A stretch of DNA of 64,000 nt from Pseudooceanicola algae (GTDB lineage: Bacteria; Pseudomonadota; Alphaproteobacteria; Rhodobacterales; Rhodobacteraceae). Shown here piece by piece: positions 1-64,000 of the stretch. Each line of letters starts with the position of its first letter. Within the stretch, counting starts at the first letter, position 1. The DNA lies in contig NZ_CP060436.1 in the NCBI RefSeq assembly GCF_003590145.2, positions 2,547,001 through 2,611,000 of the forward strand. The letters run 5' to 3'. The position numbers and the translations under genes were made by a program. The notes under the pieces are model-generated. The model ran no database searches. It saw nothing but the letters and a program-made list of their open reading frames with translations, and was not told the DNA's origin.

Positions 1-377
1 AGCTTGGCGATCTGGCCGTCGGTCAGTTCAGGGTGGAACTTGACCAGCCAGAGGATCGCGTTGGGACGGTCCTGACGCTTGGACAGCGGGGTGTAGCGCG
101 GGCCACGACGCTTTTCCTCGCCCACGGCAGAGGGGTTGAATTTCAACGCCAGCCGGTGGAACGCATCGGCTTCGGCCTTTTCGATGTCGCCTTGCGTCAG
201 CTGGTTGTTGGCCACGGGGTCGAAACCCTTCACGCCGGCAGCCACGTCGCCATCGGCGATGCCCTGGACTTCCAGTTCGTGCATGCCGGTGAAATCGGCG
301 ATCTGCTTGAAGGTGATTGTCGTGTTATCCACCAGCCAGACGGCGGTGGCCTTGGCCATCAGTGGTTTGCCGGTCAT
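1..377 (-). CDS. trcR: TrcR-type cell-cycle transcriptional regulator (DUF1013), 3' end missing
   Basis: Partial gene: about 125 N-terminal codons are present and the frame runs off the left edge. The product begins MTGKPLMAKATAVWLVDN, followed by an IADFTGMHELEVQGIADG stretch and a KAEADAFHRLALKFNPSA stretch. These match my memory of the small DUF1013 family annotated as TrcR in alphaproteobacteria, a predicted helix-turn-helix regulator tied to the cell cycle. I chose ATG 377 over ATG 359 because AGGAG lies 9 nt upstream of 377 and family members usually carry the short MxKPLM lead; nothing comparable precedes 359. The family call is confident; the regulatory role is known only from the family. 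Confidence 0.88.
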   Translation of the reverse strand, partial: MTGKPLMAKATAVWLVDNTTITFKQIADFTGMHELEVQGIADGDVAAGVKGFDPVANNQLTQGDIEKAEADAFHRLALKFNPSAVGEEKRRGPRYTPLSKRQDRPNAILWLVKFHPELTDGQIAK

Positions 378-517
378 GTCTCTCAACTCCTGAACGTCAT
401 ATCTTTCCCGCTGCCTGGCCGGGGGGCCGAGGCGGCATCGGCGGGGCGATGCAGGCTACCGTTGTCGGGGAACTTGAGCGCTATATAGTCAAGTCGTGCC
501 GAAAATGGAAGAGACGA

Positions 518-1150
518 ATGCCAAAGCTCCTTGCCTGCCTGATCCTGAGCCTTTTCGCCCTGCCGCTGCGCGCGCAGGACCGGCCCGGGCAGTTCGACTA
601 CTACCTTGCCGCCTTCAGCTGGTCACCGGGGTATTGCGAGGCAACCGGCGGAGAGTCCGAGCAATGCGCGCCCGGCGCGGACTACGCCTGGATCCTGCAC
701 GGGCTCTGGCCGCAGTACGAACGGGGCTACCCCCGCGACTGCCCCAGCACCGTCGCCGCGCCCTCGCGCCGCCAGACCGCCGAGATGGCGGACATCATGG
801 GCACGGCCGGGCTGGCCTTTCACGAATGGCGGACCCACGGCACCTGCAGCGGGCTGAGCGCGCGCGCCTATTTCGACCTGTCCCGCAAGGCCTTCGAGGC
901 GATCCGCCTGCCCGCCTTCCCAGAGGAGGCGACCGAGGACCTGCGCCTGCGCCCCGCGCGGATCGGCGCCGCACTGGAGGCACTGAACCCCGCGATCCCG
1001 TCGGACGGCTACGTGCTGCGTTGCGAAGACGGGCGCCTGCGCGAGGTACGCATCTGCCTTGACCGCGACGACCTGTCCCCCCGCCCCTGCGGCGCGGATC
1101 TGCGCAGCTCCTGCGGGGGCGGGGCGGTGACCTGGGACGTGCAGGACTAG
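518..1150 (+). CDS. Ribonuclease T2 family protein, secreted
   Basis: 210 residues. An N-terminal signal peptide (MPKLLACLILSLFALPLRA, then QDRP) predicts export. The two RNase T2 signature blocks are both visible: CAS1 as WILHGLWPQY (around residue 66) and CAS2 as HEWRTHGTC (around 104-112), each carrying its catalytic histidine. Several cysteines (YCEA, EQCAP, RDCPS, GTCSG, LRCED, RICLD, SSCGG) fit the disulfide-rich periplasmic fold. Members cut single-stranded RNA by transesterification through 2',3'-cyclic phosphates, probably for RNA scavenging here. The start follows a GGAAGAG purine run. The stop overlaps the stop of the convergent oxidoreductase gene by 4 nt. Confidence 0.93.
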   Translation: MPKLLACLILSLFALPLRAQDRPGQFDYYLAAFSWSPGYCEATGGESEQCAPGADYAWILHGLWPQYERGYPRDCPSTVAAPSRRQTAEMADIMGTAGLAFHEWRTHGTCSGLSARAYFDLSRKAFEAIRLPAFPEEATEDLRLRPARIGAALEALNPAIPSDGYVLRCEDGRLREVRICLDRDDLSPRPCGADLRSSCGGGAVTWDVQD

Positions 1151-2121
1151 CCCCCGACCTTCAGCACGATCTTGCCCATGTGGCCGGAACTTTCCATGCG
1201 GGTATGGGCCGCGCCGACCTCTTCCAGCGGGAATTCATTGTCGATCACCGGCAGGCAGCGCCCCGCCGACAGCAGCGGCCAAACATGGGTGCGCAGGTCC
1301 TCGGCGATCTCGGCCTTGGCCTGGTCGGACTGCGCCCGCAGGGTCGATCCCGTGACCGTCAGCCGCTTCATCATCACCTGGGCAAAGTTGACCTCGGCCT
1401 TGGGGCCACCGAGGAAGGCGATCATCACCAGCCGCCCGTCGGGTTTCAGCAGGCGGATGTTGCGCGGGATGTAATCGCCGCCCACCATGTCCAGCACCAC
1501 ATCGGCGCCGCCTGCGGATTTCAGCACCTCGACGAAATCCTCGGAGCGGTAGTTGATCGCCCGCTCGGCGCCCAAGCTTTCGCAGAAGGCGCATTTGTCG
1601 GGCGTCCCGGCCGTGGTGAAAACCCGCGCGCCGAAGGCCGTGGCCAGCTGGATCGCTGTCGAACCGATGCCAGAGGAGCCGCCATGTACAAGAAGGACCT
1701 CGCCGCCCTGCAGGGCAGCGCGGCGGAAGACATTGGACCAGACGGTGAAATAGGTCTCGGGCAGGCAGGCGGCACTGCGCATGTCCATGCCCTCCGGGAC
1801 CGGCAGACAATGGGCATGGGGCGTCGTGACCTCTTCGGCGTAGCCGCCACCGGGGAGCAAGGCGCAAACGCGTTGGCCAAGCGCCTCGGCGGGAACACCT
1901 TGCCCAAGGGCGGTGATCTCGCCCGAGGCTTCGAGCCCCGGCAGATCGCTGGCGCCGGGGGGCGGGTCATAGGCCCCTGCCCTTTGCAGCGCGTCGGGGC
2001 GGTTGACGCCCGCATAGGCGATACGGATGCGGACTTCGCCCGGACCGGGCTGCGGCAGGGGGCGGTCGGTCGGGGTCAGGACCTCGGGACCACCGGGGCG
2101 CGAGATTTCCATGGCACGCAT
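1147..2121 (-). CDS. NAD(P)H quinone oxidoreductase, PIG3/zeta-crystallin-like MDR family
   Basis: 324 residues. It has the medium-chain dehydrogenase/reductase layout: an N-terminal GroES-like half (EVRIRIAYAGVNRPDALQRAG) and a Rossmann half with the nucleotide-binding GGSSGIGSTAIQLA motif near residues 150-163, then YRSEDF and GGDYIPRNIRLLKPDGRLV. It lacks the zinc-binding cysteine cluster of alcohol dehydrogenases, which points to the quinone oxidoreductase branch (one-electron or hydride reduction of quinones or enones, cytosolic). ATG 2121 is preceded by AAGGAG at 6 nt; MEISRPG at 2112 is an alternative start. It lies 43 nt downstream of the COQ9-family gene, so co-transcription is likely. 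The physiological substrate is unknown. Confidence 0.9.
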   Translation of the reverse strand: MRAMEISRPGGPEVLTPTDRPLPQPGPGEVRIRIAYAGVNRPDALQRAGAYDPPPGASDLPGLEASGEITALGQGVPAEALGQRVCALLPGGGYAEEVTTPHAHCLPVPEGMDMRSAACLPETYFTVWSNVFRRAALQGGEVLLVHGGSSGIGSTAIQLATAFGARVFTTAGTPDKCAFCESLGAERAINYRSEDFVEVLKSAGGADVVLDMVGGDYIPRNIRLLKPDGRLVMIAFLGGPKAEVNFAQVMMKRLTVTGSTLRAQSDQAKAEIAEDLRTHVWPLLSAGRCLPVIDNEFPLEEVGAAHTRMESSGHMGKIVLKVGG

Positions 2122-2164
2122 GAAGGGCTCCTTCGGGATTTTGGCGGCTGCGGGACGGGACGAT

Positions 2165-2869
2165 TCAGCCGGTATGGCCCGGCAGATCGCTGGCCGATCC
2201 GGGGCGGCGGATTCGCGACAGCAGCGCCAACGGCCCGCGGCCAAGCGCCTGACCCAGCGGGCTGGCCGCAATCCGCGACTTGGTCTTTTCGACCTGCATC
2301 ACATTTGCGATGCGGCGGGCGATGAAATCCCGTGTGGCCTGACTGTCCAGCGAATCATCCCCGAGCCAGAACAACACGCAGGAGGAATAGACCCCCGACA
2401 ACATCATCCGCTTGGTGTACCAGTTCACGTCATCCGAGGTATCGCCAAGGGCCGTCCAGATCGCATCGGCACTGTCCCAGACCGCCCTCGCGCCATCGGC
2501 CGTATGAAGCGGCAGCGCAAACAGCGCAGCCCCCCGACGGACCAGTTCCCGATCGGCAATGGCAAGGCGGATCTCGATCACGCGAGCGACCTTTTCGCTG
2601 TAGCGCAGGTCGGACAGGTCCTCTGCCTCAAGCTGACGGACCATTTCCGCGTCGCCCCGGCGGTGATAGGCCAGCGCCAGATCCACCGCACCACGGGGGT
2701 AAAGCGCCCGCGCGAGATCGGGCGACACATCCGCATCCCGCGCAGCAGCGCGCAGGGTGGCCTCGCTCCAGCCATCAAAGGGGACATGGGTCAGGGCGGC
2801 GTCCAGCAGTCGTTCGGCATCGCTGGTCCGGCCCGCCTCGGGCTGAACATTTGGGTCGCTATCAATCAT
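2165..2869 (-). CDS. COQ9 family protein, ubiquinone biosynthesis
   Basis: 234 residues. The N-terminal helical part (AERLLDAALTHVPFDGWSEATL, then ARDADVSPDLARALYPRGAVDLALAYH) has the TetR-like layout of COQ9, and the C-terminal DVNWYTKRMMLSGVYSSCVLFWLGD block is the most conserved COQ9 segment as I remember it. COQ9 is a lipid-binding accessory factor that presents intermediates to the COQ7 hydroxylase in ubiquinone synthesis. ATG 2869 has AAGGAG 6 nt upstream. It precedes the quinone oxidoreductase gene on the same strand, a loosely related quinone context. It diverges from rpsU, so 2870-3016 should hold promoters for both. Confidence 0.88.
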   Translation of the reverse strand: MIDSDPNVQPEAGRTSDAERLLDAALTHVPFDGWSEATLRAAARDADVSPDLARALYPRGAVDLALAYHRRGDAEMVRQLEAEDLSDLRYSEKVARVIEIRLAIADRELVRRGAALFALPLHTADGARAVWDSADAIWTALGDTSDDVNWYTKRMMLSGVYSSCVLFWLGDDSLDSQATRDFIARRIANVMQVEKTKSRIAASPLGQALGRGPLALLSRIRRPGSASDLPGHTG

Positions 2870-3016
2870 ATTGCGCTCCTTCTGAAACGGGCGGCTATCG
2901 CACCCTGATCCGGCCGCAGAGGCAGCCGGCTATACTGGACATGTAGGGCCAACCTTGCTATAGGGCCAGCTCCTGCAATTTCATGCAACTCAAACTAGGA
3001 AGGTGGTGACAACCAC

Positions 3017-3223
3017 ATGCAGGTTAGTGTTCGCGACAACAATGTCGATCAGGCGCTCCGTGCCCTGAAGAAAAAGCTGCAGCGCGAAGGCGTTTTCCGC
3101 GAAATGAAGCTCAAGCAACATTTCGAGAAGCCGTCCGAGAAGAAAGCGCGCGAGAAGGCCGAAGCGATTCGCCGTGCCCGTAAGCTGGCGCGCAAGAAAG
3201 CGCAACGCGAAGGACTTCTCTGA
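3017..3223 (+). CDS. rpsU: 30S ribosomal protein S21
   Basis: 68 residues, [20 protein letters not shown] followed by a lysine/arginine-rich tail ([17 protein letters not shown]), which is bS21. The protein sits near the anti-Shine-Dalgarno region of the small subunit and supports initiation. The start is fixed by an AGGAAGGTGG ribosome-binding site about 12 nt upstream. The gene is monocistronic, with a hairpin and T-tract just downstream. Length and composition are normal for alphaproteobacteria. Confidence 0.98.
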
Positions 3224-3254
3224 ACTTTTTGTTCAGACGAACCTAAAAAAGATG

Positions 3255-3291
3255 ACCCCCCGCGGCCTGGCCTCGGGGGTTTGTCGTTTTT
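3255..3291 (+). terminator. Rho-independent terminator of rpsU
   Basis: ACCCCC (3255-3260) pairs with GGGGGT (3275-3280) around a GC-rich loop, followed by TTGTCGTTTTT. It lies 31 nt after the rpsU stop codon. Confidence 0.75.
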
Positions 3292-3392
3292 GTGCAAACG
3301 CGCAACGTGCCACCGGCCAAAGGCCTTAGGTCACAGGCGCCGGACACCCCCCCGTCCCCCCCCCCAAAGATCCTGAGCCCTCGTGTCGCAAA

Positions 3393-3432
3393 CCGGCGAT
3401 TCAAGCCGGATCTGACGCGTGGGAATCGCCGG
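3393..3432. repeat. Perfect 10-bp inverted repeat with 20-nt loop
   Basis: CCGGCGATTC (3393-3402) and GAATCGCCGG (3423-3432) are exact reverse complements. The hairpin lies between the rpsU terminator and the membrane-protein gene starting at 3545, roughly 110 nt before that start. There is no T-tract behind it, so it is more likely an operator or a leader RNA structure than a terminator. Confidence 0.55.
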
Positions 3433-3544
3433 GAAATGTAACAGTTACTTGAAAAGTGAACGGTCCGGTCTAGATAATCGGTTTGGGCGGCGCACCTCAC
3501 GTCTCGGTCGTCGCCTCTCCAACCACCTGAATTTCGGACAATCC

Positions 3545-4267
3545 ATGATGAGCCTATCTCGCTTTACCACCTCAGGCGCCCTTGCCCTGCTGGTGATTGC
3601 CAACCTGATCGCGATCCCGGTCGCCCTGATAAACCCCGATGTCTTTTCCAGTCGGATTGCTCAGGAAGACGGCCTGATCGAATATCTGACCGCGATCTTC
3701 CTTTTCGCCGCCGCCCTCGTTCTGGCCCTGCGCGGGGTTCAGCTTTTGCGGCTGCGCCACCATATACGGGCCGGGCTGACCTGGCTCTATGCGCTGCTTT
3801 ACACTTTCGTCGCCGGCGAAGAGATCTCCTGGGGGCAGCGGATCTTTGGCTGGCAGTCGAGCGACTTCTTCGTTGCCAACAACCAGCAAGCGGAAACCAA
3901 TTTGCACAATCTGGTCATCGGGCAAGAGCAGCTTGCCTCGACCCTGTTCGGGAATTGGCTGACCCCGGTGCTGCTGATGTATCTCGTGGTGTTGCCGCTG
4001 CTCTATCCGCGTGCCGCCTGGGTGCGTCGGACCGCAGCAAGCCTTGCCGTGCCCGTGCCGCGCGCCATGCACGCCTGGCTGGCAATCGGGGCCTCGCTGG
4101 TCATGGTGGCGATCACCGGCGTCTACCGTCAGTACGAGCTTTACGAGTATTCCTTCAGCCTGATTTCCCTGCTGATCTTCGTCCGCCCCCAGAACCCCGG
4201 TCTCTACGGCCGTGCCGCCCCCGAAGCGCGGGCCTGGTTCGGCGAGCAGGTCAGACCAGCCGAATAG
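3545..4267 (+). CDS. Uncharacterised multi-pass membrane protein with GEEISWGQR motif
   Basis: 240 residues. Hydrophobic segments are visible at about 12-28 (ALALLVIANLIAIPVALI), 48-62 (YLTAIFLFAAALVLAL), 73-85, 131-148 (LTPVLLMYLVVLPLLY) and 175-190, so five or so membrane spans. The most distinctive feature is FVAGEEISWGQRIFGWQ followed by FFVANNQQAETNLHNL. I recall that signature from uncharacterised bacterial membrane proteins but no function. The charged EE and QR pair next to a membrane span could form a polar active or binding site (inference). I chose ATG 3545 because the frame upstream of it reads like leader sequence. It is convergent with an Lrp regulator gene across a shared terminator. 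Confidence 0.75.
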   Translation: MMSLSRFTTSGALALLVIANLIAIPVALINPDVFSSRIAQEDGLIEYLTAIFLFAAALVLALRGVQLLRLRHHIRAGLTWLYALLYTFVAGEEISWGQRIFGWQSSDFFVANNQQAETNLHNLVIGQEQLASTLFGNWLTPVLLMYLVVLPLLYPRAAWVRRTAASLAVPVPRAMHAWLAIGASLVMVAITGVYRQYELYEYSFSLISLLIFVRPQNPGLYGRAAPEARAWFGEQVRPAE

Positions 4268-4350
4268 TCGAGGCGACCGGGTCACCGGTGCCGCCACGGT
4301 CTTTTGCAGGCAGGTTGGATCACGGGCAGGGGCTGTCGGCCTTCCCCTTT

Positions 4351-4378
4351 ACGGCCGTCCCTTTCAGGGGGCGGCCGT
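4351..4378. terminator. Bidirectional hairpin between convergent genes
   Basis: ACGGCCG (4351-4357) and CGGCCGT (4372-4378) are exact inverted repeats, with an inner TCCC/GGGG extension. It separates the membrane-protein gene (plus) from the Lrp gene (minus) and has short T-runs on both sides, as expected for a shared terminator. Confidence 0.6.
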
Positions 4379-4389
4379 TTCATGTGACA

Positions 4390-4851
4390 TCAGACCGGCA
4401 GCGCCGTCGTCTTGAAAACCGTCCGCAGCGCGAAAGAGCTTTGCATCCTCTGGACGCCCGGCAGCCGCGCCAGACTTTGGCGGTGGATGCGGGCGAAATC
4501 TTCTGAGCTTTCGGCGATGACCTTCAGCAGGTAATCCGCCGTGCCCGCCATCAGGTGGCATTCCAGAACTTCGGGCACCCGCGCCACGGCGGTTTCAAAG
4601 GCCTCCAGCAGGTCGTCGGCCTGACCGGATAGCCCGATCTCTACAAAGACGGTGGTTGCCAACTGCATCTTGCGGGCATCCAGAAGGGCGACATAGTCAC
4701 GAATATACCCTTCCTTCTCGAGGCTCTGAACCCGGCGATGGCAGGCTGATTGCGACAAGCCGACCCGGTCCGCCAGTTCGGCATTGGACATACGCCCGGT
4801 TTTTTGCAGCGCGCGCAAAATGGCACGGTCCATCGTGTCGAGGGGCATCAT
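4390..4851 (-). CDS. Lrp/AsnC family transcriptional regulator
   Basis: 153 residues. The N-terminal winged helix-turn-helix (LDTMDRAILRALQKTGRMSNAELADRVGLSQSACHRRVQSLEKEGYI, residues 5-50) is the classic Lrp reader head, followed by the RAM effector domain (VFVEIGLSGQADDLLEAFE, then VLECHLMAGTADYLLKV). Such regulators sense amino acids as octamers and bind DNA. No amino-acid gene is next to it, so the regulon is unknown. The start is MMPLD with AGAGG close upstream; the second ATG (4848) is equally possible. Upstream lies a long gene-free stretch. Confidence 0.93.
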   Translation of the reverse strand: MMPLDTMDRAILRALQKTGRMSNAELADRVGLSQSACHRRVQSLEKEGYIRDYVALLDARKMQLATTVFVEIGLSGQADDLLEAFETAVARVPEVLECHLMAGTADYLLKVIAESSEDFARIHRQSLARLPGVQRMQSSFALRTVFKTTALPV

Positions 4852-5439
4852 GCCTCTTTCAAAATCACTGTTCTTTCGCAGATTATCCCGATCCAGGGAA
4901 GATTGGCGAGGGATTCCTCCTGTAGACGCCGGATTTGCACCAAGTTTCCGCCTCCCGGCAGATCTGGCCCAAAGTTTGGCAGGGCAGGACGTTCCGCATC
5001 ACCGCCTGCCAGTTCAAGGTCGAGCGCGACGACGCACAAGGTATCCTTGGCCTCGGCTGGCTATGTCCGGGAAAGATCCAACAAAAGGGACCGGTGGTCC
5101 CCGACGACGCCCCGATCTCCCGGAAATCGACCGCGGCAAGTCCCGAAATCCGGCAACTGTGTTCCTTTCCCAGACCGAACGGGGTGAAGATCTCAGCCAC
5201 GCTGGAGGAGATCGGGCTCTATTCCGACGCCCACCAGGTGAAAGGATATGCACGCGCCAGGGTGAACTTGCGCTCGCGAAGCCCGGCAGACCTGACCGGA
5301 TTGGGGATACTTCGACGTGGGGCGGGGGCTCTGCCCCCACGCCCGAAGACCGCTCGACGCGGTCTTCGGGCGTTTCCCCGGGATATTTGGAACAGGGAAA
5401 CGATCAGGGCAGCGCTTTCGGGCACGCCCTCCCAAGGTG
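4852..5439. other. Gene-free stretch between the Lrp gene and pheT
   Basis: About 590 bases in which no reading frame has recognisable protein character; those present are arginine- and proline-rich GC shadows. The part near 4852-4950 is AT-richer and probably holds the Lrp-gene promoter. The right end carries the tandem hairpins listed separately. Confidence 0.5.
5317..5371. repeat. Tandem GC-rich hairpins downstream of pheT
   Basis: Two back-to-back inverted repeats. GGGGGC-TCT-GCCCCC lies at 5324-5338, followed by a perfect 13-bp stem, GCCCGAAGACCGC (5341-5353) with GCGGTCTTCGGGC (5359-5371), around the loop TCGAC. It is followed by a CCCCGGGATATTTGGAACAG tail. The GGGGCTCTGCCCC core with such a tail is a dispersed palindrome I associate with Rhodobacterales intergenic ends. 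It may end pheT transcription or protect mRNA 3' ends. Confidence 0.6.
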
Positions 5440-7836
5440 TCAGCCGCGGAGGGTGCCGCCGGTGGCCTTTTCGACCTTTTCGACGATCCTCGCACAAATG
5501 GCTTCGATTTCCTTTTCCTTCAGGGTCGCGTCTTTCGGCTGGATGCGAACAGCGAAGGCGAGGCTTTTCTTGCCCTCCCCGAGAGAGGCGCCGGTGAATT
5601 CATCGAAGATGCGGACGTCTTCGATCATGGTCTTGTCCGCACCGGAAGCGGCGTTGACCAGGGTCAGCGCATCGACCGAAGTGTCGACGATGAAGGCGAA
5701 GTCCCGCTCGATCGCCTGCAGATCGTTGAGGATCAAGGCGCCCTTGGAGGTGGAGGCGGCGCGGGGCAGCGGGATGTCTTCGGGCCAGAGAGTGAAGCCG
5801 ACCGCCGGACCCTTGACGCCCATCTGTTGCAGCACCTTGGGATGAATTTCACCGAAGACGGCCAGCATCTTTTTCGGCCCCAGGCAGATACGGCCATGGC
5901 GACCTGGATGCCACCAGGGGGCGCCGTCGCGCAGGACCTGGACCTTGGCCGGGGCGCCGAGGGCGCTCAGCAGCGCCTCGACATCGGATCTGGCGTCATA
6001 AAGATCAACCGACCGCGCCGATGCATGGACGTCCTTGGGGCTGGTGGCACCGACCAGTAGACCCGCGACCTGAAGGTGCTGTTCGCCCGGCTCACCGCCG
6101 GTCCAGACCGCGCCGACTTCGAACAGGGCAAGGTCCTGCTGGCCGCGTGCCTGGTTACGGGCCGCCGCCTGCAGCAGGCCGGCCAGAAGATCGGGACGCA
6201 TATGGCTCATTTCCGACGAGATCGGGTTTCCGACCATGGTCGCATCCGTGCCGCCACCAAAGAGGGCCGCCGAGGTCTTGTCGATGAAGCTGTAGGTCAC
6301 GCATTCGCTGTAGCCAAGCGCGGCGGCCGTGCGGCGGGCCGTCTGTTCGCGCTTTTGCAGCGGGGTCAGGATGGGCTTCGGCACGCCGGGGGCGATGCGC
6401 GGCAGGGGCTTGGGTTCCAGGTTGGACAACGAGGCGATGCGCGCGACCTCTTCCACCAGGTCCGCTTCGCCCAGCACGTCAGGCCGCCAGGAGGGAACCT
6501 GCGCCATATCGCCATCCATGACGAAGCCGAGCCGTTCGAGGGTCGCGCGCTGGTCATCCGCCGGGATTTCCATACCGACGAGCGAGGAGCAGCGATCCGT
6601 GTCGAGGCGATAGGCCCGCGCAACATCCGGGACTTCTCCGGCCACCACGGCCTCGGACACGCTGCCGCCGCAAAGCTCCACGATCAGGGCGCAGGCGCGG
6701 TCGAGCCCTTCCATGTTGAAACCGGGATCAATGCCGCGTTCATTGCGATAGCGCGCATCGGAATTGATCTTCAGCGCCCGCCCGCCATGCGCGATCGAGA
6801 TATGATCCCAGACGGCGGCTTCGACGAAGACATCGACAGTGGTTTCGTTGCAGCCCGAGGCCTCTCCGCCCATGATGCCGCCGATGGATTCGACGCCGTT
6901 GTCATCCGAGATGATCAGCGCGCCCTCGGGCATGGCATAGGTCTTTTCGTCCAGCGCCAGCAGTTCCTCGCCGCCCTTGGCGCGGCTGATCTTCAGACCG
7001 CCCGCGACCTTCCCCGCGTCGAAGACGTGCAGGGGGCGGTTCAGGTCGTAGGTAAAAAGGTTGGTCACGTCGACCAGCGCGGAAATCGGGCGTAGGCCGA
7101 TGGCCGTCAGCTTCTGTTGCAGCCAGGCCGGGCTGGGGCCGTTCTTCACGCCCTTGATCAGGCGCCCGGCGAAGACCAGGCAGCCGTCCGCCGCGTTGTC
7201 CTCGATGGTGACGGGGATCGGGCAGGCGCCCGCCTCGGTCAGCTTGTAATCGGGCATCGGGCGCAGGGTGCCGAGGCCCCGCGCCGCCAGGTCCCGCGCC
7301 ACGCCGCGCACGCCAAGCGCATCGGGGCGGTTCGGCGTGATCGCGATCTCGATCATCGGGTCGACGGTTTCAGGGCGGTTCTGCGCCAGCCAATCCGCGA
7401 AATCCTGCCCCACCTCGCCGGTGGGCAGTTCGATGATGCCGTTGTGCTCGTCCGAAAGCTCGAGCTCTTTCTCGGACGCCATCATGCCGTGGCTTTCGAC
7501 GCCGCGGATCTTGCCGACGGAGATCGTGATGTCCAGGCCGGGAATATACATGCCCGGCTTCGCCAGAACCACGGTGATGCCGGCCCGCGCATTGGGCGCG
7601 CCGCAGACGATCTGGGTGAGGCCCGCATCGGTCTCAACCTTGCAGACCCGCAGGCGGTCGGCATCGGGATGCTGCTCGGCCTCGGTGATTTTGGCGATGG
7701 TAAAGCCCTTCAGCTTGGCCGTGGGGTCCGTTACCTCTTCGACCTCGAGGCCGATATCGGTGAGGGCCTCCAGGATCGCGTCCAGCGAAGCGGTGGTGTC
7801 GAGATGTTCCTTGAGCCAGGAAAGGGTGAATTTCAT
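5440..7836 (-). CDS. pheT: Phenylalanine-tRNA ligase beta subunit
   Basis: 798 residues, normal for bacterial PheT. The order is MKFTLSWLKEHLDT start, EMAP-type tRNA-binding OB domain (residues 40-150, EQHPDADRLRVCKVETD and QIVCGAPNARAG), B3/B4 editing region with VDVTNLFTYDLNRPLHVFDA, B5 domain, catalytic-like core (VTYSFIDKTSAALFGG) and C-terminal FDX-ACB anticodon-binding domain ending VEKATGGTLRG. With PheS it forms the alpha2-beta2 enzyme charging tRNA-Phe. ATG 7836 has AAGGA 8 nt upstream. It is unusually separated from pheS by three genes, one on the opposite strand, so it needs another promoter or read-through from the yrhK/cupin pair. Confidence 0.97.
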   Translation of the reverse strand: MKFTLSWLKEHLDTTASLDAILEALTDIGLEVEEVTDPTAKLKGFTIAKITEAEQHPDADRLRVCKVETDAGLTQIVCGAPNARAGITVVLAKPGMYIPGLDITISVGKIRGVESHGMMASEKELELSDEHNGIIELPTGEVGQDFADWLAQNRPETVDPMIEIAITPNRPDALGVRGVARDLAARGLGTLRPMPDYKLTEAGACPIPVTIEDNAADGCLVFAGRLIKGVKNGPSPAWLQQKLTAIGLRPISALVDVTNLFTYDLNRPLHVFDAGKVAGGLKISRAKGGEELLALDEKTYAMPEGALIISDDNGVESIGGIMGGEASGCNETTVDVFVEAAVWDHISIAHGGRALKINSDARYRNERGIDPGFNMEGLDRACALIVELCGGSVSEAVVAGEVPDVARAYRLDTDRCSSLVGMEIPADDQRATLERLGFVMDGDMAQVPSWRPDVLGEADLVEEVARIASLSNLEPKPLPRIAPGVPKPILTPLQKREQTARRTAAALGYSECVTYSFIDKTSAALFGGGTDATMVGNPISSEMSHMRPDLLAGLLQAAARNQARGQQDLALFEVGAVWTGGEPGEQHLQVAGLLVGATSPKDVHASARSVDLYDARSDVEALLSALGAPAKVQVLRDGAPWWHPGRHGRICLGPKKMLAVFGEIHPKVLQQMGVKGPAVGFTLWPEDIPLPRAASTSKGALILNDLQAIERDFAFIVDTSVDALTLVNAASGADKTMIEDVRIFDEFTGASLGEGKKSLAFAVRIQPKDATLKEKEIEAICARIVEKVEKATGGTLRG

Positions 7837-7869
7837 CGGTCTGATCCTTATGCGCCGGGTGCGCGTCGG

Positions 7870-8283
7870 TTATTCGGATAACGTATTGGCGGCCTGATCG
7901 GAACCCGCGAAGACCGCAAGAAGACGCATCGGGCCAGCACCGGTGTTTTCACCTTCGTGAACAGAGCCGAAGGCCTCGATCACCGCATCGCCCGCCCGAT
8001 AGGTCTTCTTGCCGTCAGCGCCGTAATCCACCGTAATCTCGCCTTCAAGGATATAGGCGAACAGCGGCGCGTCGTGGTGATGCAACCCCGTGGTCTGCCC
8101 GGGCTGCATCGAGACGATGGCCGCAGTGATCTTTGCCACCCCTTCGGGATAGGCAAAGGGCTGGCCGATCACGGTTTGCGAGCTTGAGACCAGCACGTCC
8201 AGCGGTGGGTAGTCGTCAGCACCCGCCGGTCCGGCGAACGCCGAGACTGTCAGTGCCGCGATGCATAGGGCCTTCATCGTCAT
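7870..8283 (-). CDS. Secreted cupin-domain protein
   Basis: 137 residues from the chosen start, with a signal peptide (MTMKALCIAALTVSAFAGPAGA). The small single-domain beta-barrel cupin shows the metal-binding pattern GLHHHDAPLFAYILEGE and later GDAVIEAFGSVHEGEN, so a metal-dependent enzyme or binding protein in the periplasm is plausible; the substrate is unknown. Start 8283 has AAGGA 7 nt upstream and leads directly into the signal peptide; a start at 8307 would add eight residues in front. It lies 26 nt downstream of the yrhK-type gene and 33 nt upstream of pheT. Confidence 0.85.
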   Translation of the reverse strand: MTMKALCIAALTVSAFAGPAGADDYPPLDVLVSSSQTVIGQPFAYPEGVAKITAAIVSMQPGQTTGLHHHDAPLFAYILEGEITVDYGADGKKTYRAGDAVIEAFGSVHEGENTGAGPMRLLAVFAGSDQAANTLSE

Positions 8284-8309
8284 CTGCGTTCCTTCGGTGG
8301 TGGACAAGC

Positions 8310-8597
8310 CTAGCGGTCAAGCCGCGCGGCCAGGTCCTCGTCATCTCCGAGTCGGTAGAGCTTGACCTCCCGGACCAGCCGGATCGTCGGCTTGGCGGCA
8401 AAGAGGAAAGATCCGAAAAGGAAAAACCAGGTGCCTGCGATCATCAGGCTTTCATAGAAGAAAAACACCGATCCGACGATGAAAAACGCCGCAGCGAGGA
8501 AATCGACCAGCGTGTAGAGGATCTCGAACTGCGCGTAGAGCCTTTTGCTGTGTTCGGATTTCTGTCGGGCTTCGTGGCGGAAGAGTTTTGAAAGCAT
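8310..8597 (-). CDS. YrhK-like small membrane protein
   Basis: 95 residues. Two predicted membrane helices (ILYTLVDFLAAAFFIVGSVFFFY and LMIAGTWFFLFGSFLFAAKPTI) are followed by VREVKLYRLGD, the layout of YrhK-domain proteins. Their function is unknown. The start at MLSKLFRHEARQKSEHSKR was chosen because it gives the usual soluble basic N-terminus and AAAGGA lies about 12 nt upstream; the longer upstream frame is low-complexity. It is probably the first gene of a unit with the cupin gene and perhaps pheT. Confidence 0.8.
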   Translation of the reverse strand: MLSKLFRHEARQKSEHSKRLYAQFEILYTLVDFLAAAFFIVGSVFFFYESLMIAGTWFFLFGSFLFAAKPTIRLVREVKLYRLGDDEDLAARLDR

Positions 8598-8832
8598 GCG
8601 GGAGAATCCTTTTGCGGGGGAGGCTGGACAGGTTGGCGAAGTATAGTCCCCTGCTGCCTGGCGGCCAGTATTTCGCGCAGGTTGGGAAGCATGGAATTGC
8701 TCGTGGAACGGTTGCCAAACTGCCAAGCCGTGTCGCGAAGCGGCACGGCCAGCCACCGACCGCCCCCATGGGCGGGGGCTGACCACGATGTAAACAATGC
8801 TTCCTACAGCGACCTGCCAAAACCGATTTCAA

Positions 8833-8905
8833 CTTAAGTACACTTAAGGCTTGCGTGGCGCTCCAAATCGAGGCAGTATCCTTAAGTGGCCTTAAGAAAC
8901 TTAAG
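8833..8905. promoter_or_regulatory. Array of five CTTAAG palindromes (putative operator)
   Basis: CTTAAG occurs at 8833, 8843, 8881, 8891 and 8900, five times in 73 bp, in an otherwise GC-rich genome. The first two and the third/fourth pairs form the direct pattern CTTAAGTnnnCTTAAG with 10-bp, one-helical-turn spacing. The array ends 34 bp before the start of the gene at 8940, whose product has a ribbon-helix-helix-like N-terminus. That protein class often autoregulates through tandem short palindromes. Confidence 0.65.
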
Positions 8906-8939
8906 TGGCTCGCGGCCAGACACCACAAAGGAAGACACC

Positions 8940-9434
8940 ATGAACAGTATTACGATCAAAATTGACCTCGCTCTCCACAAGTTTATAGAAGCAAAGCGTT
9001 GCTCCTTCGAACAATCGCCCTGTGAAATCATAAAGAAAGAGCTTGGGTTAGCAGACACTAGTGAGACAGAAAGCAATCTTACAAAGCCTATGCAGCCGAT
9101 CAAAGGAAGCAACTCTTCAAGGCAGAAGTTCAGCATCGCTTTTGGAGACGCGACAGTCAGCGCCGGAAGCCTCAAGGAATGCTACTTCCAGGCACTGAAG
9201 CGAATGCGCGAGGCTAATCCCGACTTTCTAGACGAACTTTCGGCCGTAAAATACTCACGTCGCAGGATCGTCGCGAAATCTCCTGAAGCCCTCTACGACG
9301 GAGACGGACTTGCGCATTTCGGCCTCGAACTCGGAGACGGGTACTTCTACGATTCGAACCTGTCCCGTCAACAGGTGGAAAGCCGCCTTGGCCATTGCTC
9401 CGAAATTCTCGGCGTGCCGGTCGTCTTGACCTAA
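8940..9434 (+). CDS. Ribbon-helix-helix-like DNA-binding protein with unknown C-terminal domain
   Basis: 164 residues. The first about 35 residues (MNSITIKIDLALHKFIEAKR, then SPCEIIKKELGL) have the short beta-strand, helix, helix pattern of ribbon-helix-helix or SeqA-like N-termini. After a polar linker (residues 38-65) comes a compact alpha/beta domain with VSAGSLKECYFQALKRM, SRRRIVAKSPEALYDGDG and GYFYDSNLSRQQVESRL, which I do not recognise with confidence. Base composition is clearly less GC-rich than its neighbours and the gene is inserted on the opposite strand inside the pheS-pheT interval, suggesting acquisition. ATG 8940 follows AAGGAAG at about 6 nt. The CTTAAG array upstream is a likely autoregulatory site. 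Confidence 0.72.
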   Translation: MNSITIKIDLALHKFIEAKRCSFEQSPCEIIKKELGLADTSETESNLTKPMQPIKGSNSSRQKFSIAFGDATVSAGSLKECYFQALKRMREANPDFLDELSAVKYSRRRIVAKSPEALYDGDGLAHFGLELGDGYFYDSNLSRQQVESRLGHCSEILGVPVVLT

Positions 9435-9443
9435 AACTTATGA

Positions 9444-9472
9444 CCGGGGGCGGGGGTCAAACCCCGCCCCGG
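9444..9472. terminator. GC-rich hairpin at the convergent pheS / plus-strand gene ends
   Basis: CCGGGGGCGGGG and CCCCGCCCCGG form an 11-bp stem with one bulge. It starts 10 nt after the plus-strand gene stop and covers the last codons of pheS. There is no strong T-tract. Confidence 0.5.
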
Positions 9473-10521
9473 ATCGTCGGCACCTGCAAGGCGCTGAACC
9501 CGTAGTGCCGCAGCCACCGCAGGTCTGAATCAAAGAAGGCGCGCAGATCCGGGATGCCGTATTTCAGCATCGCGATCCGGTCGATCCCCATGCCGAAGGC
9601 AAAGCCCTGCCATTCGTTCGGGTCGACTCCGCCCGACTTCAGCACATGCGGGTGCACCATGCCGGAGCCTAGCACCTCGAGCCAGTCGTCGCCCTCTCCC
9701 ACCACGACCGTGCCGTCCTTCCAGGAACACTGGATGTCGACTTCGGCCGAAGGCTCGGTGAAGGGGAAGTGCGAGGCGCGGAAGCGGGTTTTGACCTTGG
9801 TGCCGAAATAGGCCGAGAAGAACTCCTCGAGCACCCATTTCAGGTTCGCCATTGAGATGTCGCGGTCGATGGCAAGGCCTTCGATCTGGTGGAACATCGG
9901 CGTGTGGGTCTGGTCGTAGTCGGCGCGATAGACGCGGCCCGGCGCGATGATGCGGATCGGCGCGCCCTGTTCCTGCATCGAGCGGATCTGCACCGGGCTG
10001 GTATGGGTGCGCAGCACATGCGGCGGGCGGTCGTCGCCTTCCGCACGGTGCATGTAGAAAGTGTCCATCTCGGCCCGCGCGGGGTGGTGGCCGGGGATGT
10101 TGAGCGCATCGAAATTGTACCAGTCGGTTTCGACCTGCGGCCCCTCGGCAACGGCAAAGCCCATGTCGGCGAAGATGGCGGTGCATTCTTCCCAGACCTG
10201 GCTGACCGGGTGGATCGTGCCCTGGCGTGTCGCCCGGCTGGGCAGCGTCACGTCCAGCCATTCGGTCCGCAGGCGTTCGTCCAGCGCGGCATCCGACAGG
10301 GCGGCCTTCTTGGCAGCCAGTGCCGAGTTGATCTCGTCCTTGAGGGCATTCAGCGCGGGGCCGGCCTGCTGACGTTCTTCCTGGGTCATCTTGCCCAGCT
10401 CGCGCATCTTCAGGCTGATCTCGCCCTTCTTGCCAACCGCCTGCAGCCGCAGCTGTTCCAGGGTGGCTTCATCGCCCGCCCCGGCAATCGCGCCAAGGTA
10501 TTTTGCCTTCAGATCGTCCAT
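9457..10521 (-). CDS. pheS: Phenylalanine-tRNA ligase alpha subunit
   Basis: 354 residues. The N-terminal coiled-coil ([20 protein letters not shown]) is followed by the class II synthetase core: motif 2 around [41 protein letters not shown], the [17 protein letters not shown] motif, and motif 3 as [20 protein letters not shown] near residues 308-327. Together with PheT it aminoacylates tRNA-Phe. The ATG has GGAGG 6 nt upstream. The upstream neighbour on the same strand is the Amt-chemoreceptor fusion rather than the usual rplT, with an 82-bp gap that may hold its own promoter. Confidence 0.97.
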
Positions 10522-10603
10522 CGCCGCCTCCGTTCGCAGACGGCGTTGGGGTTACCACAAGGGTCCCGGATTGCAAGGATCATGGACCGGGTGGCTCCGC
10601 GCG

Positions 10604-13456
10604 TCAGGCCGCATCGCGTGGCCTCAGGCGACGGTCGAGCATCATCCGCTCAAGCAGCACGCGGGTGGTTTCTGCTCCGGCAGAGACATCGGTGGCAATC
10701 GCATCCGCATCTTCGGCATGGCGCGCCATTTGCTGGGCCTCGGCGGCCACGGTCATGACAATGATATCGACCTCTGTCACCGCTTTGTGCTGATCGGTAC
10801 CGGCGCGGGCCAGGGCGCAATTGACCTCGTAGCTTTGTTCGGCGGTTTCGGCGATACGGCCCAACTGTTCGCGGGTGGCGGACACCAGAGAGGCCCCGGC
10901 GGAGACCTGGTCCCTGACCGTTTCGGCCCGCGCCCGGATCAGTTGCAATGCCTCACGGGTGCGGCCCGCGAGGGCGCGGACCTCTTCCGCGACCAGCTTG
11001 AACCCCGACCCTGCAGAGCCGCCATTTCGGGCCGCTTCGACCGCCGCATTCAGCGCCAGAAGATTGGTTTGGCGCGCGATGTCCTCGATCAGGTCGACAG
11101 AGCCGTTGATCTCCTGTGTGGCCTCTTCGGCGGACAGGATGTTTTCATGACTGCGCTCGGCCGTCGAAAGCCCTTCGCGGGCGTTGCCCTGGGTCTTGCG
11201 GCTTTGCTCGGCGGCTTCCTCGGCCAGGCTCTTGCCGTCCCGCGACAGGGCGCGCAGCTCTTGCAACAGGCTCTCGGCCTGCTGCATCTTGGCAGCCAGA
11301 TCCTGCACCCCGCTGCGGATGCCGGCAGAGGCAGAGGACCCATCGGCCCCAAGCCGCGCATTGTCTTCCGCCGCCTCGCGGACCTGCACGAGGGTCTGGG
11401 ACAGCCGGGCCGAGCTTTGATTGAGGCATTCCTGGATCTCGGCATAGCGGCCGCTGTAATCCCCCAGCATACGCGCCGCCAGATCGCCCGCGGCCATGCG
11501 GGTCAAGGCATCGTGCAATTCCGTCACGACCTTGTCCGAATGCGCGCCAAGCCGGTTCAACCCGGAACAGATCCGCGCGATCTGACCCGACTGGCCTTCC
11601 AGGCCGATCACGGCATCGAAACGCCCTTCGATCCCGGCCTCCACCGCGCAATCCACGCCTGAAACCGCCTGCGCCATCTGCTGCGCCATGGCTTCGAAGT
11701 CTTCCTGAAGACTGCCGAGCACGCCTTCATAGCGTCTCAGCATCACATGACGCCCTTCCCCGGACAGCAGATCCGCAAGGGCCGCCGACATATCCTCCAA
11801 CCCGTAGGTTGCGGCCCGGGACAGGTCATTTATCCGCTCCGACAGACGCCGCAACACGCCATCCTTGCCATCCAGCGGGACCTGGGCGGCGAAATCGCCG
11901 GCTTCGAAACGGTCGAGGACCTGCCCGACCTCGGAGGCCAGCAAATCCGCGATCGCCTCGTCCTGCGCCGCTTTCCGGCGGGCCTGTTCAGCCTCGGCGT
12001 CCTGCAGTCGCTGCGTATCCAGGGCGTCCAGGAGGAAATTGAAATCCATGGCAAGCTCAAAGGCTTCATCCCCTTGATCGACCTCGATCCTCAGGTCCGG
12101 CCGGCCGGGCTCGACGACCATGGCGCGGACCGCTTCCTGCACGCGTGTCAGCCCCAGCGAAGCGCCGTGTTCCGAAACGTTCAACCCGTCGCGTTCAAAG
12201 GCTTGCGAGACCCGCAGCCCGCCGCCCGGGTGGTCGTCGCTGCGGGAGCACAATGTCACCAAGCCAAGCACCAGGAAAGTCAGACCGAAGGCCCAGACGA
12301 AGACTACGCCGACCCCAAGCGCCTGGATGCCAAGCTGCCCAAGGACGGACCCTGCCGGCAGGGCCGCGGGGTCACCAAGCAGGGCCAGCGACAGGGTGCC
12401 GAAAGCCCCCGCCGCCCCATGGACCGCAATCGCCCCCAAGGGGTCATCCAGTTTGCAGACATGTTCCATGAAACGCGCAAAGAAGAAGGCCACTGTGGCC
12501 GCCCCGATGCCGGTCAGCGCAGCGCCACCGCCATCCAACAGATCGCAGCCCGCTGTCACCCCGACCAAACCGGCCAACGCTCCGTTCACCGCAGCCTCGG
12601 GGCGGAAAAGGCCATCCAGACTGCGCCCTAGGATCATTCCGGAAACGCCCCCCGTCGCGCCCGAGATCATTGTGGCCATGATGATTCCCGAAAAGGCACC
12701 GGTCCCGGCGGTGGTCGACCCGCCGTTGAAACCGATCCAACCGACCCAGAGGATCACGCAGCCCGCAGTTGCCAGAACCGGCGAATGCCCGTGCAGCACC
12801 CGCGGGCGCCCGTTTTCATCGAACCTGCCGAAGCGCGGGCCGATCAGGATCACCGCCGCCAGGGCCGCCCAGGCACCGACGGAATGAACCACGGTCGAGC
12901 CGGCGAAATCCAGGAACCCCAGCCGCGCCAGCCAGGGATCGCCGCCGCCCGACAACAGACCGCCCCAGACCCAATGCCCGGCCACCGGGTAGATCAACAA
13001 GGTAATCAGCAGGGTGATCGCGATATAGCCGAACATCGACATGCGTTCCGCAACCGCGCCGGAAACGATGGTCGCGGCTGTACCGCAGAACACCACCTGA
13101 AAGGTGAAGAAGGTCATCGACCATTGATCGCCGGTCCCGAACCAAAGCATGTCTGGCGACCAGCCGAACCAGCCCCCCTGCGAGGTGCCGAACATCACGC
13201 AAAAGCCGAAGGCGCCATAGCAAACTGTCGACAGGATGAAGTCGATCAGGTTCTTCTGCGCCACGTTCACGGAATTCTTGGACCGCACCTGCCCGGCCTC
13301 AAGCAGCAGGAACCCGGCCTGCATAAAGAAGACCAGCCCCGCCGCGGTCATGGTCCAGACGTGGTCGAGATTGCTTTGCAGAGCGAATTGATCGGCCGCC
13401 GGCACAGGCAGTGGCAGGATGTACAGGCCAATCGCGAGGAAAGCGATGCGTTTCAT
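10604..13456 (-). CDS. Ammonium transporter fused to methyl-accepting chemotaxis signalling domain
   Basis: 950 residues. After a signal peptide (to about residue 21) lies a complete Amt/MEP channel (about 25-405). It contains GFLLLEAGQVRSKN, the FQVVFCGTAATIVSGAVAER segment with the gate phenylalanine, YPVAGHWVWGG, and both pore histidines: H191 in STVVHSVG and H346 in AIAVHGAAG. A linker and HAMP-like repeats follow (about 500-570 and 640-690, DRFEAGDFAAQ and TRMAAGDLAARM), then an MCP signalling hairpin whose tip is RQTNLLALNAAVEAARNGG and VAEEVRALAGRT (about 795-833). It probably reports ammonium binding or flux to CheA. Amt-histidine-kinase fusions are known; this architecture is rarer. 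It is a single intact frame. Confidence 0.93.
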   Translation of the reverse strand: MKRIAFLAIGLYILPLPVPAADQFALQSNLDHVWTMTAAGLVFFMQAGFLLLEAGQVRSKNSVNVAQKNLIDFILSTVCYGAFGFCVMFGTSQGGWFGWSPDMLWFGTGDQWSMTFFTFQVVFCGTAATIVSGAVAERMSMFGYIAITLLITLLIYPVAGHWVWGGLLSGGGDPWLARLGFLDFAGSTVVHSVGAWAALAAVILIGPRFGRFDENGRPRVLHGHSPVLATAGCVILWVGWIGFNGGSTTAGTGAFSGIIMATMISGATGGVSGMILGRSLDGLFRPEAAVNGALAGLVGVTAGCDLLDGGGAALTGIGAATVAFFFARFMEHVCKLDDPLGAIAVHGAAGAFGTLSLALLGDPAALPAGSVLGQLGIQALGVGVVFVWAFGLTFLVLGLVTLCSRSDDHPGGGLRVSQAFERDGLNVSEHGASLGLTRVQEAVRAMVVEPGRPDLRIEVDQGDEAFELAMDFNFLLDALDTQRLQDAEAEQARRKAAQDEAIADLLASEVGQVLDRFEAGDFAAQVPLDGKDGVLRRLSERINDLSRAATYGLEDMSAALADLLSGEGRHVMLRRYEGVLGSLQEDFEAMAQQMAQAVSGVDCAVEAGIEGRFDAVIGLEGQSGQIARICSGLNRLGAHSDKVVTELHDALTRMAAGDLAARMLGDYSGRYAEIQECLNQSSARLSQTLVQVREAAEDNARLGADGSSASAGIRSGVQDLAAKMQQAESLLQELRALSRDGKSLAEEAAEQSRKTQGNAREGLSTAERSHENILSAEEATQEINGSVDLIEDIARQTNLLALNAAVEAARNGGSAGSGFKLVAEEVRALAGRTREALQLIRARAETVRDQVSAGASLVSATREQLGRIAETAEQSYEVNCALARAGTDQHKAVTEVDIIVMTVAAEAQQMARHAEDADAIATDVSAGAETTRVLLERMMLDRRLRPRDAA

Positions 13457-13525
13457 GAAAGGTCCCGGATTGCGCAGGCCCCAGACCTAGGGACGAAGCG
13501 CTAACGGGTCGTAAAGACAATGAAA

Positions 13526-13552
13526 AAAACCCCGCCGAATGGGCGGGGTTTT
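13526..13552. terminator. Bidirectional rho-independent terminator after rplT
   Basis: A perfect 11-bp stem, AAAACCCCGCC (13526-13536) with GGCGGGGTTTT (13542-13552), has A- and T-rich flanks on both sides. It lies 65 nt after the rplT stop on the minus strand and separates rpmI-rplT from the Amt-chemoreceptor gene. Confidence 0.88.
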
Positions 13553-13616
13553 AACTATTTCAGCGACACATCGGAAGGCCTGCCTGCGAAGGGGCCGGGC
13601 CTTGCGCTGTATCGGA

Positions 13617-13982
13617 TCAGGCCGCCAGAGCGCCCTTGGCCTTGTCGACGATGGCACCGAAAGCATCGGGCTCGTTCACGGCCAGATCAGCCAGGACCTT
13701 GCGGTCCACTTCGATACCGGCCAGCGTCAGACCGTTGATGAAGCGCGAGTAGGTCAGCGCTTCGTCGTGCGAACGGACGGCCGCGTTGATCCGCTGGATC
13801 CACAGGGCGCGGAAGTTGCGCTTGCGGTTCTTGCGGTCACGGGTCGCATACTGGTTGGCTTTGTCGACAGCCTGACGGGCAACCTTGAAGGTGCTCTTGC
13901 GACGGCCGTAATAGCCTTTCGCTGCGTCGAGGACTTTCTTGTGACGGGCGTGGGTTGTGGTTCCACCTTTAACGCGGGACAT
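13617..13982 (-). CDS. rplT: 50S ribosomal protein L20
   Basis: 121 residues, [20 protein letters not shown] followed by [17 protein letters not shown] and [18 protein letters not shown], unmistakably bL20. It is an early assembly protein binding 23S rRNA and in many bacteria a translational autoregulator of its own operon. ATG 13982 has AAGGAG 9 nt upstream. It is 12 nt downstream of rpmI. A terminator follows, so pheS is not obviously in the same transcript. Confidence 0.98.
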
Positions 13983-13994
13983 GTGCTGATCTCC

Positions 13995-14195
13995 TTAGCG
14001 TGCGTAGGGCATCATCGGCTTGATGATTTGCTCATCAGCCTTGGACAGCGTGGTTGTCCCACGGGCATTGCGGATGAACTTGGTGCTCCGCTTGATCATG
14101 CCGTGGCGCTTACCGGCCTGGCCGGCGAGGATACGACCGGTGGCAGTAACCTTGAACCGCTTCTTGCAGCTCGACTTTGTCTTCATCTTGGGCAT
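13995..14195 (-). CDS. rpmI: 50S ribosomal protein L35
   Basis: 66 residues, [20 protein letters not shown] with [20 protein letters not shown], which is bL35. AGGAG lies 7 nt upstream of the start. It is the first gene of the rpmI-rplT pair. infC, which usually precedes it, is not in this window; instead 14196-14370 is non-coding and should hold the promoter and leader. Confidence 0.98.
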
Positions 14196-14370
14196 TTTCG
14201 TCTCCTGTCTTTAGAGAATCGACGCGACTCGGCATGCCTCTTTCGCCGGACGCGCAACAGAAAGGCGCGTATAGGCGGGGCGTGAGGATTTGGCAAGCCC
14301 CCGGTGCAGGGAAAGACGTGGTTTCGCGGCCATGGGGCGGACGCGGAATGCCAAGCGGGGCGGGCCGTTT

Positions 14371-14613
14371 CTAAAAGCTGTGCCAGACCGCGCCGAAGAC
14401 GCGATAAGTCGTCTCGGGGAAATTGCGCAGGGCATAGATCTGAGGATCAAGATACCAGACCCAGCCCATCGCCGCGACTCCGATTGCCAGCATCAGCGAC
14501 ATCGGCAGCAGCGGCCGGCGGTCGGCCAGGGCGGTCACCAGCCCCGGAACAGCGAAGAAGATCACCGCAGCGCCCCCGACGTAGATCGCATCATAGATCG
14601 TATCGTGCAGCAT
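14371..14613 (-). CDS. Small conserved membrane protein downstream of pyk
   Basis: 80 residues with two hydrophobic segments (AIYVGGAAVIFFAVPGLVTAL and MSLMLAIGVAAMGWVWYL) and a short C-terminal tail ending FGAVWHSF. I know similar small genes beside pyruvate kinase and L35 in Rhodobacterales but no function. The stop-to-terminator context (after pyk, before rpmI) suggests an independent small gene. There is no strong ribosome-binding site. Confidence 0.62.
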   Translation of the reverse strand: MLHDTIYDAIYVGGAAVIFFAVPGLVTALADRRPLLPMSLMLAIGVAAMGWVWYLDPQIYALRNFPETTYRVFGAVWHSF

Positions 14614-14650
14614 GAAATTTTCGGGGCTCGTATTCTGCGACCGACAAATC

Positions 14651-14686
14651 GGGGCGCCGGGCCGGATCAGACCCGCCCGGCGCCCC
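14651..14686 (-). terminator. Hairpin downstream of pyruvate kinase gene
   Basis: A perfect 12-bp stem, GGGGCGCCGGGC (14651-14662) with GCCCGGCGCCCC (14675-14686), begins 8 nt beyond the pyk stop on the minus strand. It is a strong structure with a weak T-tract. Confidence 0.65.
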
Positions 14687-14694
14687 CTGTCCGG

Positions 14695-16149
14695 TCAATC
14701 CGGATCGGCGGCAAAGATCAGGCGTTCATCGCAGGGCGCGACGCGCAGGATGTTCGTGGTGCCGGACTGGTTGAATGGCACCCCGGCAGTGACGACGATC
14801 TGGTCATCCTCGGTCGCCAGCCCGGTGACACGGGCGCAGCGCGCGGCATTGACGACGGCCTGCTTGAAGCGGTGCAATTCGCCGGTCATGTGGCAATTGC
14901 AGCCCCAGACCAGGGTCAGCTTGCGGGCCGTGCCACGCAGGTGGGTCAGCGCCAGGATCGGCACCTTGGGCCGTTCGCGGGCCACCAGCAACGCAGTCGT
15001 GCCATGCTGGGTAAAGCAGCAGATCGCCTTGATGTTCGTGGTCTCGGCGATTTCGCGTGCCGCGGCGACGATCCCGTCGGCAATCGTGCCACGCCCGGTG
15101 GTGGTGCGCCGCTGCGCTTCCATCACCTCGGCATACAGCGGATCGCCCTCGACCGACCGCGCCACGTTGTCCATCGTCGCGACCGCTTCGATCGGGTACT
15201 GGCCGGCGGCGCTTTCGGCGGAAAGCATCACCGCATCGGTGCCCTCGTAGATGGCGGCAGCCACGTCCGAGACTTCGGCCCGTGTCGGGACCGGGCTTTC
15301 GATCATCGATTCCAGCATCTGGGTGGCGACGATGACCGGCTTGGCCGCCGCACGGGCCTTGCGGATCAGGCGTTTCTGGATCGGCGGCACCGCGTGGACG
15401 GGCAGTTCGACGCCGAGATCACCCCGCGCCACCATGATCCCGTCCGAAACCGCCAGGATCTCCTCGTAGGCGGTGACAGCGGCGGGCTTTTCGATCTTGG
15501 CCAGAACAGCGGCGCGACCATCGGCCAGGCGCCGGGCCTCGTGCATGTCCTCGGGGCGCTGCACGAAGGACAGCGCCAGCCAGTCGACCCCCAGCTGGCA
15601 GACGAATTCCAGATCCTTGCGGTCCTTCTCCGACAGCGCCGCCAGCGGCAGCACCACGTCGGGCACGTTCACGCCCTTCCGGTTCGAGATCCGGCCACCG
15701 ACGATCACTTCGCAGTCCGCGAAATCCTCGCCGCAATCGGTGACCTTCAAACGGATCTTGCCGTCGTTGACCAGCAGGCTGGAACCCGGCTCGAGCGCCG
15801 CGAATATCTCGGGGTGGGGCAGGTTCACGCGGGACACATCGCCCGGCGCGTCGTCAAGATCGAGCCGGAAGGCCGCGCCCTCGGCCAGATCTTCGCCATC
15901 CTCGTTGCGGAAGGTCCCTACCCGCAGCTTCGGCCCCTGAAGGTCGGCGAGGATGCCGATGGTCCCGTCGACGTCGCGTTCGATCTGACGAATGATCCGG
16001 TGGCGTTCGCGGATCTCGTCATGGCTGCCGTGGGACATGTTCAGCCGGAACACATCCGCCCCCGCTTCATGCAGCGCGCGGATCGTCTCGTAATCCGAGG
16101 AGGAGGGCCCCAGAGTGGCGACGATTTTGGTATTGCGCTTGCGTATCAT
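14695..16149 (-). CDS. pyk: Pyruvate kinase
   Basis: 484 residues. It has the TIM-barrel start MIRKRNTKIVATLGPSS, ADVFRLNMSHGSHDEI, the ADLQGPKLRVGTF nucleotide/metal region, GIMVARGDLGVELP with the catalytic segment, and ATQMLESMIESPVPTRAEVSDVA near residue 280. It catalyses phosphoenolpyruvate + ADP to pyruvate + ATP, the last step of glycolysis, in the cytosol. Length is normal. It is followed by a strong hairpin. In related genomes an N-formylglutamate amidohydrolase gene often precedes pyk; here the upstream region is non-coding. Confidence 0.97.
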   Translation of the reverse strand: MIRKRNTKIVATLGPSSSDYETIRALHEAGADVFRLNMSHGSHDEIRERHRIIRQIERDVDGTIGILADLQGPKLRVGTFRNEDGEDLAEGAAFRLDLDDAPGDVSRVNLPHPEIFAALEPGSSLLVNDGKIRLKVTDCGEDFADCEVIVGGRISNRKGVNVPDVVLPLAALSEKDRKDLEFVCQLGVDWLALSFVQRPEDMHEARRLADGRAAVLAKIEKPAAVTAYEEILAVSDGIMVARGDLGVELPVHAVPPIQKRLIRKARAAAKPVIVATQMLESMIESPVPTRAEVSDVAAAIYEGTDAVMLSAESAAGQYPIEAVATMDNVARSVEGDPLYAEVMEAQRRTTTGRGTIADGIVAAAREIAETTNIKAICCFTQHGTTALLVARERPKVPILALTHLRGTARKLTLVWGCNCHMTGELHRFKQAVVNAARCARVTGLATEDDQIVVTAGVPFNQSGTTNILRVAPCDERLIFAADPD

Positions 16150-16595
16150 ATAAGGTCTTCCCCTGCTATCTGGCCCGATCGGGCTGGATGTTAGCGTTCA
16201 CATGCATCCTATTGCGCCCCGCCAGCATTGCCAATGGCAAGCCGGTCTGTACAGGGGCGCTTGTCCGACACCCGCGACACGTGTCCCTTTGGCACCCGTC
16301 GCGCGCACCCGGACCCTGTGCCGGGAGGGTGACATCCTGATGAAGCTGCGCCGCGCGGGGCGGATCGCCCGATGATGCTGCCTGACATGCTCCCCCCCTT
16401 CATCCGGCCCGACAGGCCCGGTCTTACCCCTGACAGGTTAACGCTTTTGTGTTCTCTGGGCAGCTTCATGGTGCCAGAAAGCGCTGCGGGGGCGATGGTT
16501 CGCTCAGGATCTAGGCGGCGCGCGCCTGCCTGCCCCCGTGACACTGGCCTCGCCAGAGGTCATTAACAGGCATCCCCTGCCGGAAAGGACATGAC
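16150..16595. other. Gene-free stretch between pyk and the DUF1244 gene
   Basis: About 445 bases separating divergent genes. The minus-strand frame across it is rich in glycine, arginine and serine and looks like GC-driven shadow. Promoters for pyk and the DUF1244 gene should lie at the ends; I see no further structure I can support. Confidence 0.5.
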
Positions 16596-16916
16596 ATGGA
16601 CACCCTGGACGACCAGACCCGCATCGAGTTGGAAGCCGCCGCCTTTCGCCGCCTCCGCCAGCACCTGATGGACGACCGCATGGACGTTCAGAACATCGAC
16701 CTGATGAATTTGGCCGGGTTCTGCCGAAATTGCCTCAGCCGCTGGTACCAGGAGGCCGCCAGCGAACGCGGCATGGACATGGGCAAGGAAGAGGCGCGAG
16801 AGGTCTTCTACGGCATGCCCTATGACGACTGGAAAACGGCGCACCAGACCGAAGCGCCCGCCGACAAGCAGGCCGCCTTCGCCACCGCCCTGCGGGACAA
16901 CGTCACCGACAAATAG
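16596..16916 (+). CDS. DUF1244 family protein
   Basis: 106 residues. The core DVQNIDLMNLAGFCRNCLSR followed by WYQEAASERG and EEAREVFYGMPYDDWK is the hallmark of DUF1244, a small helical family common in proteobacteria with a conserved CRNC cysteine pair. Its biochemical function is unknown; the CxxC-like pair may bind metal or be redox active (inference). AAGGA lies 7 nt before the ATG. It is single-gene and convergent with the D-amino-acid transaminase gene, with a shared hairpin between them. Confidence 0.92.
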   Translation: MDTLDDQTRIELEAAAFRRLRQHLMDDRMDVQNIDLMNLAGFCRNCLSRWYQEAASERGMDMGKEEAREVFYGMPYDDWKTAHQTEAPADKQAAFATALRDNVTDK

Positions 16917-16927
16917 ACCACGCAAAA

Positions 16928-16951
16928 GGCCCGCCGGATCACCGACGGGCC
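16928..16951. terminator. Hairpin between convergent DUF1244 and transaminase genes
   Basis: GGCCCGCCGG (16928-16937) pairs with CCGACGGGCC (16942-16951) with one mismatch and a 4-nt loop. A-rich sequence lies on the left and TTG on the right. It probably serves both strands. Confidence 0.65.
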
Positions 16952-16975
16952 TTGCACGGGACAGCAAGACGGCAA

Positions 16976-17839
16976 TCAGATCGCGGTCTTCAGGCTTTCC
17001 TCGAGATAGATCTCGCGCAGCCGCGCGGCTACGGGACCGGGCTTGCCATCCCCCAGCGAGGCGCCATCGATCTCGACCACCGGCATGACGAAGGCCGAAG
17101 CCGAGGTGATGAAGGCCTCATCGGCCTGCATGGCTTCCTCGATGGTGAAATTGCGTTCCTCGACCTCCATCTGGGCCTCTGCGGCAAAGCGCAACACGGC
17201 AGCCCGGGTGATCCCGTGCAGGATGTCGGTGGACAGTTCGCGGGTGATGATCTTGCCGCCCTTGACGATATAGGCGTTGTTGCTGGTGCCTTCGGTGACG
17301 AAACCGTCCTCGATCATCCAGGCGTCATCGCAGCCGGCCTTCTTGGCCATCATCTTGCCCATCGACGGGTACAGGAGCTGCACCGTCTTGATGTCGCGGC
17401 GATGCCAGCGGACGTCGGGGATCGAGATCACCTTCATGCCGACCTTCGCCGCCGGGCTGTCGGCCAGTCCAGGCTTGTTCTGGGTAAACAGAACGATGGT
17501 CGATGGTGTGGTCGCGGGATCGGGGAAGGCGAAATCACGGTCCTCCGGCGCGCCACGTGTAATCTGCAGATAGACCAGCCCATCGGTGATGCCGTTCTTT
17601 TCGACCAACTGGCGGTGGATCTCCAGCAGTTCCTCGCTGGTGACGGGCGCGGCCATGTCCAGCTCTCCCAGCGACCGTTCCAGCCGCTTGGCGTGACCGG
17701 CGAAATCGATCAGCTTGCCGCCCAGCACGCTGGTCACCTCGTAAACCCCATCGGCCATCAGGAAGCCGCGATCAAAGATCGACACCTTTGCCTCGGTCTC
17801 GGGAAGGTAGTCGCCATTCACATAGACGGTACGGGTCAT
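16976..17839 (-). CDS. dat: D-amino-acid transaminase (PLP fold type IV)
   Basis: 287 residues. It starts MTRTVYVNGDYLPE, with FDRGFLMADGVYEVTSV near residue 22, the PLP lysine in RRDIKTVQLL (about K150) and EGTSNNAYIVKGGKI near 188, plus ITRAAVLRFAAE. These are the class IV aminotransferase motifs and the overall length of D-alanine/D-glutamate transaminases (EC 2.6.1.21). It interconverts D-amino acids and 2-oxo acids. AAGGA lies 8 nt upstream. It is third in a minus-strand unit after dgcN and dgcA, which fits a role in D-glutamate use. A branched-chain or 4-amino-4-deoxychorismate lyase role is less likely. Confidence 0.88.
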   Translation of the reverse strand: MTRTVYVNGDYLPETEAKVSIFDRGFLMADGVYEVTSVLGGKLIDFAGHAKRLERSLGELDMAAPVTSEELLEIHRQLVEKNGITDGLVYLQITRGAPEDRDFAFPDPATTPSTIVLFTQNKPGLADSPAAKVGMKVISIPDVRWHRRDIKTVQLLYPSMGKMMAKKAGCDDAWMIEDGFVTEGTSNNAYIVKGGKIITRELSTDILHGITRAAVLRFAAEAQMEVEERNFTIEEAMQADEAFITSASAFVMPVVEIDGASLGDGKPGPVAARLREIYLEESLKTAI

Positions 17840-17873
17840 TTCATGTCCTTTTCAGTGAGGCATCAGGCCTCGG

Positions 17874-18839
17874 TCAGCCCCAGAGTGCGCGATCCGAGGG
17901 ATGCACCCCCGCATCATCATATTGCAAGGGGCAAGCCCGGTCCGACGCCAGCAACAGCGGGCCATCCAGATCGGTCACCATTGCCCCCTGCGCCAGCAGG
18001 ACCGCCGGCGCCATGGCCAGCGATGACCCCACCATGCAGCCGACCATGACGTCATACCCTTCGGCCAGCGCGGCGCGGCGCAACTCAAGCGCCTCGGTCA
18101 GCCCGCCGGTCTTGTCGAGCTTGATGTTCACCACATCGTACTTGCCCTTCAGACCGGGCAGGCTGTGACGATCATGGCAGCTTTCATCGGCGCAGACGGG
18201 CACCGGGCGATCCATGCCGATCAGACCCTCGTCCAGCCCTGCGGGCAGCGGCTGTTCGACCAGCGCCACGCCAAGACGCAGCAGATGGGGCGACAGATCC
18301 GCGTAGACCTCCGGCGACCAGCCTTCATTGGCATCAATGATGATCTTCGATGTCGGCGCACCGCGTCGCACGGCCTCGAGCCGGGGCATGTCGTCCGGCG
18401 TGCCGAGCTTGATCTTCAGCAGCGGCCGCCAGGCGTGTTTCTCGGCCTGGGCCTGCATCGCAGCGGGCTCATCAAGGGACAGGGTATAGGCCGTGACCTC
18501 GGGCTTGGGCGCCGGCAGCCCGGCCAGTTCCCAGACCCGCTTGCCGGCCTTCTTCGACTCAAGATCCCAAAGCGCGCAATCCAGCGCATTCCGCGCCGCG
18601 CCCGGTTCCATCAGATCCTGAAGCCCCTTGCGGGTAATGTCATGGGGCAGCGCGGCAATCTCGGCCTCGACCGAGGCCAGCGTCTCGTCATAGCGCGCAT
18701 AGGGCACGCATTCGCCGCGTCCCACGTGGTCGCCATCGCTTAGCGTGACCGTCAGCACCTCTGCCTCGGTCCGCGCGCCCCGGCTGATCCGGAACACCTG
18801 CGCCAGCGGAAAGACATCGCGTGTCACCTCGATCTTCAT
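17874..18839 (-). CDS. dgcA: Enolase-superfamily epimerase, probable N-acetyl-D-glutamate racemase DgcA
   Basis: 321 residues. It has a capping domain followed by the enolase-superfamily barrel, with the catalytic lysine in LLKIKLG (about K143-K145), metal ligands in IIIDANEGW (D), LVEQPLP (E) and PVCADESCHD (D), and the second lysine in VVNIKLDKTGG. This is the dipeptide epimerase/muconate lactonizing subgroup. Next to a DUF1611/DgcN gene the likely role is racemisation of N-acetyl-D-glutamate to the L form in the D-glutamate catabolic route described in marine bacteria; L-Ala-D/L-Glu epimerase is the alternative. AAGGAG lies 7 nt upstream of the ATG. Confidence 0.85.
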   Translation of the reverse strand: MKIEVTRDVFPLAQVFRISRGARTEAEVLTVTLSDGDHVGRGECVPYARYDETLASVEAEIAALPHDITRKGLQDLMEPGAARNALDCALWDLESKKAGKRVWELAGLPAPKPEVTAYTLSLDEPAAMQAQAEKHAWRPLLKIKLGTPDDMPRLEAVRRGAPTSKIIIDANEGWSPEVYADLSPHLLRLGVALVEQPLPAGLDEGLIGMDRPVPVCADESCHDRHSLPGLKGKYDVVNIKLDKTGGLTEALELRRAALAEGYDVMVGCMVGSSLAMAPAVLLAQGAMVTDLDGPLLLASDRACPLQYDDAGVHPSDRALWG

Positions 18840-18874
18840 GAGGTCGCTCCTTCATTCATCCTGTCGGAAATACT

Positions 18875-18909
18875 CCCGCCGGAGGCCGTGCAAGGCCACT
18901 ACCGGCGGG
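18875..18909 (-). other. Intercistronic hairpin between dgcN and dgcA
   Basis: CCCGCCGG (18875-18882) and CCGGCGGG (18902-18909) are exact inverted repeats in the 85-bp dgcN-dgcA gap. With no T-tract on the minus strand it may be an mRNA-processing or partial-termination element that unbalances the two genes. Confidence 0.45.
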
Positions 18910-18924
18910 ACATGGGATCAATGC

Positions 18925-19944
18925 TCAGCCGAGCGCGACCAGCGCATCCACCAGGCTTTCGGCGCCATAGCGATAGGGGTCCGTGGCCGGCATCCCCATC
19001 TCTTCCTCGACCTTGGCGAGGTAGGCCTTGGCAGTTTCCTCGTCCATGTGCTGGGTGTTGACGGAAACCCCGACGACCTTGACGCCCGGATTGACCACCT
19101 GGGCCAACCGCAGCGCAATATCCTGCACGTCCTGCAGCGAGGGCAGCGTGTAATCCGGCAGGCCGCGCATGTGCTCGCGGGTCGGTTCGTGGCAAATCAC
19201 CAGCGCATCGGGCTGACCGCCATGAACCAGCGCCATGGTGACGCCGGAATAGGAGGCATGGAACAGCGACCCCTGCCCTTCGATCATGTCCCAGTGGTCA
19301 TCATCATTGTCCGGCGTCAGGTATTCCACCGATCCGGCCATGAAATCCGCGATCACGGCGTCCAGCGGCACACCATCGCCGGTGATCAGGATACCGGTCT
19401 GCCCGGTGGCCCGGAACGACGATTTCAGCCCACGGGCCTTCATTTCGCGGTCCATGCACAGCGCGGTGTACATCTTGCCGACCGAACAATCGGTTCCCAC
19501 GGCCAGGCATCGTTTGCCGGTCCGTTTCACGCCGTTGGCGATGGGATATTGCACCGACGGGATACGCACGTCGTGCAGCGTGCGCCCGGTCGCCTCGGCC
19601 ACGGCCTTCAGATCGGCTTCGTTACGCAGCAGGTTATGCAGGCCCGAAGCAATGTCGAAGCCTTCTTCCAGCGCCGCGATCAGGACCTTCTTCCACGCCG
19701 GAGAAATCACGCCGCCCCGGTTCGCAACACCGATGACCAGCGTCTTGGCACCGGCCGCCTTGGCCTCGGCCAGGGTCATGTCCTGCAGCTTCATGTCGGC
19801 CTTGCAGCCTTCCATGCGGAACTGGCCGACGCAATTGTCCGGACGCCAGTCCTTGATGCCCTGGGCCACCTTGGCCGCCAGCGGGTCCGGCGCATCGCCG
19901 AGGAAAAGCAGATAAGGGGTCTCGATCATGCCGGTGCACTCCAT
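18925..19944 (-). CDS. dgcN: DUF1611 family protein, D-glutamate N-acetyltransferase DgcN
   Basis: 339 residues. It has the DUF1611 layout: an N-terminal Rossmann-like part (TPYLLFLGDAPDPLAAKVAQG, then TLVIGVANRGGVISPAW) and a P-loop-like part with RCLAVGTDCSVGKMYTALCM (around residue 165) and FRATGQTGILITGDGVPLDA. DgcN acetylates D-glutamate in the pathway DgcN then DgcA described for marine proteobacteria. The GTDCSVGKM stretch resembles a nucleotide-binding loop. Start 19944 has AAGGA 9 nt upstream, while most homologues I recall begin at the later ATG (19929, MIETPYLL). It is the first gene of a unit with dgcA and dat. Confidence 0.87.
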   Translation of the reverse strand: MECTGMIETPYLLFLGDAPDPLAAKVAQGIKDWRPDNCVGQFRMEGCKADMKLQDMTLAEAKAAGAKTLVIGVANRGGVISPAWKKVLIAALEEGFDIASGLHNLLRNEADLKAVAEATGRTLHDVRIPSVQYPIANGVKRTGKRCLAVGTDCSVGKMYTALCMDREMKARGLKSSFRATGQTGILITGDGVPLDAVIADFMAGSVEYLTPDNDDDHWDMIEGQGSLFHASYSGVTMALVHGGQPDALVICHEPTREHMRGLPDYTLPSLQDVQDIALRLAQVVNPGVKVVGVSVNTQHMDEETAKAYLAKVEEEMGMPATDPYRYGAESLVDALVALG

Positions 19945-19985
19945 GAATGGTTTTCCTTACGATGCACCGGCAGCGCATCAATTTG

Positions 19986-20032
19986 TTTGCAAATTACGCG
20001 CGCCAACGTCGAATTGGGGGAGGTTTTGCGAA
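19986..20032. promoter_or_regulatory. TTTGC(A/G)AA boxes between dgcN and mclA
   Basis: TTTGCAAA (19986-19993) and TTTGCGAA (20025-20032) lie 39 bp apart in the divergent dgcN/mclA promoter region, in an AT-richer stretch. Boxes of this type are bound by RamB-like regulators of acetate assimilation in other bacteria; the assignment here is inference. Confidence 0.35.
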
Positions 20033-20172
20033 CTTTTACCCCCGAGACAGAAGATTCTGCCATGCTGGCGGGCAGCCATGCTGCAGCGCAAAATAGACTT
20101 GCCTATCGTTACGCAATTTAATACCAACAAAACAACCAACGGCGCAATTAAGTTTCCCCACGGAGAAGCCGC

Positions 20173-21132
20173 ATGTCCTTCCAGATCCAACCGACGCCCC
20201 CGGCCCGCCCAAACCGCTGTCAGCTGTTCGGACCCGGCTCGAACCCAAAGCTGTTTCCCAAAATGGCGGGATCACAGGCGGATGTGATCAACCTCGACCT
20301 GGAGGATTCGGTCAGCCCGAACGACAAGGAAGCCGCCCGCGCCAATGTCATCGCCGCGATTGGGGATCAGGGATGGGGCGGCAAGACCCTGTCGGTGCGA
20401 ATCAACGGTCTGGATACGCCCTGGTGGTACCGCGACGTCGTGGACCTTCTGGAGCATTGTGCCGACCGGCTCGATCAGATCATGATTCCCAAGGTCGGCT
20501 GCGCGGCGGATATCTATGCTGTCGACGCGCTTGTCTCTGCCATCGAGGCTGCAAAGGGACGCGGCAAGCGGATTGGCTTCGAGGTCATCATCGAAAGCGC
20601 CGCGGGCCTTTCCCATGTCGAGGAAATCGCCGCCGCCTCGCCCCGGATGCAGGCCATGAGCCTGGGCGCAGCGGACTTCGCGGCCTCCATGGGTATGCAG
20701 ACGACCGGAATCGGTGGCACCCAGGAAGACTACTACATGTTGCGGGAGGGCCAGAAATACTGGCCAGATCCATGGCATTGGGCCCAAGCCGCCATCGTCG
20801 CCGCCTGCCGGACCCACGGGCTTTTGCCGGTCGATGGGCCCTTTGGGGACTTCTCGGACGACGAGGGCTATCGGGCGCAGGCGTATCGTTCGGCGGTGCT
20901 CGGCATGGTCGGCAAATGGGCCATCCACCCCCGCCAGATCGCCCTCGCGAACGAGGTCTTCACCCCCTCCGCGGAAAAGGTCGCAGAGGCAGAAGCAATT
21001 CTTGCCGCAATGCAAGAGGCCCAGACCAAAGGAGCGGGCGCGACGGTCTATAAAGGAAGACTTGTTGACATAGCGTCCATAAAGCAGGCACAAGTAATCG
21101 TGAGACAGGCCGAGCTTATCGCCGCGGGGTAA
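20173..21132 (+). CDS. mclA: L-malyl-CoA / beta-methylmalyl-CoA lyase
   Basis: 319 residues, from the CitE/HpcH-HpaI aldolase superfamily. It contains RPNRCQLFGPGSNPKLFPKM, DVINLDLEDSVSPNDK with the metal-binding acidic residues, LSVRINGLDTPWWYRDVVDL, and MSLGAADFAASMGMQTTGIG. These closely match the Rhodobacter Mcl1 enzyme in my memory. It cleaves beta-methylmalyl-CoA to propionyl-CoA and glyoxylate and forms or cleaves L-malyl-CoA, central to the ethylmalonyl-CoA pathway for acetate assimilation. GGAGAAG lies 6 nt before the ATG. It is monocistronic, with a strong terminator. Candidate TTTGCRAA boxes lie upstream. Confidence 0.95.
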   Translation: MSFQIQPTPPARPNRCQLFGPGSNPKLFPKMAGSQADVINLDLEDSVSPNDKEAARANVIAAIGDQGWGGKTLSVRINGLDTPWWYRDVVDLLEHCADRLDQIMIPKVGCAADIYAVDALVSAIEAAKGRGKRIGFEVIIESAAGLSHVEEIAAASPRMQAMSLGAADFAASMGMQTTGIGGTQEDYYMLREGQKYWPDPWHWAQAAIVAACRTHGLLPVDGPFGDFSDDEGYRAQAYRSAVLGMVGKWAIHPRQIALANEVFTPSAEKVAEAEAILAAMQEAQTKGAGATVYKGRLVDIASIKQAQVIVRQAELIAAG

Positions 21133-21153
21133 CCCAGCAGGCCGGTTCGGCAA

Positions 21154-21189
21154 AGCGCCCGCGTGAGGAGGACTCGCGGGCGCTTTTTT
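21154..21189 (+). terminator. Rho-independent terminator of mclA
   Basis: AGCGCCCGCG (21154-21163) and CGCGGGCGCT (21175-21184) form a perfect 10-bp stem followed by a run of T residues. Confidence 0.9.
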
Positions 21190-21453
21190 GATTCTGCAAA
21201 CCCATTTCAGTTTCCGTCATGCGGCCCTGTCCCGACCCGACCGCAAGGCAGGTCCGGGCGCGTGTTCGCGCCGCCCCTCGCCGCCAAGCCCCCGCTGTCG
21301 GTGCGAAACCCGCCCAAGTGGCGAAGCCCTGCCGAAGCCCTTGGCAATGGGTCGCAAACACGCCAGTTTGCCTGCAAGACATGCCTGTCGGGTCCATAAC
21401 GGCACCGCAGGCCCCAATATCTGACCCCTCGTGACCCGGAGACCTGCCCCGTC

Positions 21454-22047
21454 ATGCGCCTTTTCCAGACATCCCTGCCCGCCGCCCGCAAACTTGCCCC
21501 CAAGTGGGCCCCGTACCTGGCCGTCGCCCTGAGCCTTGCCGCCCCCCTGCCCGCCCTGGCGCAATCGGTGGTCGAAAACGACCAGGCCAAGGTGTTCAAT
21601 GAACGTTGGATGCAAAGCAAGGCGCCCGACAAGGCCGGCCTGCTGATGTACCTGACCCCGGAACGCGCAGTCGCCGGCGAATATTTCTCGATTCGCTGCG
21701 AAGAGGGCGGGGGGCGGTCCGTGCGGGTGTCCTTCGCTGAAAAGCTGCCCTCGACCGACGGCAAGGTGCCCCGCAGCGACAAGCCCTATGCGTCCCAGAT
21801 GCTGGTCGCCGTGGACGGTAACCAGGGCGGCTATGCGCTGGAATATACCGGCCCTGTCGAGGACCCCCAGATCCACAAGGGCACTTTCCACAGCTACCGT
21901 GTGCAATTCCCAAGCCCGCAGGCGATGACCGATTTCCTGACCGCCCTGCAACGCGGGCAGGAGCTGACGATTCTCGGCCAGTCGCTGCCGGTAGACCTGA
22001 CCGGAGCGGGCAAGGCGATCACCGAACAGGCGGCGTATTGCGGTTAA
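21454..22047 (+). CDS. Hypothetical secreted protein
   Basis: 197 residues with a long signal peptide (LAVALSLAAPLPALA, cleavage likely before QSVVEND around residue 37). The mature part is beta-rich, with one cysteine in FSIRCEEGGG and a C-terminal AAYCG, perhaps forming one disulfide. I do not recognise a family. The ribosome-binding site is weak (GGAG about 13 nt upstream). It is convergent with an Lrp-type gene, only 6 nt apart. Codon use is ordinary for the genome. A periplasmic or outer-surface location is inferred from the signal peptide only. Confidence 0.7.
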   Translation: MRLFQTSLPAARKLAPKWAPYLAVALSLAAPLPALAQSVVENDQAKVFNERWMQSKAPDKAGLLMYLTPERAVAGEYFSIRCEEGGGRSVRVSFAEKLPSTDGKVPRSDKPYASQMLVAVDGNQGGYALEYTGPVEDPQIHKGTFHSYRVQFPSPQAMTDFLTALQRGQELTILGQSLPVDLTGAGKAITEQAAYCG

Positions 22048-22053
22048 TCCCGG

Positions 22054-22506
22054 CTAGGCTCGCTCATCCTTGGGCGAGCCCATGACGACATATGTCGTCA
22101 GGGCGTTGACCTGCGGCAGGGTGCCCAGCACATCGGTGTGAAAGCGCTTGTAACTGCCCAGGTCCGCCGTCTCGATCCGCAGCAGGTATTCCCGTGTCCC
22201 GGTGATATTATGGCATTCGCGCACCTCGGGGGCGTGAGCCATGGCGCGCTCGAACCCTTCCTGCGCCGCCTTGGTATGTTCACTGAGCCCGACCGAGACA
22301 TAGGCCAGAAACCCCTGCCCCATCGCCTCGGCGCTGGTGACGGCCCGGTAGCCAAGGATCACCCCGCCGCGTTCAAGGTCCTGCACCCGGCGCAGGCAAG
22401 CCGAAGGCGACAGGCCGACGCGCTCCGCCAGCTCGAGATTCGAGATCCGGCCATTGCGGGAAAGCTCACGCAATATCCTGCGGTTTATGTCGTCAATCTT
22501 CGTCAT
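22054..22506 (-). CDS. Lrp/AsnC family regulator, divergent from LysE-type exporter
   Basis: 150 residues from ATG 22506. The winged helix-turn-helix (KIDDINRRILRELSRNGRISNLELAERVGLSPSACLRRVQDLERGGVI) is followed by the RAM domain (LAYVSVGLSEHTKAAQ, then VRECHNITGTREYLLRIE). The ASpA-type recognition helix SPSACLRRV is typical of Lrp proteins. It faces a LysE-family exporter gene with starts 95 bp apart, the usual arrangement in which an Lrp sensor induces export of excess amino acid. The longer upstream frame lacks family character, so I used MTKIDD as start. Confidence 0.92.
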   Translation of the reverse strand: MTKIDDINRRILRELSRNGRISNLELAERVGLSPSACLRRVQDLERGGVILGYRAVTSAEAMGQGFLAYVSVGLSEHTKAAQEGFERAMAHAPEVRECHNITGTREYLLRIETADLGSYKRFHTDVLGTLPQVNALTTYVVMGSPKDERA

Positions 22507-22601
22507 AGATTGTGAAAATAGCACCAGTTCCCGCGCGATCGCAACAACTGGCCACGAAAACAGACATATCATTGCCATACTCTGAACCGACAGGCCCCTC
22601 C

Positions 22602-23201
22602 ATGCCCCTTTCCGTCCTCGGCGCGATCTTCGCGTTCTGCTTCGTCTCCACGGTCACCCCCGGACCGAACAACCTGATGGTCATGGCCTCGGGCGCGAAC
22701 TACGGCTATCGGCGCACCCTGCCGCATATGCTGGGCGTCGCGGTCGGCTTTTCGCTGATGGTGCTGCTGGTCGGTCTGGGCCTGATGCAATTGTTCGACC
22801 GCTTTGCAATGCTGCGCGACATCCTGACCGTCGCCTGCGTGATCTACCTGCTTTACCTCGCCTGGAAGGTCGCCCACGCCACCCCACCGCAAGGCGGGGC
22901 CGAGGATGGCGCGCGGCCCATGGGATTCTTTCAGGCGGCCGCCTTCCAGTGGGTGAACCCCAAGGCCTGGACCATGGCCCTGAGCGCGATCACCCTTTTC
23001 GCGCCCGAACGGAACCTCCTCGGGGTCACCTTGATCGCCCTGTGTTTCGGACTGGTCTGCATGCCGGCGCTCAGCCTCTGGACCCTGCTCGGCCAGCAGG
23101 TGCAGCGATGGCTGGGCAACCCGGCGCGGCTGCGCATCTTCAACTGGACGATGGCCGTGCTTCTGGTCGCCTCGCTGGCGCCGGTGCTGATCCCGCACTA
23201 A
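22602..23201 (+). CDS. LysE/RhtB family amino-acid exporter
   Basis: 199 residues with about six membrane helices. It has the family start MPLSVLGAIFAFCFVSTVTP, then GPNNLMVMASGANYGYRRTLPHMLGVAVGFSLM, and FQAAAFQWVNPKAWTMALSAI in the middle. The early TPGPNN motif and the WVNPKAW motif are diagnostic of LysE/RhtB translocators, which export amino acids or their analogues using the proton gradient. I placed the start at ATG 22602 because the upstream extension lacks family similarity. Control by the divergent Lrp-type gene is likely. Confidence 0.93.
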   Translation: MPLSVLGAIFAFCFVSTVTPGPNNLMVMASGANYGYRRTLPHMLGVAVGFSLMVLLVGLGLMQLFDRFAMLRDILTVACVIYLLYLAWKVAHATPPQGGAEDGARPMGFFQAAAFQWVNPKAWTMALSAITLFAPERNLLGVTLIALCFGLVCMPALSLWTLLGQQVQRWLGNPARLRIFNWTMAVLLVASLAPVLIPH

Positions 23202-23207
23202 GGCGGA

Positions 23208-23690
23208 TCAGGTTGCTGTCAACGGCAGAAAGATCTCGGTCCGCAGATCGCCAGGCGCCGTGTCGAGCGGCGAATTCAGGTAGACCTCGTAGGATGGCGC
23301 GCTGTCCGGCGCTCGTCCCGAGGCCGGCAGCCATGTACCGTAAAGATATTGATAGGCGGCAGGCAGACCCGAATAGGACCCGCTGAACGCCAGCACGGCG
23401 GCGTCTCCGGCGGGCATCTCGCGGATCTCCAACACGTCGGGCAGCGGGATATCCTCGGTCAATTCGTAGGCCGCAAAGGATCGCAGGTCATCTTCGGCCA
23501 CCACCGAGGGATCATCGTAAAAGATCCCGACCATCGCCCCGGCCGAGCCGAAAAGCTGCCCCGCGGCAAAGATTTCCGACAGGCGGGTGAAGGCCTTGTT
23601 GATGGTGACATAGCTGCCGCGATGGGCAACCCCCACAAGGCGCCGGGCCGGAGCGAAGGCGATCGTGACGGGATATTCATCAGATGACAT
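23208..23690 (-). CDS. Stand-alone GyrI-like (SBMC) small-molecule-binding protein
   Basis: 160 residues. Motifs include the start region VTIAFAPARRLVGVAHRGSY and IFYDDPSVVAEDDLRSFAAY, then YLYGTWLPASGRAPDSAPSYEVYLN, which is the GyrI-like or AraC effector-binding fold. The usual N-terminal AraC DNA-binding domain is absent, so it resembles SbmC/GyrI, a stand-alone small-molecule or gyrase-interacting module. The ligand is unknown. It is convergent with the LysE gene (6 nt apart) and divergent from accA. Confidence 0.85.
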   Translation of the reverse strand: MSSDEYPVTIAFAPARRLVGVAHRGSYVTINKAFTRLSEIFAAGQLFGSAGAMVGIFYDDPSVVAEDDLRSFAAYELTEDIPLPDVLEIREMPAGDAAVLAFSGSYSGLPAAYQYLYGTWLPASGRAPDSAPSYEVYLNSPLDTAPGDLRTEIFLPLTAT

Positions 23691-23864
23691 GGCAAGGATA
23701 TCCTTTCCGGGGGCGCAGAGCCGTTATGACGGTCAGTCGGTCCGCCCCATCAGGCTCCGGGGTCTTTCCGTCAGGATACCATGACCCGAGGCGGCAAATC
23801 TTGCCTTATTGCATGTTTTGCCCGTCACCTTCATATAACGTGTTGACCGTAGCGGGAGCCCCAG

Positions 23865-24827
23865 ATGACCAATTATCTCGATTTCGAACGTCCCCTGGCC
23901 GAGATTGAAGGCAAGGCCGAGGAACTGCGGGCCATGGCCCGCCAGAACGAGGAAATGGATATCGAATCCGAGGCAGCCGCCCTCGACAAGAAGGCGGCGG
24001 AGATGCTGAAGGATCTCTATGCCAAGCTGACGCCCTGGCGCAAATGCCAGGTCGCGCGGCACCCCGACCGCCCCCATTGCAAGGATTACATCGAGGCGCT
24101 GTTTTCCGAATACACCCCGCTGGCCGGGGACCGGAACTTTGCCGACGATCACGCGGTCATGGGCGGGCTGGCCCGGCTGGGCGACCGCCCGGTGATGGTG
24201 ATCGGCCATGAAAAGGGCAATGACACCAAGTCCCGGCTGGAACGCAATTTCGGCATGGCGCGCCCCGAAGGTTACCGCAAGGCGATCCGCCTGCTGGACA
24301 TGGCCGACCGCTTCAACCTGCCGGTCGTGACGCTGGTCGATACCGCCGGCGCCTATCCCGGCAAGGGCGCCGAGGAACGCGGCCAGTCCGAAGCCATCGC
24401 GCGCTCGACCGAGAAATGCCTGCAGATCGGCGTGCCGCTGATCAGCATCGTCATCGGCGAAGGCGGATCCGGCGGGGCCGTAGCCTTTGCCGCCGCCAAT
24501 CAGGTCGCCATGCTGGAACATTCGATCTATTCGGTGATCTCGCCCGAAGGCTGCGCCTCGATCCTGTGGAAGAACCCCGAAAAGATGCGCGAAGCCGCCG
24601 AAGCGATGCGCGTGACCGCCCAGGATCTGCACGGCCTAGGGGTGATCGACAAGATCATCCCCGAACCGACCGGCGGCGCACATCGCGCGCCCGTCGAAGC
24701 CATGGGGGGCGTTGCCCGCGCGCTGGAAACCATGCTGTCGGAGATGGACGGGAAAACCCGTGCCGAACTGATCGCCGCACGGCGGCAGAAGTTCCTCGAC
24801 ATCGGCTCGAAAGGGCTGGCGGCCTAA
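23865..24827 (+). CDS. accA: Acetyl-CoA carboxylase carboxyltransferase alpha subunit
   Basis: 320 residues. It starts [21 protein letters not shown] with a coiled N-terminal helix, then [47 protein letters not shown], the oxyanion motif [22 protein letters not shown], and [14 protein letters not shown]. It transfers carboxyl from biotin to acetyl-CoA together with AccD, the committed step of fatty-acid synthesis. GGAG lies 6 nt upstream. It is monocistronic, with a perfect palindromic terminator behind it that also serves the convergent permease gene. Confidence 0.98.
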
Positions 24828-24856
24828 GCGGGCTGCGGCGCTTCCGACACTGTACA

Positions 24857-24878
24857 AGGGCCGCCCATGGGCGGCCCT
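24857..24878. terminator. Perfect palindromic terminator between accA and the ABC operon
   Basis: GGGCCGCCC (24858-24866), a 2-nt AT centre, and GGGCGGCCC (24869-24877), flanked by A/T, make a perfect inverted repeat. It lies between the convergent accA and permease stop codons. Confidence 0.7.
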
Positions 24879-24890
24879 GTTTGTTCGCGA

Positions 24891-25697
24891 TCAATGTCCG
24901 ACCTTCGCCAGCACATCGGCCTTCAGGAACCGTTCGATCACCAGCATGAACCCGATCGAGGGCACCAGCAGAAGCAGTGCCGTGATCGAAGCGATCTGGT
25001 AGTTGCCCTCCATCGAAGCGGTATAAAGCAGCAGGGGCATGGTCGTGATGTCCGGCGTACCGACGAAGAACGTCCCGGTGAATTCATCGAGCGAGATCAG
25101 GAAGACAAAGATCGCGCTGGCCATGAGGCCAGGCAGGGCCAGAGGCAAGGTCACAGTGCGAAAGACCGTCCAGGCTGAAGCCCCCATGTTCTGCGCCGCT
25201 TCTTCCAACTGCCGGTCCACTGCGCCGAAGGCCGCCGCCGCGATCCAGACCGAAAACACCATGCCTTGCAACGCATGCACCAGAACGACGCCCAGAAAGG
25301 TTCCGTTCAGCCCGATGGTATAGAAGATCCGCGCGATGTTCATGTGCACGCCAAGCGCCGGGAAGGCCTGCGGCAGCAAGAAGATCAGCAGGAAAAGCAC
25401 GCGGAACGGCAGCCGCCCCCGGCCAAGGGCCAGCCCGGCCGGAATCGCGATGATCAGCGACACCCCCACCGTCATACCGGCTATGATCACCGAGTTTCCC
25501 AGCGACACCAGCGCATGGCCCTGGGGACGAAAGACCCGCTCCCAAAAGGCAAAGCCATAGGATTGAGGCAGTTTCGCAGGGAAATACCAGGTCTCGGCAA
25601 AGGCCCAGAGGATCATGTTCGAAATCGGCCCGAAGATCGCCAGCGCCAGCAGCGCCACCGCCATCCCGATCAGTGCAGATCGCATCAATCCCGGCAT
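24891..25697 (-). CDS. ABC transporter permease (iron/spermidine/thiamine-type, second subunit)
   Basis: 268 residues with about six membrane helices. The cytoplasmic EAA loop is visible as EEAAQNMGASAWTVFRTVTLPLALPGLMASA, typical of binding-protein-dependent permeases of the PotC/FbpB group. Start 25697 (MPGLMRSALIG) overlaps the upstream permease stop by 1 nt (TGATG), indicating translational coupling. It forms the membrane channel with the neighbouring permease. It is the last gene of the four-gene unit ATPase, binding protein, permease, permease. The substrate is not determined. Confidence 0.92.
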   Translation of the reverse strand: MPGLMRSALIGMAVALLALAIFGPISNMILWAFAETWYFPAKLPQSYGFAFWERVFRPQGHALVSLGNSVIIAGMTVGVSLIIAIPAGLALGRGRLPFRVLFLLIFLLPQAFPALGVHMNIARIFYTIGLNGTFLGVVLVHALQGMVFSVWIAAAAFGAVDRQLEEAAQNMGASAWTVFRTVTLPLALPGLMASAIFVFLISLDEFTGTFFVGTPDITTMPLLLYTASMEGNYQIASITALLLLVPSIGFMLVIERFLKADVLAKVGH

Positions 25698-26533
25698 CAG
25701 GCAGCCCCTCCGCGCGTCTGCAGCTCGCCTCGCAGATAGATCCACGCCACGCCCGCTGTCATGAGATAGGCGATGAAGCCAAGCGCATTGGCGACGCCGT
25801 AATCACCGTATGCATTGATCCGCCACGCCATATCCACGGTCAGCATGGTTGGTTGCTGGGCGTTGATCATCATCGGCACCGACAGGACCGACATCATCGT
25901 CACATAACTTAGGATCAGCCCGACCATCAGGGTCCGCGAGATCTGCGGGACGATGATCCCCAACAGGATCCGGCCACGTTTCGCCCCCATGTTCTGCGCC
26001 GCCTCGATCATCGCGCGGTCCATTGCCGCCATGGCCCCGGCCACCAGAAGCGTCACGAAAGGCGTCTGCTTCCAGACAAAGGTGATCACGATGCCCCGCC
26101 AATCCAGGTAGCTGGCGGTCTGCAGCGGGGCCAGCAGGCCCAATTCGACCAGCGCATTGTTCATCATGCCGTTCTTGGCCAGGAAGGTGCGCATCACCTG
26201 CGCCGCGACCACGAAGGGAATGAAGAGCGGCCAGCGATACAGCCAGCGCAAAAGCGTCACTGCCCACCCGCTGCGCCCAAGCGTAAGGTAACCCGCGATG
26301 GCCAGCGAGAACCCCGCGATCAGCGCGGTCGCAAGGGTCACGATCACCAGCGAGAACAGGATGTCGGCGGAATAATACTCCCAGGCCTTCAGGAAATTGC
26401 CGATGCCCCAGGTCTGCGCCTCTTCCTCTCGGAATGCCCAGAGCAGCGAATAGCCAAGCGGCATCATGAACAGACCGGCCATCAGTGCCAGCGCGGGCGC
26501 GATCAGCAGAAGGGACGCTTTGGAAGAGATCAT
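25697..26533 (-). CDS. ABC transporter permease (first subunit)
   Basis: 278 residues with about six helices, starting MISSKASLLLIAPALALMAG. The EAA loop is MIEAAQNMGAKRGRILLGIIVPQI at around residues 175-198, in the PotB-like group. It pairs with the downstream permease (1-nt overlap) and with the ATPase at 27779. The gap to the upstream binding-protein gene is 50 nt. Confidence 0.92.
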   Translation of the reverse strand: MISSKASLLLIAPALALMAGLFMMPLGYSLLWAFREEEAQTWGIGNFLKAWEYYSADILFSLVIVTLATALIAGFSLAIAGYLTLGRSGWAVTLLRWLYRWPLFIPFVVAAQVMRTFLAKNGMMNNALVELGLLAPLQTASYLDWRGIVITFVWKQTPFVTLLVAGAMAAMDRAMIEAAQNMGAKRGRILLGIIVPQISRTLMVGLILSYVTMMSVLSVPMMINAQQPTMLTVDMAWRINAYGDYGVANALGFIAYLMTAGVAWIYLRGELQTRGGAA

Positions 26534-26583
26534 GCTGCCCTCCGCAGGCAGGTAGGGGCGGCGCAGGCCGCCCCCCTGAAGCC

Positions 26584-27726
26584 TCAGTTGGAGACTTCGG
26601 TTTCGTATTGATCCATCAGATCGGTGAAGAAGGGCCCAAGCGGGAAGGGCTTGGCCTTTTCCGACAGATCCGCAGGGGTCACATCGGTGAACAGCTTGTC
26701 CCAGCTTGCCTCGTCCATCGAGGCTTCGAGGTGCTGCGCGTCGATGCCCGGATACCAGTTGAACTTCTTCACGATGCCTTCGGCCTGCACCTCGGGCGAG
26801 GTGGCCAGCGCGATGAACTTGCGGGCGGCTTCGGCATGGGCCGTCTTGGCGGGAATAGCGTAGTAATAGGGCTGACCCGGCATGCCCGGCTCGGGCAGGG
26901 TGATCTTCAGGTTCGGGTTCAGGCGGCCATCGGCCTGCCAGCTGTAGAACATGTCTACCCAGACCGGGCCCATCGCGATCTCGCCACGGTTCAGCATGTC
27001 CAGCGTGCCGGCATTGCCCGGCGTGAAGGTGACGCTTTGGTTGAAAGTCTTCAGATCCGCGAGGGCCTCGGCCCAGCCGGCTTCGGCACCGGCATCATAG
27101 GGGCCTTCCATCAGGGTCTTGGGATCGCTACCGCCGAAGGCATAGATCCATGCGGTCGCAAAGGCGACGCCCGACATACCGTTCTTGATGCCGTTATAGC
27201 CAAAGGCGCCGGGGTTGGCCTCGGACCAGGTCTTGATCCCTTCGAGCGAGGTCGGGACGTCCTGCACCAAGTCGGGGTTATAGGCGATGGCGGTCTGAGA
27301 CATGAACATCGGCATCACATAGCCGTCGACATCGGTGCCAAGCGCCATTTTCGCGGCGTCCGAAGTCACCAAAGCGCCGGTTTCGATCTGATCGCGGTAC
27401 TTTTGCAGCAACCCCTCCGTCACCATTTCAGCGGTCTTCAGCTGGTTGGTCACGATCACGTCCGTGTCCCAGGTCGGCTGGTCCTTCTGGGCTGTCAGCT
27501 TCTCCAGCACCGCCTGAGAGCCGGCATCGCCGGGGCCGGTTCCGAGGGACTTGACCGTCCAGCCGGGGTTCTGTTCTTCGAAAAGCGGGCCGAGATAGTC
27601 GGTCACGTAGTCGACCATATTCTCGCTGCCGCCGGTGACGACGACAAGGGTTTCGGCCTGCGCGGCATTGGCGGTGACCAATGCAACCGCCGCCGAGGCG
27701 AAAAGCTTTGCAATTCTGGATGACAT
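26584..27726 (-). CDS. ABC transporter periplasmic solute-binding protein
   Basis: 380 residues with signal peptide MSSRIAKLFASAAVALVTANAAQA (cleavage before ETLVVV). The mature protein has the family 1 solute-binding pattern (LVVVTGGSENMVDYVTDYLGPLFEEQNPG, DVIVTNQLKTAEMVTEG, YAFGGSDPKTLMEGPYD, AMGPVWVDMFYSW). It resembles the binding proteins of iron(III), thiamine or polyamine-type importers (extracellular_solute-binding group 1/13). GGAGAAA precedes the ATG. No cysteine follows the signal, so it is a soluble periplasmic protein. Its ligand cannot be fixed from sequence; a LacI regulator next door hints at a carbohydrate-like or phosphonate-like ligand. Confidence 0.9.
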   Translation of the reverse strand: MSSRIAKLFASAAVALVTANAAQAETLVVVTGGSENMVDYVTDYLGPLFEEQNPGWTVKSLGTGPGDAGSQAVLEKLTAQKDQPTWDTDVIVTNQLKTAEMVTEGLLQKYRDQIETGALVTSDAAKMALGTDVDGYVMPMFMSQTAIAYNPDLVQDVPTSLEGIKTWSEANPGAFGYNGIKNGMSGVAFATAWIYAFGGSDPKTLMEGPYDAGAEAGWAEALADLKTFNQSVTFTPGNAGTLDMLNRGEIAMGPVWVDMFYSWQADGRLNPNLKITLPEPGMPGQPYYYAIPAKTAHAEAARKFIALATSPEVQAEGIVKKFNWYPGIDAQHLEASMDEASWDKLFTDVTPADLSEKAKPFPLGPFFTDLMDQYETEVSN

Positions 27727-27778
27727 GGTATTTCTCCGGAAGGGTCAGGGGGGAGGTCGCGGCACAAGCGGCCGCCTT

Positions 27779-28909
27779 TCAGCCGGTCGCGGCGGTCTGG
27801 GATCTTGCAGGAAACAGACTGAGCGCCGTGGCCGGCACACCCAGTTCGACAAAACTGCCGACAGGGCGTTTCTGGCTGGCATCGGCCATGAGCCGAAGCG
27901 CGCCAATTTCAACTTCGTGACGATAGGTCGACCCGAGGTAGGCGTGCTGCACCACCTTGCCGCGCAGCAGCAGGGCCTCGGCGGGGTCAGGATCGAAATG
28001 CGCCGCGTCCGAGCGGAACATCACCTGCGCCGGTCCAGTTGGCAGGCCTTCGGGCGCATGCAGGGCGGCGCGGGGCAAAGTCACCACACTGGCATCGGGC
28101 AGGGTCAGCGCAAGGCGCGCGGCCTCGGCCCGGACCTCGACCGGAAGCGCATTCGTGGCCCCCATGAAGCGCGCGACATAGCTGTTCGCCGGACGATGAT
28201 AGATCTGCTCCGGCGTGCCGATCTGCGCGATCTGCCCCTTGTTCAGGATCACCACCCGGTCCGCCATCGACATCGCCTCTTCGCGGTCATGGGTGACAAG
28301 GATCGTGGTCAGGCCAAGCCGCTGTTGCAGGGCGCGGATTTCATGGCGCATCGCGACACGGATGCCGGCATCGAGGTTCGAAAGCGGCTCGTCCAGCAGC
28401 AGCACCGGGGGATCTATCGCAAGGGCGCGGGCCAGCGCCACGCGCTGTTTCTGCCCGCCCGACAGGGCCGGGATCTTGCGCGCGGTCAACTCTCCCAACC
28501 CGACAAGCGCGGCCATCTCGGCCACGCGGCGGGTGATCTCGGCCCGGCCGGCGCCGCGCAGCTTCAACCCGTAGCCGATGTTCTGTGCCACGGTCATATG
28601 CGGCCAGAGCGCGTAGGACTGGAACATCATCGCCATGCCGCGGGTTTCGGGCGGGGTCCGGCTAAGGTCCCGGTCATCCAGAAGGATCTGCCCCTGACGC
28701 ACAGGTACGAACCCCGCCAGCGCGCGCAGCAAGGTGGTCTTGCCACAGCCCGAAGCGCCCAGCAGGGCAATGAATTCGCCCGCGCGCACCTCAAGCGACA
28801 GATCGGCGATCACATCCGTTCTGTCGTATCCCAGATGCAGACCACGCAGCGTGATCGCCTTGCCAAGGGGCGCGCGGGTCTGCGTCGTCGCGATGGGGGT
28901 CTGCAGCAT
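27779..28909 (-). CDS. ABC transporter ATP-binding protein (PotA/MalK-like with TOBE domain)
   Basis: 376 residues. It shows Walker A LLGASGCGKTTLLRALAG (about residues 49-66), Q-loop MFQSYALWPHMTV, signature ALSGGQKQRVALARALA, Walker B VLLLDEPLSNLD and H-loop LVTHDREEAMSMAD. The C-terminal 130 residues form a TOBE-type regulatory domain. It energises the two downstream permeases. It is first in the operon; the divergent LacI gene and the 18-bp palindrome at 28943 lie upstream. Confidence 0.94.
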   Translation of the reverse strand: MLQTPIATTQTRAPLGKAITLRGLHLGYDRTDVIADLSLEVRAGEFIALLGASGCGKTTLLRALAGFVPVRQGQILLDDRDLSRTPPETRGMAMMFQSYALWPHMTVAQNIGYGLKLRGAGRAEITRRVAEMAALVGLGELTARKIPALSGGQKQRVALARALAIDPPVLLLDEPLSNLDAGIRVAMRHEIRALQQRLGLTTILVTHDREEAMSMADRVVILNKGQIAQIGTPEQIYHRPANSYVARFMGATNALPVEVRAEAARLALTLPDASVVTLPRAALHAPEGLPTGPAQVMFRSDAAHFDPDPAEALLLRGKVVQHAYLGSTYRHEVEIGALRLMADASQKRPVGSFVELGVPATALSLFPARSQTAATG

Positions 28910-28942
28910 CCGGGCGGCCCTTCATAATTCTGCTACACAAAG

Positions 28943-28960
28943 TATGCACACGTGTTCATA
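28943..28960. promoter_or_regulatory. Near-perfect 18-bp palindrome, likely LacI-family operator
   Basis: TATGCACACGTGTTCATA has TATG/CATA arms around a CACGTG core, with a single mismatched pair (28947/28956). It sits in the 105-bp region between the divergent ATPase gene (start 28909) and LacI gene (start 29015). Size, symmetry and central CpG fit LacI/GalR operators. Confidence 0.65.
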
Positions 28961-29014
28961 TACGGGTAGAGCGTGACAAGGTTATGACGCCCGACCAGAA
29001 AGAAAGCTGCGCCG

Positions 29015-30031
29015 ATGAGCCCTTCCCAGCCTCCCCCCACACGCCCGCACCGCGTCACCGCGGCCGATGTCGCGAAGAAGGCCGGGGTATCGCGGTCCGC
29101 CGTATCCCGCGCCTTTACGGAGGGCACCTACCTCGACAAGGAGAAACGCGTGTCGATCCTGCAGGTTGCGGCGGATCTCGGCTATCGGCCCAACGCCCTT
29201 GCAGCGGGGTTGCAGGCGCAGGGGCGATCCAACCTGGTCGCGGTCGTCACCGGGGACCTTGCCAACCATTACGACGGAGAGATCCTTGCCAAGCTGATCC
29301 ACCGCCTCAGGGATCTGGGCAAGTGGCCCATGGTCATCGGCGGTGGCGAAATGACAGAATCGGATGTTCTCGGGGTGCTCGGCTTTCCGCTGGATGCGAT
29401 GATTCTGCGCGGCGGGTCGGTCCCGGATCAGGTCGTGGAAGAATGCCTGAAGCTGCAGATCCCGCTGATCGTCTCGGGTCGCGTGCTGGACCGTCCGGGG
29501 GTGGATTCGGTCTGCTGCGACAATGAAACCGGGGCGGAACTGGCCGTCGGGGCATTGGTCGCGGCCGGGCGACGCCGGATTGCCTATCTGGGCGGGCGGC
29601 AGGACCTGACCTCGGACCGCGAACGCCGCGCCGGGTTCGTCGCCGCAATGGCCGCTGCGGGCCTGACACCGGTCGCCTTGTTCAGCGGAGACTACAGTTT
29701 CGACGGCGGGGCCAGTCAGGCGCGCCAGCTTCTGACGCAGCATCCCCAGATCGACGGTCTGTTCTGTGCCAATGATGCGATGGCGCTTGGCGCGATTGCC
29801 ATCGCCGGGCAGGAATGCGACCGAAAGGTCCCCGAAAGCCTGTCGGTCATAGGGTTCGACGATATCGCCATGGCCCGCTGGCCCGCGATTGCCCTGTCGA
29901 CCATCCGCAACGACATGGATGAAACCGTATCTCAGATGATGCGCCTGCTGAGCGCCCGGCTTGCCGATCCCGACAGCCCATCGCGGGTCATCCGCATTCC
30001 TCCCGAATTCATTGCCAGGAATACCCATTGA
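29015..30031 (+). CDS. LacI family transcriptional regulator
   Basis: 338 residues. The N-terminal LacI helix-turn-helix (VTAADVAKKAGVSRSAVSRAF, hinge NALAAGLQAQ near residue 60) is followed by a periplasmic-binding-like effector domain (SNLVAVVTGDLANHYDGEIL, DGLFCANDAMALGAI, LSVIGFDDIAMARW). It is divergent from the ABC importer and very likely controls it through the palindrome at 28943. Its stop overlaps the TTG start of the next gene. The effector is unknown but probably the imported solute. Confidence 0.93.
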   Translation: MSPSQPPPTRPHRVTAADVAKKAGVSRSAVSRAFTEGTYLDKEKRVSILQVAADLGYRPNALAAGLQAQGRSNLVAVVTGDLANHYDGEILAKLIHRLRDLGKWPMVIGGGEMTESDVLGVLGFPLDAMILRGGSVPDQVVEECLKLQIPLIVSGRVLDRPGVDSVCCDNETGAELAVGALVAAGRRRIAYLGGRQDLTSDRERRAGFVAAMAAAGLTPVALFSGDYSFDGGASQARQLLTQHPQIDGLFCANDAMALGAIAIAGQECDRKVPESLSVIGFDDIAMARWPAIALSTIRNDMDETVSQMMRLLSARLADPDSPSRVIRIPPEFIARNTH

Positions 30032-30546
30032 ACACGGATCTTTCGCTGTGGCTGGTCCCGGCCCGGTCGCAGGCCGCGCGACTGCGCACCCGGATCGACG
30101 ATCTGGCAGCCCGGACAGGGCGGCCCGGTTTTGCGCCCCATCTGACGCTTCTGGGCGATCTGCCGGTGTCCAGAGACCGCCTGCAAGCGGCCCTGCACGA
30201 CACCGGCGATGCTGCCGCGCCCGAGATGCAGGTGCGTGCCATCGGGGCCGAGCCGCATTACTTCAAATCGCTCTATCTGGATTTCGGGACACAGCCGGAC
30301 CTCAACCGGTGGCGCGATGATATCCTTGCGCGCCTGCGGCTGGCCCCCTCGCCCTTCGCACCGCATCTCAGCCTGGCCTATGGGCCGCTGGAGCCCTGCG
30401 AAAAGGACGAAATCCAGCGCCTCGGCGATCTGATCGGCGAGACCCTCCGCCTTGAGGCGTTGCAGATTGTCCATTCGAACCGCAGCCTGCCTCCGGAGCA
30501 GTGGCGGGTTTTGTCGGAGGTCCCCTTGGCGGCAAGGCCGCGCTGA
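30028..30546 (+). CDS. 2H phosphoesterase superfamily protein (cyclic phosphodiesterase-like)
   Basis: 172 residues. Two HxT/S motifs, GFAPHLTLLGDLP (about residue 36) and SPFAPHLSLAYGPLE (about residue 110), are about 75 residues apart, the defining duplication of the 2H phosphoesterase fold (2'-5' RNA ligase, cyclic phosphodiesterase, LigT). Such enzymes open 2',3'-cyclic or 1''-2''-cyclic phosphates. No ATG fits; I used TTG 30028, which overlaps the LacI stop as TTGA and implies translational coupling. Its partnership with a LacI regulator and importer suggests processing of an imported cyclic phosphate compound (inference). Confidence 0.85.
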   Translation: MNTDLSLWLVPARSQAARLRTRIDDLAARTGRPGFAPHLTLLGDLPVSRDRLQAALHDTGDAAAPEMQVRAIGAEPHYFKSLYLDFGTQPDLNRWRDDILARLRLAPSPFAPHLSLAYGPLEPCEKDEIQRLGDLIGETLRLEALQIVHSNRSLPPEQWRVLSEVPLAARPR

Positions 30547-30570
30547 TCCCCTGCCCCCGGCGCGGCAAAG

Positions 30571-32100
30571 CTACCCCTCGGCGCGCATCCCGGCGGCAAA
30601 GCTTTCGGCCAGAGCCATGACAGCGGCATGGACAGGGCCTGCAGTGATCGCCGGAATGACCGAACTGTCAACGATCCAGAGGTTGTCGAGCCCGCGCATC
30701 CGCAGGTCCGCATCCGTCACCGAGGCCTCGTCCGCGCCCATGCGGCAGGTGCCGACGGGGTGGTGGTGGGTGATCGCACTTCGGGCGATGAAATCATCCA
30801 GGGCCGCGTCATCGGCTACGACAGGCCCCGGCAGGACCTCTTCCTGCACCCATTCCGACAGCGGCGCGCTGCGGGCGACGGCGCGGGCGCGGTCCAGGGC
30901 GATGCGGAACATCCGGCGGTCGTGGTCCGTCTGCAGGTAGCGCGGGTCGATCACCGGCTTGTCGTCGATCCGAGGCCCCGTCACATGCAGCGCGCCCCGG
31001 CTGGTCGGGTGGGTAACACCGAACAGCAGGGTAAAGGCCTCGCCCGGCGGCGGGGCATCGAACCCTTCGGCGGCACTTGGACCGACGACGCAACCGACAA
31101 CGATATCGGGCTTGCCTGTGGTGCGGGAAGGGTCAGCGGATTGGTAGGTCATGGATTCCGATAGCTGCAACCGCGACGGGGCCAGGGGCCGCGCGGATCG
31201 GTAGAGGTTCCCGGCGCCCAGCAGGTGGTCATGCAGGTTGCGCCCGATCTCGGACCGCGCGTCGCGACAGGCGATCCCGGCGGCGGACAACACCGCCGGA
31301 TCGCCATAGCCGGAGCGCATGAGCAGCAGCGGGCTGGCGATGGCGCCCATCGCCAACAGGACGCACCCTCCGGTCACCGTCCCGGGCTGACCATGTCGCG
31401 TGACCTCGGCGCCGGTCACGCGGGCACCCTGCACGGTCAGCCGGTGGACCAGCGTGTCATCAAGGACCGTCAGGTTGGGCCGGGCCAGCACCTCGGACGT
31501 CAGGTAGGCGTCGGCCACGGTGACCCGCCTGCCGTCGCGGATCATCAGGGCATTCGGCGTCGCCCCGATCATCTCGCGCCCGTTGTGATCCGCCAGACGC
31601 GGCAGGCCAAGGGCGGTCCAGCTGCGGATGTAATCGCCCACGATCGGATGGCTTTCGCCCTGCGGCAACAGGACCGGCATCGGGCCGTCGCCACCGTGCA
31701 GATCGTCCGCCCCTGTGGAACAGCTTTCAGACATGCGGAAATAGGGCAGCAGGCTGTCGTAGGACCAGCGCTGCGAGCCGGTCAGGCGCGCCCATGTGTC
31801 GAAATCCTCGGGGTGCCCGCGCACATGGGCCATGGCGTGCAGGTTGCTGGACCCGCCAAGCGCCCGGCCCCGCGCCCAGTGATGCCGCCGGCCTGCGGTG
31901 CCCGGTTGCGGTTCGGTCACGAAACCCCAGTCAAAATCCCGCCCCTGGATAAAGGGCCACATGGCAGGGCGGGCGATATCGGGGTCGTTCGGCCAGCCGC
32001 CGGCCTCGACCAGCGTGACCTCGCAGGTGGGGTCCTGCGACAGGCGGGCCGCAAGGATACAGCCGGCAGACCCGGCGCCGAGGATCAGGATATCGGTCAT
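30571..32100 (-). CDS. GMC oxidoreductase, probable pyridoxine 4-oxidase
   Basis: 509 residues. The N-terminal FAD dinucleotide motif (MTDILILGAGSAGCILAARLSQDP), the GMC signature HHWARGRALGGSSNLHAMAHVRG (about residue 73) and a C-terminal active-site region (ARSAITHHHPVGTCRMGADEASVTD, then DSSVIPAITAGPVHAAVMALAE) define the family. Several unusual stretches (LPRLADHNGREMIGATPNAL, HDHLLGAGNLYRS, ITHHHPVGTCRMG) match my memory of Mesorhizobium pyridoxine 4-oxidase, which converts pyridoxine to pyridoxal with O2. Its neighbours, a GntR regulator and a pyridoxamine-pyruvate transaminase, support that. A choline-dehydrogenase-like alcohol oxidase of other specificity cannot be excluded. Confidence 0.85.
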   Translation of the reverse strand: MTDILILGAGSAGCILAARLSQDPTCEVTLVEAGGWPNDPDIARPAMWPFIQGRDFDWGFVTEPQPGTAGRRHHWARGRALGGSSNLHAMAHVRGHPEDFDTWARLTGSQRWSYDSLLPYFRMSESCSTGADDLHGGDGPMPVLLPQGESHPIVGDYIRSWTALGLPRLADHNGREMIGATPNALMIRDGRRVTVADAYLTSEVLARPNLTVLDDTLVHRLTVQGARVTGAEVTRHGQPGTVTGGCVLLAMGAIASPLLLMRSGYGDPAVLSAAGIACRDARSEIGRNLHDHLLGAGNLYRSARPLAPSRLQLSESMTYQSADPSRTTGKPDIVVGCVVGPSAAEGFDAPPPGEAFTLLFGVTHPTSRGALHVTGPRIDDKPVIDPRYLQTDHDRRMFRIALDRARAVARSAPLSEWVQEEVLPGPVVADDAALDDFIARSAITHHHPVGTCRMGADEASVTDADLRMRGLDNLWIVDSSVIPAITAGPVHAAVMALAESFAAGMRAEG

Positions 32101-32143
32101 GGGGCGTTCCCTGCAGTTCGGGCTTCCGGATCAGGCCGCCAAT

Positions 32144-32857
32144 TCAGGCCGCATCGGTCGAGCGAGAGCCCAGCCTTCCCGTCAACTTGCGCTGCGTTCG
32201 CTCAAGGTGCTCATACATCGCCTGTTCGGCACTGTCGGGGTCGCGTTCGGCAATGGCGGCGGCGATTTCCTGATGTTCCAGATCGCGCGCACGGACGCGC
32301 TCGACGGTGGTATTGCTGTCGGAATCGCTGTCGGTAAACCGCAGCCGGGCATCGTTCTGGACCCGGTGCAGCAGGATATGCAGCTCTGACGCCAGCGAAT
32401 TGCGCGACCCGGCGGCGACGGCGCGGTGGAATTCCTGATCCGCCTGGCTGGGCGACATCCCCCCCGGCGAGGTCGAGGTTTGCACAATCCGCGCGATCTC
32501 GTCCGGCGAGGCCCGCAGCGCTGCAAGCCGGGCCAACGAGGGTTCGATCATCAGGCGCATTTCCATCACTTCCAGCGGGTTGGTGGATTGCACCAGCCGG
32601 GCGCTTGGCGTCGACTTGTCCGGCGCCGCGCGACGACCGCTTTTCGCCGGCTCGAGTTCTCCGTTGTCGCGCAGGGTCTTGAGCGCCTTGCGCAGGGTAT
32701 GACGCGACACGTCAAGCTGTTCGGACAGCCTGCGTTCCGGCGGGATCTTGGGGCTTTCCGACAGGAGGCGGCGCAGGTTCGCCAGCACCGTCTCCAGCTT
32801 GTCGTCCTGCTCGGCTCCGCCTGCGGGCTGGTCGGGCAAGTGATCCTGATCGCTCAT
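32144..32857 (-). CDS. GntR family regulator with FCD domain
   Basis: 237 residues. The N-terminal GntR winged helix is LANLRRLLSESPKIPPERRLSEQLDVSRHTLRKALKTLRDNGELE (residues 25-70), followed by a helical FCD effector domain (LEVMEMRLMIEPSLARLAALRA, DQEFHRAVAAGSRN, metal-site histidines and DLEHQEIAAAIAERDPDSAEQAMYEHLE). FCD regulators are usually repressors released by a carboxylate-type effector, often with metal. It precedes the GMC oxidase gene by 43 nt and diverges from the PPAT gene across the TTGGTTGC-box region, so it is the best candidate reader of those boxes. Confidence 0.92.
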   Translation of the reverse strand: MSDQDHLPDQPAGGAEQDDKLETVLANLRRLLSESPKIPPERRLSEQLDVSRHTLRKALKTLRDNGELEPAKSGRRAAPDKSTPSARLVQSTNPLEVMEMRLMIEPSLARLAALRASPDEIARIVQTSTSPGGMSPSQADQEFHRAVAAGSRNSLASELHILLHRVQNDARLRFTDSDSDSNTTVERVRARDLEHQEIAAAIAERDPDSAEQAMYEHLERTQRKLTGRLGSRSTDAA

Positions 32858-32957
32858 ACCTACCTCGTTCTCCTCGTCTGGCCGAAGCTTTCGGTTGCCA
32901 TGGCAGGGCAGCCATATGCCTTTTGTTTTGCAGAAGTTTGAGAGAATTGCGCCCGCT

Positions 32958-33030
32958 TTGCAACCAAAAAGTCAAATCTGGTCAGAAGTTGGTTGCCGAT
33001 TTGGTTGGCATATGGTTGGATTTGGTTGCG
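32958..33030. promoter_or_regulatory. TTGGTTGC / GCAACCAA box array in gntR-PPAT intergenic region
   Basis: GCAACCAA at 32960-32967 (inverted), TTGGTTGC at 32989-32996, TTGGTTGG at 33001-33008, ATGGTTGG at 33012-33019 and TTGGTTGC at 33022-33029. The last four are direct repeats spaced 12, 11 and 10 bp, close to one helical turn. The 14-mer TTGCAACCAAAAAG (32958-32971) recurs exactly at 41900-41913 upstream of the monooxygenase operon. Confidence 0.7.
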
Positions 33031-33153
33031 CCCCGTCTGCACACAGGGGGCGCTGGTCGCGCGGCGCCTTGCCTTACCCCTGGCCAGCCCCAAAAGGAGC
33101 CGATCGTGCAAGGGGCCGGGAAAGGCCGGACAGAAACCGACAGGATCGAACCG

Positions 33154-34338
33154 ATGAATGACAGTCTTGCCGCCACTGCGGCCCCCGCCCTTTTCACGCT
33201 GACCACCGGACCGGTGAATTGCTATCCAGAGGTCCTCTCGGCCATCGGCAAGCCGGTCCTTTACGACTACGACCCCAGCTTCCTCGAACATTATCAATCG
33301 GTTGTCCTGAAACTGCAGAAGGCCCTCGGGATCAGCACCATGCCGGTCATCCTGCAAGGCGAGCCGGTTCTGGGCCTCGAAGCGGCAGCACATGGTCTGG
33401 TCGCGCCGGGGGACAGGGTGCTGAACCTGGTTTCCGGGGTCTACGGGGCGGGCTATGGCGAATGGCTCAAACCGCTTGCGGGGGCGTTTCACGAAATCCG
33501 CGTGGGCTATGATCAGGCCATAGACCCGGCCGATGTGCAGGCCTTCCTTGCGGCGCATCTCGACACGGCCGTGGTCGCGGTCTGCCATCACGACACGCCC
33601 TCGGGGACGCTGAACCCGATCGCCGAGATCGGCAAGATCGTCCAGGCCCATGGCGCGTTGCTCATCGTCGACGCGGTGTCGTCCTGGGCAGGCATGGAGA
33701 TCGACATCGAAGGCATCGGCGCCGACCTTCTGATCACCGGCCCGAACAAATGCCTCGGCTGCCCGCCGGCCCTGTCGATCCTCACCCTGTCCGACCGCGC
33801 CTGGGCCAAGCTGGAGGCGAACCCGAAGGCGCCGCGCGCCTCTATCCTGTCGATCCTCGACTGGAAGACGGCCTGGAAGGCCAGCGAGGGCTTTCCCTTC
33901 ACCCCTTCCGTGGCCGAGATCAACGCGCTGGATGCCGGGCTCGACCGCTACCTGTCCGAAACGCCCGAAGCGGTCTGGGCCCGCCACGCCCTGACGGCCA
34001 GGGCCATGCGCGCCGGGGTCAAGGCCATGGGGCTGACCCTCTGGGCGACGGATGAAGCGATTGCCTCGCCCACCTGCACGGCCGTCAGGCTGCCCGAGGG
34101 CGTCGACGAGACCCTGTTGCGCAACCGGATGAAGCAGGATTACGGCGTGGTCATATCCTCGGGTCGGGCCGAGACCTTCAACGCCCTGGTGCGCATCGGC
34201 CACATGGGGCCGACCGCCTATCCGCTGTATGCGGTGCTGGCGCTGACGGCCCTCGGCGGGGCAATGGGCGCGCTGACGGGCAAGCCGCTCGACATCGGGG
34301 CGGGGGTCGCGGCGGCGAACCGGGTCATTCAGGGCTGA
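33154..34338 (+). CDS. ppaT: Pyridoxamine-pyruvate transaminase
   Basis: 394 residues, the family's usual length (about 393). It contains TLTTGPVNCYPEVLSAIG, VLYDYDPSFLEHY, VILQGEPVLGLEAAAHGLV, SVCHHDTPSGTLNPI-type text (AVCHHDTPSGTLNP), LIVDAVSSWAGM and the PLP lysine in ITGPNKCLGCPPA (about K203), then GVVISSGRAETFNALVRIGHMGP. These match Mesorhizobium loti pyridoxamine-pyruvate transaminase as I remember it (EC 2.6.1.30): pyridoxamine + pyruvate to pyridoxal + L-alanine. Serine-glyoxylate aminotransferases are relatives, but the HHDTPSGT and GPNKCLG context fits PPAT better. AGGA lies 8 nt upstream of ATG 33154. It is the lone plus-strand gene of the island. Confidence 0.88.
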   Translation: MNDSLAATAAPALFTLTTGPVNCYPEVLSAIGKPVLYDYDPSFLEHYQSVVLKLQKALGISTMPVILQGEPVLGLEAAAHGLVAPGDRVLNLVSGVYGAGYGEWLKPLAGAFHEIRVGYDQAIDPADVQAFLAAHLDTAVVAVCHHDTPSGTLNPIAEIGKIVQAHGALLIVDAVSSWAGMEIDIEGIGADLLITGPNKCLGCPPALSILTLSDRAWAKLEANPKAPRASILSILDWKTAWKASEGFPFTPSVAEINALDAGLDRYLSETPEAVWARHALTARAMRAGVKAMGLTLWATDEAIASPTCTAVRLPEGVDETLLRNRMKQDYGVVISSGRAETFNALVRIGHMGPTAYPLYAVLALTALGGAMGALTGKPLDIGAGVAAANRVIQG

Positions 34339-34348
34339 GGCATCCTCC

Positions 34349-35386
34349 TCAGCCATGCACCACCTTGCCATCGCGGGTCATCGCCACACCGTCCAGCGAC
34401 AGCGAACAGCCCCGCAGCGGGATATCCAGATGGCAAGGCGTGTCGCGGCTGCCGCCCGCTTCGGTATTCGGGCCGGTCGAGAACAGGAAGTTGCCCTCGA
34501 AACAGCGCGCATCCATGAACAACGCAGCCTCGCGGTCATAAAGCCCCATGGTCGTCCAATGGGCGCGGGGGTCCAGCCCCCAGCCGACATGGGCCATGGC
34601 ATAGGCATCGGGATCGTCAAAGCTGTCCATGAAGGCACGGATATACTCGGCCGTCATGCCGCCGCCCGCGACGCGGGTGACAAAGCCCTTGTCGATGGTC
34701 AGGGTAACGCGGTCGCGGGCATAGGTCTTGAAAGGCAGAAGGATGTCACCTTCGTCGATGACGATGGTGCCTTCGCTGCTGCCTTCATCGGGCCAGCGGG
34801 CAATCATGCAGCTTGGCCAATGGTCCCAACGGCCCGGCTCATCGGCCAGACCGTATTGCATCAGCACCGGGTATTGCCCGAGCGCACAATGGAAATCCGT
34901 CCCCGCAGCCGAGGTCACATGCATCGCGCGCGCCGGCTCCATGAACCTGTTGGCGGCCCGGACGCGGGCCTTGAAATCGGGCGTCGGCATCATGCGCATC
35001 ATGGTCTCTGGCGGTTCGACCGCCAGCAGCATGCGCGTGCCCTTCTTCAGGATCTCTTCCTGTTCGGGCGAGAACAGCAGCTGCATCGTGTCGATGATCA
35101 TATCCGCGGATTCCAGCGCCTTCATCGCCACCGTGTTGAAAGCCAGAGGGGTCTTGCCGACATAGCCGGACTTGTCTCGCGACAGGGCCTTTTCGCCATT
35201 GATCGGCGGCAGGTGGATCAGCGTCAGCACCGCGCCCATCAGGCCGACGGCCACGCGCGCGCAGCGCACGATCTGCGGGTTGCTGTCGTCGGACATCAGA
35301 ATCGCGACCTGTTCACCAGGCCGGACCTTGCACTGCTCCAGCACGTCTTTCCACGCGATGACGAAATCTGCGTCACTGATCGGCAT
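34349..35386 (-). CDS. NicX-like 2,5-dihydroxypyridine 5,6-dioxygenase
   Basis: 345 residues. It matches the NicX/M29-like dioxygenase family: MPISDADFVIAWKDVLEQ start, MIIDTMQLLFSPEQEEILKKGTRMLLAVEPPE, TDFHCALGQYPVLMQYGLADEPGRWDHWP, EGDILLPFKTYAR, then MAHVGWGLDPRAHW and RDTPCHLDIPLRGC, which carry the His and HxD iron ligands of Pseudomonas NicX. NicX opens the ring of 2,5-dihydroxypyridine to N-formylmaleamate with O2 and Fe(II). I used ATG 35386 (AAGGAG about 10 nt upstream). It is last in the seven-gene operon and convergent with PPAT, 10 nt apart. The true substrate may be a substituted pyridine. Confidence 0.87.
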   Translation of the reverse strand: MPISDADFVIAWKDVLEQCKVRPGEQVAILMSDDSNPQIVRCARVAVGLMGAVLTLIHLPPINGEKALSRDKSGYVGKTPLAFNTVAMKALESADMIIDTMQLLFSPEQEEILKKGTRMLLAVEPPETMMRMMPTPDFKARVRAANRFMEPARAMHVTSAAGTDFHCALGQYPVLMQYGLADEPGRWDHWPSCMIARWPDEGSSEGTIVIDEGDILLPFKTYARDRVTLTIDKGFVTRVAGGGMTAEYIRAFMDSFDDPDAYAMAHVGWGLDPRAHWTTMGLYDREAALFMDARCFEGNFLFSTGPNTEAGGSRDTPCHLDIPLRGCSLSLDGVAMTRDGKVVHG

Positions 35387-35426
35387 GTCTGTCTTGCTCC
35401 TTTTCGGGGCCCTTGGGGCGATGTCT

Positions 35427-35945
35427 CTAGCGGCGTTCGCCAAGCGGATGGAAGCCGCGATTGAAATGCAGCAGGGGCGGGCGATCGGGGTTGACCGAGA
35501 CCTCTTCGACCCGCCCGATAAAGATGCTGTGGCTGCCCGCAACCAGCGCCTGATCGAGACTGCAAGCGATATGGGCCAGCGCGTGGGCATAAGCGGGCGC
35601 CCCGTTGAGGGTTTCGACCCAGTCATGGCCGTCGAACTGCGCGGCCCCGCTGCGCCCGGTCATCCCGGCAAAGTCGGCGGCCAGATCCTGCGCGTCCTCG
35701 CCCAGCAGGTTGACGCAGAAGTGCCCCGCCTCGGTAATCGCCTCATGCGTGGCGCCGCTGCGGTTGACGCAGACCAGCACCGTCGGCGGCTCCATCGTCA
35801 CCGAGGAAAACGCCGTGGCGGTCAGCCCGCGCCGCTGATCCCCCTTGCCGGCAGTGATCACAGTCACGCCCGACGCGAAATGGCGCATCGCCATCTTCAG
35901 GCCATCGACCGCATCGGAGCGCGGGAAGGTCATGGGTATCGTCAT
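35427..35945 (-). CDS. Flavin reductase, partner of the HpaB-type monooxygenase
   Basis: 172 residues from ATG 35945, preceded by GAGGAG at 8 nt. It has the flavin reductase split-barrel motifs MRHFASGVTVITAGKGDQRRGLTATAFSSVTMEPPTVLVCVNRSGATHEAI, FCVNLLGEDAQDLA and the C-terminal GSHSIFIGRVEEV followed by PLLHFNRGFHPLG. HpaC-type members reduce FAD or FMN with NAD(P)H and hand it to a two-component oxygenase. The likely partner is the HpaB-like protein at 40274 in the same operon. It lies 4 nt after the AbrB-type gene stop, so they are tightly coupled. Confidence 0.92.
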   Translation of the reverse strand: MTIPMTFPRSDAVDGLKMAMRHFASGVTVITAGKGDQRRGLTATAFSSVTMEPPTVLVCVNRSGATHEAITEAGHFCVNLLGEDAQDLAADFAGMTGRSGAAQFDGHDWVETLNGAPAYAHALAHIACSLDQALVAGSHSIFIGRVEEVSVNPDRPPLLHFNRGFHPLGERR

Positions 35946-35949
35946 ACGG

Positions 35950-37053
35950 TCATCTCCTCGACGGCAAGGGCGGGCGCGCAGGGCTCCAGATCGGCAGCCG
36001 GGCAAGGCGGCCGACGATCATCGGCCCGAACAGGACCACGGCGAACATGCGTACGGTCTGGAAAGCCAGCACGGCGGCGACATTGGCATTGGTCGATATG
36101 GCGACAAGGGCGACGGTTTCGATGCTGCCCGGCGCGGTGGCCAGCAGCGCCGTCTTGAGGTCGAGATCGGTGAGCATCGACAGCGCCCAGCCGAGCAGCG
36201 CGCTGATCAGGATCAGCACCATGGTCGAGACCAGCACGACGGGCATCAGACGCATGACCTTGCCCAGCACATCGCGGGTGAACTTCAGCCCGACCTCCAG
36301 CCCGATGATGCCGAAGGTCAGCACCAGCACCGGGGCGGGCATCGACAGGTGCATGAAGCCGCCGGCCTCGATCACCGCGCCCAGGATCATCGGCACCAGC
36401 ATTCCCGCGCCGGGCAAAAAGCGCAGCCGCCCGGTCAGCAGCGACATGGCCGCGATCCCCAGCGCCACGACCGAGGACAGCGGCGTGACCTCGCGCAGCA
36501 CGGCAACCTCTCCGGGTTGCGAGGGCAGCAGGCTGGCCAGCACGGCGATGGAGACGATGACCCCGGCAAGGCGCACGTATTGCATCAGGGCCACGACGCG
36601 CGCATCGGCGCCCCGCTCGGTCGCAATGATGACCATGGCGCCGGACATGCCGGGCAGGCTGCCATAGATCGCCACGTCGCGGTCGATCCCGGTGCGCCGG
36701 TTCACCGCCCAGCCAATCGCGAAGGCGGCCGTCAGGGTCAACGCGGTCATCAGCAGCAACAGCGGCCAGTCCTGGATCATGTCGACCAGGATCGCGGGCG
36801 ACATGGCCGTGGCGATGAAGACCCCGGCGCAGCCCTGCGCCAGCACGTAGATCGGCCGCGGAATGCGCAAGGGACTGCCGCTGGCGCCAAAGCCGATCCC
36901 GGCGATCATCGCGCCCAGAAGCGGCGCAGCCGGGAAATGCACCAGCGTCAGGACCAGCGCCAGCGCCGATGCGAGGCTCAGCATGGCCGCCCATTGCAGC
37001 GCCCCCCGGACACCTTCGGTGCGCCCAAGATCAAGGCGGGGCACTCCTGTCAC
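35950..37053 (-). CDS. AbrB-type integral membrane protein (AbrB duplication family)
   Basis: 367 residues with nine to ten hydrophobic segments. The duplicated pattern ALVLTLVHFPAAPLLGAMIAG and PIYVLAQGCAGVFIATAMSP, with later GSLPGMSGAMVIIATERGADARVVALMQYVR and TALLATAPGSIETVALVAISTNANVAAVLAFQTVR, is the AbrB/AidB-like membrane family sometimes called putative ammonia monooxygenase. Function is unclear; a transporter or regulator role has been proposed. Its place inside the operon, overlapping the upstream amidase by 4 nt, suggests transport of the pathway substrate or an intermediate (inference). Confidence 0.82.
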   Translation of the reverse strand: MTGVPRLDLGRTEGVRGALQWAAMLSLASALALVLTLVHFPAAPLLGAMIAGIGFGASGSPLRIPRPIYVLAQGCAGVFIATAMSPAILVDMIQDWPLLLLMTALTLTAAFAIGWAVNRRTGIDRDVAIYGSLPGMSGAMVIIATERGADARVVALMQYVRLAGVIVSIAVLASLLPSQPGEVAVLREVTPLSSVVALGIAAMSLLTGRLRFLPGAGMLVPMILGAVIEAGGFMHLSMPAPVLVLTFGIIGLEVGLKFTRDVLGKVMRLMPVVLVSTMVLILISALLGWALSMLTDLDLKTALLATAPGSIETVALVAISTNANVAAVLAFQTVRMFAVVLFGPMIVGRLARLPIWSPARPPLPSRR

Positions 37054-38345
37054 GGCGCGACCTTCGGCGCTTCAAGGCAGCGCTCGACCCAGGCCGCGGC
37101 CCGCAATGTGGCCGCGTCCTCACCGATACGGCCGATGATCTGAACCCCGACCGGCAGCCCGTCGGACAGAATGGCCGGCAGGGTCAGCGCGGGCATGTGC
37201 AGCACGGTCCAGGGCGTGTTGAATTCCGGCGACCCGGTCGCCTCCAGTCCTTTGGGCGCGGTGCCCGGTGCCGAGGGAGCGAGCAGGATATCGACCTCTG
37301 CCATCGCCTGCGAAAGGCTTTGGTGGACGGCGGGCAAGGCGCGCCGGGCAGCGTCGTATTCCTCGACCGTGACCCTGGCCTTTTCGGCCAGGAAGGCGCG
37401 CGTGACCTCGGTCAGACGGTCGCCCAGCACCAGACGTTCATGCGAAAGGGCGCGCGAGACCTCCCAGCCCATGATCGCGGCGTGCAGCCCGTGGGTCGAT
37501 CCGAAATCGGTCGGCGGCGTGATGTCGGTTACCCGGGCACCCGCCGCGCCAAGCGCCCTGATCGCATGATCGAGGGCGGCATCGGTCGCGGCCTCGGTGT
37601 TGAAGGGCGGCGTGCGGAACACCCCGATGCGCGGCGCTGTATCGGGAAGGCCCTTCAGCGCCAGACCGGGGCGCCCGCCAAGGATCGCGGCGACAAGGGC
37701 CGCATCCGCCACGCGGCGCGTCACCACCCCCAGCGTGTCGAGCGAATGGGACAACACCTTGATCTCGGACGGATCCAGCAGGCCGAAGCTGGGCTTGTAG
37801 CCCACTACCCCGCAATAGGAGGCCGGGCGAATGATCGACCCGGCGGTCTGGGTGCCGAACCCCATCAGCGCCATGCCCGAGGCCACCGCAGCGCAGGACC
37901 CGCTGGAGGAGCCTCCGGGCGTATGGGCGGTGTTCCAGGGGTTGCGCGTCTTGCCGGGACTCGCCATGGCGAATTCGGTCGAAACCGTCTTGCCCATCAT
38001 CAGCGCGCCTGCCTGCCGGGACTGGGTGACGCAGGGCGCATCCCAGACCGGCTGCGTCGCGCCATACAGGGCCGAGCCATAGCCCGTCGGCATGTCGCAG
38101 GTGTCGATCACATCCTTGACCCCGACCGGCAGCCCGGCCAGCGCCCCCCTCGTGCCCGCAAGATCCAGCGCATCCGCCGCATCGCGGACCATTGCGGAAT
38201 CGTGGAAAATGAATGCGCCGACGGACTCTTCTTTCGTGGCGATCCGGTCCAGGTAGGCCTCGGCCACGGCACGGTGGCTCAATGCACCATCACGAACCCC
38301 GGCGATCAGGCTGCAGGCATCAAGGGACAGGATGGGGTCGGTCAT
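37050..38345 (-). CDS. Amidase signature family hydrolase (second of tandem pair)
   Basis: 431 residues. The amidase catalytic triad is visible: lysine in GLPVGVKDVIDTCDMPTGYG (about K77), and the serine pair in HTPGGSSSGSCAAVASGMALMGFGTQTAGS (about residues 145-170). Members hydrolyse C-N bonds of amides. In a pathway ending with NicX-type ring opening, an amidase is needed to deamidate the maleamate-like product. It overlaps the upstream amidase stop by 4 nt (ATGA) and the downstream AbrB-type start by 4 nt. Whether it acts on N-formyl amides or primary amides is unknown. Confidence 0.9.
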   Translation of the reverse strand: MTDPILSLDACSLIAGVRDGALSHRAVAEAYLDRIATKEESVGAFIFHDSAMVRDAADALDLAGTRGALAGLPVGVKDVIDTCDMPTGYGSALYGATQPVWDAPCVTQSRQAGALMMGKTVSTEFAMASPGKTRNPWNTAHTPGGSSSGSCAAVASGMALMGFGTQTAGSIIRPASYCGVVGYKPSFGLLDPSEIKVLSHSLDTLGVVTRRVADAALVAAILGGRPGLALKGLPDTAPRIGVFRTPPFNTEAATDAALDHAIRALGAAGARVTDITPPTDFGSTHGLHAAIMGWEVSRALSHERLVLGDRLTEVTRAFLAEKARVTVEEYDAARRALPAVHQSLSQAMAEVDILLAPSAPGTAPKGLEATGSPEFNTPWTVLHMPALTLPAILSDGLPVGVQIIGRIGEDAATLRAAAWVERCLEAPKVAP

Positions 38346-39796
38346 GCTGGGGACTTCTCTGTCAGGTTGGGGCGACGGTGCGCCCAGGGGGCGGCGCGTT
38401 CGATCTGCCCGGCGAGCGAGAACAGAAGCGCATCCTGCCCGTAGCCGGCCCCGAAATGCACCCCGATGGGCAGCCCCTCGACAGACAGGCCGAAGGGCAG
38501 GTTCATCGCCGGACAGCCCGAGGAATTGAAGACGCAGGTAAAGGGGCTGTGCTGCCAGAACCGGTCATAGAACGCATCAAGATCCGCCGGGCTGTCGCCG
38601 GTGGCGCTCGACATCTCGCCGATGCGGGGGGGCAGTTCGCCGCTGCCGGGGGTCAGCAGGATGTCGTAGCCCGCAAAGAACCGCCCCATGTCGCGCGCGG
38701 TGCGGTGCAACAGGTTGACGGCTGCCAGATAGTCCATCCCGCTCAGCCCCATGCCTTCGCGGATCCAGGCGCGGTTCACCGGTTCAAGCTCGGCCACCGG
38801 ATCGGCGAGCCCGAGCATGGCGCCGCGCGCCGTCACGGCGCTGGCGACATTGACTCCGGGGATCACCCGCCAGGCGGTCTTGAGCGCATGGGCGTCATAC
38901 CCGGCATCGGTGATCTCTTCGACATGATGCCCAAGGCTTTCCAGCAGGCGCGCAGTCGCCACGCAGGCCGCCCGGACCTGGGGATCGACGGGCGTGCCAA
39001 GCGGTGAGTCCAGGGTCATCCCGATCCGCAGCGGACCGGGATCGCGCGCCGCCGAGGTCGCAAAGCTGTCGTGAACAGGGGGACAGGCCGAAGGGTCACC
39101 CACATCGCCGCCCGCGGTCGCATCCAGCAGGGCCGCGCTGTCGCGCACCGACCGGGTCAACGCATGGGGCGTCGACATGCCCGCGATGCCTTCGACCACC
39201 ACGGGGCCAAGCGGATTGCGCATCCGGCTGGGCTTGAACCCGAACAGACCGGTGTGACTGGCCGGCAGACGTGTCGACCCTGCCCCGTCCGAGGAATTGG
39301 CGAAGGGCACCAGCCCAGCCGCCACGGCCGCCGCCGATCCACCCGAGGATCCGCCGGGCCCATGATCCTTGTTCCACGGATTGCACGTGGGCCCGGAAGT
39401 GGCAGGTTCGGTGGCAAAGCTGAGCGCGAATTCCGGCGTATTGCTCTTGCCCATCAGCACGACACCGGCCTTGCGGTAGCGGGCCACCAACGTGCAATCC
39501 GCCGCATCTGTCATACCCTGAAACAGGCGGCAACCGGTCGACATTTCCATCCCCGCCACGGCGATGCCGGTGTTCTTGACCAGCATGGGCACGCCGGTAA
39601 AGGGCCCATCTGGCAGGCCGCGCACGATATCGGCCTGCGCCAGGTCGAAATGCGGATGCACGATGGCGTTGATCTGCGGTTCCAGCCGCGCGATGCGGTC
39701 AAGGGCGGTCGCAAGGACCTCTTGCGAGGTCACCTCGCCGCTTCGCACCAGCGCGGCAAGCGCGGTCGCATCAAGGGTGTCGTATTCCGAAATCAT
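38342..39796 (-). CDS. Amidase signature family hydrolase (first of tandem pair)
   Basis: 484 residues. It shows the triad lysine in TGVPMLVKNTGIAVAGMEMSTG (about K73), the catalytic serines in DHGPGGSSGGSAAAVAAGLVPFANSSDGAGSTRLPAS (about residues 145-180), and the family C-terminus NSSGCPAMNLPFGLSVEGLPIGVHFGAGYGQD. It is only distantly similar to its neighbour amidase, so the pair probably performs two different hydrolyses. It follows the SnoaL-type gene by 3 nt and overlaps the next amidase by 4 nt. Nylon-oligomer or mandelamide hydrolase-like activity is possible; the pathway amide is my preferred guess. Confidence 0.9.
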   Translation of the reverse strand: MISEYDTLDATALAALVRSGEVTSQEVLATALDRIARLEPQINAIVHPHFDLAQADIVRGLPDGPFTGVPMLVKNTGIAVAGMEMSTGCRLFQGMTDAADCTLVARYRKAGVVLMGKSNTPEFALSFATEPATSGPTCNPWNKDHGPGGSSGGSAAAVAAGLVPFANSSDGAGSTRLPASHTGLFGFKPSRMRNPLGPVVVEGIAGMSTPHALTRSVRDSAALLDATAGGDVGDPSACPPVHDSFATSAARDPGPLRIGMTLDSPLGTPVDPQVRAACVATARLLESLGHHVEEITDAGYDAHALKTAWRVIPGVNVASAVTARGAMLGLADPVAELEPVNRAWIREGMGLSGMDYLAAVNLLHRTARDMGRFFAGYDILLTPGSGELPPRIGEMSSATGDSPADLDAFYDRFWQHSPFTCVFNSSGCPAMNLPFGLSVEGLPIGVHFGAGYGQDALLFSLAGQIERAAPWAHRRPNLTEKSPA

Positions 39797-39799
39797 AGG

Positions 39800-40201
39800 T
39801 CAGCCGATCTGGGCGAGGAAGGCGCCCTTGTCCCAGTAATCCCGCGTACCCTCGATCCGGTCGTCGCGGATCCGGATCAGGTGCAGGCCATCCAGCACGA
39901 CCTGCCGGCTGCCGGGCACCTCGCCGTCCTTGCCGCCGCGCAGGGTAAATGTGCCGGTCATGACGTAATTCACCGCTGTCCAATCCGCTGATCGGATCAC
40001 CTTGCCCGGCGCCCAGCGGACATCGGGCAACATGCGGAACAGCCCCGACAGGCCATCGGCCAGGGCGACCTGGCCTTCGCGGCGGCCCTCCATGGCGATT
40101 TCCTCGTGCCAGCCATCGGCGTGATACAGCGCGGCGGCGGCAGGGGCGTCATGGCGATTATAGGCGGCGTAGAACGCCTCCAGCAGGGGGTTATCCAGCA
40201 T
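39800..40201 (-). CDS. SnoaL-like NTF2-superfamily protein
   Basis: 133 residues. The pattern MLDNPLLEAFYAAYNRHDAPAAAALYHADGWHEEIAMEG, with later DGLHLIRIRDDRIEGTRDYWDKGAF, is the cone-shaped NTF2-like/SnoaL fold. Relatives include cyclases, isomerases, dehydratases and non-catalytic ligand binders. Its position between the monooxygenase and the amidases suggests it isomerises or hydrates a pathway intermediate (inference). It lies 72 nt after the monooxygenase gene and 3 nt before the first amidase. Confidence 0.82.
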   Translation of the reverse strand: MLDNPLLEAFYAAYNRHDAPAAAALYHADGWHEEIAMEGRREGQVALADGLSGLFRMLPDVRWAPGKVIRSADWTAVNYVMTGTFTLRGGKDGEVPGSRQVVLDGLHLIRIRDDRIEGTRDYWDKGAFLAQIG

Positions 40202-40273
40202 GGCGGGAAGTCTTCCGGGATTCAGGATTTGGAAAACCCCGGACCGCAGGCAGCGCGGTCCGGGACAACGGTA

Positions 40274-41767
40274 TTACCAGTCCATGCCCGCGATGGTCTT
40301 GACCTGATCGACGAAGGCCTCGCGCTTGACCTCCTCGAAGAGGCGGGCGCGCAGGCGCGGCGCGGGCGAGGAATTGACGTTTTCAAACAGCGCCACGCGT
40401 CCGGCCAGGGCCCCGCTGGTCATGTCCCAGATGAAGTTCATCAACAGCTCTTTCTGCATCGCGGACACACCGTGGCCGGGCAGCAGATCCTGCAGGTAGT
40501 GACCGACCTCGGGGTTCTCGAAGGCGGCCTTGCCGAAGCGCATGACCAGGCCCTGACCACAGATTTCCTGAAGCGTGTGGATGACTTTCGGATAGTTATC
40601 AATGGAATAGAGCCGGCCTGCCGTCAGCATGGAGACATCGGGCGTCAGCACACCGGCCGCGGTCATGGTGGCCTGCGCTTCGGCGGCGATGACGAAGGCA
40701 CGCAGGGTCTGGGCGTATTCGATCAGCTCGCCCAGCATCAACTGCACAGCCGGGATCTTGCCGGTGCCGAGCACGTCCAGCACCATCTGACCGGCACCCA
40801 CGAACAGCTCGGCCTTCACCGCCAGGCGGGTCAGCACGTGCCAGTGGGCAAAGACGCAGACCGGCCCGTACCAGGACATGCCAGTGGGGTCACCAAGGTT
40901 GAAGATCTTGTCCTTCGGCACGAAGACATTGTCGAAGATGATGAACTGGTCGGCCTCTTCCCCCATCGAAGCGACGGGATGGTCGAACTTGTCCGCACCG
41001 GGTTGCGAGACCATTTCACGCGAGATCATCTTGATCCCCGGCGTGTTGATCGGCACCGCACCCCAGACGCAGGCTTCGGGCGGGGTGGTGGTCAGCCCGC
41101 CGAGGTTGGTGAAGAAGATGTCATTGGCCTGAGCGGCGATCGACCCGACGGTCTTGGCCCCCGATACGACGATCCCGTCGGCCCGCGCCTCCTTGACCCG
41201 CAGGAAGGCCATCTCGGCGGCTTTCGGGTTCGACCGGTCGGTCTGCGGACCCGCCAGGCTTTCCGAAGCGGTCAGGTTGTTGTTCCGGCCGAAGTCCATG
41301 TAGGCTTCGATGTTCTCGACGAAATCAGGCTGGCAGCCGTCGATCATCGAGGATTTCTCCTTGAAGGCTTCGCGGTGCGCCATCAGCCCGGCGACGATGG
41401 CGGGCGACAGATCCGGCGGACGGCCGAAGGTGCCCGCGGTCTTGAGGCTGGTATATTCGATCATCTTGCGCCGCGCAGTCAGTTCTTCGGGCGTAGTCGG
41501 AACCTGCCAGGACCGGCTGACCAGCTCTCCGCTGGCGGGATCGTTATAGGTGGTGGCCTCGGCGAACTCGGGCTTGAACTGGTCGTCGAACATGCTGGCA
41601 ATCAGGTCGACCCCGGCAGCCAGCGCGGGTTCGTCCGTGACCTTGTCCAGCTTGCGGCCCCCCAGCCAGATCTGGCGTCCATCATCAAGCGAGGCCTTGA
41701 ACTCTGCCCCGGTCTTGAGGCGATGCGCCGGCTTCACGGCCGCGGGATTGGTATCTTGCACAGTCAT
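40274..41767 (-). CDS. HpaB-family two-component flavin monooxygenase (oxygenase component)
   Basis: 497 residues. It belongs to the 4-hydroxyphenylacetate 3-monooxygenase/PvcC family: LKTGAEFKASLDDGRQIWLGGRKLDKV start, AYMDFGRNNNLTASESLAGPQTDRS in the first third, ADGIVVSGAKTVGSIAAQANDIFF (flavin region), and KDKIFNLGDPTGMSWYGPVCVFAHWHVLTR. These enzymes hydroxylate phenols with reduced FAD delivered by a separate reductase, here probably the gene at 35427. 3-Hydroxypyridines are phenol-like, so hydroxylation para to the ring OH would yield a 2,5-dihydroxypyridine, the NicX substrate (inference). It heads a seven-gene operon below the GCAACCAA-box promoter. Confidence 0.9.
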   Translation of the reverse strand: MTVQDTNPAAVKPAHRLKTGAEFKASLDDGRQIWLGGRKLDKVTDEPALAAGVDLIASMFDDQFKPEFAEATTYNDPASGELVSRSWQVPTTPEELTARRKMIEYTSLKTAGTFGRPPDLSPAIVAGLMAHREAFKEKSSMIDGCQPDFVENIEAYMDFGRNNNLTASESLAGPQTDRSNPKAAEMAFLRVKEARADGIVVSGAKTVGSIAAQANDIFFTNLGGLTTTPPEACVWGAVPINTPGIKMISREMVSQPGADKFDHPVASMGEEADQFIIFDNVFVPKDKIFNLGDPTGMSWYGPVCVFAHWHVLTRLAVKAELFVGAGQMVLDVLGTGKIPAVQLMLGELIEYAQTLRAFVIAAEAQATMTAAGVLTPDVSMLTAGRLYSIDNYPKVIHTLQEICGQGLVMRFGKAAFENPEVGHYLQDLLPGHGVSAMQKELLMNFIWDMTSGALAGRVALFENVNSSPAPRLRARLFEEVKREAFVDQVKTIAGMDW

Positions 41768-41880
41768 TGGGGTCTCCTGAAACTTCCTTGTCGGCGGACC
41801 GAAGCGGCGGATGGCTCTTGCACGTCTTCAGGGCGCCCTTGGCCCGCCCGTGCCGGCACCTCTTGGTATGAGTCGAGCGT

Positions 41881-41922
41881 ATGGTTGCCGACCGAACCAT
41901 TGCAACCAAAAAGAATGGTTGC
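41881..41922. promoter_or_regulatory. ATGGTTGC / GCAACCAA boxes upstream of the monooxygenase operon
   Basis: ATGGTTGC (41881-41888), GCAACCAA (41902-41909) and ATGGTTGC (41915-41922) form alternating inverted pairs 114 bp or more upstream of the monooxygenase start at 41767. TTGCAACCAAAAAG (41900-41913) is identical to the copy at 32958-32971. Confidence 0.68.
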
Positions 41923-42084
41923 GACCGAATTCTACCTTCCGGGCCTGAAATTCACGCAGAGCATCCCAAAAATCAAAGCCACATTCGTAATAATGCCCGC
42001 AAAAATAGTGCAAATAGGAACATTCAGGGGGTCGCTTGCCCAAAGTCAGGGCATTTTCACTGATTGACCGCAAGAAGTTCGCCC

Positions 42085-42160
42085 GCAACCATTTAAACGG
42101 TTGAGATGTGTTGACGGACCATTTTCGCCGGATATGGTCTGACTCGTAGCGGTTGGTTGC
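42085..42160. promoter_or_regulatory. Additional GGTTG boxes
   Basis: CAACC (42086-42090) and GGTTG (42099-42103) form an inverted repeat around ATTTAAAC, and TTGGTTGC recurs at 42153-42160. They extend the box family toward the transporter side and could loop or act as auxiliary operators. Confidence 0.45.
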
Positions 42161-42347
42161 AGTCCCCTCGACCACCGCAAATCACGTAGGACGTCCGGCG
42201 ACAGACCGGCGGCGACACGCCGTCTCCGGTGCCGGGAGCCCTGTGACAGGAGCATGGATTGATGACCGCCTTCCCCACCCCGCACAGACGCGCCGCCCGG
42301 AAGGGCCTGGCGCCTGCCGTCCGGGCGGTGGTGCAGAAGGCCTGCGA

Positions 42348-42818
42348 TCAGAAAGCGGTGCAGACGGTCTTTTCCACCGCCTCGGGCAGGGCGTCTTCGG
42401 GCGATGTGGTGCAGCTGTATTCCATCGGCACCTCCTGCGCGCCGACTGCCCGCTTCAGCGGCATTTCAAAGCGTGTGTCCCAGCTGCGCCCCGCGACCCC
42501 GCACCAGATCCGCTCTACCGGCATCTGGTCCTCGACCGGGTTCAGCAGCAGCACCGCGCCGGTTTCCGGATCGGACCAGAAGCCGCTCGACAGGGTCGCC
42601 CCGAAGGCGACCGTACCGATGTCGAAAGAATACCAATGCGCCAGCTTCACCCCACAGGTCAGCGGCACGACGCCGATGTTCTGCACGGCAAAAGGCACGG
42701 CCACCAGACCTTCGGTGCCGCGTTCCGGCGTCAGGCCATGGCCCTGGGCAAGGGCCGGCGCGGCCAGGGCAAGGGTGGCGCAGAAGGTCAGCGCGGAACG
42801 GAAGAAGGAAACGGTCAC
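42348..42818 (-). CDS. Hypothetical periplasmic protein with four cysteines
   Basis: 156 residues from a GTG start at 42818 that leads straight into a signal peptide (MTVSFFRSALTFCATLALAAPALAQG). The mature part has four cysteines (PLTCGV, RIWCGV, EYSCTT, KTVCTAF), an even number suggesting two disulfides in a small exported domain. A GAGG lies about 8 nt upstream of the GTG. I do not recognise a family. It diverges from the BMP binding-protein gene (111 bp between starts) and ends facing the box-rich region. It may be a small solute-binding or envelope protein. Confidence 0.62.
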   Translation of the reverse strand: MTVSFFRSALTFCATLALAAPALAQGHGLTPERGTEGLVAVPFAVQNIGVVPLTCGVKLAHWYSFDIGTVAFGATLSSGFWSDPETGAVLLLNPVEDQMPVERIWCGVAGRSWDTRFEMPLKRAVGAQEVPMEYSCTTSPEDALPEAVEKTVCTAF

Positions 42819-42929
42819 GGCAAACCTCGTCTGATCGGAAAGAAGAAAGCGGGCACCGCCGGGACAGGCGGGCCTTACAGGCCCGAGAAACGAAAACCAA
42901 ACGGGCTGAATGTCAACAACAGGGAACCA

Positions 42930-43967
42930 ATGATGCAACATTCTCGGAATCGAAGACTGACTCACCTTGTGTCTGCTGCAGCGCTAAGCGTTGTGCTGGC
43001 GCTTCCGGCCTGGGCCGAAGACATCTCCTCCATCGCCATCCTGACCCCGGAAGCGGGCACCGATTTCGGCTGGAACCAGCAGGGGATCGACGGGGCCAAG
43101 GCCGCCGGCGCCGCCATGGGCGTCGACGTGATCGTCGCGGAAAACCTCGGCTACGGCGATGTGCGCCCGACCCTGCGCGAACTGTCCGAAGAAAAACCCG
43201 GCCTGATCATCGCCCATGCCAGTGGCTACAACACTGCCGCACCCGAAATCGGCGCCGAAGCCGGTGTGAAGGTCGCGATCACCGACAGCCCGGATTCCCT
43301 GATGGAAGGCGCCGTGGTCGACTATACCTCTTCGGGTCACGAAGGCGCCTATCTTGCCGGTGTTCTGGCCGCCAAGATGTCCCGCTCCGGCATCGTCGGC
43401 ATCGTCACCTCGGGCGAGCCGCCCTCGTGGAATTCCCAATCCGCGGCCTTCGCCGAAGGCGTGAAGGCGACCAATGCCGATGCCACCGTACGGTATGCCG
43501 TGATCGGCCCGGCAGCCTATTCCGATGCGGCGGGCGGCAAGCGCGTGACCGAATCGCTGATCGCTTCCGGGGCCGACATCATCTTTGGCCAGGGCAACGG
43601 GTCGTCCTTCGGCATGTTGCAGGCGGTCGAGACCACGCCGGCCGCCGATGGCGAAAAGGTGCTGTTCATCGATGTGATCGGCGACAAGACCCCGATCGAC
43701 AAGGGCTATCTGCTCAGCTCCGTCCTGTGGAACCTGGCGCCCGTCTACGAAGAGATGATCGCGGACATCAAGGCCGACACCTTCGGCACCCGCAACTACG
43801 GCATCAACCTGGCCGATGGGTCGGTCGCGCTGCTGCAGACCCCGCAGATCCCGGATGACGTCTGGGCCGAGGTCATGACCGTCAAGGACGAGATCGTCGC
43901 CGGCGACCTGGTGATCGAACCGCATTTCGACGCCCAGTCGGTGCATGACCTGGTGGCGGGCGAGTAA
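42930..43967 (+). CDS. BMP-family ABC transporter substrate-binding protein
   Basis: 345 residues with signal peptide (LVSAAALSVVLALPAWAED). The mature protein shows the BMP/PnrA pattern: AGTDFGWNQQGIDGAKAAG, SGYNTAAPEIGAEAGVKVAITDSPDS, VVDYTSSGHEGAYLAGVLAA and FGQGNGSSFGMLQAVE. BMP-type proteins bind nucleosides or purine bases and, in some systems, other heterocycles. No lipobox cysteine is visible, so it is soluble. ATG 42930 (AGGGA just upstream) is doubled by a second ATG at 42933. First gene of a four-gene importer beside the pyridine-type catabolic operon; the real ligand is unknown. Confidence 0.92.
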   Translation: MMQHSRNRRLTHLVSAAALSVVLALPAWAEDISSIAILTPEAGTDFGWNQQGIDGAKAAGAAMGVDVIVAENLGYGDVRPTLRELSEEKPGLIIAHASGYNTAAPEIGAEAGVKVAITDSPDSLMEGAVVDYTSSGHEGAYLAGVLAAKMSRSGIVGIVTSGEPPSWNSQSAAFAEGVKATNADATVRYAVIGPAAYSDAAGGKRVTESLIASGADIIFGQGNGSSFGMLQAVETTPAADGEKVLFIDVIGDKTPIDKGYLLSSVLWNLAPVYEEMIADIKADTFGTRNYGINLADGSVALLQTPQIPDDVWAEVMTVKDEIVAGDLVIEPHFDAQSVHDLVAGE

Positions 43968-44044
43968 CCCGCGCCCCAACCGCTGAAACGCTTCATGCGG
44001 GCCCCGACCGGGCCCGCATTTCCCAACTTCCCCGGAGGTCCGAC

Positions 44045-45628
44045 ATGCCGGACGGACAGCAGATCCCCCTTGCCGCACAGCCCGTCGCCCCCGGCGCGGT
44101 GATCGTGCAGCTGGAGGGCGTGACCAAGCGCTACCCGGGCATTATCGCCAATGATTCCATCGACATGGAGTTTCACGCCGGCGAGGTGCATGTGCTTCTG
44201 GGGGAAAACGGCGCGGGCAAGTCCACCCTGGTCTCCATGCTCTCGGGGCTGCAGCAACCCGATGACGGGCGCATTCTGGTCGATGGCGCGCCGCGCGCCG
44301 TGGCCTCGCCTGCCGCCGCGCTGGAAATCGGGATCAGCACGGTCTTTCAGCATTCGATGCTGGTGCCCAGCCTGACCCTGGTCGAAAACGCCACGCTGGG
44401 GCGCGGCTGGTTGCGCCGTCCCGACCGCGACGGCACCGCCGCCGAAATGGCCGAGGTTGCCGAGCGGATCGGCGTCCGAATCCATCCCCGCGCGCTGACC
44501 AGCGACCTGTCGCTCGGGGAACGCCAGCAGGCCGAGATCGTGCGCGCGCTGATGCGTGGCACAAGGTTTCTGATCCTTGACGAAGCCACCGCGATGCTCA
44601 CCCCGCATGACGCCGCCCGGCTGGGCGAGCTGATGCAGCGGCTGGCGGCCTCGGGCGTGGCAGTCGTCTTCATCACCCACAAGCTGAACGAGGCGGTGGC
44701 CTATGGCGACCGGATCTCGGTCCTGCGGCTGGGAAAGAAGGTGGGCGGGATCGCCCCGGACGCGCTGAAGGCCATGGCCCCGGCCGAAGCCACCGCCGAG
44801 GTGGTGCGCCTGATGTTCGGTACCAGCGACATGACCAGCGCCCGGACGAGCCGCCCCGAGACGGCCACGCTGGACCGCAAGGCAGGTCCGGCGCTGGAAG
44901 TGCAGGCGCTATATGCCGCCGCCGCCCATGTGCCGCTGTCCAATATCGACTTCAAGGTGTGGCCGGGCGAGATCCTCGGCATTGCCGGGATCGACGGCAA
45001 TGGCCAGAAACAACTGGCCGAGGTGCTGGCCGGACAGGCCCCCCTGTCGGACGGTCGCATCCGTCTGGACGGTGATTTCATCGACGGGCTCAGCATCGGG
45101 CAGCGTCGTGCGCGCGGGCTGCGCTATGTCAGCGACGACCGTCTTGGCGAAGGTACGGTGGGGGCCTTTCCGGTCTCGATCAACCTGCTGCTGAAGCAGA
45201 TCGGCGCCGCACCCTACTGGACCAACGGGCTGGAAAGACCTGCGGCGATTGCCACCAATGCCCGCGCCAAGCGGCGCGATTTCGACATTCGCACGCCCTC
45301 GATCGAAACCCCGGTGGGCAAGCTTTCGGGCGGCAACATTCAGAAGGTCCTTCTGGCGCGCGAACTGACCGGCACGACGCGGGCCGTGATCTTCAACAAG
45401 CCGACCTACGGGCTCGACCTGGCCAATATCTCGGCCACGCGGGCGCGGATCCGCGAAACGGCCACGGCCGGGGCGGCGGTGCTGCTGATCTCTACCGAAC
45501 TCGACGAGGTGCTGGAGCTCAGCCACCGGGTTCTGGTCATGGATCAGGGCCGGGTCGCCGGGATCGTGGACAATGACGAGGATGCGCGCAGGCGGATCGG
45601 GGAACTGATGAGCGGAGTAAGCAAATGA
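44045..45628 (+). CDS. ABC transporter ATPase with two nucleotide-binding domains (BMP/sugar type)
   Basis: 527 residues with two ABC domains. The first has Walker A LGENGAGKSTLVSMLSGL (about residue 55), signature DLSLGERQQAEIVRALM and Walker B FLILDEATAMLTP. The second has a degenerate Walker A GIAGIDGNGQKQLAEVLAG (about residue 315) and signature KLSGGNIQKVLLARELT, the RbsA/BMP-family layout with a KLSGG second motif. It energises the two permeases that follow. Its stop overlaps the next start by 4 nt. Confidence 0.94.
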   Translation: MPDGQQIPLAAQPVAPGAVIVQLEGVTKRYPGIIANDSIDMEFHAGEVHVLLGENGAGKSTLVSMLSGLQQPDDGRILVDGAPRAVASPAAALEIGISTVFQHSMLVPSLTLVENATLGRGWLRRPDRDGTAAEMAEVAERIGVRIHPRALTSDLSLGERQQAEIVRALMRGTRFLILDEATAMLTPHDAARLGELMQRLAASGVAVVFITHKLNEAVAYGDRISVLRLGKKVGGIAPDALKAMAPAEATAEVVRLMFGTSDMTSARTSRPETATLDRKAGPALEVQALYAAAAHVPLSNIDFKVWPGEILGIAGIDGNGQKQLAEVLAGQAPLSDGRIRLDGDFIDGLSIGQRRARGLRYVSDDRLGEGTVGAFPVSINLLLKQIGAAPYWTNGLERPAAIATNARAKRRDFDIRTPSIETPVGKLSGGNIQKVLLARELTGTTRAVIFNKPTYGLDLANISATRARIRETATAGAAVLLISTELDEVLELSHRVLVMDQGRVAGIVDNDEDARRRIGELMSGVSK

Positions 45629-46707
45629 GCGCCGGATCCATGGCAGATATCGACGCGCCGGGTGGCAACGGACGCCTGCGCGACCTCGGCACCGCCTGCG
45701 CGATGAGCATCGGCCCGGTGATCGTGGCGCTGCTGCTGTCAGGGCTGATCCTGTTGGTGATGCAGGTCAACCCGTTGGAATATTACGCCTATGTCTTCGG
45801 GCGCGGGCTGCTGTCGCCCACCGGCGTACAGGCCACGCTGACCCGGATGGGGCCGCTTCTGCTGATCGCAGCCAGCCTGATCGTCGCCTTCCGCGCCGGG
45901 ATCTGGAACCTTGGCGGGGACGCGCAATTCCTGATGGGCGCCGTGCTGGCCGCCGCCTGGACACCGTTGCTGGTCAGCCATGTGCCGGTCAGCGTGGCGC
46001 TTCTGGCGGGCCTTGGCGTGTCCTTCATCTTCGGCGCGATCTGGGGGCTGATCCCGGCCATCCTGCGCGCCTGCCAGGGCGTGAACGAGATCATCACCAC
46101 GCTTATGATGAACTTCCTCGGCATCTCGCTTGCCAGCGTGCTGGTCAAGCTGGTCTATTTCGACCCCGACACCACGGTGCCCCAGACCCGGACCCTGGCG
46201 GTGGCGGACCGCTTGCCGACGCTGTTCGGAACCACGGTATCCAGCGGCCTGCTGATCGGGCTGGTGGCGATCCTGATCGTGCATTTCGTGATGACGCGCA
46301 CCGCCTTCGGACTGCGCCTGCGGGTGGTCGGCGCGAACCCCGGCGCCGCCGTCCACGCGGGCCTCGCGGTGCCTGCACTGACCGTTTCGGTCTTTGCCAT
46401 CTCGGCCGGGCTGGGCGGACTGTCGGGCGGCGTCGCCATCCTTGGCCAGTACGGCAATGTGCGCGCCGACTGGAACCCGGCCTATTCGCTGTCCATCGTC
46501 CCGCTGGTCTTTCTTGCGCGGTTCAACGGCTTTGCCTCCATCGCCTTCGTTGCGCTGTTCTCGATCCTCTCGATCGGGTCGGAAAGTGCCGCCCGGCGCA
46601 TGGGCGTGCCGAACTACTTTACCCTCGTCACTGTGGCGATCCTGCTGATCGTCCTCGGCGTCACGGAATACATGGGCGCCCGGCGGCGTCAGAAGGCAGG
46701 AGCCTGA
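45625..46707 (+). CDS. ABC transporter permease (BMP/branched-type, first subunit)
   Basis: 360 residues with about nine hydrophobic segments. It contains PLLLIAASLIVAFRAGIWNLGGDAQFLMGAV, GLIPAILRACQGVNEIITTLMMNFLGI (family 2 permease loop) and RTAFGLRLRVVGANPGAAVHAGL, the BMP-type nucleoside permease pattern. The 4-nt overlap with the ATPase gene implies coupling. The next permease starts 1 nt after its stop. Confidence 0.92.
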   Translation: MSAGSMADIDAPGGNGRLRDLGTACAMSIGPVIVALLLSGLILLVMQVNPLEYYAYVFGRGLLSPTGVQATLTRMGPLLLIAASLIVAFRAGIWNLGGDAQFLMGAVLAAAWTPLLVSHVPVSVALLAGLGVSFIFGAIWGLIPAILRACQGVNEIITTLMMNFLGISLASVLVKLVYFDPDTTVPQTRTLAVADRLPTLFGTTVSSGLLIGLVAILIVHFVMTRTAFGLRLRVVGANPGAAVHAGLAVPALTVSVFAISAGLGGLSGGVAILGQYGNVRADWNPAYSLSIVPLVFLARFNGFASIAFVALFSILSIGSESAARRMGVPNYFTLVTVAILLIVLGVTEYMGARRRQKAGA

Positions 46708-46708
46708 G

Positions 46709-47641
46709 ATGTCGCTGTTCACAGATACCTTCCTGATCGCCCTTTTCGTCGGAGCGATTTCCGCCGGCATTCCCCTGCTGCTGGCCGGGCTTGGCGAACA
46801 GCTGAGCGAAAAGGCCGGGGTGCTTAACGTCGGCATCGAAGGCATGATGCTGGGCGGGGCCTATGCCGGGTTCTGGGTTGCCTGGGCCTATGACAGCATC
46901 GGTCTGGGGATGCTGGGTGGGGTCCTTGGCGGGCTGGCCGTGTCCTCGTTCATGGTGATCTTCTGCGTGCGGCTTGGCCTGAACCAGATCGTCGTCGGCA
47001 TCGCCCTGACCCTTGGCGCAGAAGGGGCGACGGCCCTGCTGCACCATATCCAGTTCAGCCGCCTTTACCCCCGCCTGCCCCAGGTGCCGACTTGGCGCAT
47101 CCCGGGGCTGGCGGATATTCCCATCCTCGGCCCGGCGCTGTTCGACCGCGAACCGGTCGTCTACCTGGCGCTGCTGCTGGTACCATTCTTCGTCTGGCTT
47201 TACCGGCGCACCCATCTTGGCCTTGCCATCCAGGCCGCCGGCGACAAGCCCGCCGCGCTGGATACCGCAGGGGAAAACGTCCTGGCGATCCGCAGCCTTG
47301 CCGTGCTGACCTGTGGCGGATTAGTGGGACTTGGCGGCGCCTTCATGTCCATCGTCGCGGCGGGCGTCTTTGTGCCCTTCATGACCCATGGCAACGGCTT
47401 TATCGGCATCGTGCTGGCGATGCTGGCGCGCGGTCGCCCGCTTTGGGTGCTGCTTGGGGCGCTTTTGTTCGGAGCCTGCCTTTCCGCCGCGACGGCCCTG
47501 CAGGTGGCGGGCGTGAATGTCCCGACGGACGTGGTGCAGATGCTGCCCTATGCGGCCGTGATGCTGGTGCTGCTGTTCGCGGGCCGCAAGGCAAAGCTGC
47601 CGACCGCCCTTGGCGCCGCCTATGTGCGTGGCGAACGCTAG
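46709..47641 (+). CDS. ABC transporter permease (BMP/branched-type, second subunit)
   Basis: 310 residues with about eight hydrophobic segments: IPLLLAGLGEQLSEKAGVLNVGIEGMMLGGAYAGF, then CVRLGLNQIVVGIALTLGAEGATALLHH, and RRTHLGLAIQAAGDKPAALDTAGENV with the conserved loop. It is the second membrane subunit of the importer, last in the operon. The gene ends only 38 bp before the left inverted repeat of an IS5-family element, so a downstream part of the region may have been displaced by that insertion. Confidence 0.92.
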   Translation: MSLFTDTFLIALFVGAISAGIPLLLAGLGEQLSEKAGVLNVGIEGMMLGGAYAGFWVAWAYDSIGLGMLGGVLGGLAVSSFMVIFCVRLGLNQIVVGIALTLGAEGATALLHHIQFSRLYPRLPQVPTWRIPGLADIPILGPALFDREPVVYLALLLVPFFVWLYRRTHLGLAIQAAGDKPAALDTAGENVLAIRSLAVLTCGGLVGLGGAFMSIVAAGVFVPFMTHGNGFIGIVLAMLARGRPLWVLLGALLFGACLSAATALQVAGVNVPTDVVQMLPYAAVMLVLLFAGRKAKLPTALGAAYVRGER

Positions 47642-47679
47642 GGGCGCGCCGGGCCAGAGCCGTGAAAACGTCGGGGGCA

Positions 47680-48843
47680 AACGGCGTTGTTGCACAAATC
47701 GGCTGATGATCAGGCTCCCCCTTTCCCCGGACGGAATTATCCTACGGCCACAGTAACGGGTATGCCGAGCGCGGTGTAACCGTTCATGACGGCGATACGG
47801 ACTTGGACTTCCGCCACCTGACGGTCGAAATCCCGGGCCATGAGGCGTTGGCCCAGCAGTTTCATACAGTGCATCCAATCGCCGGGAAAACGATCCCCCG
47901 GATCGTTTCCTGGCCCGGCTCATATCTCGACGCGGCTTCGGCGGTGGTATCCGGTCCAGTTTCGCCAGATGGCGCGACCGAGGCATTTCGATGCGCGAAG
48001 CGCCTCGTTGCGCGCGATTGCGCCTGCTGTCGTGGGTTTCCAGGGCTTGGCGTTCCTGCGAGGTGGGATGACGGCATGCGCACCGCGGTCGGCGATAGCG
48101 TCGTGGCACTTGCGCGTGTCATAGGCACCGTCGGCGGTGACGCTGCCGATCTGCTCATCCGCCGGGATCTGGCTGAGCGGGTCGGGCAGAACAGGTGCGT
48201 CGCCGATATGGTTCCCTGTGACTTCAACGGCTCGGACTTCCAGTGTTTGCTCATCAATCCCGAGAAGGATCTTGCGCCAGACCCGCCGCTTGGGACCGCC
48301 ATGCTTGCGGGCGTTCCACTCGCCTTCGCCCTCGATCTTGATCCCGGTGCTATCCGCTGCCCGGCAGGGTCACGCGAAGCATGATCCCGAGAGGGGATCA
48401 GCAGGTGCAGCGGCCCCTTGGAGCCGCGATACGGGACATTCACAGCGAGGATCTTCCGACGGCGGGACAGCGTGCTGAAGTCTGGCACCACCCAGTTCAG
48501 ACCGATTAGAGAAAGCAGGCTCTCGACGAAACCGGTCGTCTGCCGCAAAGCCATGCCGAACAGCACCTTCATCGTCAAGCAAGCATCGTCAGGCAAGTTT
48601 GAATGGCGGTATCGCTGTAGGTCTGTTGTCGGCCACGCCTGCCAGTCGGCGTGGCATCCCAAATCATCTCGGGGTCAAACCAAATCGTCCGAGAGGTCGT
48701 GAAACGACGCGCTTGAGCGCTTCATTGTAGGCTGGCCAGTTCCTGGTCTTGTAGGTTGGGGGTGTAGGTTTGCTCATGGAGCCCAGCTACCATACTGGAT
48801 TCACAAGATGAATCGCTCACGCGGTTTGTGCAACATAGCCGTT
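47680..48843 (-). mobile_element. Decayed IS5-family insertion sequence
   Basis: The ends match as 19-bp inverted repeats with 17 identities: left AACGGCGTTGTTGCACAAA (47680-47698), and the right copy at 48825-48843 reads AACGGCTATGTTGCACAAA on the minus strand. It contains a broken DDE transposase gene. The total of 1,164 bp is longer than a typical intact copy because of internal insertions. I could not identify a clear target duplication. Confidence 0.72.
47737..48777 (-). pseudogene. IS5-family transposase, frameshifted
   Basis: Translating across frames recovers an IS5 transposase: MSKPTPPTYKTRNWPAYNEALKR (start near 48777), then ATPTGRRGRQQTYSDTAIQTCLTM, KVLFGMALRQTTGFVESLLSLIGLNWVVPDFSTLSRRRKILAVNVPYRGSKGPLHLLI, and, in another frame, a normal C-terminal half ending near the stop at 47737. 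Three insertions break the frame: an extra GACCTCTCG-like stretch near 48690, a 14-bp tandem duplication (CTTGCCTGACGATG/CTTGCTTGACGATG) near 48570-48595, and about 41 bp at 48355-48395. No functional transposase is expected. Confidence 0.78.
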
Positions 48844-48903
48844 CAAAACCCGTCTTTTGTCGAAAAGACGGTCTTTGGATGTCGAACAACAACTGATGTT
48901 CAG

Positions 48904-48980
48904 TGGTGACCCCGGCAGGATTCGAACCTGCAACCTGCCCCTTAGGAGGGGGCTGCTCTATCCAGTTGAGCCACGGGGCC
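48904..48980 (-). tRNA. tRNA-Arg (anticodon CCT), CCA encoded
   Basis: The cloverleaf reads on the minus strand: acceptor GGCCCCG with CGGGGTC (one G-U), D-arm GCTC/GAGC, anticodon arm GCCCC-CTCCTAA-GGGGC giving anticodon CCT at loop positions 34-36, T-arm GCAGG-TTCGAAT-CCTGC, discriminator A and a genomically encoded CCA at 48904-48906. It reads AGG codons. It lies 60 bp from the right end of the decayed IS5 element. Confidence 0.95.
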
Positions 48981-49220
48981 GACCTGAGCATCTCTTACCC
49001 GGTCAAATCAGGCTTGTCATCGTCGGATTCCCGCCCGAGGTCTGTTGAAGTCGAAACATAATTTCAGGCCGAACCGAGCAACTTCACCGCCATTTAAGCT
49101 GTCCTTAAAGCGTTGATGCCATCTCTTCCGCCGGATGCGGCCTTCCCAATGACAAGCAGCGGGGGCCCGACGAAATCGTTTCGGCGCCCCCGATGGTAGC
49201 CACCTGCAGAGGATGACAAC

Positions 49221-51590
49221 ATGACGGCATTTTCAGGTTCCGGCGGGGCATCAGCCTCAAGAAGTTCGCGGTTTACCCTACTTGGCAATATCCGCCTGGC
49301 CGTGAAACTGCCACTGATCATCACCCTGGTCAGCCTGATCGTGGGTGGCGCTCTTGCCTATACCGCCTTCCGGGACGCCCGGATCATCATGACAGAGCAG
49401 CTGGAGCAGAAATTCCAGGCCACGGCCGATGCGCGCAAGCATGCGCTGCTGGAGTTCATGGCTTCGATGGATGAATTGCTAACGTCGCAGGCCGAAAATC
49501 CGACCGTCATCGCCGCCATGAACAGTTTCAAACTGGCCTGGCCCGGCATCGGCGAAAACCCCGGAGACGCCCTGCAAACCGCATACATCCAGAACAACCC
49601 GAACCCTATCGGCGATCGCGATGAAATGACGACCTCCGGCCAATTCCCCCAATACGACCGCGTGCACGAGAAATATCACGAGTACATGCGCCGCTTCATG
49701 CGATCGCGGAACATGCAGGATGTCATGTTGATCGATCCCAATGGCAATATTGTCTATTCCACTGCGAAAACGGCGGAATACGGCACCAACCTGGTTGACG
49801 GCCGGTGGCGCGATACCGCGATTGCCCACGCCTTCCGCGACTCGCTTGACGCCGGAAAAGGAGAGGTCGCCTATTTCGATTTCGCGCCCTATGCCGTGCA
49901 GGACAACATGCCGGTCAGCTTCTTTGCAACGCCGATGTTGGGGCGCGACGGCAAGCCACTCGGTGTGCTGGCCTTCGAATTGTCTGCGGCACCGATCAAT
50001 GCGCTGATGCAACGCGGCGAGGGCCTGGGCAGCACGGGCGATGCGCTCTACGTCGGCTCAGACATGCGCCTGCGCAGTGCAAGCCGCTTTACCGACGGGC
50101 CCCAGCTTCTGGAGCAACTGCCGGACGATGGCAATATCAGCGAAGCCGTGGCCAGTCGCCGTGCAGCCTTCGTCGAAACGGTCGGCACCAATGGAGAGCC
50201 GGTACATGCGCTGATCGACCCGATCGACATCGGCTCGGCCAGCGGGGCGATCATTGTCGAGCAGAAGGATTCCGAACTTCTCCAACCCATCGTCAAGCTG
50301 CGCAACATGCTGTTCGTGCAACTGGGGGTTCTGGGGCTGATAATCACAGTTCTGGGCGTCGTGATCGGTCAGACGATCTCCAAACCCTTTGTCCAGATAG
50401 GTGCTGCAATCCGCAAGGTCGCCGATGGGGATCTCGACAGCACCATCCCCATGACAGATCGGCGTGAAGACGTCGGCAACCTTGCCCGCAGCCTAGACAA
50501 CCTGCGTGGAAAGCTGTCCCAGGCCTCGGATCAGCGGCAACTGCAGGAACAACGAGCGGAAGAGCAACGTACCGTGGTGCAGCATCTGACTGGCGCGATC
50601 AATGAACTGTCCGACGGCAACCTGACGGCCGTAATCCAGACCCAGTTTGCCAGTGACTACGAGGAACTGCGCAACGGGTTCAATGTTGCCTTGATGAAAC
50701 TCAACGATACGATATCGGAGCTTGTCTCTTCGGCGCAGGAAATCGACAACAATGCCCATGACGTCGAAAACGCCTCCAACGACCTCAGCCAGCGTGCGAT
50801 CGAACAGGCCGCCAGCCTGGAAGAAACCGCTGCCGCGATCACCCAGCTTTCCGCATCGGTGAAGTCCACGGCAGATTCGGCCGGCGAAGCCGACAATGTG
50901 GTGCGCAAGGCCAAGGAAGATGCTACGCGAAGCGGGGCGGTCGTCGATCAGGCCATGGTCGCAATGGACAAGATCTCGACCTCGTCCCAAAAGATCACGC
51001 AGGTAACCAGCGTGATCGAAGACCTTGCCTTCCAGACCAACCTCCTTGCGCTGAATGCCGGTGTCGAAGCGGCCAGGGCGGGCGAGGCAGGACGCGGTTT
51101 TGCAGTCGTCGCCTCAGAGGTCCGCGCCCTTGCGCAGCGCAGCTCCGAAGCCGCGAAGGAGATTAACGGACTGATCGAGGAAGCCGCCCAGAACGTGTCG
51201 GGTGGGGTCGAACTGGTTGAACGCACCGGAAAATCCTTCCAAAGCATTATCGGCGAGTTCGACAAGGTCGCCGCCTCGGTCACCTCCATAGCAACAGCCG
51301 CGCGCGAACAATCGGTTGGCCTGGAAGAGATCAATACGGCGGTCGATCAGCTTGATGGCGTGACGCAGAAAAATGCGGCGGTGGCGTCGCAAGTCCACGG
51401 CACGGGCAAGGTCATGGTCAGCGAGGCCTCCAAGCTCAGCAGGATCTCGCAAAGCTTCCATTGCGACAACAGCAAGGTCCGCCGCGCCATCGAATCCGCC
51501 CCTGCCAAGGAACAACCCGCCCGTGCCGTCGTCAACGCCCCGCCGATCGGCGGAGCGGACAATAGCTCTGACGATTGGGCCGAATTCTAA
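49221..51590 (+). CDS. Methyl-accepting chemotaxis protein with C-terminal docking pentapeptide
   Basis: 789 residues. TM1 (LPLIITLVSLIVGGALAYTAF, about 30-50), a large periplasmic sensor of about 310 residues with a Cache-like pattern (DVMLIDPNGNIVYSTAKTAEYGTNL, FFATPMLGRDGKPLGVLAFELS), TM2 (MLFVQLGVLGLIITVLGVVIG, about 369-389), HAMP (ISKPFVQIGAAIRKVADGDLDSTIP) and an MCP hairpin tip (AFQTNLLALNAGVEAARAGEAGRGFAVVASEVRALAQRSSEAAKEI). The C-terminus ends DDWAEF, an xWxxF-type tether used by CheR/CheB in other receptors. The ligand is unknown. The IS3 element inserted 7 bp after the stop codon without damaging it. Confidence 0.94.
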   Translation: MTAFSGSGGASASRSSRFTLLGNIRLAVKLPLIITLVSLIVGGALAYTAFRDARIIMTEQLEQKFQATADARKHALLEFMASMDELLTSQAENPTVIAAMNSFKLAWPGIGENPGDALQTAYIQNNPNPIGDRDEMTTSGQFPQYDRVHEKYHEYMRRFMRSRNMQDVMLIDPNGNIVYSTAKTAEYGTNLVDGRWRDTAIAHAFRDSLDAGKGEVAYFDFAPYAVQDNMPVSFFATPMLGRDGKPLGVLAFELSAAPINALMQRGEGLGSTGDALYVGSDMRLRSASRFTDGPQLLEQLPDDGNISEAVASRRAAFVETVGTNGEPVHALIDPIDIGSASGAIIVEQKDSELLQPIVKLRNMLFVQLGVLGLIITVLGVVIGQTISKPFVQIGAAIRKVADGDLDSTIPMTDRREDVGNLARSLDNLRGKLSQASDQRQLQEQRAEEQRTVVQHLTGAINELSDGNLTAVIQTQFASDYEELRNGFNVALMKLNDTISELVSSAQEIDNNAHDVENASNDLSQRAIEQAASLEETAAAITQLSASVKSTADSAGEADNVVRKAKEDATRSGAVVDQAMVAMDKISTSSQKITQVTSVIEDLAFQTNLLALNAGVEAARAGEAGRGFAVVASEVRALAQRSSEAAKEINGLIEEAAQNVSGGVELVERTGKSFQSIIGEFDKVAASVTSIATAAREQSVGLEEINTAVDQLDGVTQKNAAVASQVHGTGKVMVSEASKLSRISQSFHCDNSKVRRAIESAPAKEQPARAVVNAPPIGGADNSSDDWAEF

Positions 51591-51661
51591 GGCGCGGTGA
51601 CCTGCTCCCCTGAAAAGTCCGCAGTTTGGGGTTAGTCTGTTCCTATTGAAGGAGACAGACG

Positions 51662-51967
51662 ATGAAGCGATCAAGGTTCACGGAGGAACAGATCATCGCT
51701 ATTCTAAAGGAGCACGAGGCAGGGCTTGGCGCGAAGGATCTGTGTCGCAAGCACGGTTTCAGCGATGCGACCTTTTATAAATGGCGTGCCCGGTTTGGCG
51801 GCATGGAAGTGTCGGATGCGAAGAAGCCGAAGGCGCTGGAGGCTGAGAACGCGAAGCTCAAGAAGCTGCTGGCCGAACAGATGATGGATGTCTCGACGCT
51901 GAAGGAAATGTTGGGAATGGAGGCAGGTGAACGCCATCGGTCCGAGAGAGCCTGCCGGCCCTTCTAA
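51662..51967 (+). CDS. IS3-family transposase OrfA
   Basis: 101 residues. The N-terminal helix-turn-helix is [21 protein letters not shown], then [27 protein letters not shown], followed by a leucine-zipper-like helix ([27 protein letters not shown]). This is the IS3 OrfA class that binds the ends. The last 16 residues ([16 protein letters not shown]) do not look like the expected short ending and coincide with a GGCAGG...CCTGCC inverted repeat (51922-51956), so the 3' end and the usual frameshift window may be altered. Confidence 0.85.
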
Positions 51968-51990
51968 GGCCTGGTGCGCGGCGAAGAGCT

Positions 51991-52812
51991 GTGGATTGGG
52001 CCATGACACAGAAGGGATATCGACAGCGGCGGGCCTGCGCTTTGGTCGGGATCGGTCCGCGTGTGTATCGACGACCGCCAACGCAATCGGAAAATACTGA
52101 CCTCCGGGCACGTTTCAAGGACCTGTCATCTGAGCGGCGGCGGTTCGGGTATCGGCGCCTGCACGTGCTGCCGCGGCGTGAGGACTGGCAGGTGAACTGG
52201 AAGAATCTGTATCGCATTTATAAAGAAGAGGGCCTGTCCGCGTGCAAACATGGTGGCAGAAAGCGTGCCCTGGGCACCAGAGCCCCGAAGGCAGTCCCGC
52301 AGGGGCCAAACCAGCGGTGGAGCCTGGACTTCGTGTCCGACAGCCTGTCCTTTGGCCGCCGGTTCCGCATCCTGAATGTGATTGACGACTTCAACCGCGA
52401 ATGCCAGGCGTCCGTAGTCGACCCATCGCTGTCGGGCATCCGGGTCGGTCGCGAACTGGACCGGATCACCGAGATGCGAGGCTATCCCTGCATGGTGGTC
52501 TCTGACAATGGGACGGAGCTAACTTCCAACGCCATCCTGAAATGGCAGGAGGACCGCAGGGTTGACTGGCACTACATCGCGCCAGGTAAGCCGATGCAGA
52601 ATGGCTTCGTTGAAAGCTTCAACGGTCCCATGCGCGATGAACTGCTAAACGAGCACCTTTCAAAAAGCTTGCGCCATGCCCGCAATTCAGTGGCGGCATG
52701 GCGCGAAGACTTCAACCACCACCGCCCACATTTAAGCCTCGCTGGCATGACACCATGGGAATATGCTGACCGGCCAGACGAAGACCAAAACCTGAACAGT
52801 GCTAACTCATAA
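51991..52812 (+). CDS. IS3-family transposase OrfB (DDE integrase domain)
   Basis: 273 residues from a GTG. It has the HTH_21-like part ([34 protein letters not shown]) and an rve integrase domain with the catalytic acids in [15 protein letters not shown] (D), [16 protein letters not shown] (D) and [21 protein letters not shown] (E), plus YNHHRPH-like [19 protein letters not shown]. It lies in the -1 frame relative to OrfA, the usual IS3 arrangement for programmed frameshifting to an OrfAB fusion. Catalytic residues are intact. Confidence 0.9.
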
Positions 52813-53029
52813 ACGAGGACTCCCGAGGGAGCAGGTCAGCGGCTATCAAAGCATGATCCCGATACCAAGCAACGTGGCCGGACAAACCTTGCCAGCACTC
52901 GGGATATCGCGTCTTACTGAAAAGCCAAGTTTAGCTGGCAATACTTCGGTCATCTTGTTGGAAGGCAATGACAACTTGAAGGAAGGGCAGAGCGCAGGCT
53001 AGCATTGGGCAAATAATCAGGATCCCCTC

Positions 53030-54055
53030 GTGTCAAAACCTCCCAGCCGTCCCTTGACCCTCCGTGACGTTTCCGAAGCTTCCGGTGTTTCGGAAATGAC
53101 GGTTAGCCGCGTTCTGCGCAATCGAGGCGATGTCTCGGATACGACGCGGCAGAAGGTGCTGACAGCCGCCAAGCGCATGGGATACGTGCCCAACAAGATC
53201 GCGGGCGCCTTGGCAAGCCAAAGGGTGAACCTTGTCGCCGTCATCATCCCATCCATGTCCAACATGGTTTTTCCCGAGGTCATGGGCGGCATTTCCCGAG
53301 TTCTGGAAACCTCTCCCCTGCAACCCGTCGTCGGGGTGACGGATTACATTCCGGAGAAAGAGGAAAAAGTCCTTTACGAAATGCTGTCTTGGCGGCCTTC
53401 CGGCGTCATCATTGCCGGGTTGGAACATTCCGACGCCTCCCGCGCCATGTTGCAGGCATCCGGCATCCCCGTGGTCGAGATCATGGATACGGATGGTACG
53501 CCGATCGATGCCGCCGTGGGCATCTCGCACCGGCGCGCGGGCCGCGAAATGGGGCGGGCGATCCTACGCGCAGGCTATCGCAAGATCGGATTTCTCGGCA
53601 CCCGGCTTGGAGCCGATCACCGTGCCCGCAAACGTTTCGAAGGTTTTACCGAGGCATTGGCCAAGAGCGGCATCGAGATCTCGGATACGGAATTTTATAC
53701 CGAAGGCTCGGCCCTGGGGAAGGGCCGAGAGATGACGCAGAACATCCTGAAGCGCCGCCCGGACCTTGATTGTCTTTATTATTCCAATGACATAGTCGGC
53801 GCCGGCGGTCTTCTCTGGATGATCGAGCAAGGCTATGACATCCCCGAAAAGATCGGTCTGGCCGGGTTCAACGACGTTGAACTGCTGCAAGGTCTGCCGC
53901 GCAAGCTGGCCACGATGGATTCCTGCCGGGCCGAGATCGGCCGCCGCGCCGCCGAGATTATTCTGGCCCGCGTCGAAACCCCGGAAAGCGCCTCGGCCGG
54001 CAAGGTCGAACTGTCCCCGAAAATCAATTTCGGCGACACCCTGCGCCTGAGTTAG
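53030..54055 (+). CDS. LacI family transcriptional regulator (GntR/gluconate-type subgroup)
   Basis: 341 residues. The helix-turn-helix is LTLRDVSEASGVSEMTVSRVLRNRGDVSDTTRQKVLTAAKRMGYVPN with hinge KIAGALASQR, then an effector domain (NLVAVIIPSMSNMVFPEVMGGISRVLE, LYYSNDIVGAGGLLWMIEQG, GLAGFNDVELLQGLPRKLATMD). The VIIPSMSNMVFPEV type of text is common in GntR-like gluconate regulators. The start is GTG with AGGA upstream. It has no obvious target next to it; the insertion of the IS3 element upstream may have separated it from a former promoter or partner. It is followed by a YcaQ-type gene. Confidence 0.92.
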   Translation: MSKPPSRPLTLRDVSEASGVSEMTVSRVLRNRGDVSDTTRQKVLTAAKRMGYVPNKIAGALASQRVNLVAVIIPSMSNMVFPEVMGGISRVLETSPLQPVVGVTDYIPEKEEKVLYEMLSWRPSGVIIAGLEHSDASRAMLQASGIPVVEIMDTDGTPIDAAVGISHRRAGREMGRAILRAGYRKIGFLGTRLGADHRARKRFEGFTEALAKSGIEISDTEFYTEGSALGKGREMTQNILKRRPDLDCLYYSNDIVGAGGLLWMIEQGYDIPEKIGLAGFNDVELLQGLPRKLATMDSCRAEIGRRAAEIILARVETPESASAGKVELSPKINFGDTLRLS

Positions 54056-54096
54056 GCCTGCAGCCGCCCTATTACAGAGTTGGGAACAAGGTTAAG

Positions 54097-55302
54097 ATGC
54101 CCCAGGAGAGACCCGCGCCCCTGGACAACCGCAACGCCCGGAAACTGTTTCTGCATCGGCATCTGCTGGGCACTCCCCCCAAGGGGACGGGCAAGGGCGC
54201 GGATCTGACAGGTCTGATCCAGGACCTGGGCTTCGTTCAAGTGGACTCCGTCAACACCCTTGCACGCGCCCATGACATGATCCTCTTTGCACGCCGCCCG
54301 ACCTACCGCACCGGCAATCTGGCCCCACTGCTTGAACGCGACCGGGATTTGTTCGAACATTGGACCCATGACGCGGCCATCCTGCCCATGGCCTTCCTGC
54401 CCCATTTGCGCCACCGTTTTGGCCGTGACGCGGAACGGTTGCGGGCCCGATGGCCACGGTGGCAAGGCGACGCCTTCTTGGGCGAACTGCGCAATGTGCA
54501 GGATCATGTGACCCGCCACGGAGAAGTATGTTCGGGTGACCTCAAATCAACTCCCGCCGCGAAATCAACGGGTTGGTGGGACTGGCATCCCTCCAAAGCC
54601 GCGCTTGAATACCTTTGGCGCAGCGGTGTCCTTGCCATCTCGCGGCGGCAGGGATTTCGGAAATACTACGACCTGGCAGAGCGGGTCTATGAGCATCCAG
54701 CAGAATGCCCGGACCTGAAAGAAAGCCTGGATTGGCTGAACGCGGCCGCGCTCGACAGGCTCGGCTTCGCCACAAGCGGCGAGATCGCGGCCTTCTGGGA
54801 CATCGCGACCGCCGACGAAGCCCGGAACTGGTGCCAGGCGGAACTCGGGGAAAACCGCCTGACCGAAGCCGAAATCACCGGCGCCGACGGGCGGCCGCGC
54901 CGGGTCTTCCTGCGCCCCGGCACGATCGAGACCATTGCGTCTCTGGCCGATCCCCCCGGCCGAATACGGGTCCTCAGTCCCTTCGATCCGGTCCTGCGGG
55001 ACAGAAACCGCGCCGAACGGCTTTTCGGATTTCATTACCGGATCGAGATTTTCGTGCCCGCGCCCAAGCGGCGTTATGGCTATTACGTCTTTCCCTTGCT
55101 CGAAGGCGACTGTCTTGTCGGGCGCATCGACATGAAGGCGAACCGGGAAACCGGGGCACTGGTCGTCACACGTGTCTGGCCTGAGCCCGCGATCCGTTTC
55201 GGGGCCGGACGGATCGCGCGGCTATGCGCCGAACTGGATCGAGTTGCCCGTTTCGCCGGGCTCGATTACGTGACCTGGGCCCCTGACTGGCTGGTGACCT
55301 AA
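54097..55302 (+). CDS. YcaQ/AlkZ-family DNA glycosylase (winged-helix, DUF1006-type)
   Basis: 401 residues. It belongs to the HTH_42 family of crosslink-repair glycosylases: RNARKLFLHRHLLGTPP, the active-site-like motif GFVQVDSVNTLARAHDMILFARRP with a Q-x-D pattern (about residue 47), LFEHWTHDAAILPMAFLPHLRHRF and the C-terminal VLSPFDPVLRDRNRAERLFGFHYRIEIFVPAPKRRYGYYVFPLLEGDCLVGRIDMKANR. AlkZ and YcaQ relatives remove bulky or crosslinked bases; the Q-x-D form is the YcaQ-like branch. Its stop overlaps the convergent CoxM-type gene by 4 nt. Confidence 0.9.
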   Translation: MPQERPAPLDNRNARKLFLHRHLLGTPPKGTGKGADLTGLIQDLGFVQVDSVNTLARAHDMILFARRPTYRTGNLAPLLERDRDLFEHWTHDAAILPMAFLPHLRHRFGRDAERLRARWPRWQGDAFLGELRNVQDHVTRHGEVCSGDLKSTPAAKSTGWWDWHPSKAALEYLWRSGVLAISRRQGFRKYYDLAERVYEHPAECPDLKESLDWLNAAALDRLGFATSGEIAAFWDIATADEARNWCQAELGENRLTEAEITGADGRPRRVFLRPGTIETIASLADPPGRIRVLSPFDPVLRDRNRAERLFGFHYRIEIFVPAPKRRYGYYVFPLLEGDCLVGRIDMKANRETGALVVTRVWPEPAIRFGAGRIARLCAELDRVARFAGLDYVTWAPDWLVT

Positions 55303-56084
55303 GCCGCAGCCACCGCACGCCCGGTCATCACCTTCACCAAATGCGCCCGGTATTCCGCCGATCCGTGCAGGTCGCTCATCATGCCCTCTGCAGGCAGACT
55401 GAGATCGGCAATGGCCTTGCGGGAAAAGTCGGCAGACAGTGCATTTTCTGCCTCTGCCCAACGGAAAACGCCTTCTTCCGAAGCGCCGGTCACGGCCACG
55501 CGAACGCCAGAGGCGAAGCGGGCGATAAAGACACCCGTCATTGCGAAACGCGACGCGGGCTGTTCGAATTTCACATATGCAGCGCCCTCCGGGATCGGGA
55601 ACCGAACCGCAGTCACGATCTCACCTTCCTCGAGGGCGGTGGTGAACATACCTTCGAAGAAATCGTCGGCCGCAATTTCACGCCGGTCCGTCACGATCAC
55701 CGCAGCCGAAGCAAGCGCTGCAGCCGGGTAACAGGCCGCGGGGTCGTTGTTGGCCAGGCTGCCGCCGATCGTGCCACGGCTGCGCACGGCCGGGTCGCCG
55801 ATTTGCCCCGCAAGGGCTGCAAGCGCGGGATAAGACGTGGCGGCCAAACGGGCGATTTCTGCATGCGAGGTTGCGGCTCCAACAGTGAGCAGATCACCTT
55901 CCATGCCGACATGGCGCATTTCCTCGATCCCGAGCAGGCTGACCAGAACCCCCGGAGCATTCAGCCGTTGTTTCATCGTCGGAATAAGGGTCTGCCCACC
56001 GGACAGAGGCTGCGCCTCTTCATCGGCCAGGGCAGCAACCGCTTCTTCGATGCTCGTGGGTTTGACGAATTCGAAATTGTACAT
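55299..56084 (-). CDS. Orphan FAD-binding medium subunit (CoxM/xanthine dehydrogenase family)
   Basis: 261 residues from ATG 56084. The molybdopterin-dehydrogenase FAD-binding domain is shown by PLSGGQTLIPTMKQRLNAPGVLVSLLGIEEM (FAD pyrophosphate loop, about residue 36), AATSHAEIARLA, TIGGSLANNDPAACYPAAAL (about residue 110) and the C-terminal CODH domain ending RAHLVKVMTGRAVAAA. Such subunits carry electrons in three-subunit molybdenum hydroxylases. The large and 2Fe-2S subunits are not adjacent; a possible coxL 3' remnant lies directly upstream (see findings). As an isolated subunit it may be non-functional or pair with subunits encoded elsewhere. Confidence 0.88.
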   Translation of the reverse strand: MYNFEFVKPTSIEEAVAALADEEAQPLSGGQTLIPTMKQRLNAPGVLVSLLGIEEMRHVGMEGDLLTVGAATSHAEIARLAATSYPALAALAGQIGDPAVRSRGTIGGSLANNDPAACYPAAALASAAVIVTDRREIAADDFFEGMFTTALEEGEIVTAVRFPIPEGAAYVKFEQPASRFAMTGVFIARFASGVRVAVTGASEEGVFRWAEAENALSADFSRKAIADLSLPAEGMMSDLHGSAEYRAHLVKVMTGRAVAAA

Positions 56085-56237
56085 GGTTTGCTTCCCTGTC
56101 CTGGCTTCGGCTCCGGCTTGCCAAAGGCAAACGCCGGGGCAGACTTTGGCCTCTACGGCGGCCATGTCAATATCCACTCCCTTCGAGAATGATCTTTGGG
56201 CAGGAGGTCTTGCGCGATGGCGGACGAAAAGGTGCGA

Positions 56238-57608
56238 TCAGGCTCTGGGCGATCGGGCAGTGTTTTGCATGTTTCCCGATAGAGAGACTTGGGAGGGGAT
56301 GACGCCTGCTGGCATCGGCTGCGGGATAATCGGCGGCAACGGAACATTGGCTGCGCCCTCTGGCGTCAGGCTCGGGTCCGGAACGGGCGGGCACATGCGG
56401 GACGCTTGCACACGCATGTCTCGCGCCCAAGCCGCAAAGGAAAATTCCTGCTGGAAAGCCCTGCGGATCTCGGTCCGGAACTGTTCCGGGGCAGCGCGGA
56501 AAGCCTCGGTCAAAGCAGTGATGCGCAAGGCATCTTCCTGGAGGTCATCCACACCCTCGCCTGCCGTGAGTTCAGTGCAAAAGGGGTGCCTTGCACTGAT
56601 TTCGGCGGTGCCACCCGTCGCGCTGAGGGCCAGGGGCAACCCGGCCTCGAAGGCTTCAAGGGCCGCGATCGGCATGCCCTCGTACCGCGAGGTCAGCAGG
56701 TAGACGTCAGCTCGGGCCAGCAACGGACGGATATCAGCAACCTCGCCCAGAAAGGTGACTCGGCTCAACGGACCCGGGCCAAGAATATGCTTGGCCTTTC
56801 TTCGGAAACCTGCGGTTTCCGTACCAGCGCCACAGATGGTCAGCCGGTAAGTGCCGGGCAAGGCAGCAAAAATTGCCAAAGCGCGCGGCAGGTTCTTCTG
56901 GCGGGCCGCGCGACCCGTCATGAGCAATTGCCGCGTGGTATCATCTGGCTCTCGCCTCTTGATTTCACCGATATCCGAACAATTGGGACGCTGCGAAATC
57001 TGATGACCAAGGCAAAGGTCCTCGCCTACCGCACCACGGTACTCATGTTCCGCAGCCTTGGAAAGGAACAGCAAATGCAGCCCGGAAAGGCGGCTCAAAA
57101 ACAGCTTCTCGGCCCGGATCGTCAGGGCTGAGGCCCTGTGCCCCTTTCCGAACGGCAACCCGTGAAAGGTTACCGCAATTTCCGGCCGGCCTGGCAGTAC
57201 CCCACACAACGCCATCGAGCGCAGCAGGAACACGGCCATCCGTGAATGCGCCCAGACCAGAGCAGGCTGCTCCCGACCGATCAATTGTCGTAGATGACGC
57301 GCGGCGCGCAGCCATCGCAAAGGGGAAACAGAGCTTTCAAGCCCCGGCACCTCGACATGACGGGCCGGTGTGCGATCAAGCTCCTTGTAGACGCCCGCGC
57401 ATTTGTCCGATGCCACGGTCAGATCGGCGATGCCGGTCAGGGCCCGGACAAGTTGCAGGATGTGGCGGGGTACTCCGCTGTGGCCGCCAGCGCCGCCGAT
57501 CAACAGAATGCGCGGCCTGGGAAGAGGTGAACGATCAGACCCGGCCAAGAACCACGGCCCCCCAGAACCCGACGCAGCCCTCCCGGCTTTGCCGGTAGAC
57601 GCCGGCAC
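56238..57608 (-). CDS. Glycosyltransferase family 4
   Basis: 456 residues as drawn. The GT-B fold N-terminus is RPRILLIGGAGGHSGVPRHILQLVRAL, and the donor-binding C-terminal half has TRQLLMTGRAARQKNLPRALAIFAALPG, ADVYLLTSRYEGMPIAALEAFEAGLPLALSATGGTAEI with the family ExE-like motif. It transfers sugars for a surface polysaccharide. The GTG start at 57608 overlaps the upstream GT2 gene by 74 nt and its first about 30 residues are low-complexity; a downstream TTG near the RPRILL motif may be the real start. The last about 50 residues are proline-rich and unusual. Confidence 0.85.
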   Translation of the reverse strand: MPASTGKAGRAASGSGGPWFLAGSDRSPLPRPRILLIGGAGGHSGVPRHILQLVRALTGIADLTVASDKCAGVYKELDRTPARHVEVPGLESSVSPLRWLRAARHLRQLIGREQPALVWAHSRMAVFLLRSMALCGVLPGRPEIAVTFHGLPFGKGHRASALTIRAEKLFLSRLSGLHLLFLSKAAEHEYRGAVGEDLCLGHQISQRPNCSDIGEIKRREPDDTTRQLLMTGRAARQKNLPRALAIFAALPGTYRLTICGAGTETAGFRRKAKHILGPGPLSRVTFLGEVADIRPLLARADVYLLTSRYEGMPIAALEAFEAGLPLALSATGGTAEISARHPFCTELTAGEGVDDLQEDALRITALTEAFRAAPEQFRTEIRRAFQQEFSFAAWARDMRVQASRMCPPVPDPSLTPEGAANVPLPPIIPQPMPAGVIPSQVSLSGNMQNTARSPRA

Positions 57609-58449
57609 GCCGCATCTGGCGCAGGCGACCCCGCAATGGCGCGCGCCGCCCGTCCGAGAAAGCTTGAAGGATCTTTCGGTTCTCGGGAACCAGAAACTCC
57701 GAACACCGCTCCAGCCCGGCGAGTTGAGCCTGTATTCGTCTTGCGTATAGGCCCCGTGATACCTGAACCTTGCGTCGCACCCAATCGGTCACGCCACGCC
57801 CGGCGCCGATCACGTTGCCCTCATGTTGGCGATAAAGAACGGAAGGTTCGCAATCCATCAGACAGACCGCTCCCGCGCCGGTCAGCAATTGATAGATCCA
57901 CCAGTCATGGGAATAGATACCATGGGCCAGAGGCGCCGCATCCCGCGCGATTCGAGCCGCGGCGCCATTCATGACGATTGTGTTGCCGAAGGCCACGTTT
58001 TCGACCAACGCGTTGGAAAAACCAGGCCGTCGGCGCGGTGCGCGCGAAGGCGTGAGATTGTTCGCCGTCCAATCGATCCGCCGCCCGAAGACAAAGGCCG
58101 GAACCGTCGCGGGCAGGCGGTTGAGCATGGCCACTGCGCGGCCCAGGCGTTTGGGCAGCCAGATGTCGTCCTGATCGGCCAGCGCCACATGACCCGGCAG
58201 ATCCGGCAGGTCCGCCAGCATCGACAGGTAATTGGCGGCAAAGCCCGCCTCTGGCCCCTGGCGCAGGCTTACGCTGCAGGGTCCCTCGCCCAAGGCATTC
58301 GAGAACCGCTTGATCACGTCAATGCTCCGGTCCGTTGACCCATCATCGCTTGCCCAAAGTACCCAGCGTTCGCACCCACTTGCCAAAAAGCTGGCCAGTT
58401 GCGGTTCAAGGTATTTTTCACCGTTGCGCACACCCATCAGGATCAACAT
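57535..58449 (-). CDS. Glycosyltransferase family 2
   Basis: 304 residues. GT-A motifs are MLILMGVRNGEKYLEPQLASFLAS, WVLWASDDGSTDRSI (nucleotide-binding region), and VALADQDDIWLPKRLGRAVAM (DxD-like). A later SHDWWIYQLLTGAG also fits rhamnosyl- or galactosyltransferases that build O-antigen or capsule. It is transcribed first, with the GT4 gene overlapping its 3' end. It diverges from the GT gene at 58647 across about 200 bp. Confidence 0.92.
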   Translation of the reverse strand: MLILMGVRNGEKYLEPQLASFLASGCERWVLWASDDGSTDRSIDVIKRFSNALGEGPCSVSLRQGPEAGFAANYLSMLADLPDLPGHVALADQDDIWLPKRLGRAVAMLNRLPATVPAFVFGRRIDWTANNLTPSRAPRRRPGFSNALVENVAFGNTIVMNGAAARIARDAAPLAHGIYSHDWWIYQLLTGAGAVCLMDCEPSVLYRQHEGNVIGAGRGVTDWVRRKVQVSRGLYARRIQAQLAGLERCSEFLVPENRKILQAFSDGRRAPLRGRLRQMRRAGVYRQSREGCVGFWGAVVLGRV

Positions 58450-58646
58450 GAGGCTCTCTTGTTTCTGCTTGCCGTCAACCTCGCCTATGGGCCGTTAATT
58501 TTGGTCTAATCGCGCATGATCCTTCCAAGGATTTCAGAAGAAAACGGCAAATTGCAGTGTGCTTGATGGAAAACCTTGAGCGTAAACGCTTCGTTCACTG
58601 CCTCACGTCTATCAGAATGCAACGCGTTTCAGAATGGAACAGAGAC

Positions 58647-59960
58647 ATGCGATACGCCGCCCTCCCCCTTCACCTTGCCAGACGGTTTGCGCATTACACG
58701 CGGGAAGAAGGGTTGAAGAACACGCTCCGACGCTCTCTGACCTGGTGGCGGAATACCGGCCTGGGCCGACGCGGTTCGATTGCCCCGGAAGTGACCGGCG
58801 GGGTAACGGATCTGACAGGCTTCTTCCGCAGCGATAGCAGCTCCTTCTGGACCGAAAGTGCATCCAGAACGGCGTTTTCGATCCCGACCCCACCGATCCG
58901 GCGCCAACGCCCGAAGATCGCCATGATCGGCGATCTGAACCTGCCGCAATGTCGGAAATACCGGGTCGAACAATTGGCCGAGGTGTTTGCCGCTGCCGAT
59001 GCCGATTACGTCTTTTCCCATTATGAGGACCTGCCGCGCTGCATGGATATTCTGCAGGACGCCACGCATCTGTTGCTTTACAGATTGCGCTCGCATCCCC
59101 ATGTCACCCGCCACCTTTACGAAGCACATCGGCTGAAGCTGCCGATCCTCTATGATATTGACGATCCGCTGTTCTCGGTGCCGGCCTATGCGACCTATGG
59201 CAACATGGATGTCCTGCCGCCCGAGTTGAAAGCACATTTCATCGACGAAGCGCCACATTATGCCGAGGTGATGAACATGGCCGATGTCGTCTCTGTCTCG
59301 ACCCCGGTGCTGCGGGATCATGCGTCGGAATTCACCTCGCGTCCGGTCTTCCTGCGCAGGAACTTCGCCGACCGCAGCACGCTGGAGGCACAGCCGCGCC
59401 CCGACGGTCCGCATGGCGAGGGCTTTCGCCTGTGCTTCGCCAGCGGCTCGCAAGGACATGAGGTCGATTTCGCAGTGATCGAAAAGGATGTGACCGAATT
59501 TCTGGCCCGAAAACCCGACCGGAAACTGGTGATCCTCGGCCACTTCGACACCCGCCGCCTGCCGGCCGAGATCCGGAACCAGGTCGAAACACATGCATTT
59601 ACGGACTATGCGGGCTATCTGGCGCATCTTTCGGGCTGCGATGCGGCGATCATGCCGCTGGCCGATGACCTGTTCAATCGCTGCAAGAGCGGGGTTCGGG
59701 TGATCGATGCGGCCTCGGTCGGTGTGCCGAGCCTTGTCGGCACTGTTTCGGACATGCAGGCCCTTGTCCAAGACGGTCGGAATGGACGCGTGATCGACTC
59801 CGCAGGCGATTGGGGCGCCGCCCTGGAGGACCTTGCCAGCGACAGGCCCTTGGTGCGTGAAATGGGTCGCGAGGCGCGATCGGGGCTGGAAACGCGTTGG
59901 TCCGCAAGGGTCGAAGAACCGGTGATCGACCCTGAGATGATCCGTTGGATCGCCGCATGA
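58647..59960 (+). CDS. Glycosyltransferase-like protein (GT4-type donor domain)
   Basis: 437 residues from ATG 58647. The N-terminal part (RYAALPLHLARRFAHYTREEGLKNTLRRSLTWWRN) is helical, then RPKIAMIGDLNLPQCRKYRVEQLAEVFA, LLYRLRSHPHVTRHLYEAHRLKLPILYDIDDPLF and a C-terminal half with FVIEKDVTEFLARKPDRKLVILGHF and MPLADDLFNRCKSGVRVIDAASVGVPSLVG. The DIDDP and NRCKSGVRVIDAASVGVP motifs suit glycosyltransferases processing capsule-like glycans. The start is uncertain: ATG 58566 and GTG 58557 would extend it, but the region before 58647 lacks family character. Its stop overlaps the next gene start (ATGA). Confidence 0.82.
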   Translation: MRYAALPLHLARRFAHYTREEGLKNTLRRSLTWWRNTGLGRRGSIAPEVTGGVTDLTGFFRSDSSSFWTESASRTAFSIPTPPIRRQRPKIAMIGDLNLPQCRKYRVEQLAEVFAAADADYVFSHYEDLPRCMDILQDATHLLLYRLRSHPHVTRHLYEAHRLKLPILYDIDDPLFSVPAYATYGNMDVLPPELKAHFIDEAPHYAEVMNMADVVSVSTPVLRDHASEFTSRPVFLRRNFADRSTLEAQPRPDGPHGEGFRLCFASGSQGHEVDFAVIEKDVTEFLARKPDRKLVILGHFDTRRLPAEIRNQVETHAFTDYAGYLAHLSGCDAAIMPLADDLFNRCKSGVRVIDAASVGVPSLVGTVSDMQALVQDGRNGRVIDSAGDWGAALEDLASDRPLVREMGREARSGLETRWSARVEEPVIDPEMIRWIAA

Positions 59961-61249
59961 CAGCGCCCCACGTCCTGATCGCGAATATCTTCTTTGCGCC
60001 CTATACTTACGGAGGCGCGACCATTGTCGCCGAAGAAGTCGCGCGCGCGTTGGCACAGCGTCACGGCTGGCAGGTCTCGGTGCTGAGCGCCGTCAGCCGC
60101 ATCGACCTGCCACCCTATGCGGTTCGCAAGATCCAGACCGGCGAGATCCCAAACTTCGTCATCAACCTGCCGCCATCGCGGCCCTATGCACAGATGTACT
60201 GCAACTCCCAGGTCGCAGAGGCCGCCGGACGGTTGATTCAATCCCTGGCGCCGGATCTTGTTCATGCGCATTGCATTCAGGAACTCGGCACTGGGGTAAT
60301 CCGCGCCGCCCGGCAGGAAGGCCTGCCGGTGGTCGTCTCCGCGCATGATTTCTGGTGGATCTGCGAAAGGCAGTTCATGATCCGTCCTGATGGCCGCTAT
60401 TGTGGACAGGATCCGGTCGATCTGAATGTCTGCCGTGGCTGCGTTCTGGACATGTCGCAAACACGCACCCGGCAATTGCAGTTGAAACAGTCCATGCAGG
60501 AGGTCGACCTGGTAACCTACCCCTCCGAATTTGCCCGCGATCTGTGTCATCGATCCGGCCTATTGCCGCAACGGGAAGCGGTCTGGCAAAACGGGGTCCG
60601 TCATCCGGGTCCGGGGTTCTTTCGGAACCAGGCACGGCGGCGACGGACCCATCCGACCCCGGTTTTCGGCTATTGCGGCGGGCCTTCGGATATCAAGGGC
60701 TGGCCATTGATCCGCAAGGCGTTCGAGGGTCTCGAACGTTCCGATTTCAAGGTCCTTCTGGCCGACGGCAGCATGGACGGAAGCTGGTGGAAAGACAGTG
60801 AATTCGCAGCTCTGCCGGGAACCTGGAAGGTGCATCCGCGCTACAGTCAGGACGAAATGGATGGCTTTTGGCAAAACATTGATGTGCTGTTGTTTCCCTC
60901 GCAATGGAAGGAAACCTTCGGACTGACCATCCGCGAGGCCCTGTGTCGAGGAATCCGTGTGATTCAAACCAATAGCGGCGGGACTGTCGAACATACGGGG
61001 CCGGACCGGGATCGCGTCTTCCCCATTGGTGCCCGGCCGGAGGCCTTGCGGGCTGAGATCCTGCATGCGCTGGCCCGTCTGGATCCTTGGCCCGACCCGG
61101 TTGCCGTCCCGGATTTCGACAGCCAGGCCGATCACTTCGCTGAATTGGTGCAACCTTTGCTGCACAAGACCATGGGCATGCCGACTGTCCGTCCGGTTCA
61201 ACTGGCCAGGTCCCACGATCCCTCCGGCTCTGCGGCAAGAACCGCGTGA
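59957..61249 (+). CDS. Glycosyltransferase family 4
   Basis: 430 residues from ATG 59957, overlapping the upstream stop. GT-B motifs are IANIFFAPYTYGGATIVAEEVARALAQ at the N-terminus, LVHAHCIQELGTGVIRAARQEGLPVVVSAHDFWWICERQF, and the donor site DIKGWPLIRKAFEGLERSDFKVLLADG and LLFPSQWKETFGLTIREALCRGIRVIQTNSGGT. The CRGC cysteine pair in VDLNVCRGCVLDM is a common feature of such GT4 enzymes. It works with the neighbouring glycosyltransferases on a surface polysaccharide. The C-terminal tail is variable. Confidence 0.92.
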   Translation: MTAPHVLIANIFFAPYTYGGATIVAEEVARALAQRHGWQVSVLSAVSRIDLPPYAVRKIQTGEIPNFVINLPPSRPYAQMYCNSQVAEAAGRLIQSLAPDLVHAHCIQELGTGVIRAARQEGLPVVVSAHDFWWICERQFMIRPDGRYCGQDPVDLNVCRGCVLDMSQTRTRQLQLKQSMQEVDLVTYPSEFARDLCHRSGLLPQREAVWQNGVRHPGPGFFRNQARRRRTHPTPVFGYCGGPSDIKGWPLIRKAFEGLERSDFKVLLADGSMDGSWWKDSEFAALPGTWKVHPRYSQDEMDGFWQNIDVLLFPSQWKETFGLTIREALCRGIRVIQTNSGGTVEHTGPDRDRVFPIGARPEALRAEILHALARLDPWPDPVAVPDFDSQADHFAELVQPLLHKTMGMPTVRPVQLARSHDPSGSAARTA

Positions 61250-61618
61250 CGGGGTTTGCACCCTCTCGACCAAGGGCGTGACACCGACCGGGGTATCGGA
61301 GGTGCCTGTTGGAAAGGGCGTCGGACTGCTGAGAGGTCTGCGGGGATAGCGCCTAGAGGCATTTGTCTTATGCGGCGTTGCCACCCGAGAAGCTACGCTC
61401 CGTCAGTCAAGATGGCGTCCTGCGATCGTGATCCGGTGGCGGTCCCAGCCCCCGAAAGCGCACCACCTGAGGCTCCGATGCAGGAAGGCCGAGACAGATC
61501 GTCAGGCCCCGGCCTTGGTGCAAGCTTGGATATCGCCCGACAGGCGACCACGATCCAGACTGCGGAGACCCTATGGACCTCAACACCCATGCAGGCCATG
61601 GCCGACCCTTGGTTGGAG
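61250..61618. other. Gene-free stretch before the sulfotransferase gene
   Basis: About 370 bases between convergent ends (plus-strand GT4 and minus-strand sulfotransferase). The long plus-strand frame across it lacks protein character and continues as antisense shadow of the sulfotransferase. I see no RNA gene, repeat or transposon end. Confidence 0.45.
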
Positions 61619-62524
61619 TCAGGCCGCCTGCCCCTCTCGACGCAGATCTGCCCGCCAGCTTTCCGGAACCGTGATGCCTTCGGCCTCGACCTCAGTGATG
61701 ATCCGCTCGATGTCTCCGGCGACCAGGTCGGGGAAATACTCCGGCATCGGGATCACGGCGGATTGGTTCACCTTCCGGGAAATCAGCTCTTCGGGATAGG
61801 CGTGATGGTCCAATCCCAGAAAATCCTCGATCCGGGCCAGCGTCGCACGGGGATCACTGCGCATGTCCTCATAGAACAGCGGCATCAGCGCGCCTTCAGG
61901 CAACGCTTGCTTCATTCGCCGCAGGATCAGGCCATATTCAGCATTTTCCCACATGAAGGGCTTGCGCATGAAGGCTTTCAGGTCGTCCGGCGACCATCGT
62001 TCCAGCAGATCAAGCTTGTCTGTCACCTGAAGGTGGAATTTCACATGGCTCCACAGCCGCTTTACCGGGTGGCGCATGGTGTAGATCACCCGAAGCTGGG
62101 TGCAATTGCCGAGGATATGCTCCCATGCCTCGGACGGAAGATGAGCATAGAGGTTCGAGAAATCGCAATTGTACAGCTCACCCCGCGGTCGGGTGAACAG
62201 GTTGCGATACCAAAGATCATCTACAGGCCGGGACAGGTAGTTCGCCACCCAATGCAGGTTGTGGCGGATCCGGTCCGGATTGGTCTTTTCCGGATCATAG
62301 CGCTGCAGGTAACGATCCTGCGCATTGGCAAGGCGGCGGGCATCGCAAAGCTGTCGGTCGTTCACATAGACATGGTAGAAATAGTGAATTTCCTTCTCGA
62401 GCGAGAAGTGCAGCTGCGGATGCTGCGCCAGCACCGAGTAGAGCCAGGTCGTTCCGGCCTTCATGGCCCCCGCGCTAAGGAAAAGATGGCCGAAAAGGCC
62501 GGGATGTCTGTTCGTTTCAATCAT
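61619..62524 (-). CDS. Sulfotransferase family protein
   Basis: 301 residues from ATG 62524. It has a PAPS-binding 5'-phosphosulfate loop, LFLSAGAMKAGTTWLYSVLAQHPQLHFSLEKEIHYF, and a 3'-phosphate-binding motif VIYTMRHPVKRLWSHVKFHL, then a helical C-terminus (EDFLGLDHHAYPEELISRKVNQS). It transfers sulfate from PAPS to a carbohydrate or lipid acceptor. An upstream TTG (62569) would extend it by 15 residues; I prefer the ATG. It sits among glycosyltransferase genes and likely decorates their glycan. Confidence 0.88.
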   Translation of the reverse strand: MIETNRHPGLFGHLFLSAGAMKAGTTWLYSVLAQHPQLHFSLEKEIHYFYHVYVNDRQLCDARRLANAQDRYLQRYDPEKTNPDRIRHNLHWVANYLSRPVDDLWYRNLFTRPRGELYNCDFSNLYAHLPSEAWEHILGNCTQLRVIYTMRHPVKRLWSHVKFHLQVTDKLDLLERWSPDDLKAFMRKPFMWENAEYGLILRRMKQALPEGALMPLFYEDMRSDPRATLARIEDFLGLDHHAYPEELISRKVNQSAVIPMPEYFPDLVAGDIERIITEVEAEGITVPESWRADLRREGQAA

Positions 62525-62671
62525 TCTGACCACCAGTTCCGACGTTCTGTCTGTCGTCGGTTTACGCAAAAACCCTCAACCATTGGTTACCATCTGGGGT
62601 TTCCGGCCCAGGCTCCGGAGCGAAAGAGTTGGCGTCAAATTTCCTAAAGCTCTTCCTAGAATGCCCCCCTG

Positions 62672-62698
62672 AAATGGCCCGGCCTTCTGCGGCCATTT
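62672..62698. terminator. Hairpin upstream of the protease gene
   Basis: AAATGGCC (62672-62679) and GGCCATTT (62691-62698) are exact inverted repeats around an 11-nt GC-rich loop, between the divergent sulfotransferase (minus) and protease (plus) genes. It could be a leader structure for the protease gene rather than a terminator. Confidence 0.4.
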
Positions 62699-62747
62699 AC
62701 CCCGAATTGCTATCCCCCTTGCCAGCATCCGTTCATGGAGGATCGAA

Positions 62748-64000
62748 ATGCCAACAGGGAGCAATCCACTTTCATCAAGCCAGTGGCACCTTCGCATGAT
62801 CGGGGACCTGGATGCGATCTGGGCGGATTACACGGGCAATTCCGTCCTTGTCGGCATCTACGACGACGGTGTCGCGCAGCACGAGGATCTGATCACCAAC
62901 TACAATTACAGCGCACGGGTCACCCTGATCGGATCCGATCCGCTGAACGACGACTACGCTCACGGCACAGCCGTGGCGGGGATCGTGGCAGCGGCGGACA
63001 ACGACACAGGCGGTATCGGCATCGCCTTCGACGCCCAGATCACCGGGGTCAATTACCTGACAGAAGCCTTCGATCTGTCCTATGCCAACTACCTGAGCCT
63101 GATCGAGGATACGGCACGCTTCGACGTGGTCAATTTTTCCTGGGCCTCGCTGCCATATTTCAATGATTTCAACAATATAGGAGACCAAAACAGCCAAGCC
63201 TATGCCGAGGTGTCGCGCATGCAGATCGCGCTGGACACCGGGCGGGACGGACTGGGCACCATCTTCGTCAAATCTGCCGGCAATTATGCCAATGACCCGG
63301 GCTGGCTGGAGTTTGGTATCGAGGGCAACGCCAATGCCGAAGGGCTGAACGCCGCCCACGGGATCATCGTGACCGCGGCGACGGACCGAGATGGCAACGT
63401 GGAATCCTATTCCAACTGGGGCCAGAGCATCCTTGTTGCGGCCCCCGCAGCAACCGTGACCACCGATATCGAAGGCAGCGGCGGGCTTTCGACCGGAAAT
63501 TACGCCGAAACCTTTGGCGGCACCTCCGCGGCGGCGCCTGTCGTGTCAGGCGTGGTCGCCCTGATGCTGGAGGCCAATCCCGACCTGCACTGGACCGATG
63601 TGCGCAACATCCTTGCGCTTTCGGCAAGCCAGACCGGGTCGGATTTCGGCAGCGAGGCGAGCGGTTACGAAATCGATTCATGGTTCGCCAATGCCGCGCA
63701 AACCTGGAACGGTGGCGGCCTGACGTTCAACGAAAGCTACGGTTATGGTCAGGTCGATGCCTTCATGGCGGTCCGCATGGCAGAGGTCTGGACCGAAATG
63801 GCGCCCGACGCGGCCGACCGGCAGGCCAGCTACATCGCGACGGCCGATATCGATGATCCGGTCACGATCCTGGATGACGACCGGACGGTCATCAGCATGG
63901 AGGTTCGGGGCGCAAAGATCGAGATCGAGCACCTGAACGTCACGATTTCCTACAAGCACAGCTGGGTCTCGGACCTGGAGCTTAGCCTGTTCACCCCGGC
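62748..64000 (+). CDS. Subtilisin-family serine protease with P-domain, 3' end missing
   Basis: The reading frame is open to the right edge (417 codons seen). It begins MPTGSNPLSSSQWHLRMIGD with GGAGG 7 nt upstream and no signal peptide. The catalytic triad is visible: Asp in LVGIYDDGVAQHEDL (about D40), His in DDYAHGTAVAGIVAA (about H73), Ser in FGGTSAAAPVVSGVVALML (about S264). After the catalytic domain, IEIEHLNVTISYKHSWVSDLELSLFTP begins a proprotein-convertase P-domain (Homo B). Rhodobacterales proteins of this layout are often exported by type I systems using C-terminal RTX repeats, which would lie outside the window. Confidence 0.92.
   Translation, partial: MPTGSNPLSSSQWHLRMIGDLDAIWADYTGNSVLVGIYDDGVAQHEDLITNYNYSARVTLIGSDPLNDDYAHGTAVAGIVAAADNDTGGIGIAFDAQITGVNYLTEAFDLSYANYLSLIEDTARFDVVNFSWASLPYFNDFNNIGDQNSQAYAEVSRMQIALDTGRDGLGTIFVKSAGNYANDPGWLEFGIEGNANAEGLNAAHGIIVTAATDRDGNVESYSNWGQSILVAAPAATVTTDIEGSGGLSTGNYAETFGGTSAAAPVVSGVVALMLEANPDLHWTDVRNILALSASQTGSDFGSEASGYEIDSWFANAAQTWNGGGLTFNESYGYGQVDAFMAVRMAEVWTEMAPDAADRQASYIATADIDDPVTILDDDRTVISMEVRGAKIEIEHLNVTISYKHSWVSDLELSLFTP

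Follow-up and report, generated by a model that had tools for sequence, protein, structure and literature searches.

Gene content and regulation of the island

Every gene named in the first-pass annotation of the window (the 64,000-nucleotide stretch of Pseudooceanicola algae DNA analysed here) was recovered as an open frame with no internal stop, at its annotated position or very close to it. Frames and family matches together confirmed that the block holds a GMC oxidase, a pyridoxamine-pyruvate transaminase (PPAT), an HpaB-type monooxygenase, its flavin reductase, a NicX-like protein, two amidases and a SnoaL protein. A GntR/FCD regulator, an AbrB-family membrane protein and a four-gene BMP-type ABC transporter (42930-47641, + strand), absent from that gene list, were also found. 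The features are as follows.

30571-32100 (-): PNOX, GMC oxidoreductase; best PDB match 4ha6, and tree
32144-32857 (-): GntR/FCD regulator of the island, divergent from PPAT; PF07729, PF00392
32961-33028: candidate operator array, five TGGTTG copies, in the GntR-PPAT gap; hexamer upstream of GntR in 26/26 GntR-type loci
33154-34338 (+): PPAT; NF046070, identity to 2z9u
34349-35386 (-): NicX-type Fe(II) dioxygenase, predicted to open the ring, Glu177 replaced by Gln; PDB match 7cn3, Fe ligands kept
35427-35945 (-): flavin reductase of the two-component monooxygenase; PF01613, 155 bits, start taken from the frame
35950-37053 (-): AbrB-family membrane protein; PF05145, TIGR03082
37050-38345 (-): amidase A, malonamidase E2-like, proposed substituted-maleamate amidohydrolase; PF01425
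38342-39796 (-): amidase B, proposed N-acetyl (imide) deacylase; PF01425
39800-40201 (-): SnoaL-like small protein; PF12680, PF07366
40274-41767 (-): HpaB-type reduced-flavin-dependent monooxygenase, proposed to hydroxylate C6 of pyridoxal or of a close derivative; N and C domains, PF11794 and PF03241
41882-42159: candidate operator array, five TGGTTG copies, in the HpaB-transporter gap; hexamer upstream of HpaB in 26/26 GntR-type loci
42348-42941 (-): small secreted-looking protein adjoining the transporter; no Pfam match
42930-43967 (+): BMP/PnrA-like substrate-binding protein, predicted B6 uptake; PF02608
44045-45628 (+): ABC ATPase of the BMP transporter; PF00005 twice
45625-46707 (+): ABC permease 1; PF02653
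46709-47641 (+): ABC permease 2; PF02653

The NicX-like protein was taken to start at the ATG at 35386; its open frame is longer, but similarity to NicX sets in there. The start of the small secreted-looking protein is uncertain, since translation from the ATG at 42941 would run into an overlap with the BMP gene, and a GTG lies at 42818. Because the genes from HpaB to NicX lie on the same strand with intergenic gaps of -4 to 72 bases, they probably form one operon.

In all 26 compared loci that carry the island-type GntR regulator, the hexamer TGGTTG precedes both sides of the island; in the 18 loci with another regulator, it never occurred upstream of HpaB. This distribution suggests that the GntR protein probably controls both sides through the TGGTTG arrays. 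Genome-wide, inverted pairs of the hexamer occurred at 7 places, 2 of them in the island (control, 1 place), and direct pairs gave 12 matches, 4 of them in the island, against 9 for the reversed control pattern, so that direct pairs are hardly above control. Of the 13 places that lie elsewhere in the genome, 7 were inspected for a third regulon member with an aldehyde enzyme, and no convincing catabolic gene was seen at these 7. FadR-type operators, also sought, were only sporadic.

Entry enzymes, conservation of the gene set and canonical markers

The GMC oxidase and the transaminase had been proposed to be a pyridoxine 4-oxidase (PNOX) and a PPAT, and both assignments held. The best PDB match of the oxidase was 4ha6, Pyridoxine 4-oxidase, with 596 bits, the next protein, a non-PNOX entry, reaching 260; it shares 54.3% identity (271/499) with M. 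loti PNOX, which nests within the cluster GMC clade in a tree with only two outgroup rows. The transaminase scored 629 bits against the curated equivalog NF046070 (cut-off 600) and is 62.8% identical to the crystallised M. loti PPAT 2z9u (238/379), with which it shares a clade apart from a class V aminotransferase outgroup (6 rows; outgroup branch 100/100). Canonical PPATs appeared in this tree as one group among the cluster lineages. The phylogenetic check proposed by the first-pass annotation thus placed neither enzyme away from PNOX or PPAT. In addition, the PLP lysine and the GEP-motif Glu, both expected of a PPAT, were each kept in 53/53 aligned PPATs (the window, 44 cluster and 8 other sequences). 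Judged from these comparisons, conversion of pyridoxine to pyridoxal by PNOX, and of pyridoxamine to pyridoxal by PPAT, is a well supported prediction.

A comparison set of 47 loci, two of them from MAGs titled Enterobacterales, was retrieved by HpaB alone. NicX was present in 46 of these loci, PNOX in 45, both amidases in 45, SnoaL in 45 (two were without it), PPAT near HpaB in 44, relatives of the small secreted-looking protein in 44, the BMP-type ABC transporter in 43 and the flavin reductase in 41. Two Neorhizobium loci lacked both amidases and the flavin reductase, and three Ancylobacter loci lacked the flavin reductase. The island-type GntR regulator was found in 26 loci and the AbrB protein in 17, the latter not confined to the arrangement seen in the window. 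Since the set, which occurs in three gene orders, recurs in loci retrieved by HpaB only, the gene block is not a chance neighbourhood. The BMP-type ABC transporter belongs to this conserved set, as does a GntR regulon; of the 7 PPAT loci that lack the HpaB set, 5 also have a BMP gene close to PPAT.

Pyridoxal dehydrogenase (PLDH) and pyridoxolactonase had been noted as missing, and this proved true genome-wide. The search for canonical markers covered the lactonase, PLDH and FHMPC dehydrogenase; in the window genome the best lactonase match reached 24 bits (cut-off 325), and PLDH and FHMPC dehydrogenase gave no match at E 1e-90. The lactonase was found in 1 of the 48 genomes with the set (the 47 and the window's own), compared with 5/7 PPAT genomes without it; the corresponding figures were 0/48 and 4/7 for PLDH, and 0/48 and 5/7 for FHMPC dehydrogenase. 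Two PPAT genomes (G263 and G037) were without the canonical markers and also without NicX, so marker absence alone does not imply a NicX branch. MHPC oxygenase was sought by eye among the ORFs of two (L087 and L088) of six 20 kb neighbour stretches from canonical-route genomes, and none was recognised.

A proposed ring-opening branch and B6 route

The sole PDB match of the NicX-like protein was NicX 7cn3 (421 bits; 54.1% identity, 185/342), and the cluster NicX rows were monophyletic (100/99). The Fe ligands given for NicX in the excerpted text of PMC7910607, His265, Ser302, His318 and Asp320, are intact in the window and in 46/46 cluster relatives, and His189 and Arg293 are likewise kept in all of them. 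Glu177 is replaced by Gln in the window and in 46/46 cluster sequences, whereas the 12 nearest sequences outside the cluster retain Glu. Gln at this position is not exclusive to the cluster, as it occurs in 8 of 57 outside sequences, one of which (L098) lies close to the cluster in the tree. Because Glu177 is important in NicX, where the excerpts give 2.7% retained activity for the alanine variant (PMC7910607), its replacement may signal an altered reaction; and since this is a substrate residue, we call the window protein NicX-type, not NicX. A change of His105 to Phe was considered as a mark of the cluster NicX and rejected, many ordinary NicX relatives carrying Phe.

The genes around NicX differ as well. 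In 8 of the 12 nearest outside loci, deformylase-like, maleamate-amidase-like and maleate-isomerase-like genes, presumably NicD, NicF and NicE, all lie within about 1.5 kb (NCBIfam gave their products no useful name); among the 47 cluster loci the latter two were found in none, and the deformylase-like gene gave one weak match. The best PDB match of amidase A is malonamidase E2 (270 bits), and the Lys of VKD, the serines of GGSSSGS and the Arg of GSxxRP are present in 45/45; that of amidase B is 6-aminohexanoate cyclic dimer hydrolase (292 bits). Such a swap of deformylase-like and maleamate-amidase-like genes for cyclic-amide-hydrolase-like and malonamidase-like amidases is what one would expect of a ring opening that yields an N-acetyl and not an N-formyl product. 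Both amidases had been proposed to release ammonia; their relatives suggest that this is right for one of them, and that the other more likely frees acetate.

HpaB, which has its flavin reductase partner gene in the same locus, gave best PDB matches of 209-222 bits, including 4-nitrophenol and 2,4,6-trichlorophenol 4-monooxygenases. As its solved relatives are distant (at most 222 bits) and the best of them is named a 3-hydroxylase, the site of hydroxylation is a guess.

All in all, these data make it likely that the locus is an island for degrading vitamin B6, with a third type of ring-opening branch, and the earlier suggestion of a third B6 route or a related pyridine pathway is supported as far as sequence can test it. 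B6 would be imported by the BMP-type ABC transporter, as linkage suggests, and pyridoxal would be formed from pyridoxine by PNOX and from pyridoxamine by PPAT. HpaB, together with its flavin reductase, would add a hydroxyl to C6 of pyridoxal or of a close derivative, the position para to the 3-hydroxyl, so that a substituted 2,5-dihydroxypyridine results, and the NicX-type dioxygenase would then cut the C2-C3 bond, adjoining the methyl-bearing carbon, to yield the N-acetyl amide of a substituted maleic acid. Such para-hydroxylation and NicX-type opening, already put forward in the first-pass annotation, would fit the HpaB relatives, the iron site and the amidase relatives. Amidase B would free acetate and amidase A ammonia. 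The leftover hydroxymethyl/formyl dicarboxylate, perhaps a lactone, would be processed by SnoaL, perhaps in an isomerising, lactonising or dehydrating step, and in other lineages also by PcaC-like, PcaD-like and hydroxyisobutyrate-dehydrogenase-like enzymes.

A more specific version, which we advance tentatively and rate somewhat below an even prospect, is that this third pathway never passes through 4-pyridoxic acid: the cyclic hemiacetal of pyridoxal would be hydroxylated at C6 and opened by the NicX-type enzyme to an N-acetylated furan-like product, from which the two amidases would strip acetate and ammonia, the lactone remnant entering beta-ketoadipate-like PcaC/PcaD reactions in some lineages, with a B6 importer of a new class (BMP/PnrA type) serving the whole set under the GntR regulator. 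Somewhat more doubtful, and overlapping with the preferred reading, is that an unlinked oxidase or aldehyde dehydrogenase of another family makes 4-pyridoxate, which HpaB then hydroxylates with or without loss of the carboxyl. No gene for handling the C4 aldehyde was found among the linked genes of window-type loci, as this would predict, and a direct oxidase of pyridoxal to 4-pyridoxate appears in the excerpts of PMC6253932; against it stand the near absence of PLDH and lactonase from genomes with the set and the lack, within the locus stretches compared, of a dehydrogenase gene common to all locus types.

A Dakin-type attack, in which HpaB acts ortho and removes the C4 aldehyde as formate to leave 3,4-dihydroxypyridine for the NicX-like enzyme, would also account for the missing linked aldehyde enzyme, the aldehyde being ortho to the 3-hydroxyl, and would suit the 3-hydroxylase name of the best HpaB relative; it is nevertheless improbable, since the other top relatives are phenol 4-monooxygenases, the iron site is unchanged and NicX is described, in the excerpts of PMC7910607, for 2,5-dihydroxypyridine only. 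That the HpaB/NicX/amidase branch serves some other natural hydroxypyridine, its linkage to the B6 entry genes being incidental, would agree with the action of characterised NicX on plain 2,5-dihydroxypyridine (PMC7910607, in part), but is quite unlikely given the linkage of PPAT and PNOX to the branch in three gene orders, the upstream motif common to both island sides and the Glu177 replacement that sets the cluster apart from its nearest NicX relatives.

If true, this third B6 route would occur across the Rhodobacterales and in several families of Rhizobiales, would add ring opening of another chemical kind to the catabolism of a classic vitamin and would change the genome-based prediction of B6 turnover. 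The cluster NicX would represent a naturally occurring variant of NicX in which a substrate residue is changed. No more than three prokaryotic B6 transporters are counted as characterised in the excerpts of a 2023 study (PMC9997740), and the BMP-type transporter is a concrete candidate for a B6 importer. Among the matches listed in the open-licence PMC literature, no paper describes a pathway of this kind or B6 transport by a BMP-type system.

Comparison with known pathways

Two B6 degradation routes are described in the excerpts of PMC3538738. In pathway I the nitrogen ends acetylated, in 2-(acetamidomethylene)succinate, whose hydrolysis yields succinic semialdehyde together with acetate, ammonia and CO2 (PMC3538738, in part). 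As in the island, entry into pathway I (Pseudomonas MA-1, Mesorhizobium loti) is by PNOX and PPAT, and its nitrogen leaves through an acetylated intermediate, as proposed here; the same kind of BMP transporter lies near PPAT in three loci, L032-L034, which carry canonical genes (L035 and L036 are not canonical loci). Unlike pathway I, the window genome has no PLDH, lactonase or FHMPC dehydrogenase over cut-off, and ring opening would proceed through HpaB and a NicX-type iron dioxygenase instead of MHPC oxygenase.

Pathway II runs via isopyridoxal and 5-pyridoxate. It degrades B6 in Pseudomonas IA and Arthrobacter Cr-7 with the hydroxymethyl carbon kept to the end, in 2-(hydroxymethyl)-4-oxobutanoate (excerpts of PMC3538738), much as proposed for the island.

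The two-component phenol monooxygenases (4-nitrophenol 4- and 2,4,6-trichlorophenol 4-) likewise combine HpaB domains with a flavin reductase and, from their names, attack para to the phenolic hydroxyl, as proposed for the island HpaB, although the latter is distant from them and sits in a B6 gene set. Malonamidase E2, the closest solved relative of amidase A, takes a short dicarboxylic acid amide as its substrate, and the proposed substrate of amidase A is a substituted maleamate. Finally, in the nicotinate/2,5-dihydroxypyridine pathway (NicX, NicD, NicF) NicX-type opening is followed by two hydrolytic steps, as proposed here; the island differs in its Gln at position 177, in having two amidase-signature enzymes in place of the deformylase-like and maleamate-amidase-like genes, and in a locus without a maleate-isomerase-like gene.

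Gene order and distribution of the island

In the 4.09-Mb genome of P. algae, the minus strand encodes, closely spaced and in this order, HpaB, a SnoaL protein, amidase B, amidase A, an AbrB-family membrane protein, a flavin reductase and a NicX-type dioxygenase. The gene for pyridoxamine-pyruvate transaminase (PPAT), on the plus strand, adjoins the NicX-type gene and is followed by a GntR gene and a pyridoxine 4-oxidase (PNOX) gene on the minus strand; a BMP-type ABC transporter lies on the plus strand at the far side of HpaB. The island is also adjoined, at 24891-30031, by an ABC transporter set that comprises a solute-binding protein, an ATPase and two frames resembling permeases; a LacI regulator accompanies it, and the stretches fetched from relatives mostly stop about where its counterpart would start. 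By eye, two frames at 51662-52812 resemble an IS3-family transposase pair.

A single scan of genome contigs, with HpaB as the sole query, yielded 47 loci, of which 45 are titled alphaproteobacteria and two are metagenome-assembled genomes titled Enterobacterales. The NicX-type gene was found in 46 of them, and PNOX, SnoaL and both amidases in 45. PPAT occurred in 44, as did a small secreted-looking protein; 43 loci had the BMP protein and 41 the flavin reductase. The three loci lacking PPAT (L049, L057 and L084) come from contigs 6 to 12 kb long, and two Neorhizobium loci (L047 and L050) retain HpaB, SnoaL, AbrB and NicX with both amidases and the flavin reductase absent from the locus. The first-pass annotation had noticed that B6 entry genes and an HpaB/NicX-type group lie together, and this association is conserved across the 47 loci. 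They fall into three arrangements: that of the window; a second in which PPAT and PNOX lie on the far side of the transporter; and a type seen in Brucella, Ochrobactrum, Ciceribacter and Paracoccus, which has a different GntR and extra genes. One of the components that vary between types:

35950-37053, minus strand, AbrB-family membrane protein within the operon

This protein, present in 17/47 loci and in none of the Brucella or Ancylobacter type, is possibly an exporter or permease of an intermediate.

Among 198 sampled genomes of the window's family, this HpaB occurred in the window genome alone, and six others carried relatives at 28-31% identity. Across 385 genomes of the class, PPAT exceeded its cut-off in eight, the window genome included, and some NicX relative was present in 49, with only the window's above 55% identity. 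The patchy occurrence of the set suggests horizontal spread. In trees, the window NicX-type protein and PPAT were placed among those of Sinirhodobacter, Actibacterium and Celeribacter.

The hexamer TGGTTG was first spotted in the window, with five copies in the GntR-PPAT interval and as many between HpaB and the transporter, and was afterwards checked in relatives. In the 26 loci with this GntR, which are related and so do not amount to 26 independent tests, a copy lay no more than 350 bases upstream of HpaB and of GntR in all 26, and of PPAT in 24. TGGTTG ranked first among hexamers by the number of loci with a copy upstream of both HpaB and GntR, and the second (17 loci) overlaps it. Where the other GntR is present (18 loci), the hexamer preceded HpaB in none, PPAT in one and that GntR in three.

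Entry enzymes, transporter and canonical markers

The transaminase at 33154 scored 629 bits with the PPAT profile (curated cut-off 600) and 511 bits with the solved M. loti PPAT, to which it is 62.8% identical (238/379), as against 118 bits for the next relative. Likewise, the GMC oxidase at 30571 reached 596 bits with solved PNOX and 260 bits with the next protein, and is 54.3% identical (271/499) to the M. loti enzyme. In the PPAT tree, canonical PPATs including that of M. loti formed one group (89/96) amid the cluster lineages, and six outgroup rows stood far from both. The outgroup of the PNOX tree comprised just two rows. In this tree the crystallised PNOX of M. loti was nested inside the cluster oxidases, and four oxidases from other canonical loci grouped just outside them. 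The phylogeny proposed in the first-pass annotation thus placed both genes with M. loti PPAT and PNOX, in agreement with its assignments.

We then compared markers of vitamin B6 pathway I in 55 whole genomes. These were the window genome, the 47 that carry the HpaB set, which are of unstated completeness and in part metagenome-assembled, and the other seven class genomes with PPAT over its cut-off. 4-Pyridoxolactonase was over its cut-off in 1/48 genomes with the set (an Actibacterium, 340 bits, cut-off 325) versus 5/7 without; pyridoxal 4-dehydrogenase, for which no more than 40 candidates per genome were scored, in 0/48 versus 4/7. FHMPC dehydrogenase, with an E limit of 1e-90, was present in 0/48 versus 5/7, three of these five over the cut-off. 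The set stands where these canonical markers are missing. In the window genome neither pyridoxal dehydrogenase nor pyridoxolactonase was over its cut-off; the first-pass annotation had noticed their absence from the island.

Two of the seven PPAT genomes (G263 and G037) had none of the three markers over cut-off and, genome-wide, lacked any NicX relative within an E limit of 1e-30. Their loci (L035 and L036) carry PPAT and the BMP transporter, with no PNOX in the 20-kb stretches analysed; another route, salvage or a remnant are candidate readings. The BMP protein lies near PPAT in five of the seven PPAT loci that lack the HpaB set; canonical genes are present in three of the five and absent from these two. 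Because BMP stays near PPAT even there, the transporter goes with B6 entry rather than with a single ring-opening branch. The small secreted-looking protein, which had no Pfam match, adjoins the transporter in 44/47 loci and has relatives in 2/7 other PPAT loci, L035 and L036:

42348-42941, minus strand, small secreted-looking protein of the window
L047 8943-9389, relative
L059 1854-2294, relative
L035 10687-11106, relative
L036 8801-9241, relative

It is possibly an accessory periplasmic B6 protein.

Proposed ring opening and comparison with known NicX loci

Excerpts of PMC3538738 describe two routes of B6 degradation, and pathway I is also treated in those of PMC6253932; no paper with the present route appeared among the listings and abstract openings searched in open-licence PMC. 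From its sequence, we file the island as a candidate new B6 degradation pathway assembled from known enzyme families.

Among proteins of solved structure, HpaB came closest (209-222 bits) to an entry named 4-hydroxyphenylacetate 3-hydroxylase, 4-nitrophenol 4-monooxygenase and chlorophenol 4-monooxygenases. We infer that HpaB would hydroxylate C6 of the B6-derived ring, para to the B6 hydroxyl, producing a 2,5-dihydroxypyridine pattern.

NicX was the sole solved relative of the dioxygenase at 34349 (54.1% identity, 185/342). In the excerpted text of PMC7910607, its iron is bound by His265, Ser302, His318 and Asp320, and its substrate held by Glu177 and His189. With numbering transferred through the alignment, the iron ligands, His189, Arg293, Leu104 and Glu308 were kept in 46/46 cluster sequences, which fits the NicX-like reading of the first pass, but Glu177 was replaced by Gln in all 46 and in the window. 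The 12 nearest outside sequences (48-56% identical) keep Glu177; across 57 outside sequences, this position held Glu in 26, Gln in eight and other residues in 23. The 47 cluster rows formed one branch (support 100/99), and L098, an outside sequence with Gln177, stood on a long branch near it.

PcaC-like CMD proteins occur in 29/47 loci (151 bits in L059, cut-off 156), and Brucella-type loci also carry MmgE/PrpD-like, hydroxyisobutyrate-dehydrogenase-like and SDR genes. Ten loci of Ancylobacter, Siculibacillus and Chthonobacter (L070-L074, L076, L077, L079, L080 and L082), PcaC-like genes among their additions, carry a PcaD-like hydrolase, at 159 bits below the cut-off of 256, together with an enoyl-CoA-hydratase-like protein and another hydroxyisobutyrate-dehydrogenase-like protein; the genes added in these ten loci may reveal the downstream chemistry. 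None of these genes is linked to window-type loci. Enzymes of these kinds would be in keeping with a dicarboxylate that bears a hydroxymethyl group and forms a lactone.

Among solved structures, the closest match of amidase B was 6-aminohexanoate cyclic dimer hydrolase (292 bits), and that of amidase A was malonamidase E2 (270 bits), which hydrolyses the monoamide of a small dicarboxylic acid; the motif lysine, serines and GSxxRP arginine of amidase A are kept in 45/45 sequences. Plain 2,5-dihydroxypyridine is opened to N-formylmaleamate. Because the B6-derived ring has a methyl group where plain 2,5-dihydroxypyridine has hydrogen, NicX-type opening would give an N-acetyl product, probably a poor substrate for a deformylase. 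The hydrolases found here are in keeping with this methyl group: among the 12 nearest outside loci, eight have NicX together with genes that we take to be NicD-like, NicF-like and maleate-isomerase-like, whereas the 47 cluster loci, with one weak NicD-like match and no NicF-like or maleate-isomerase-like gene, carry amidases A and B instead in 45 cases.
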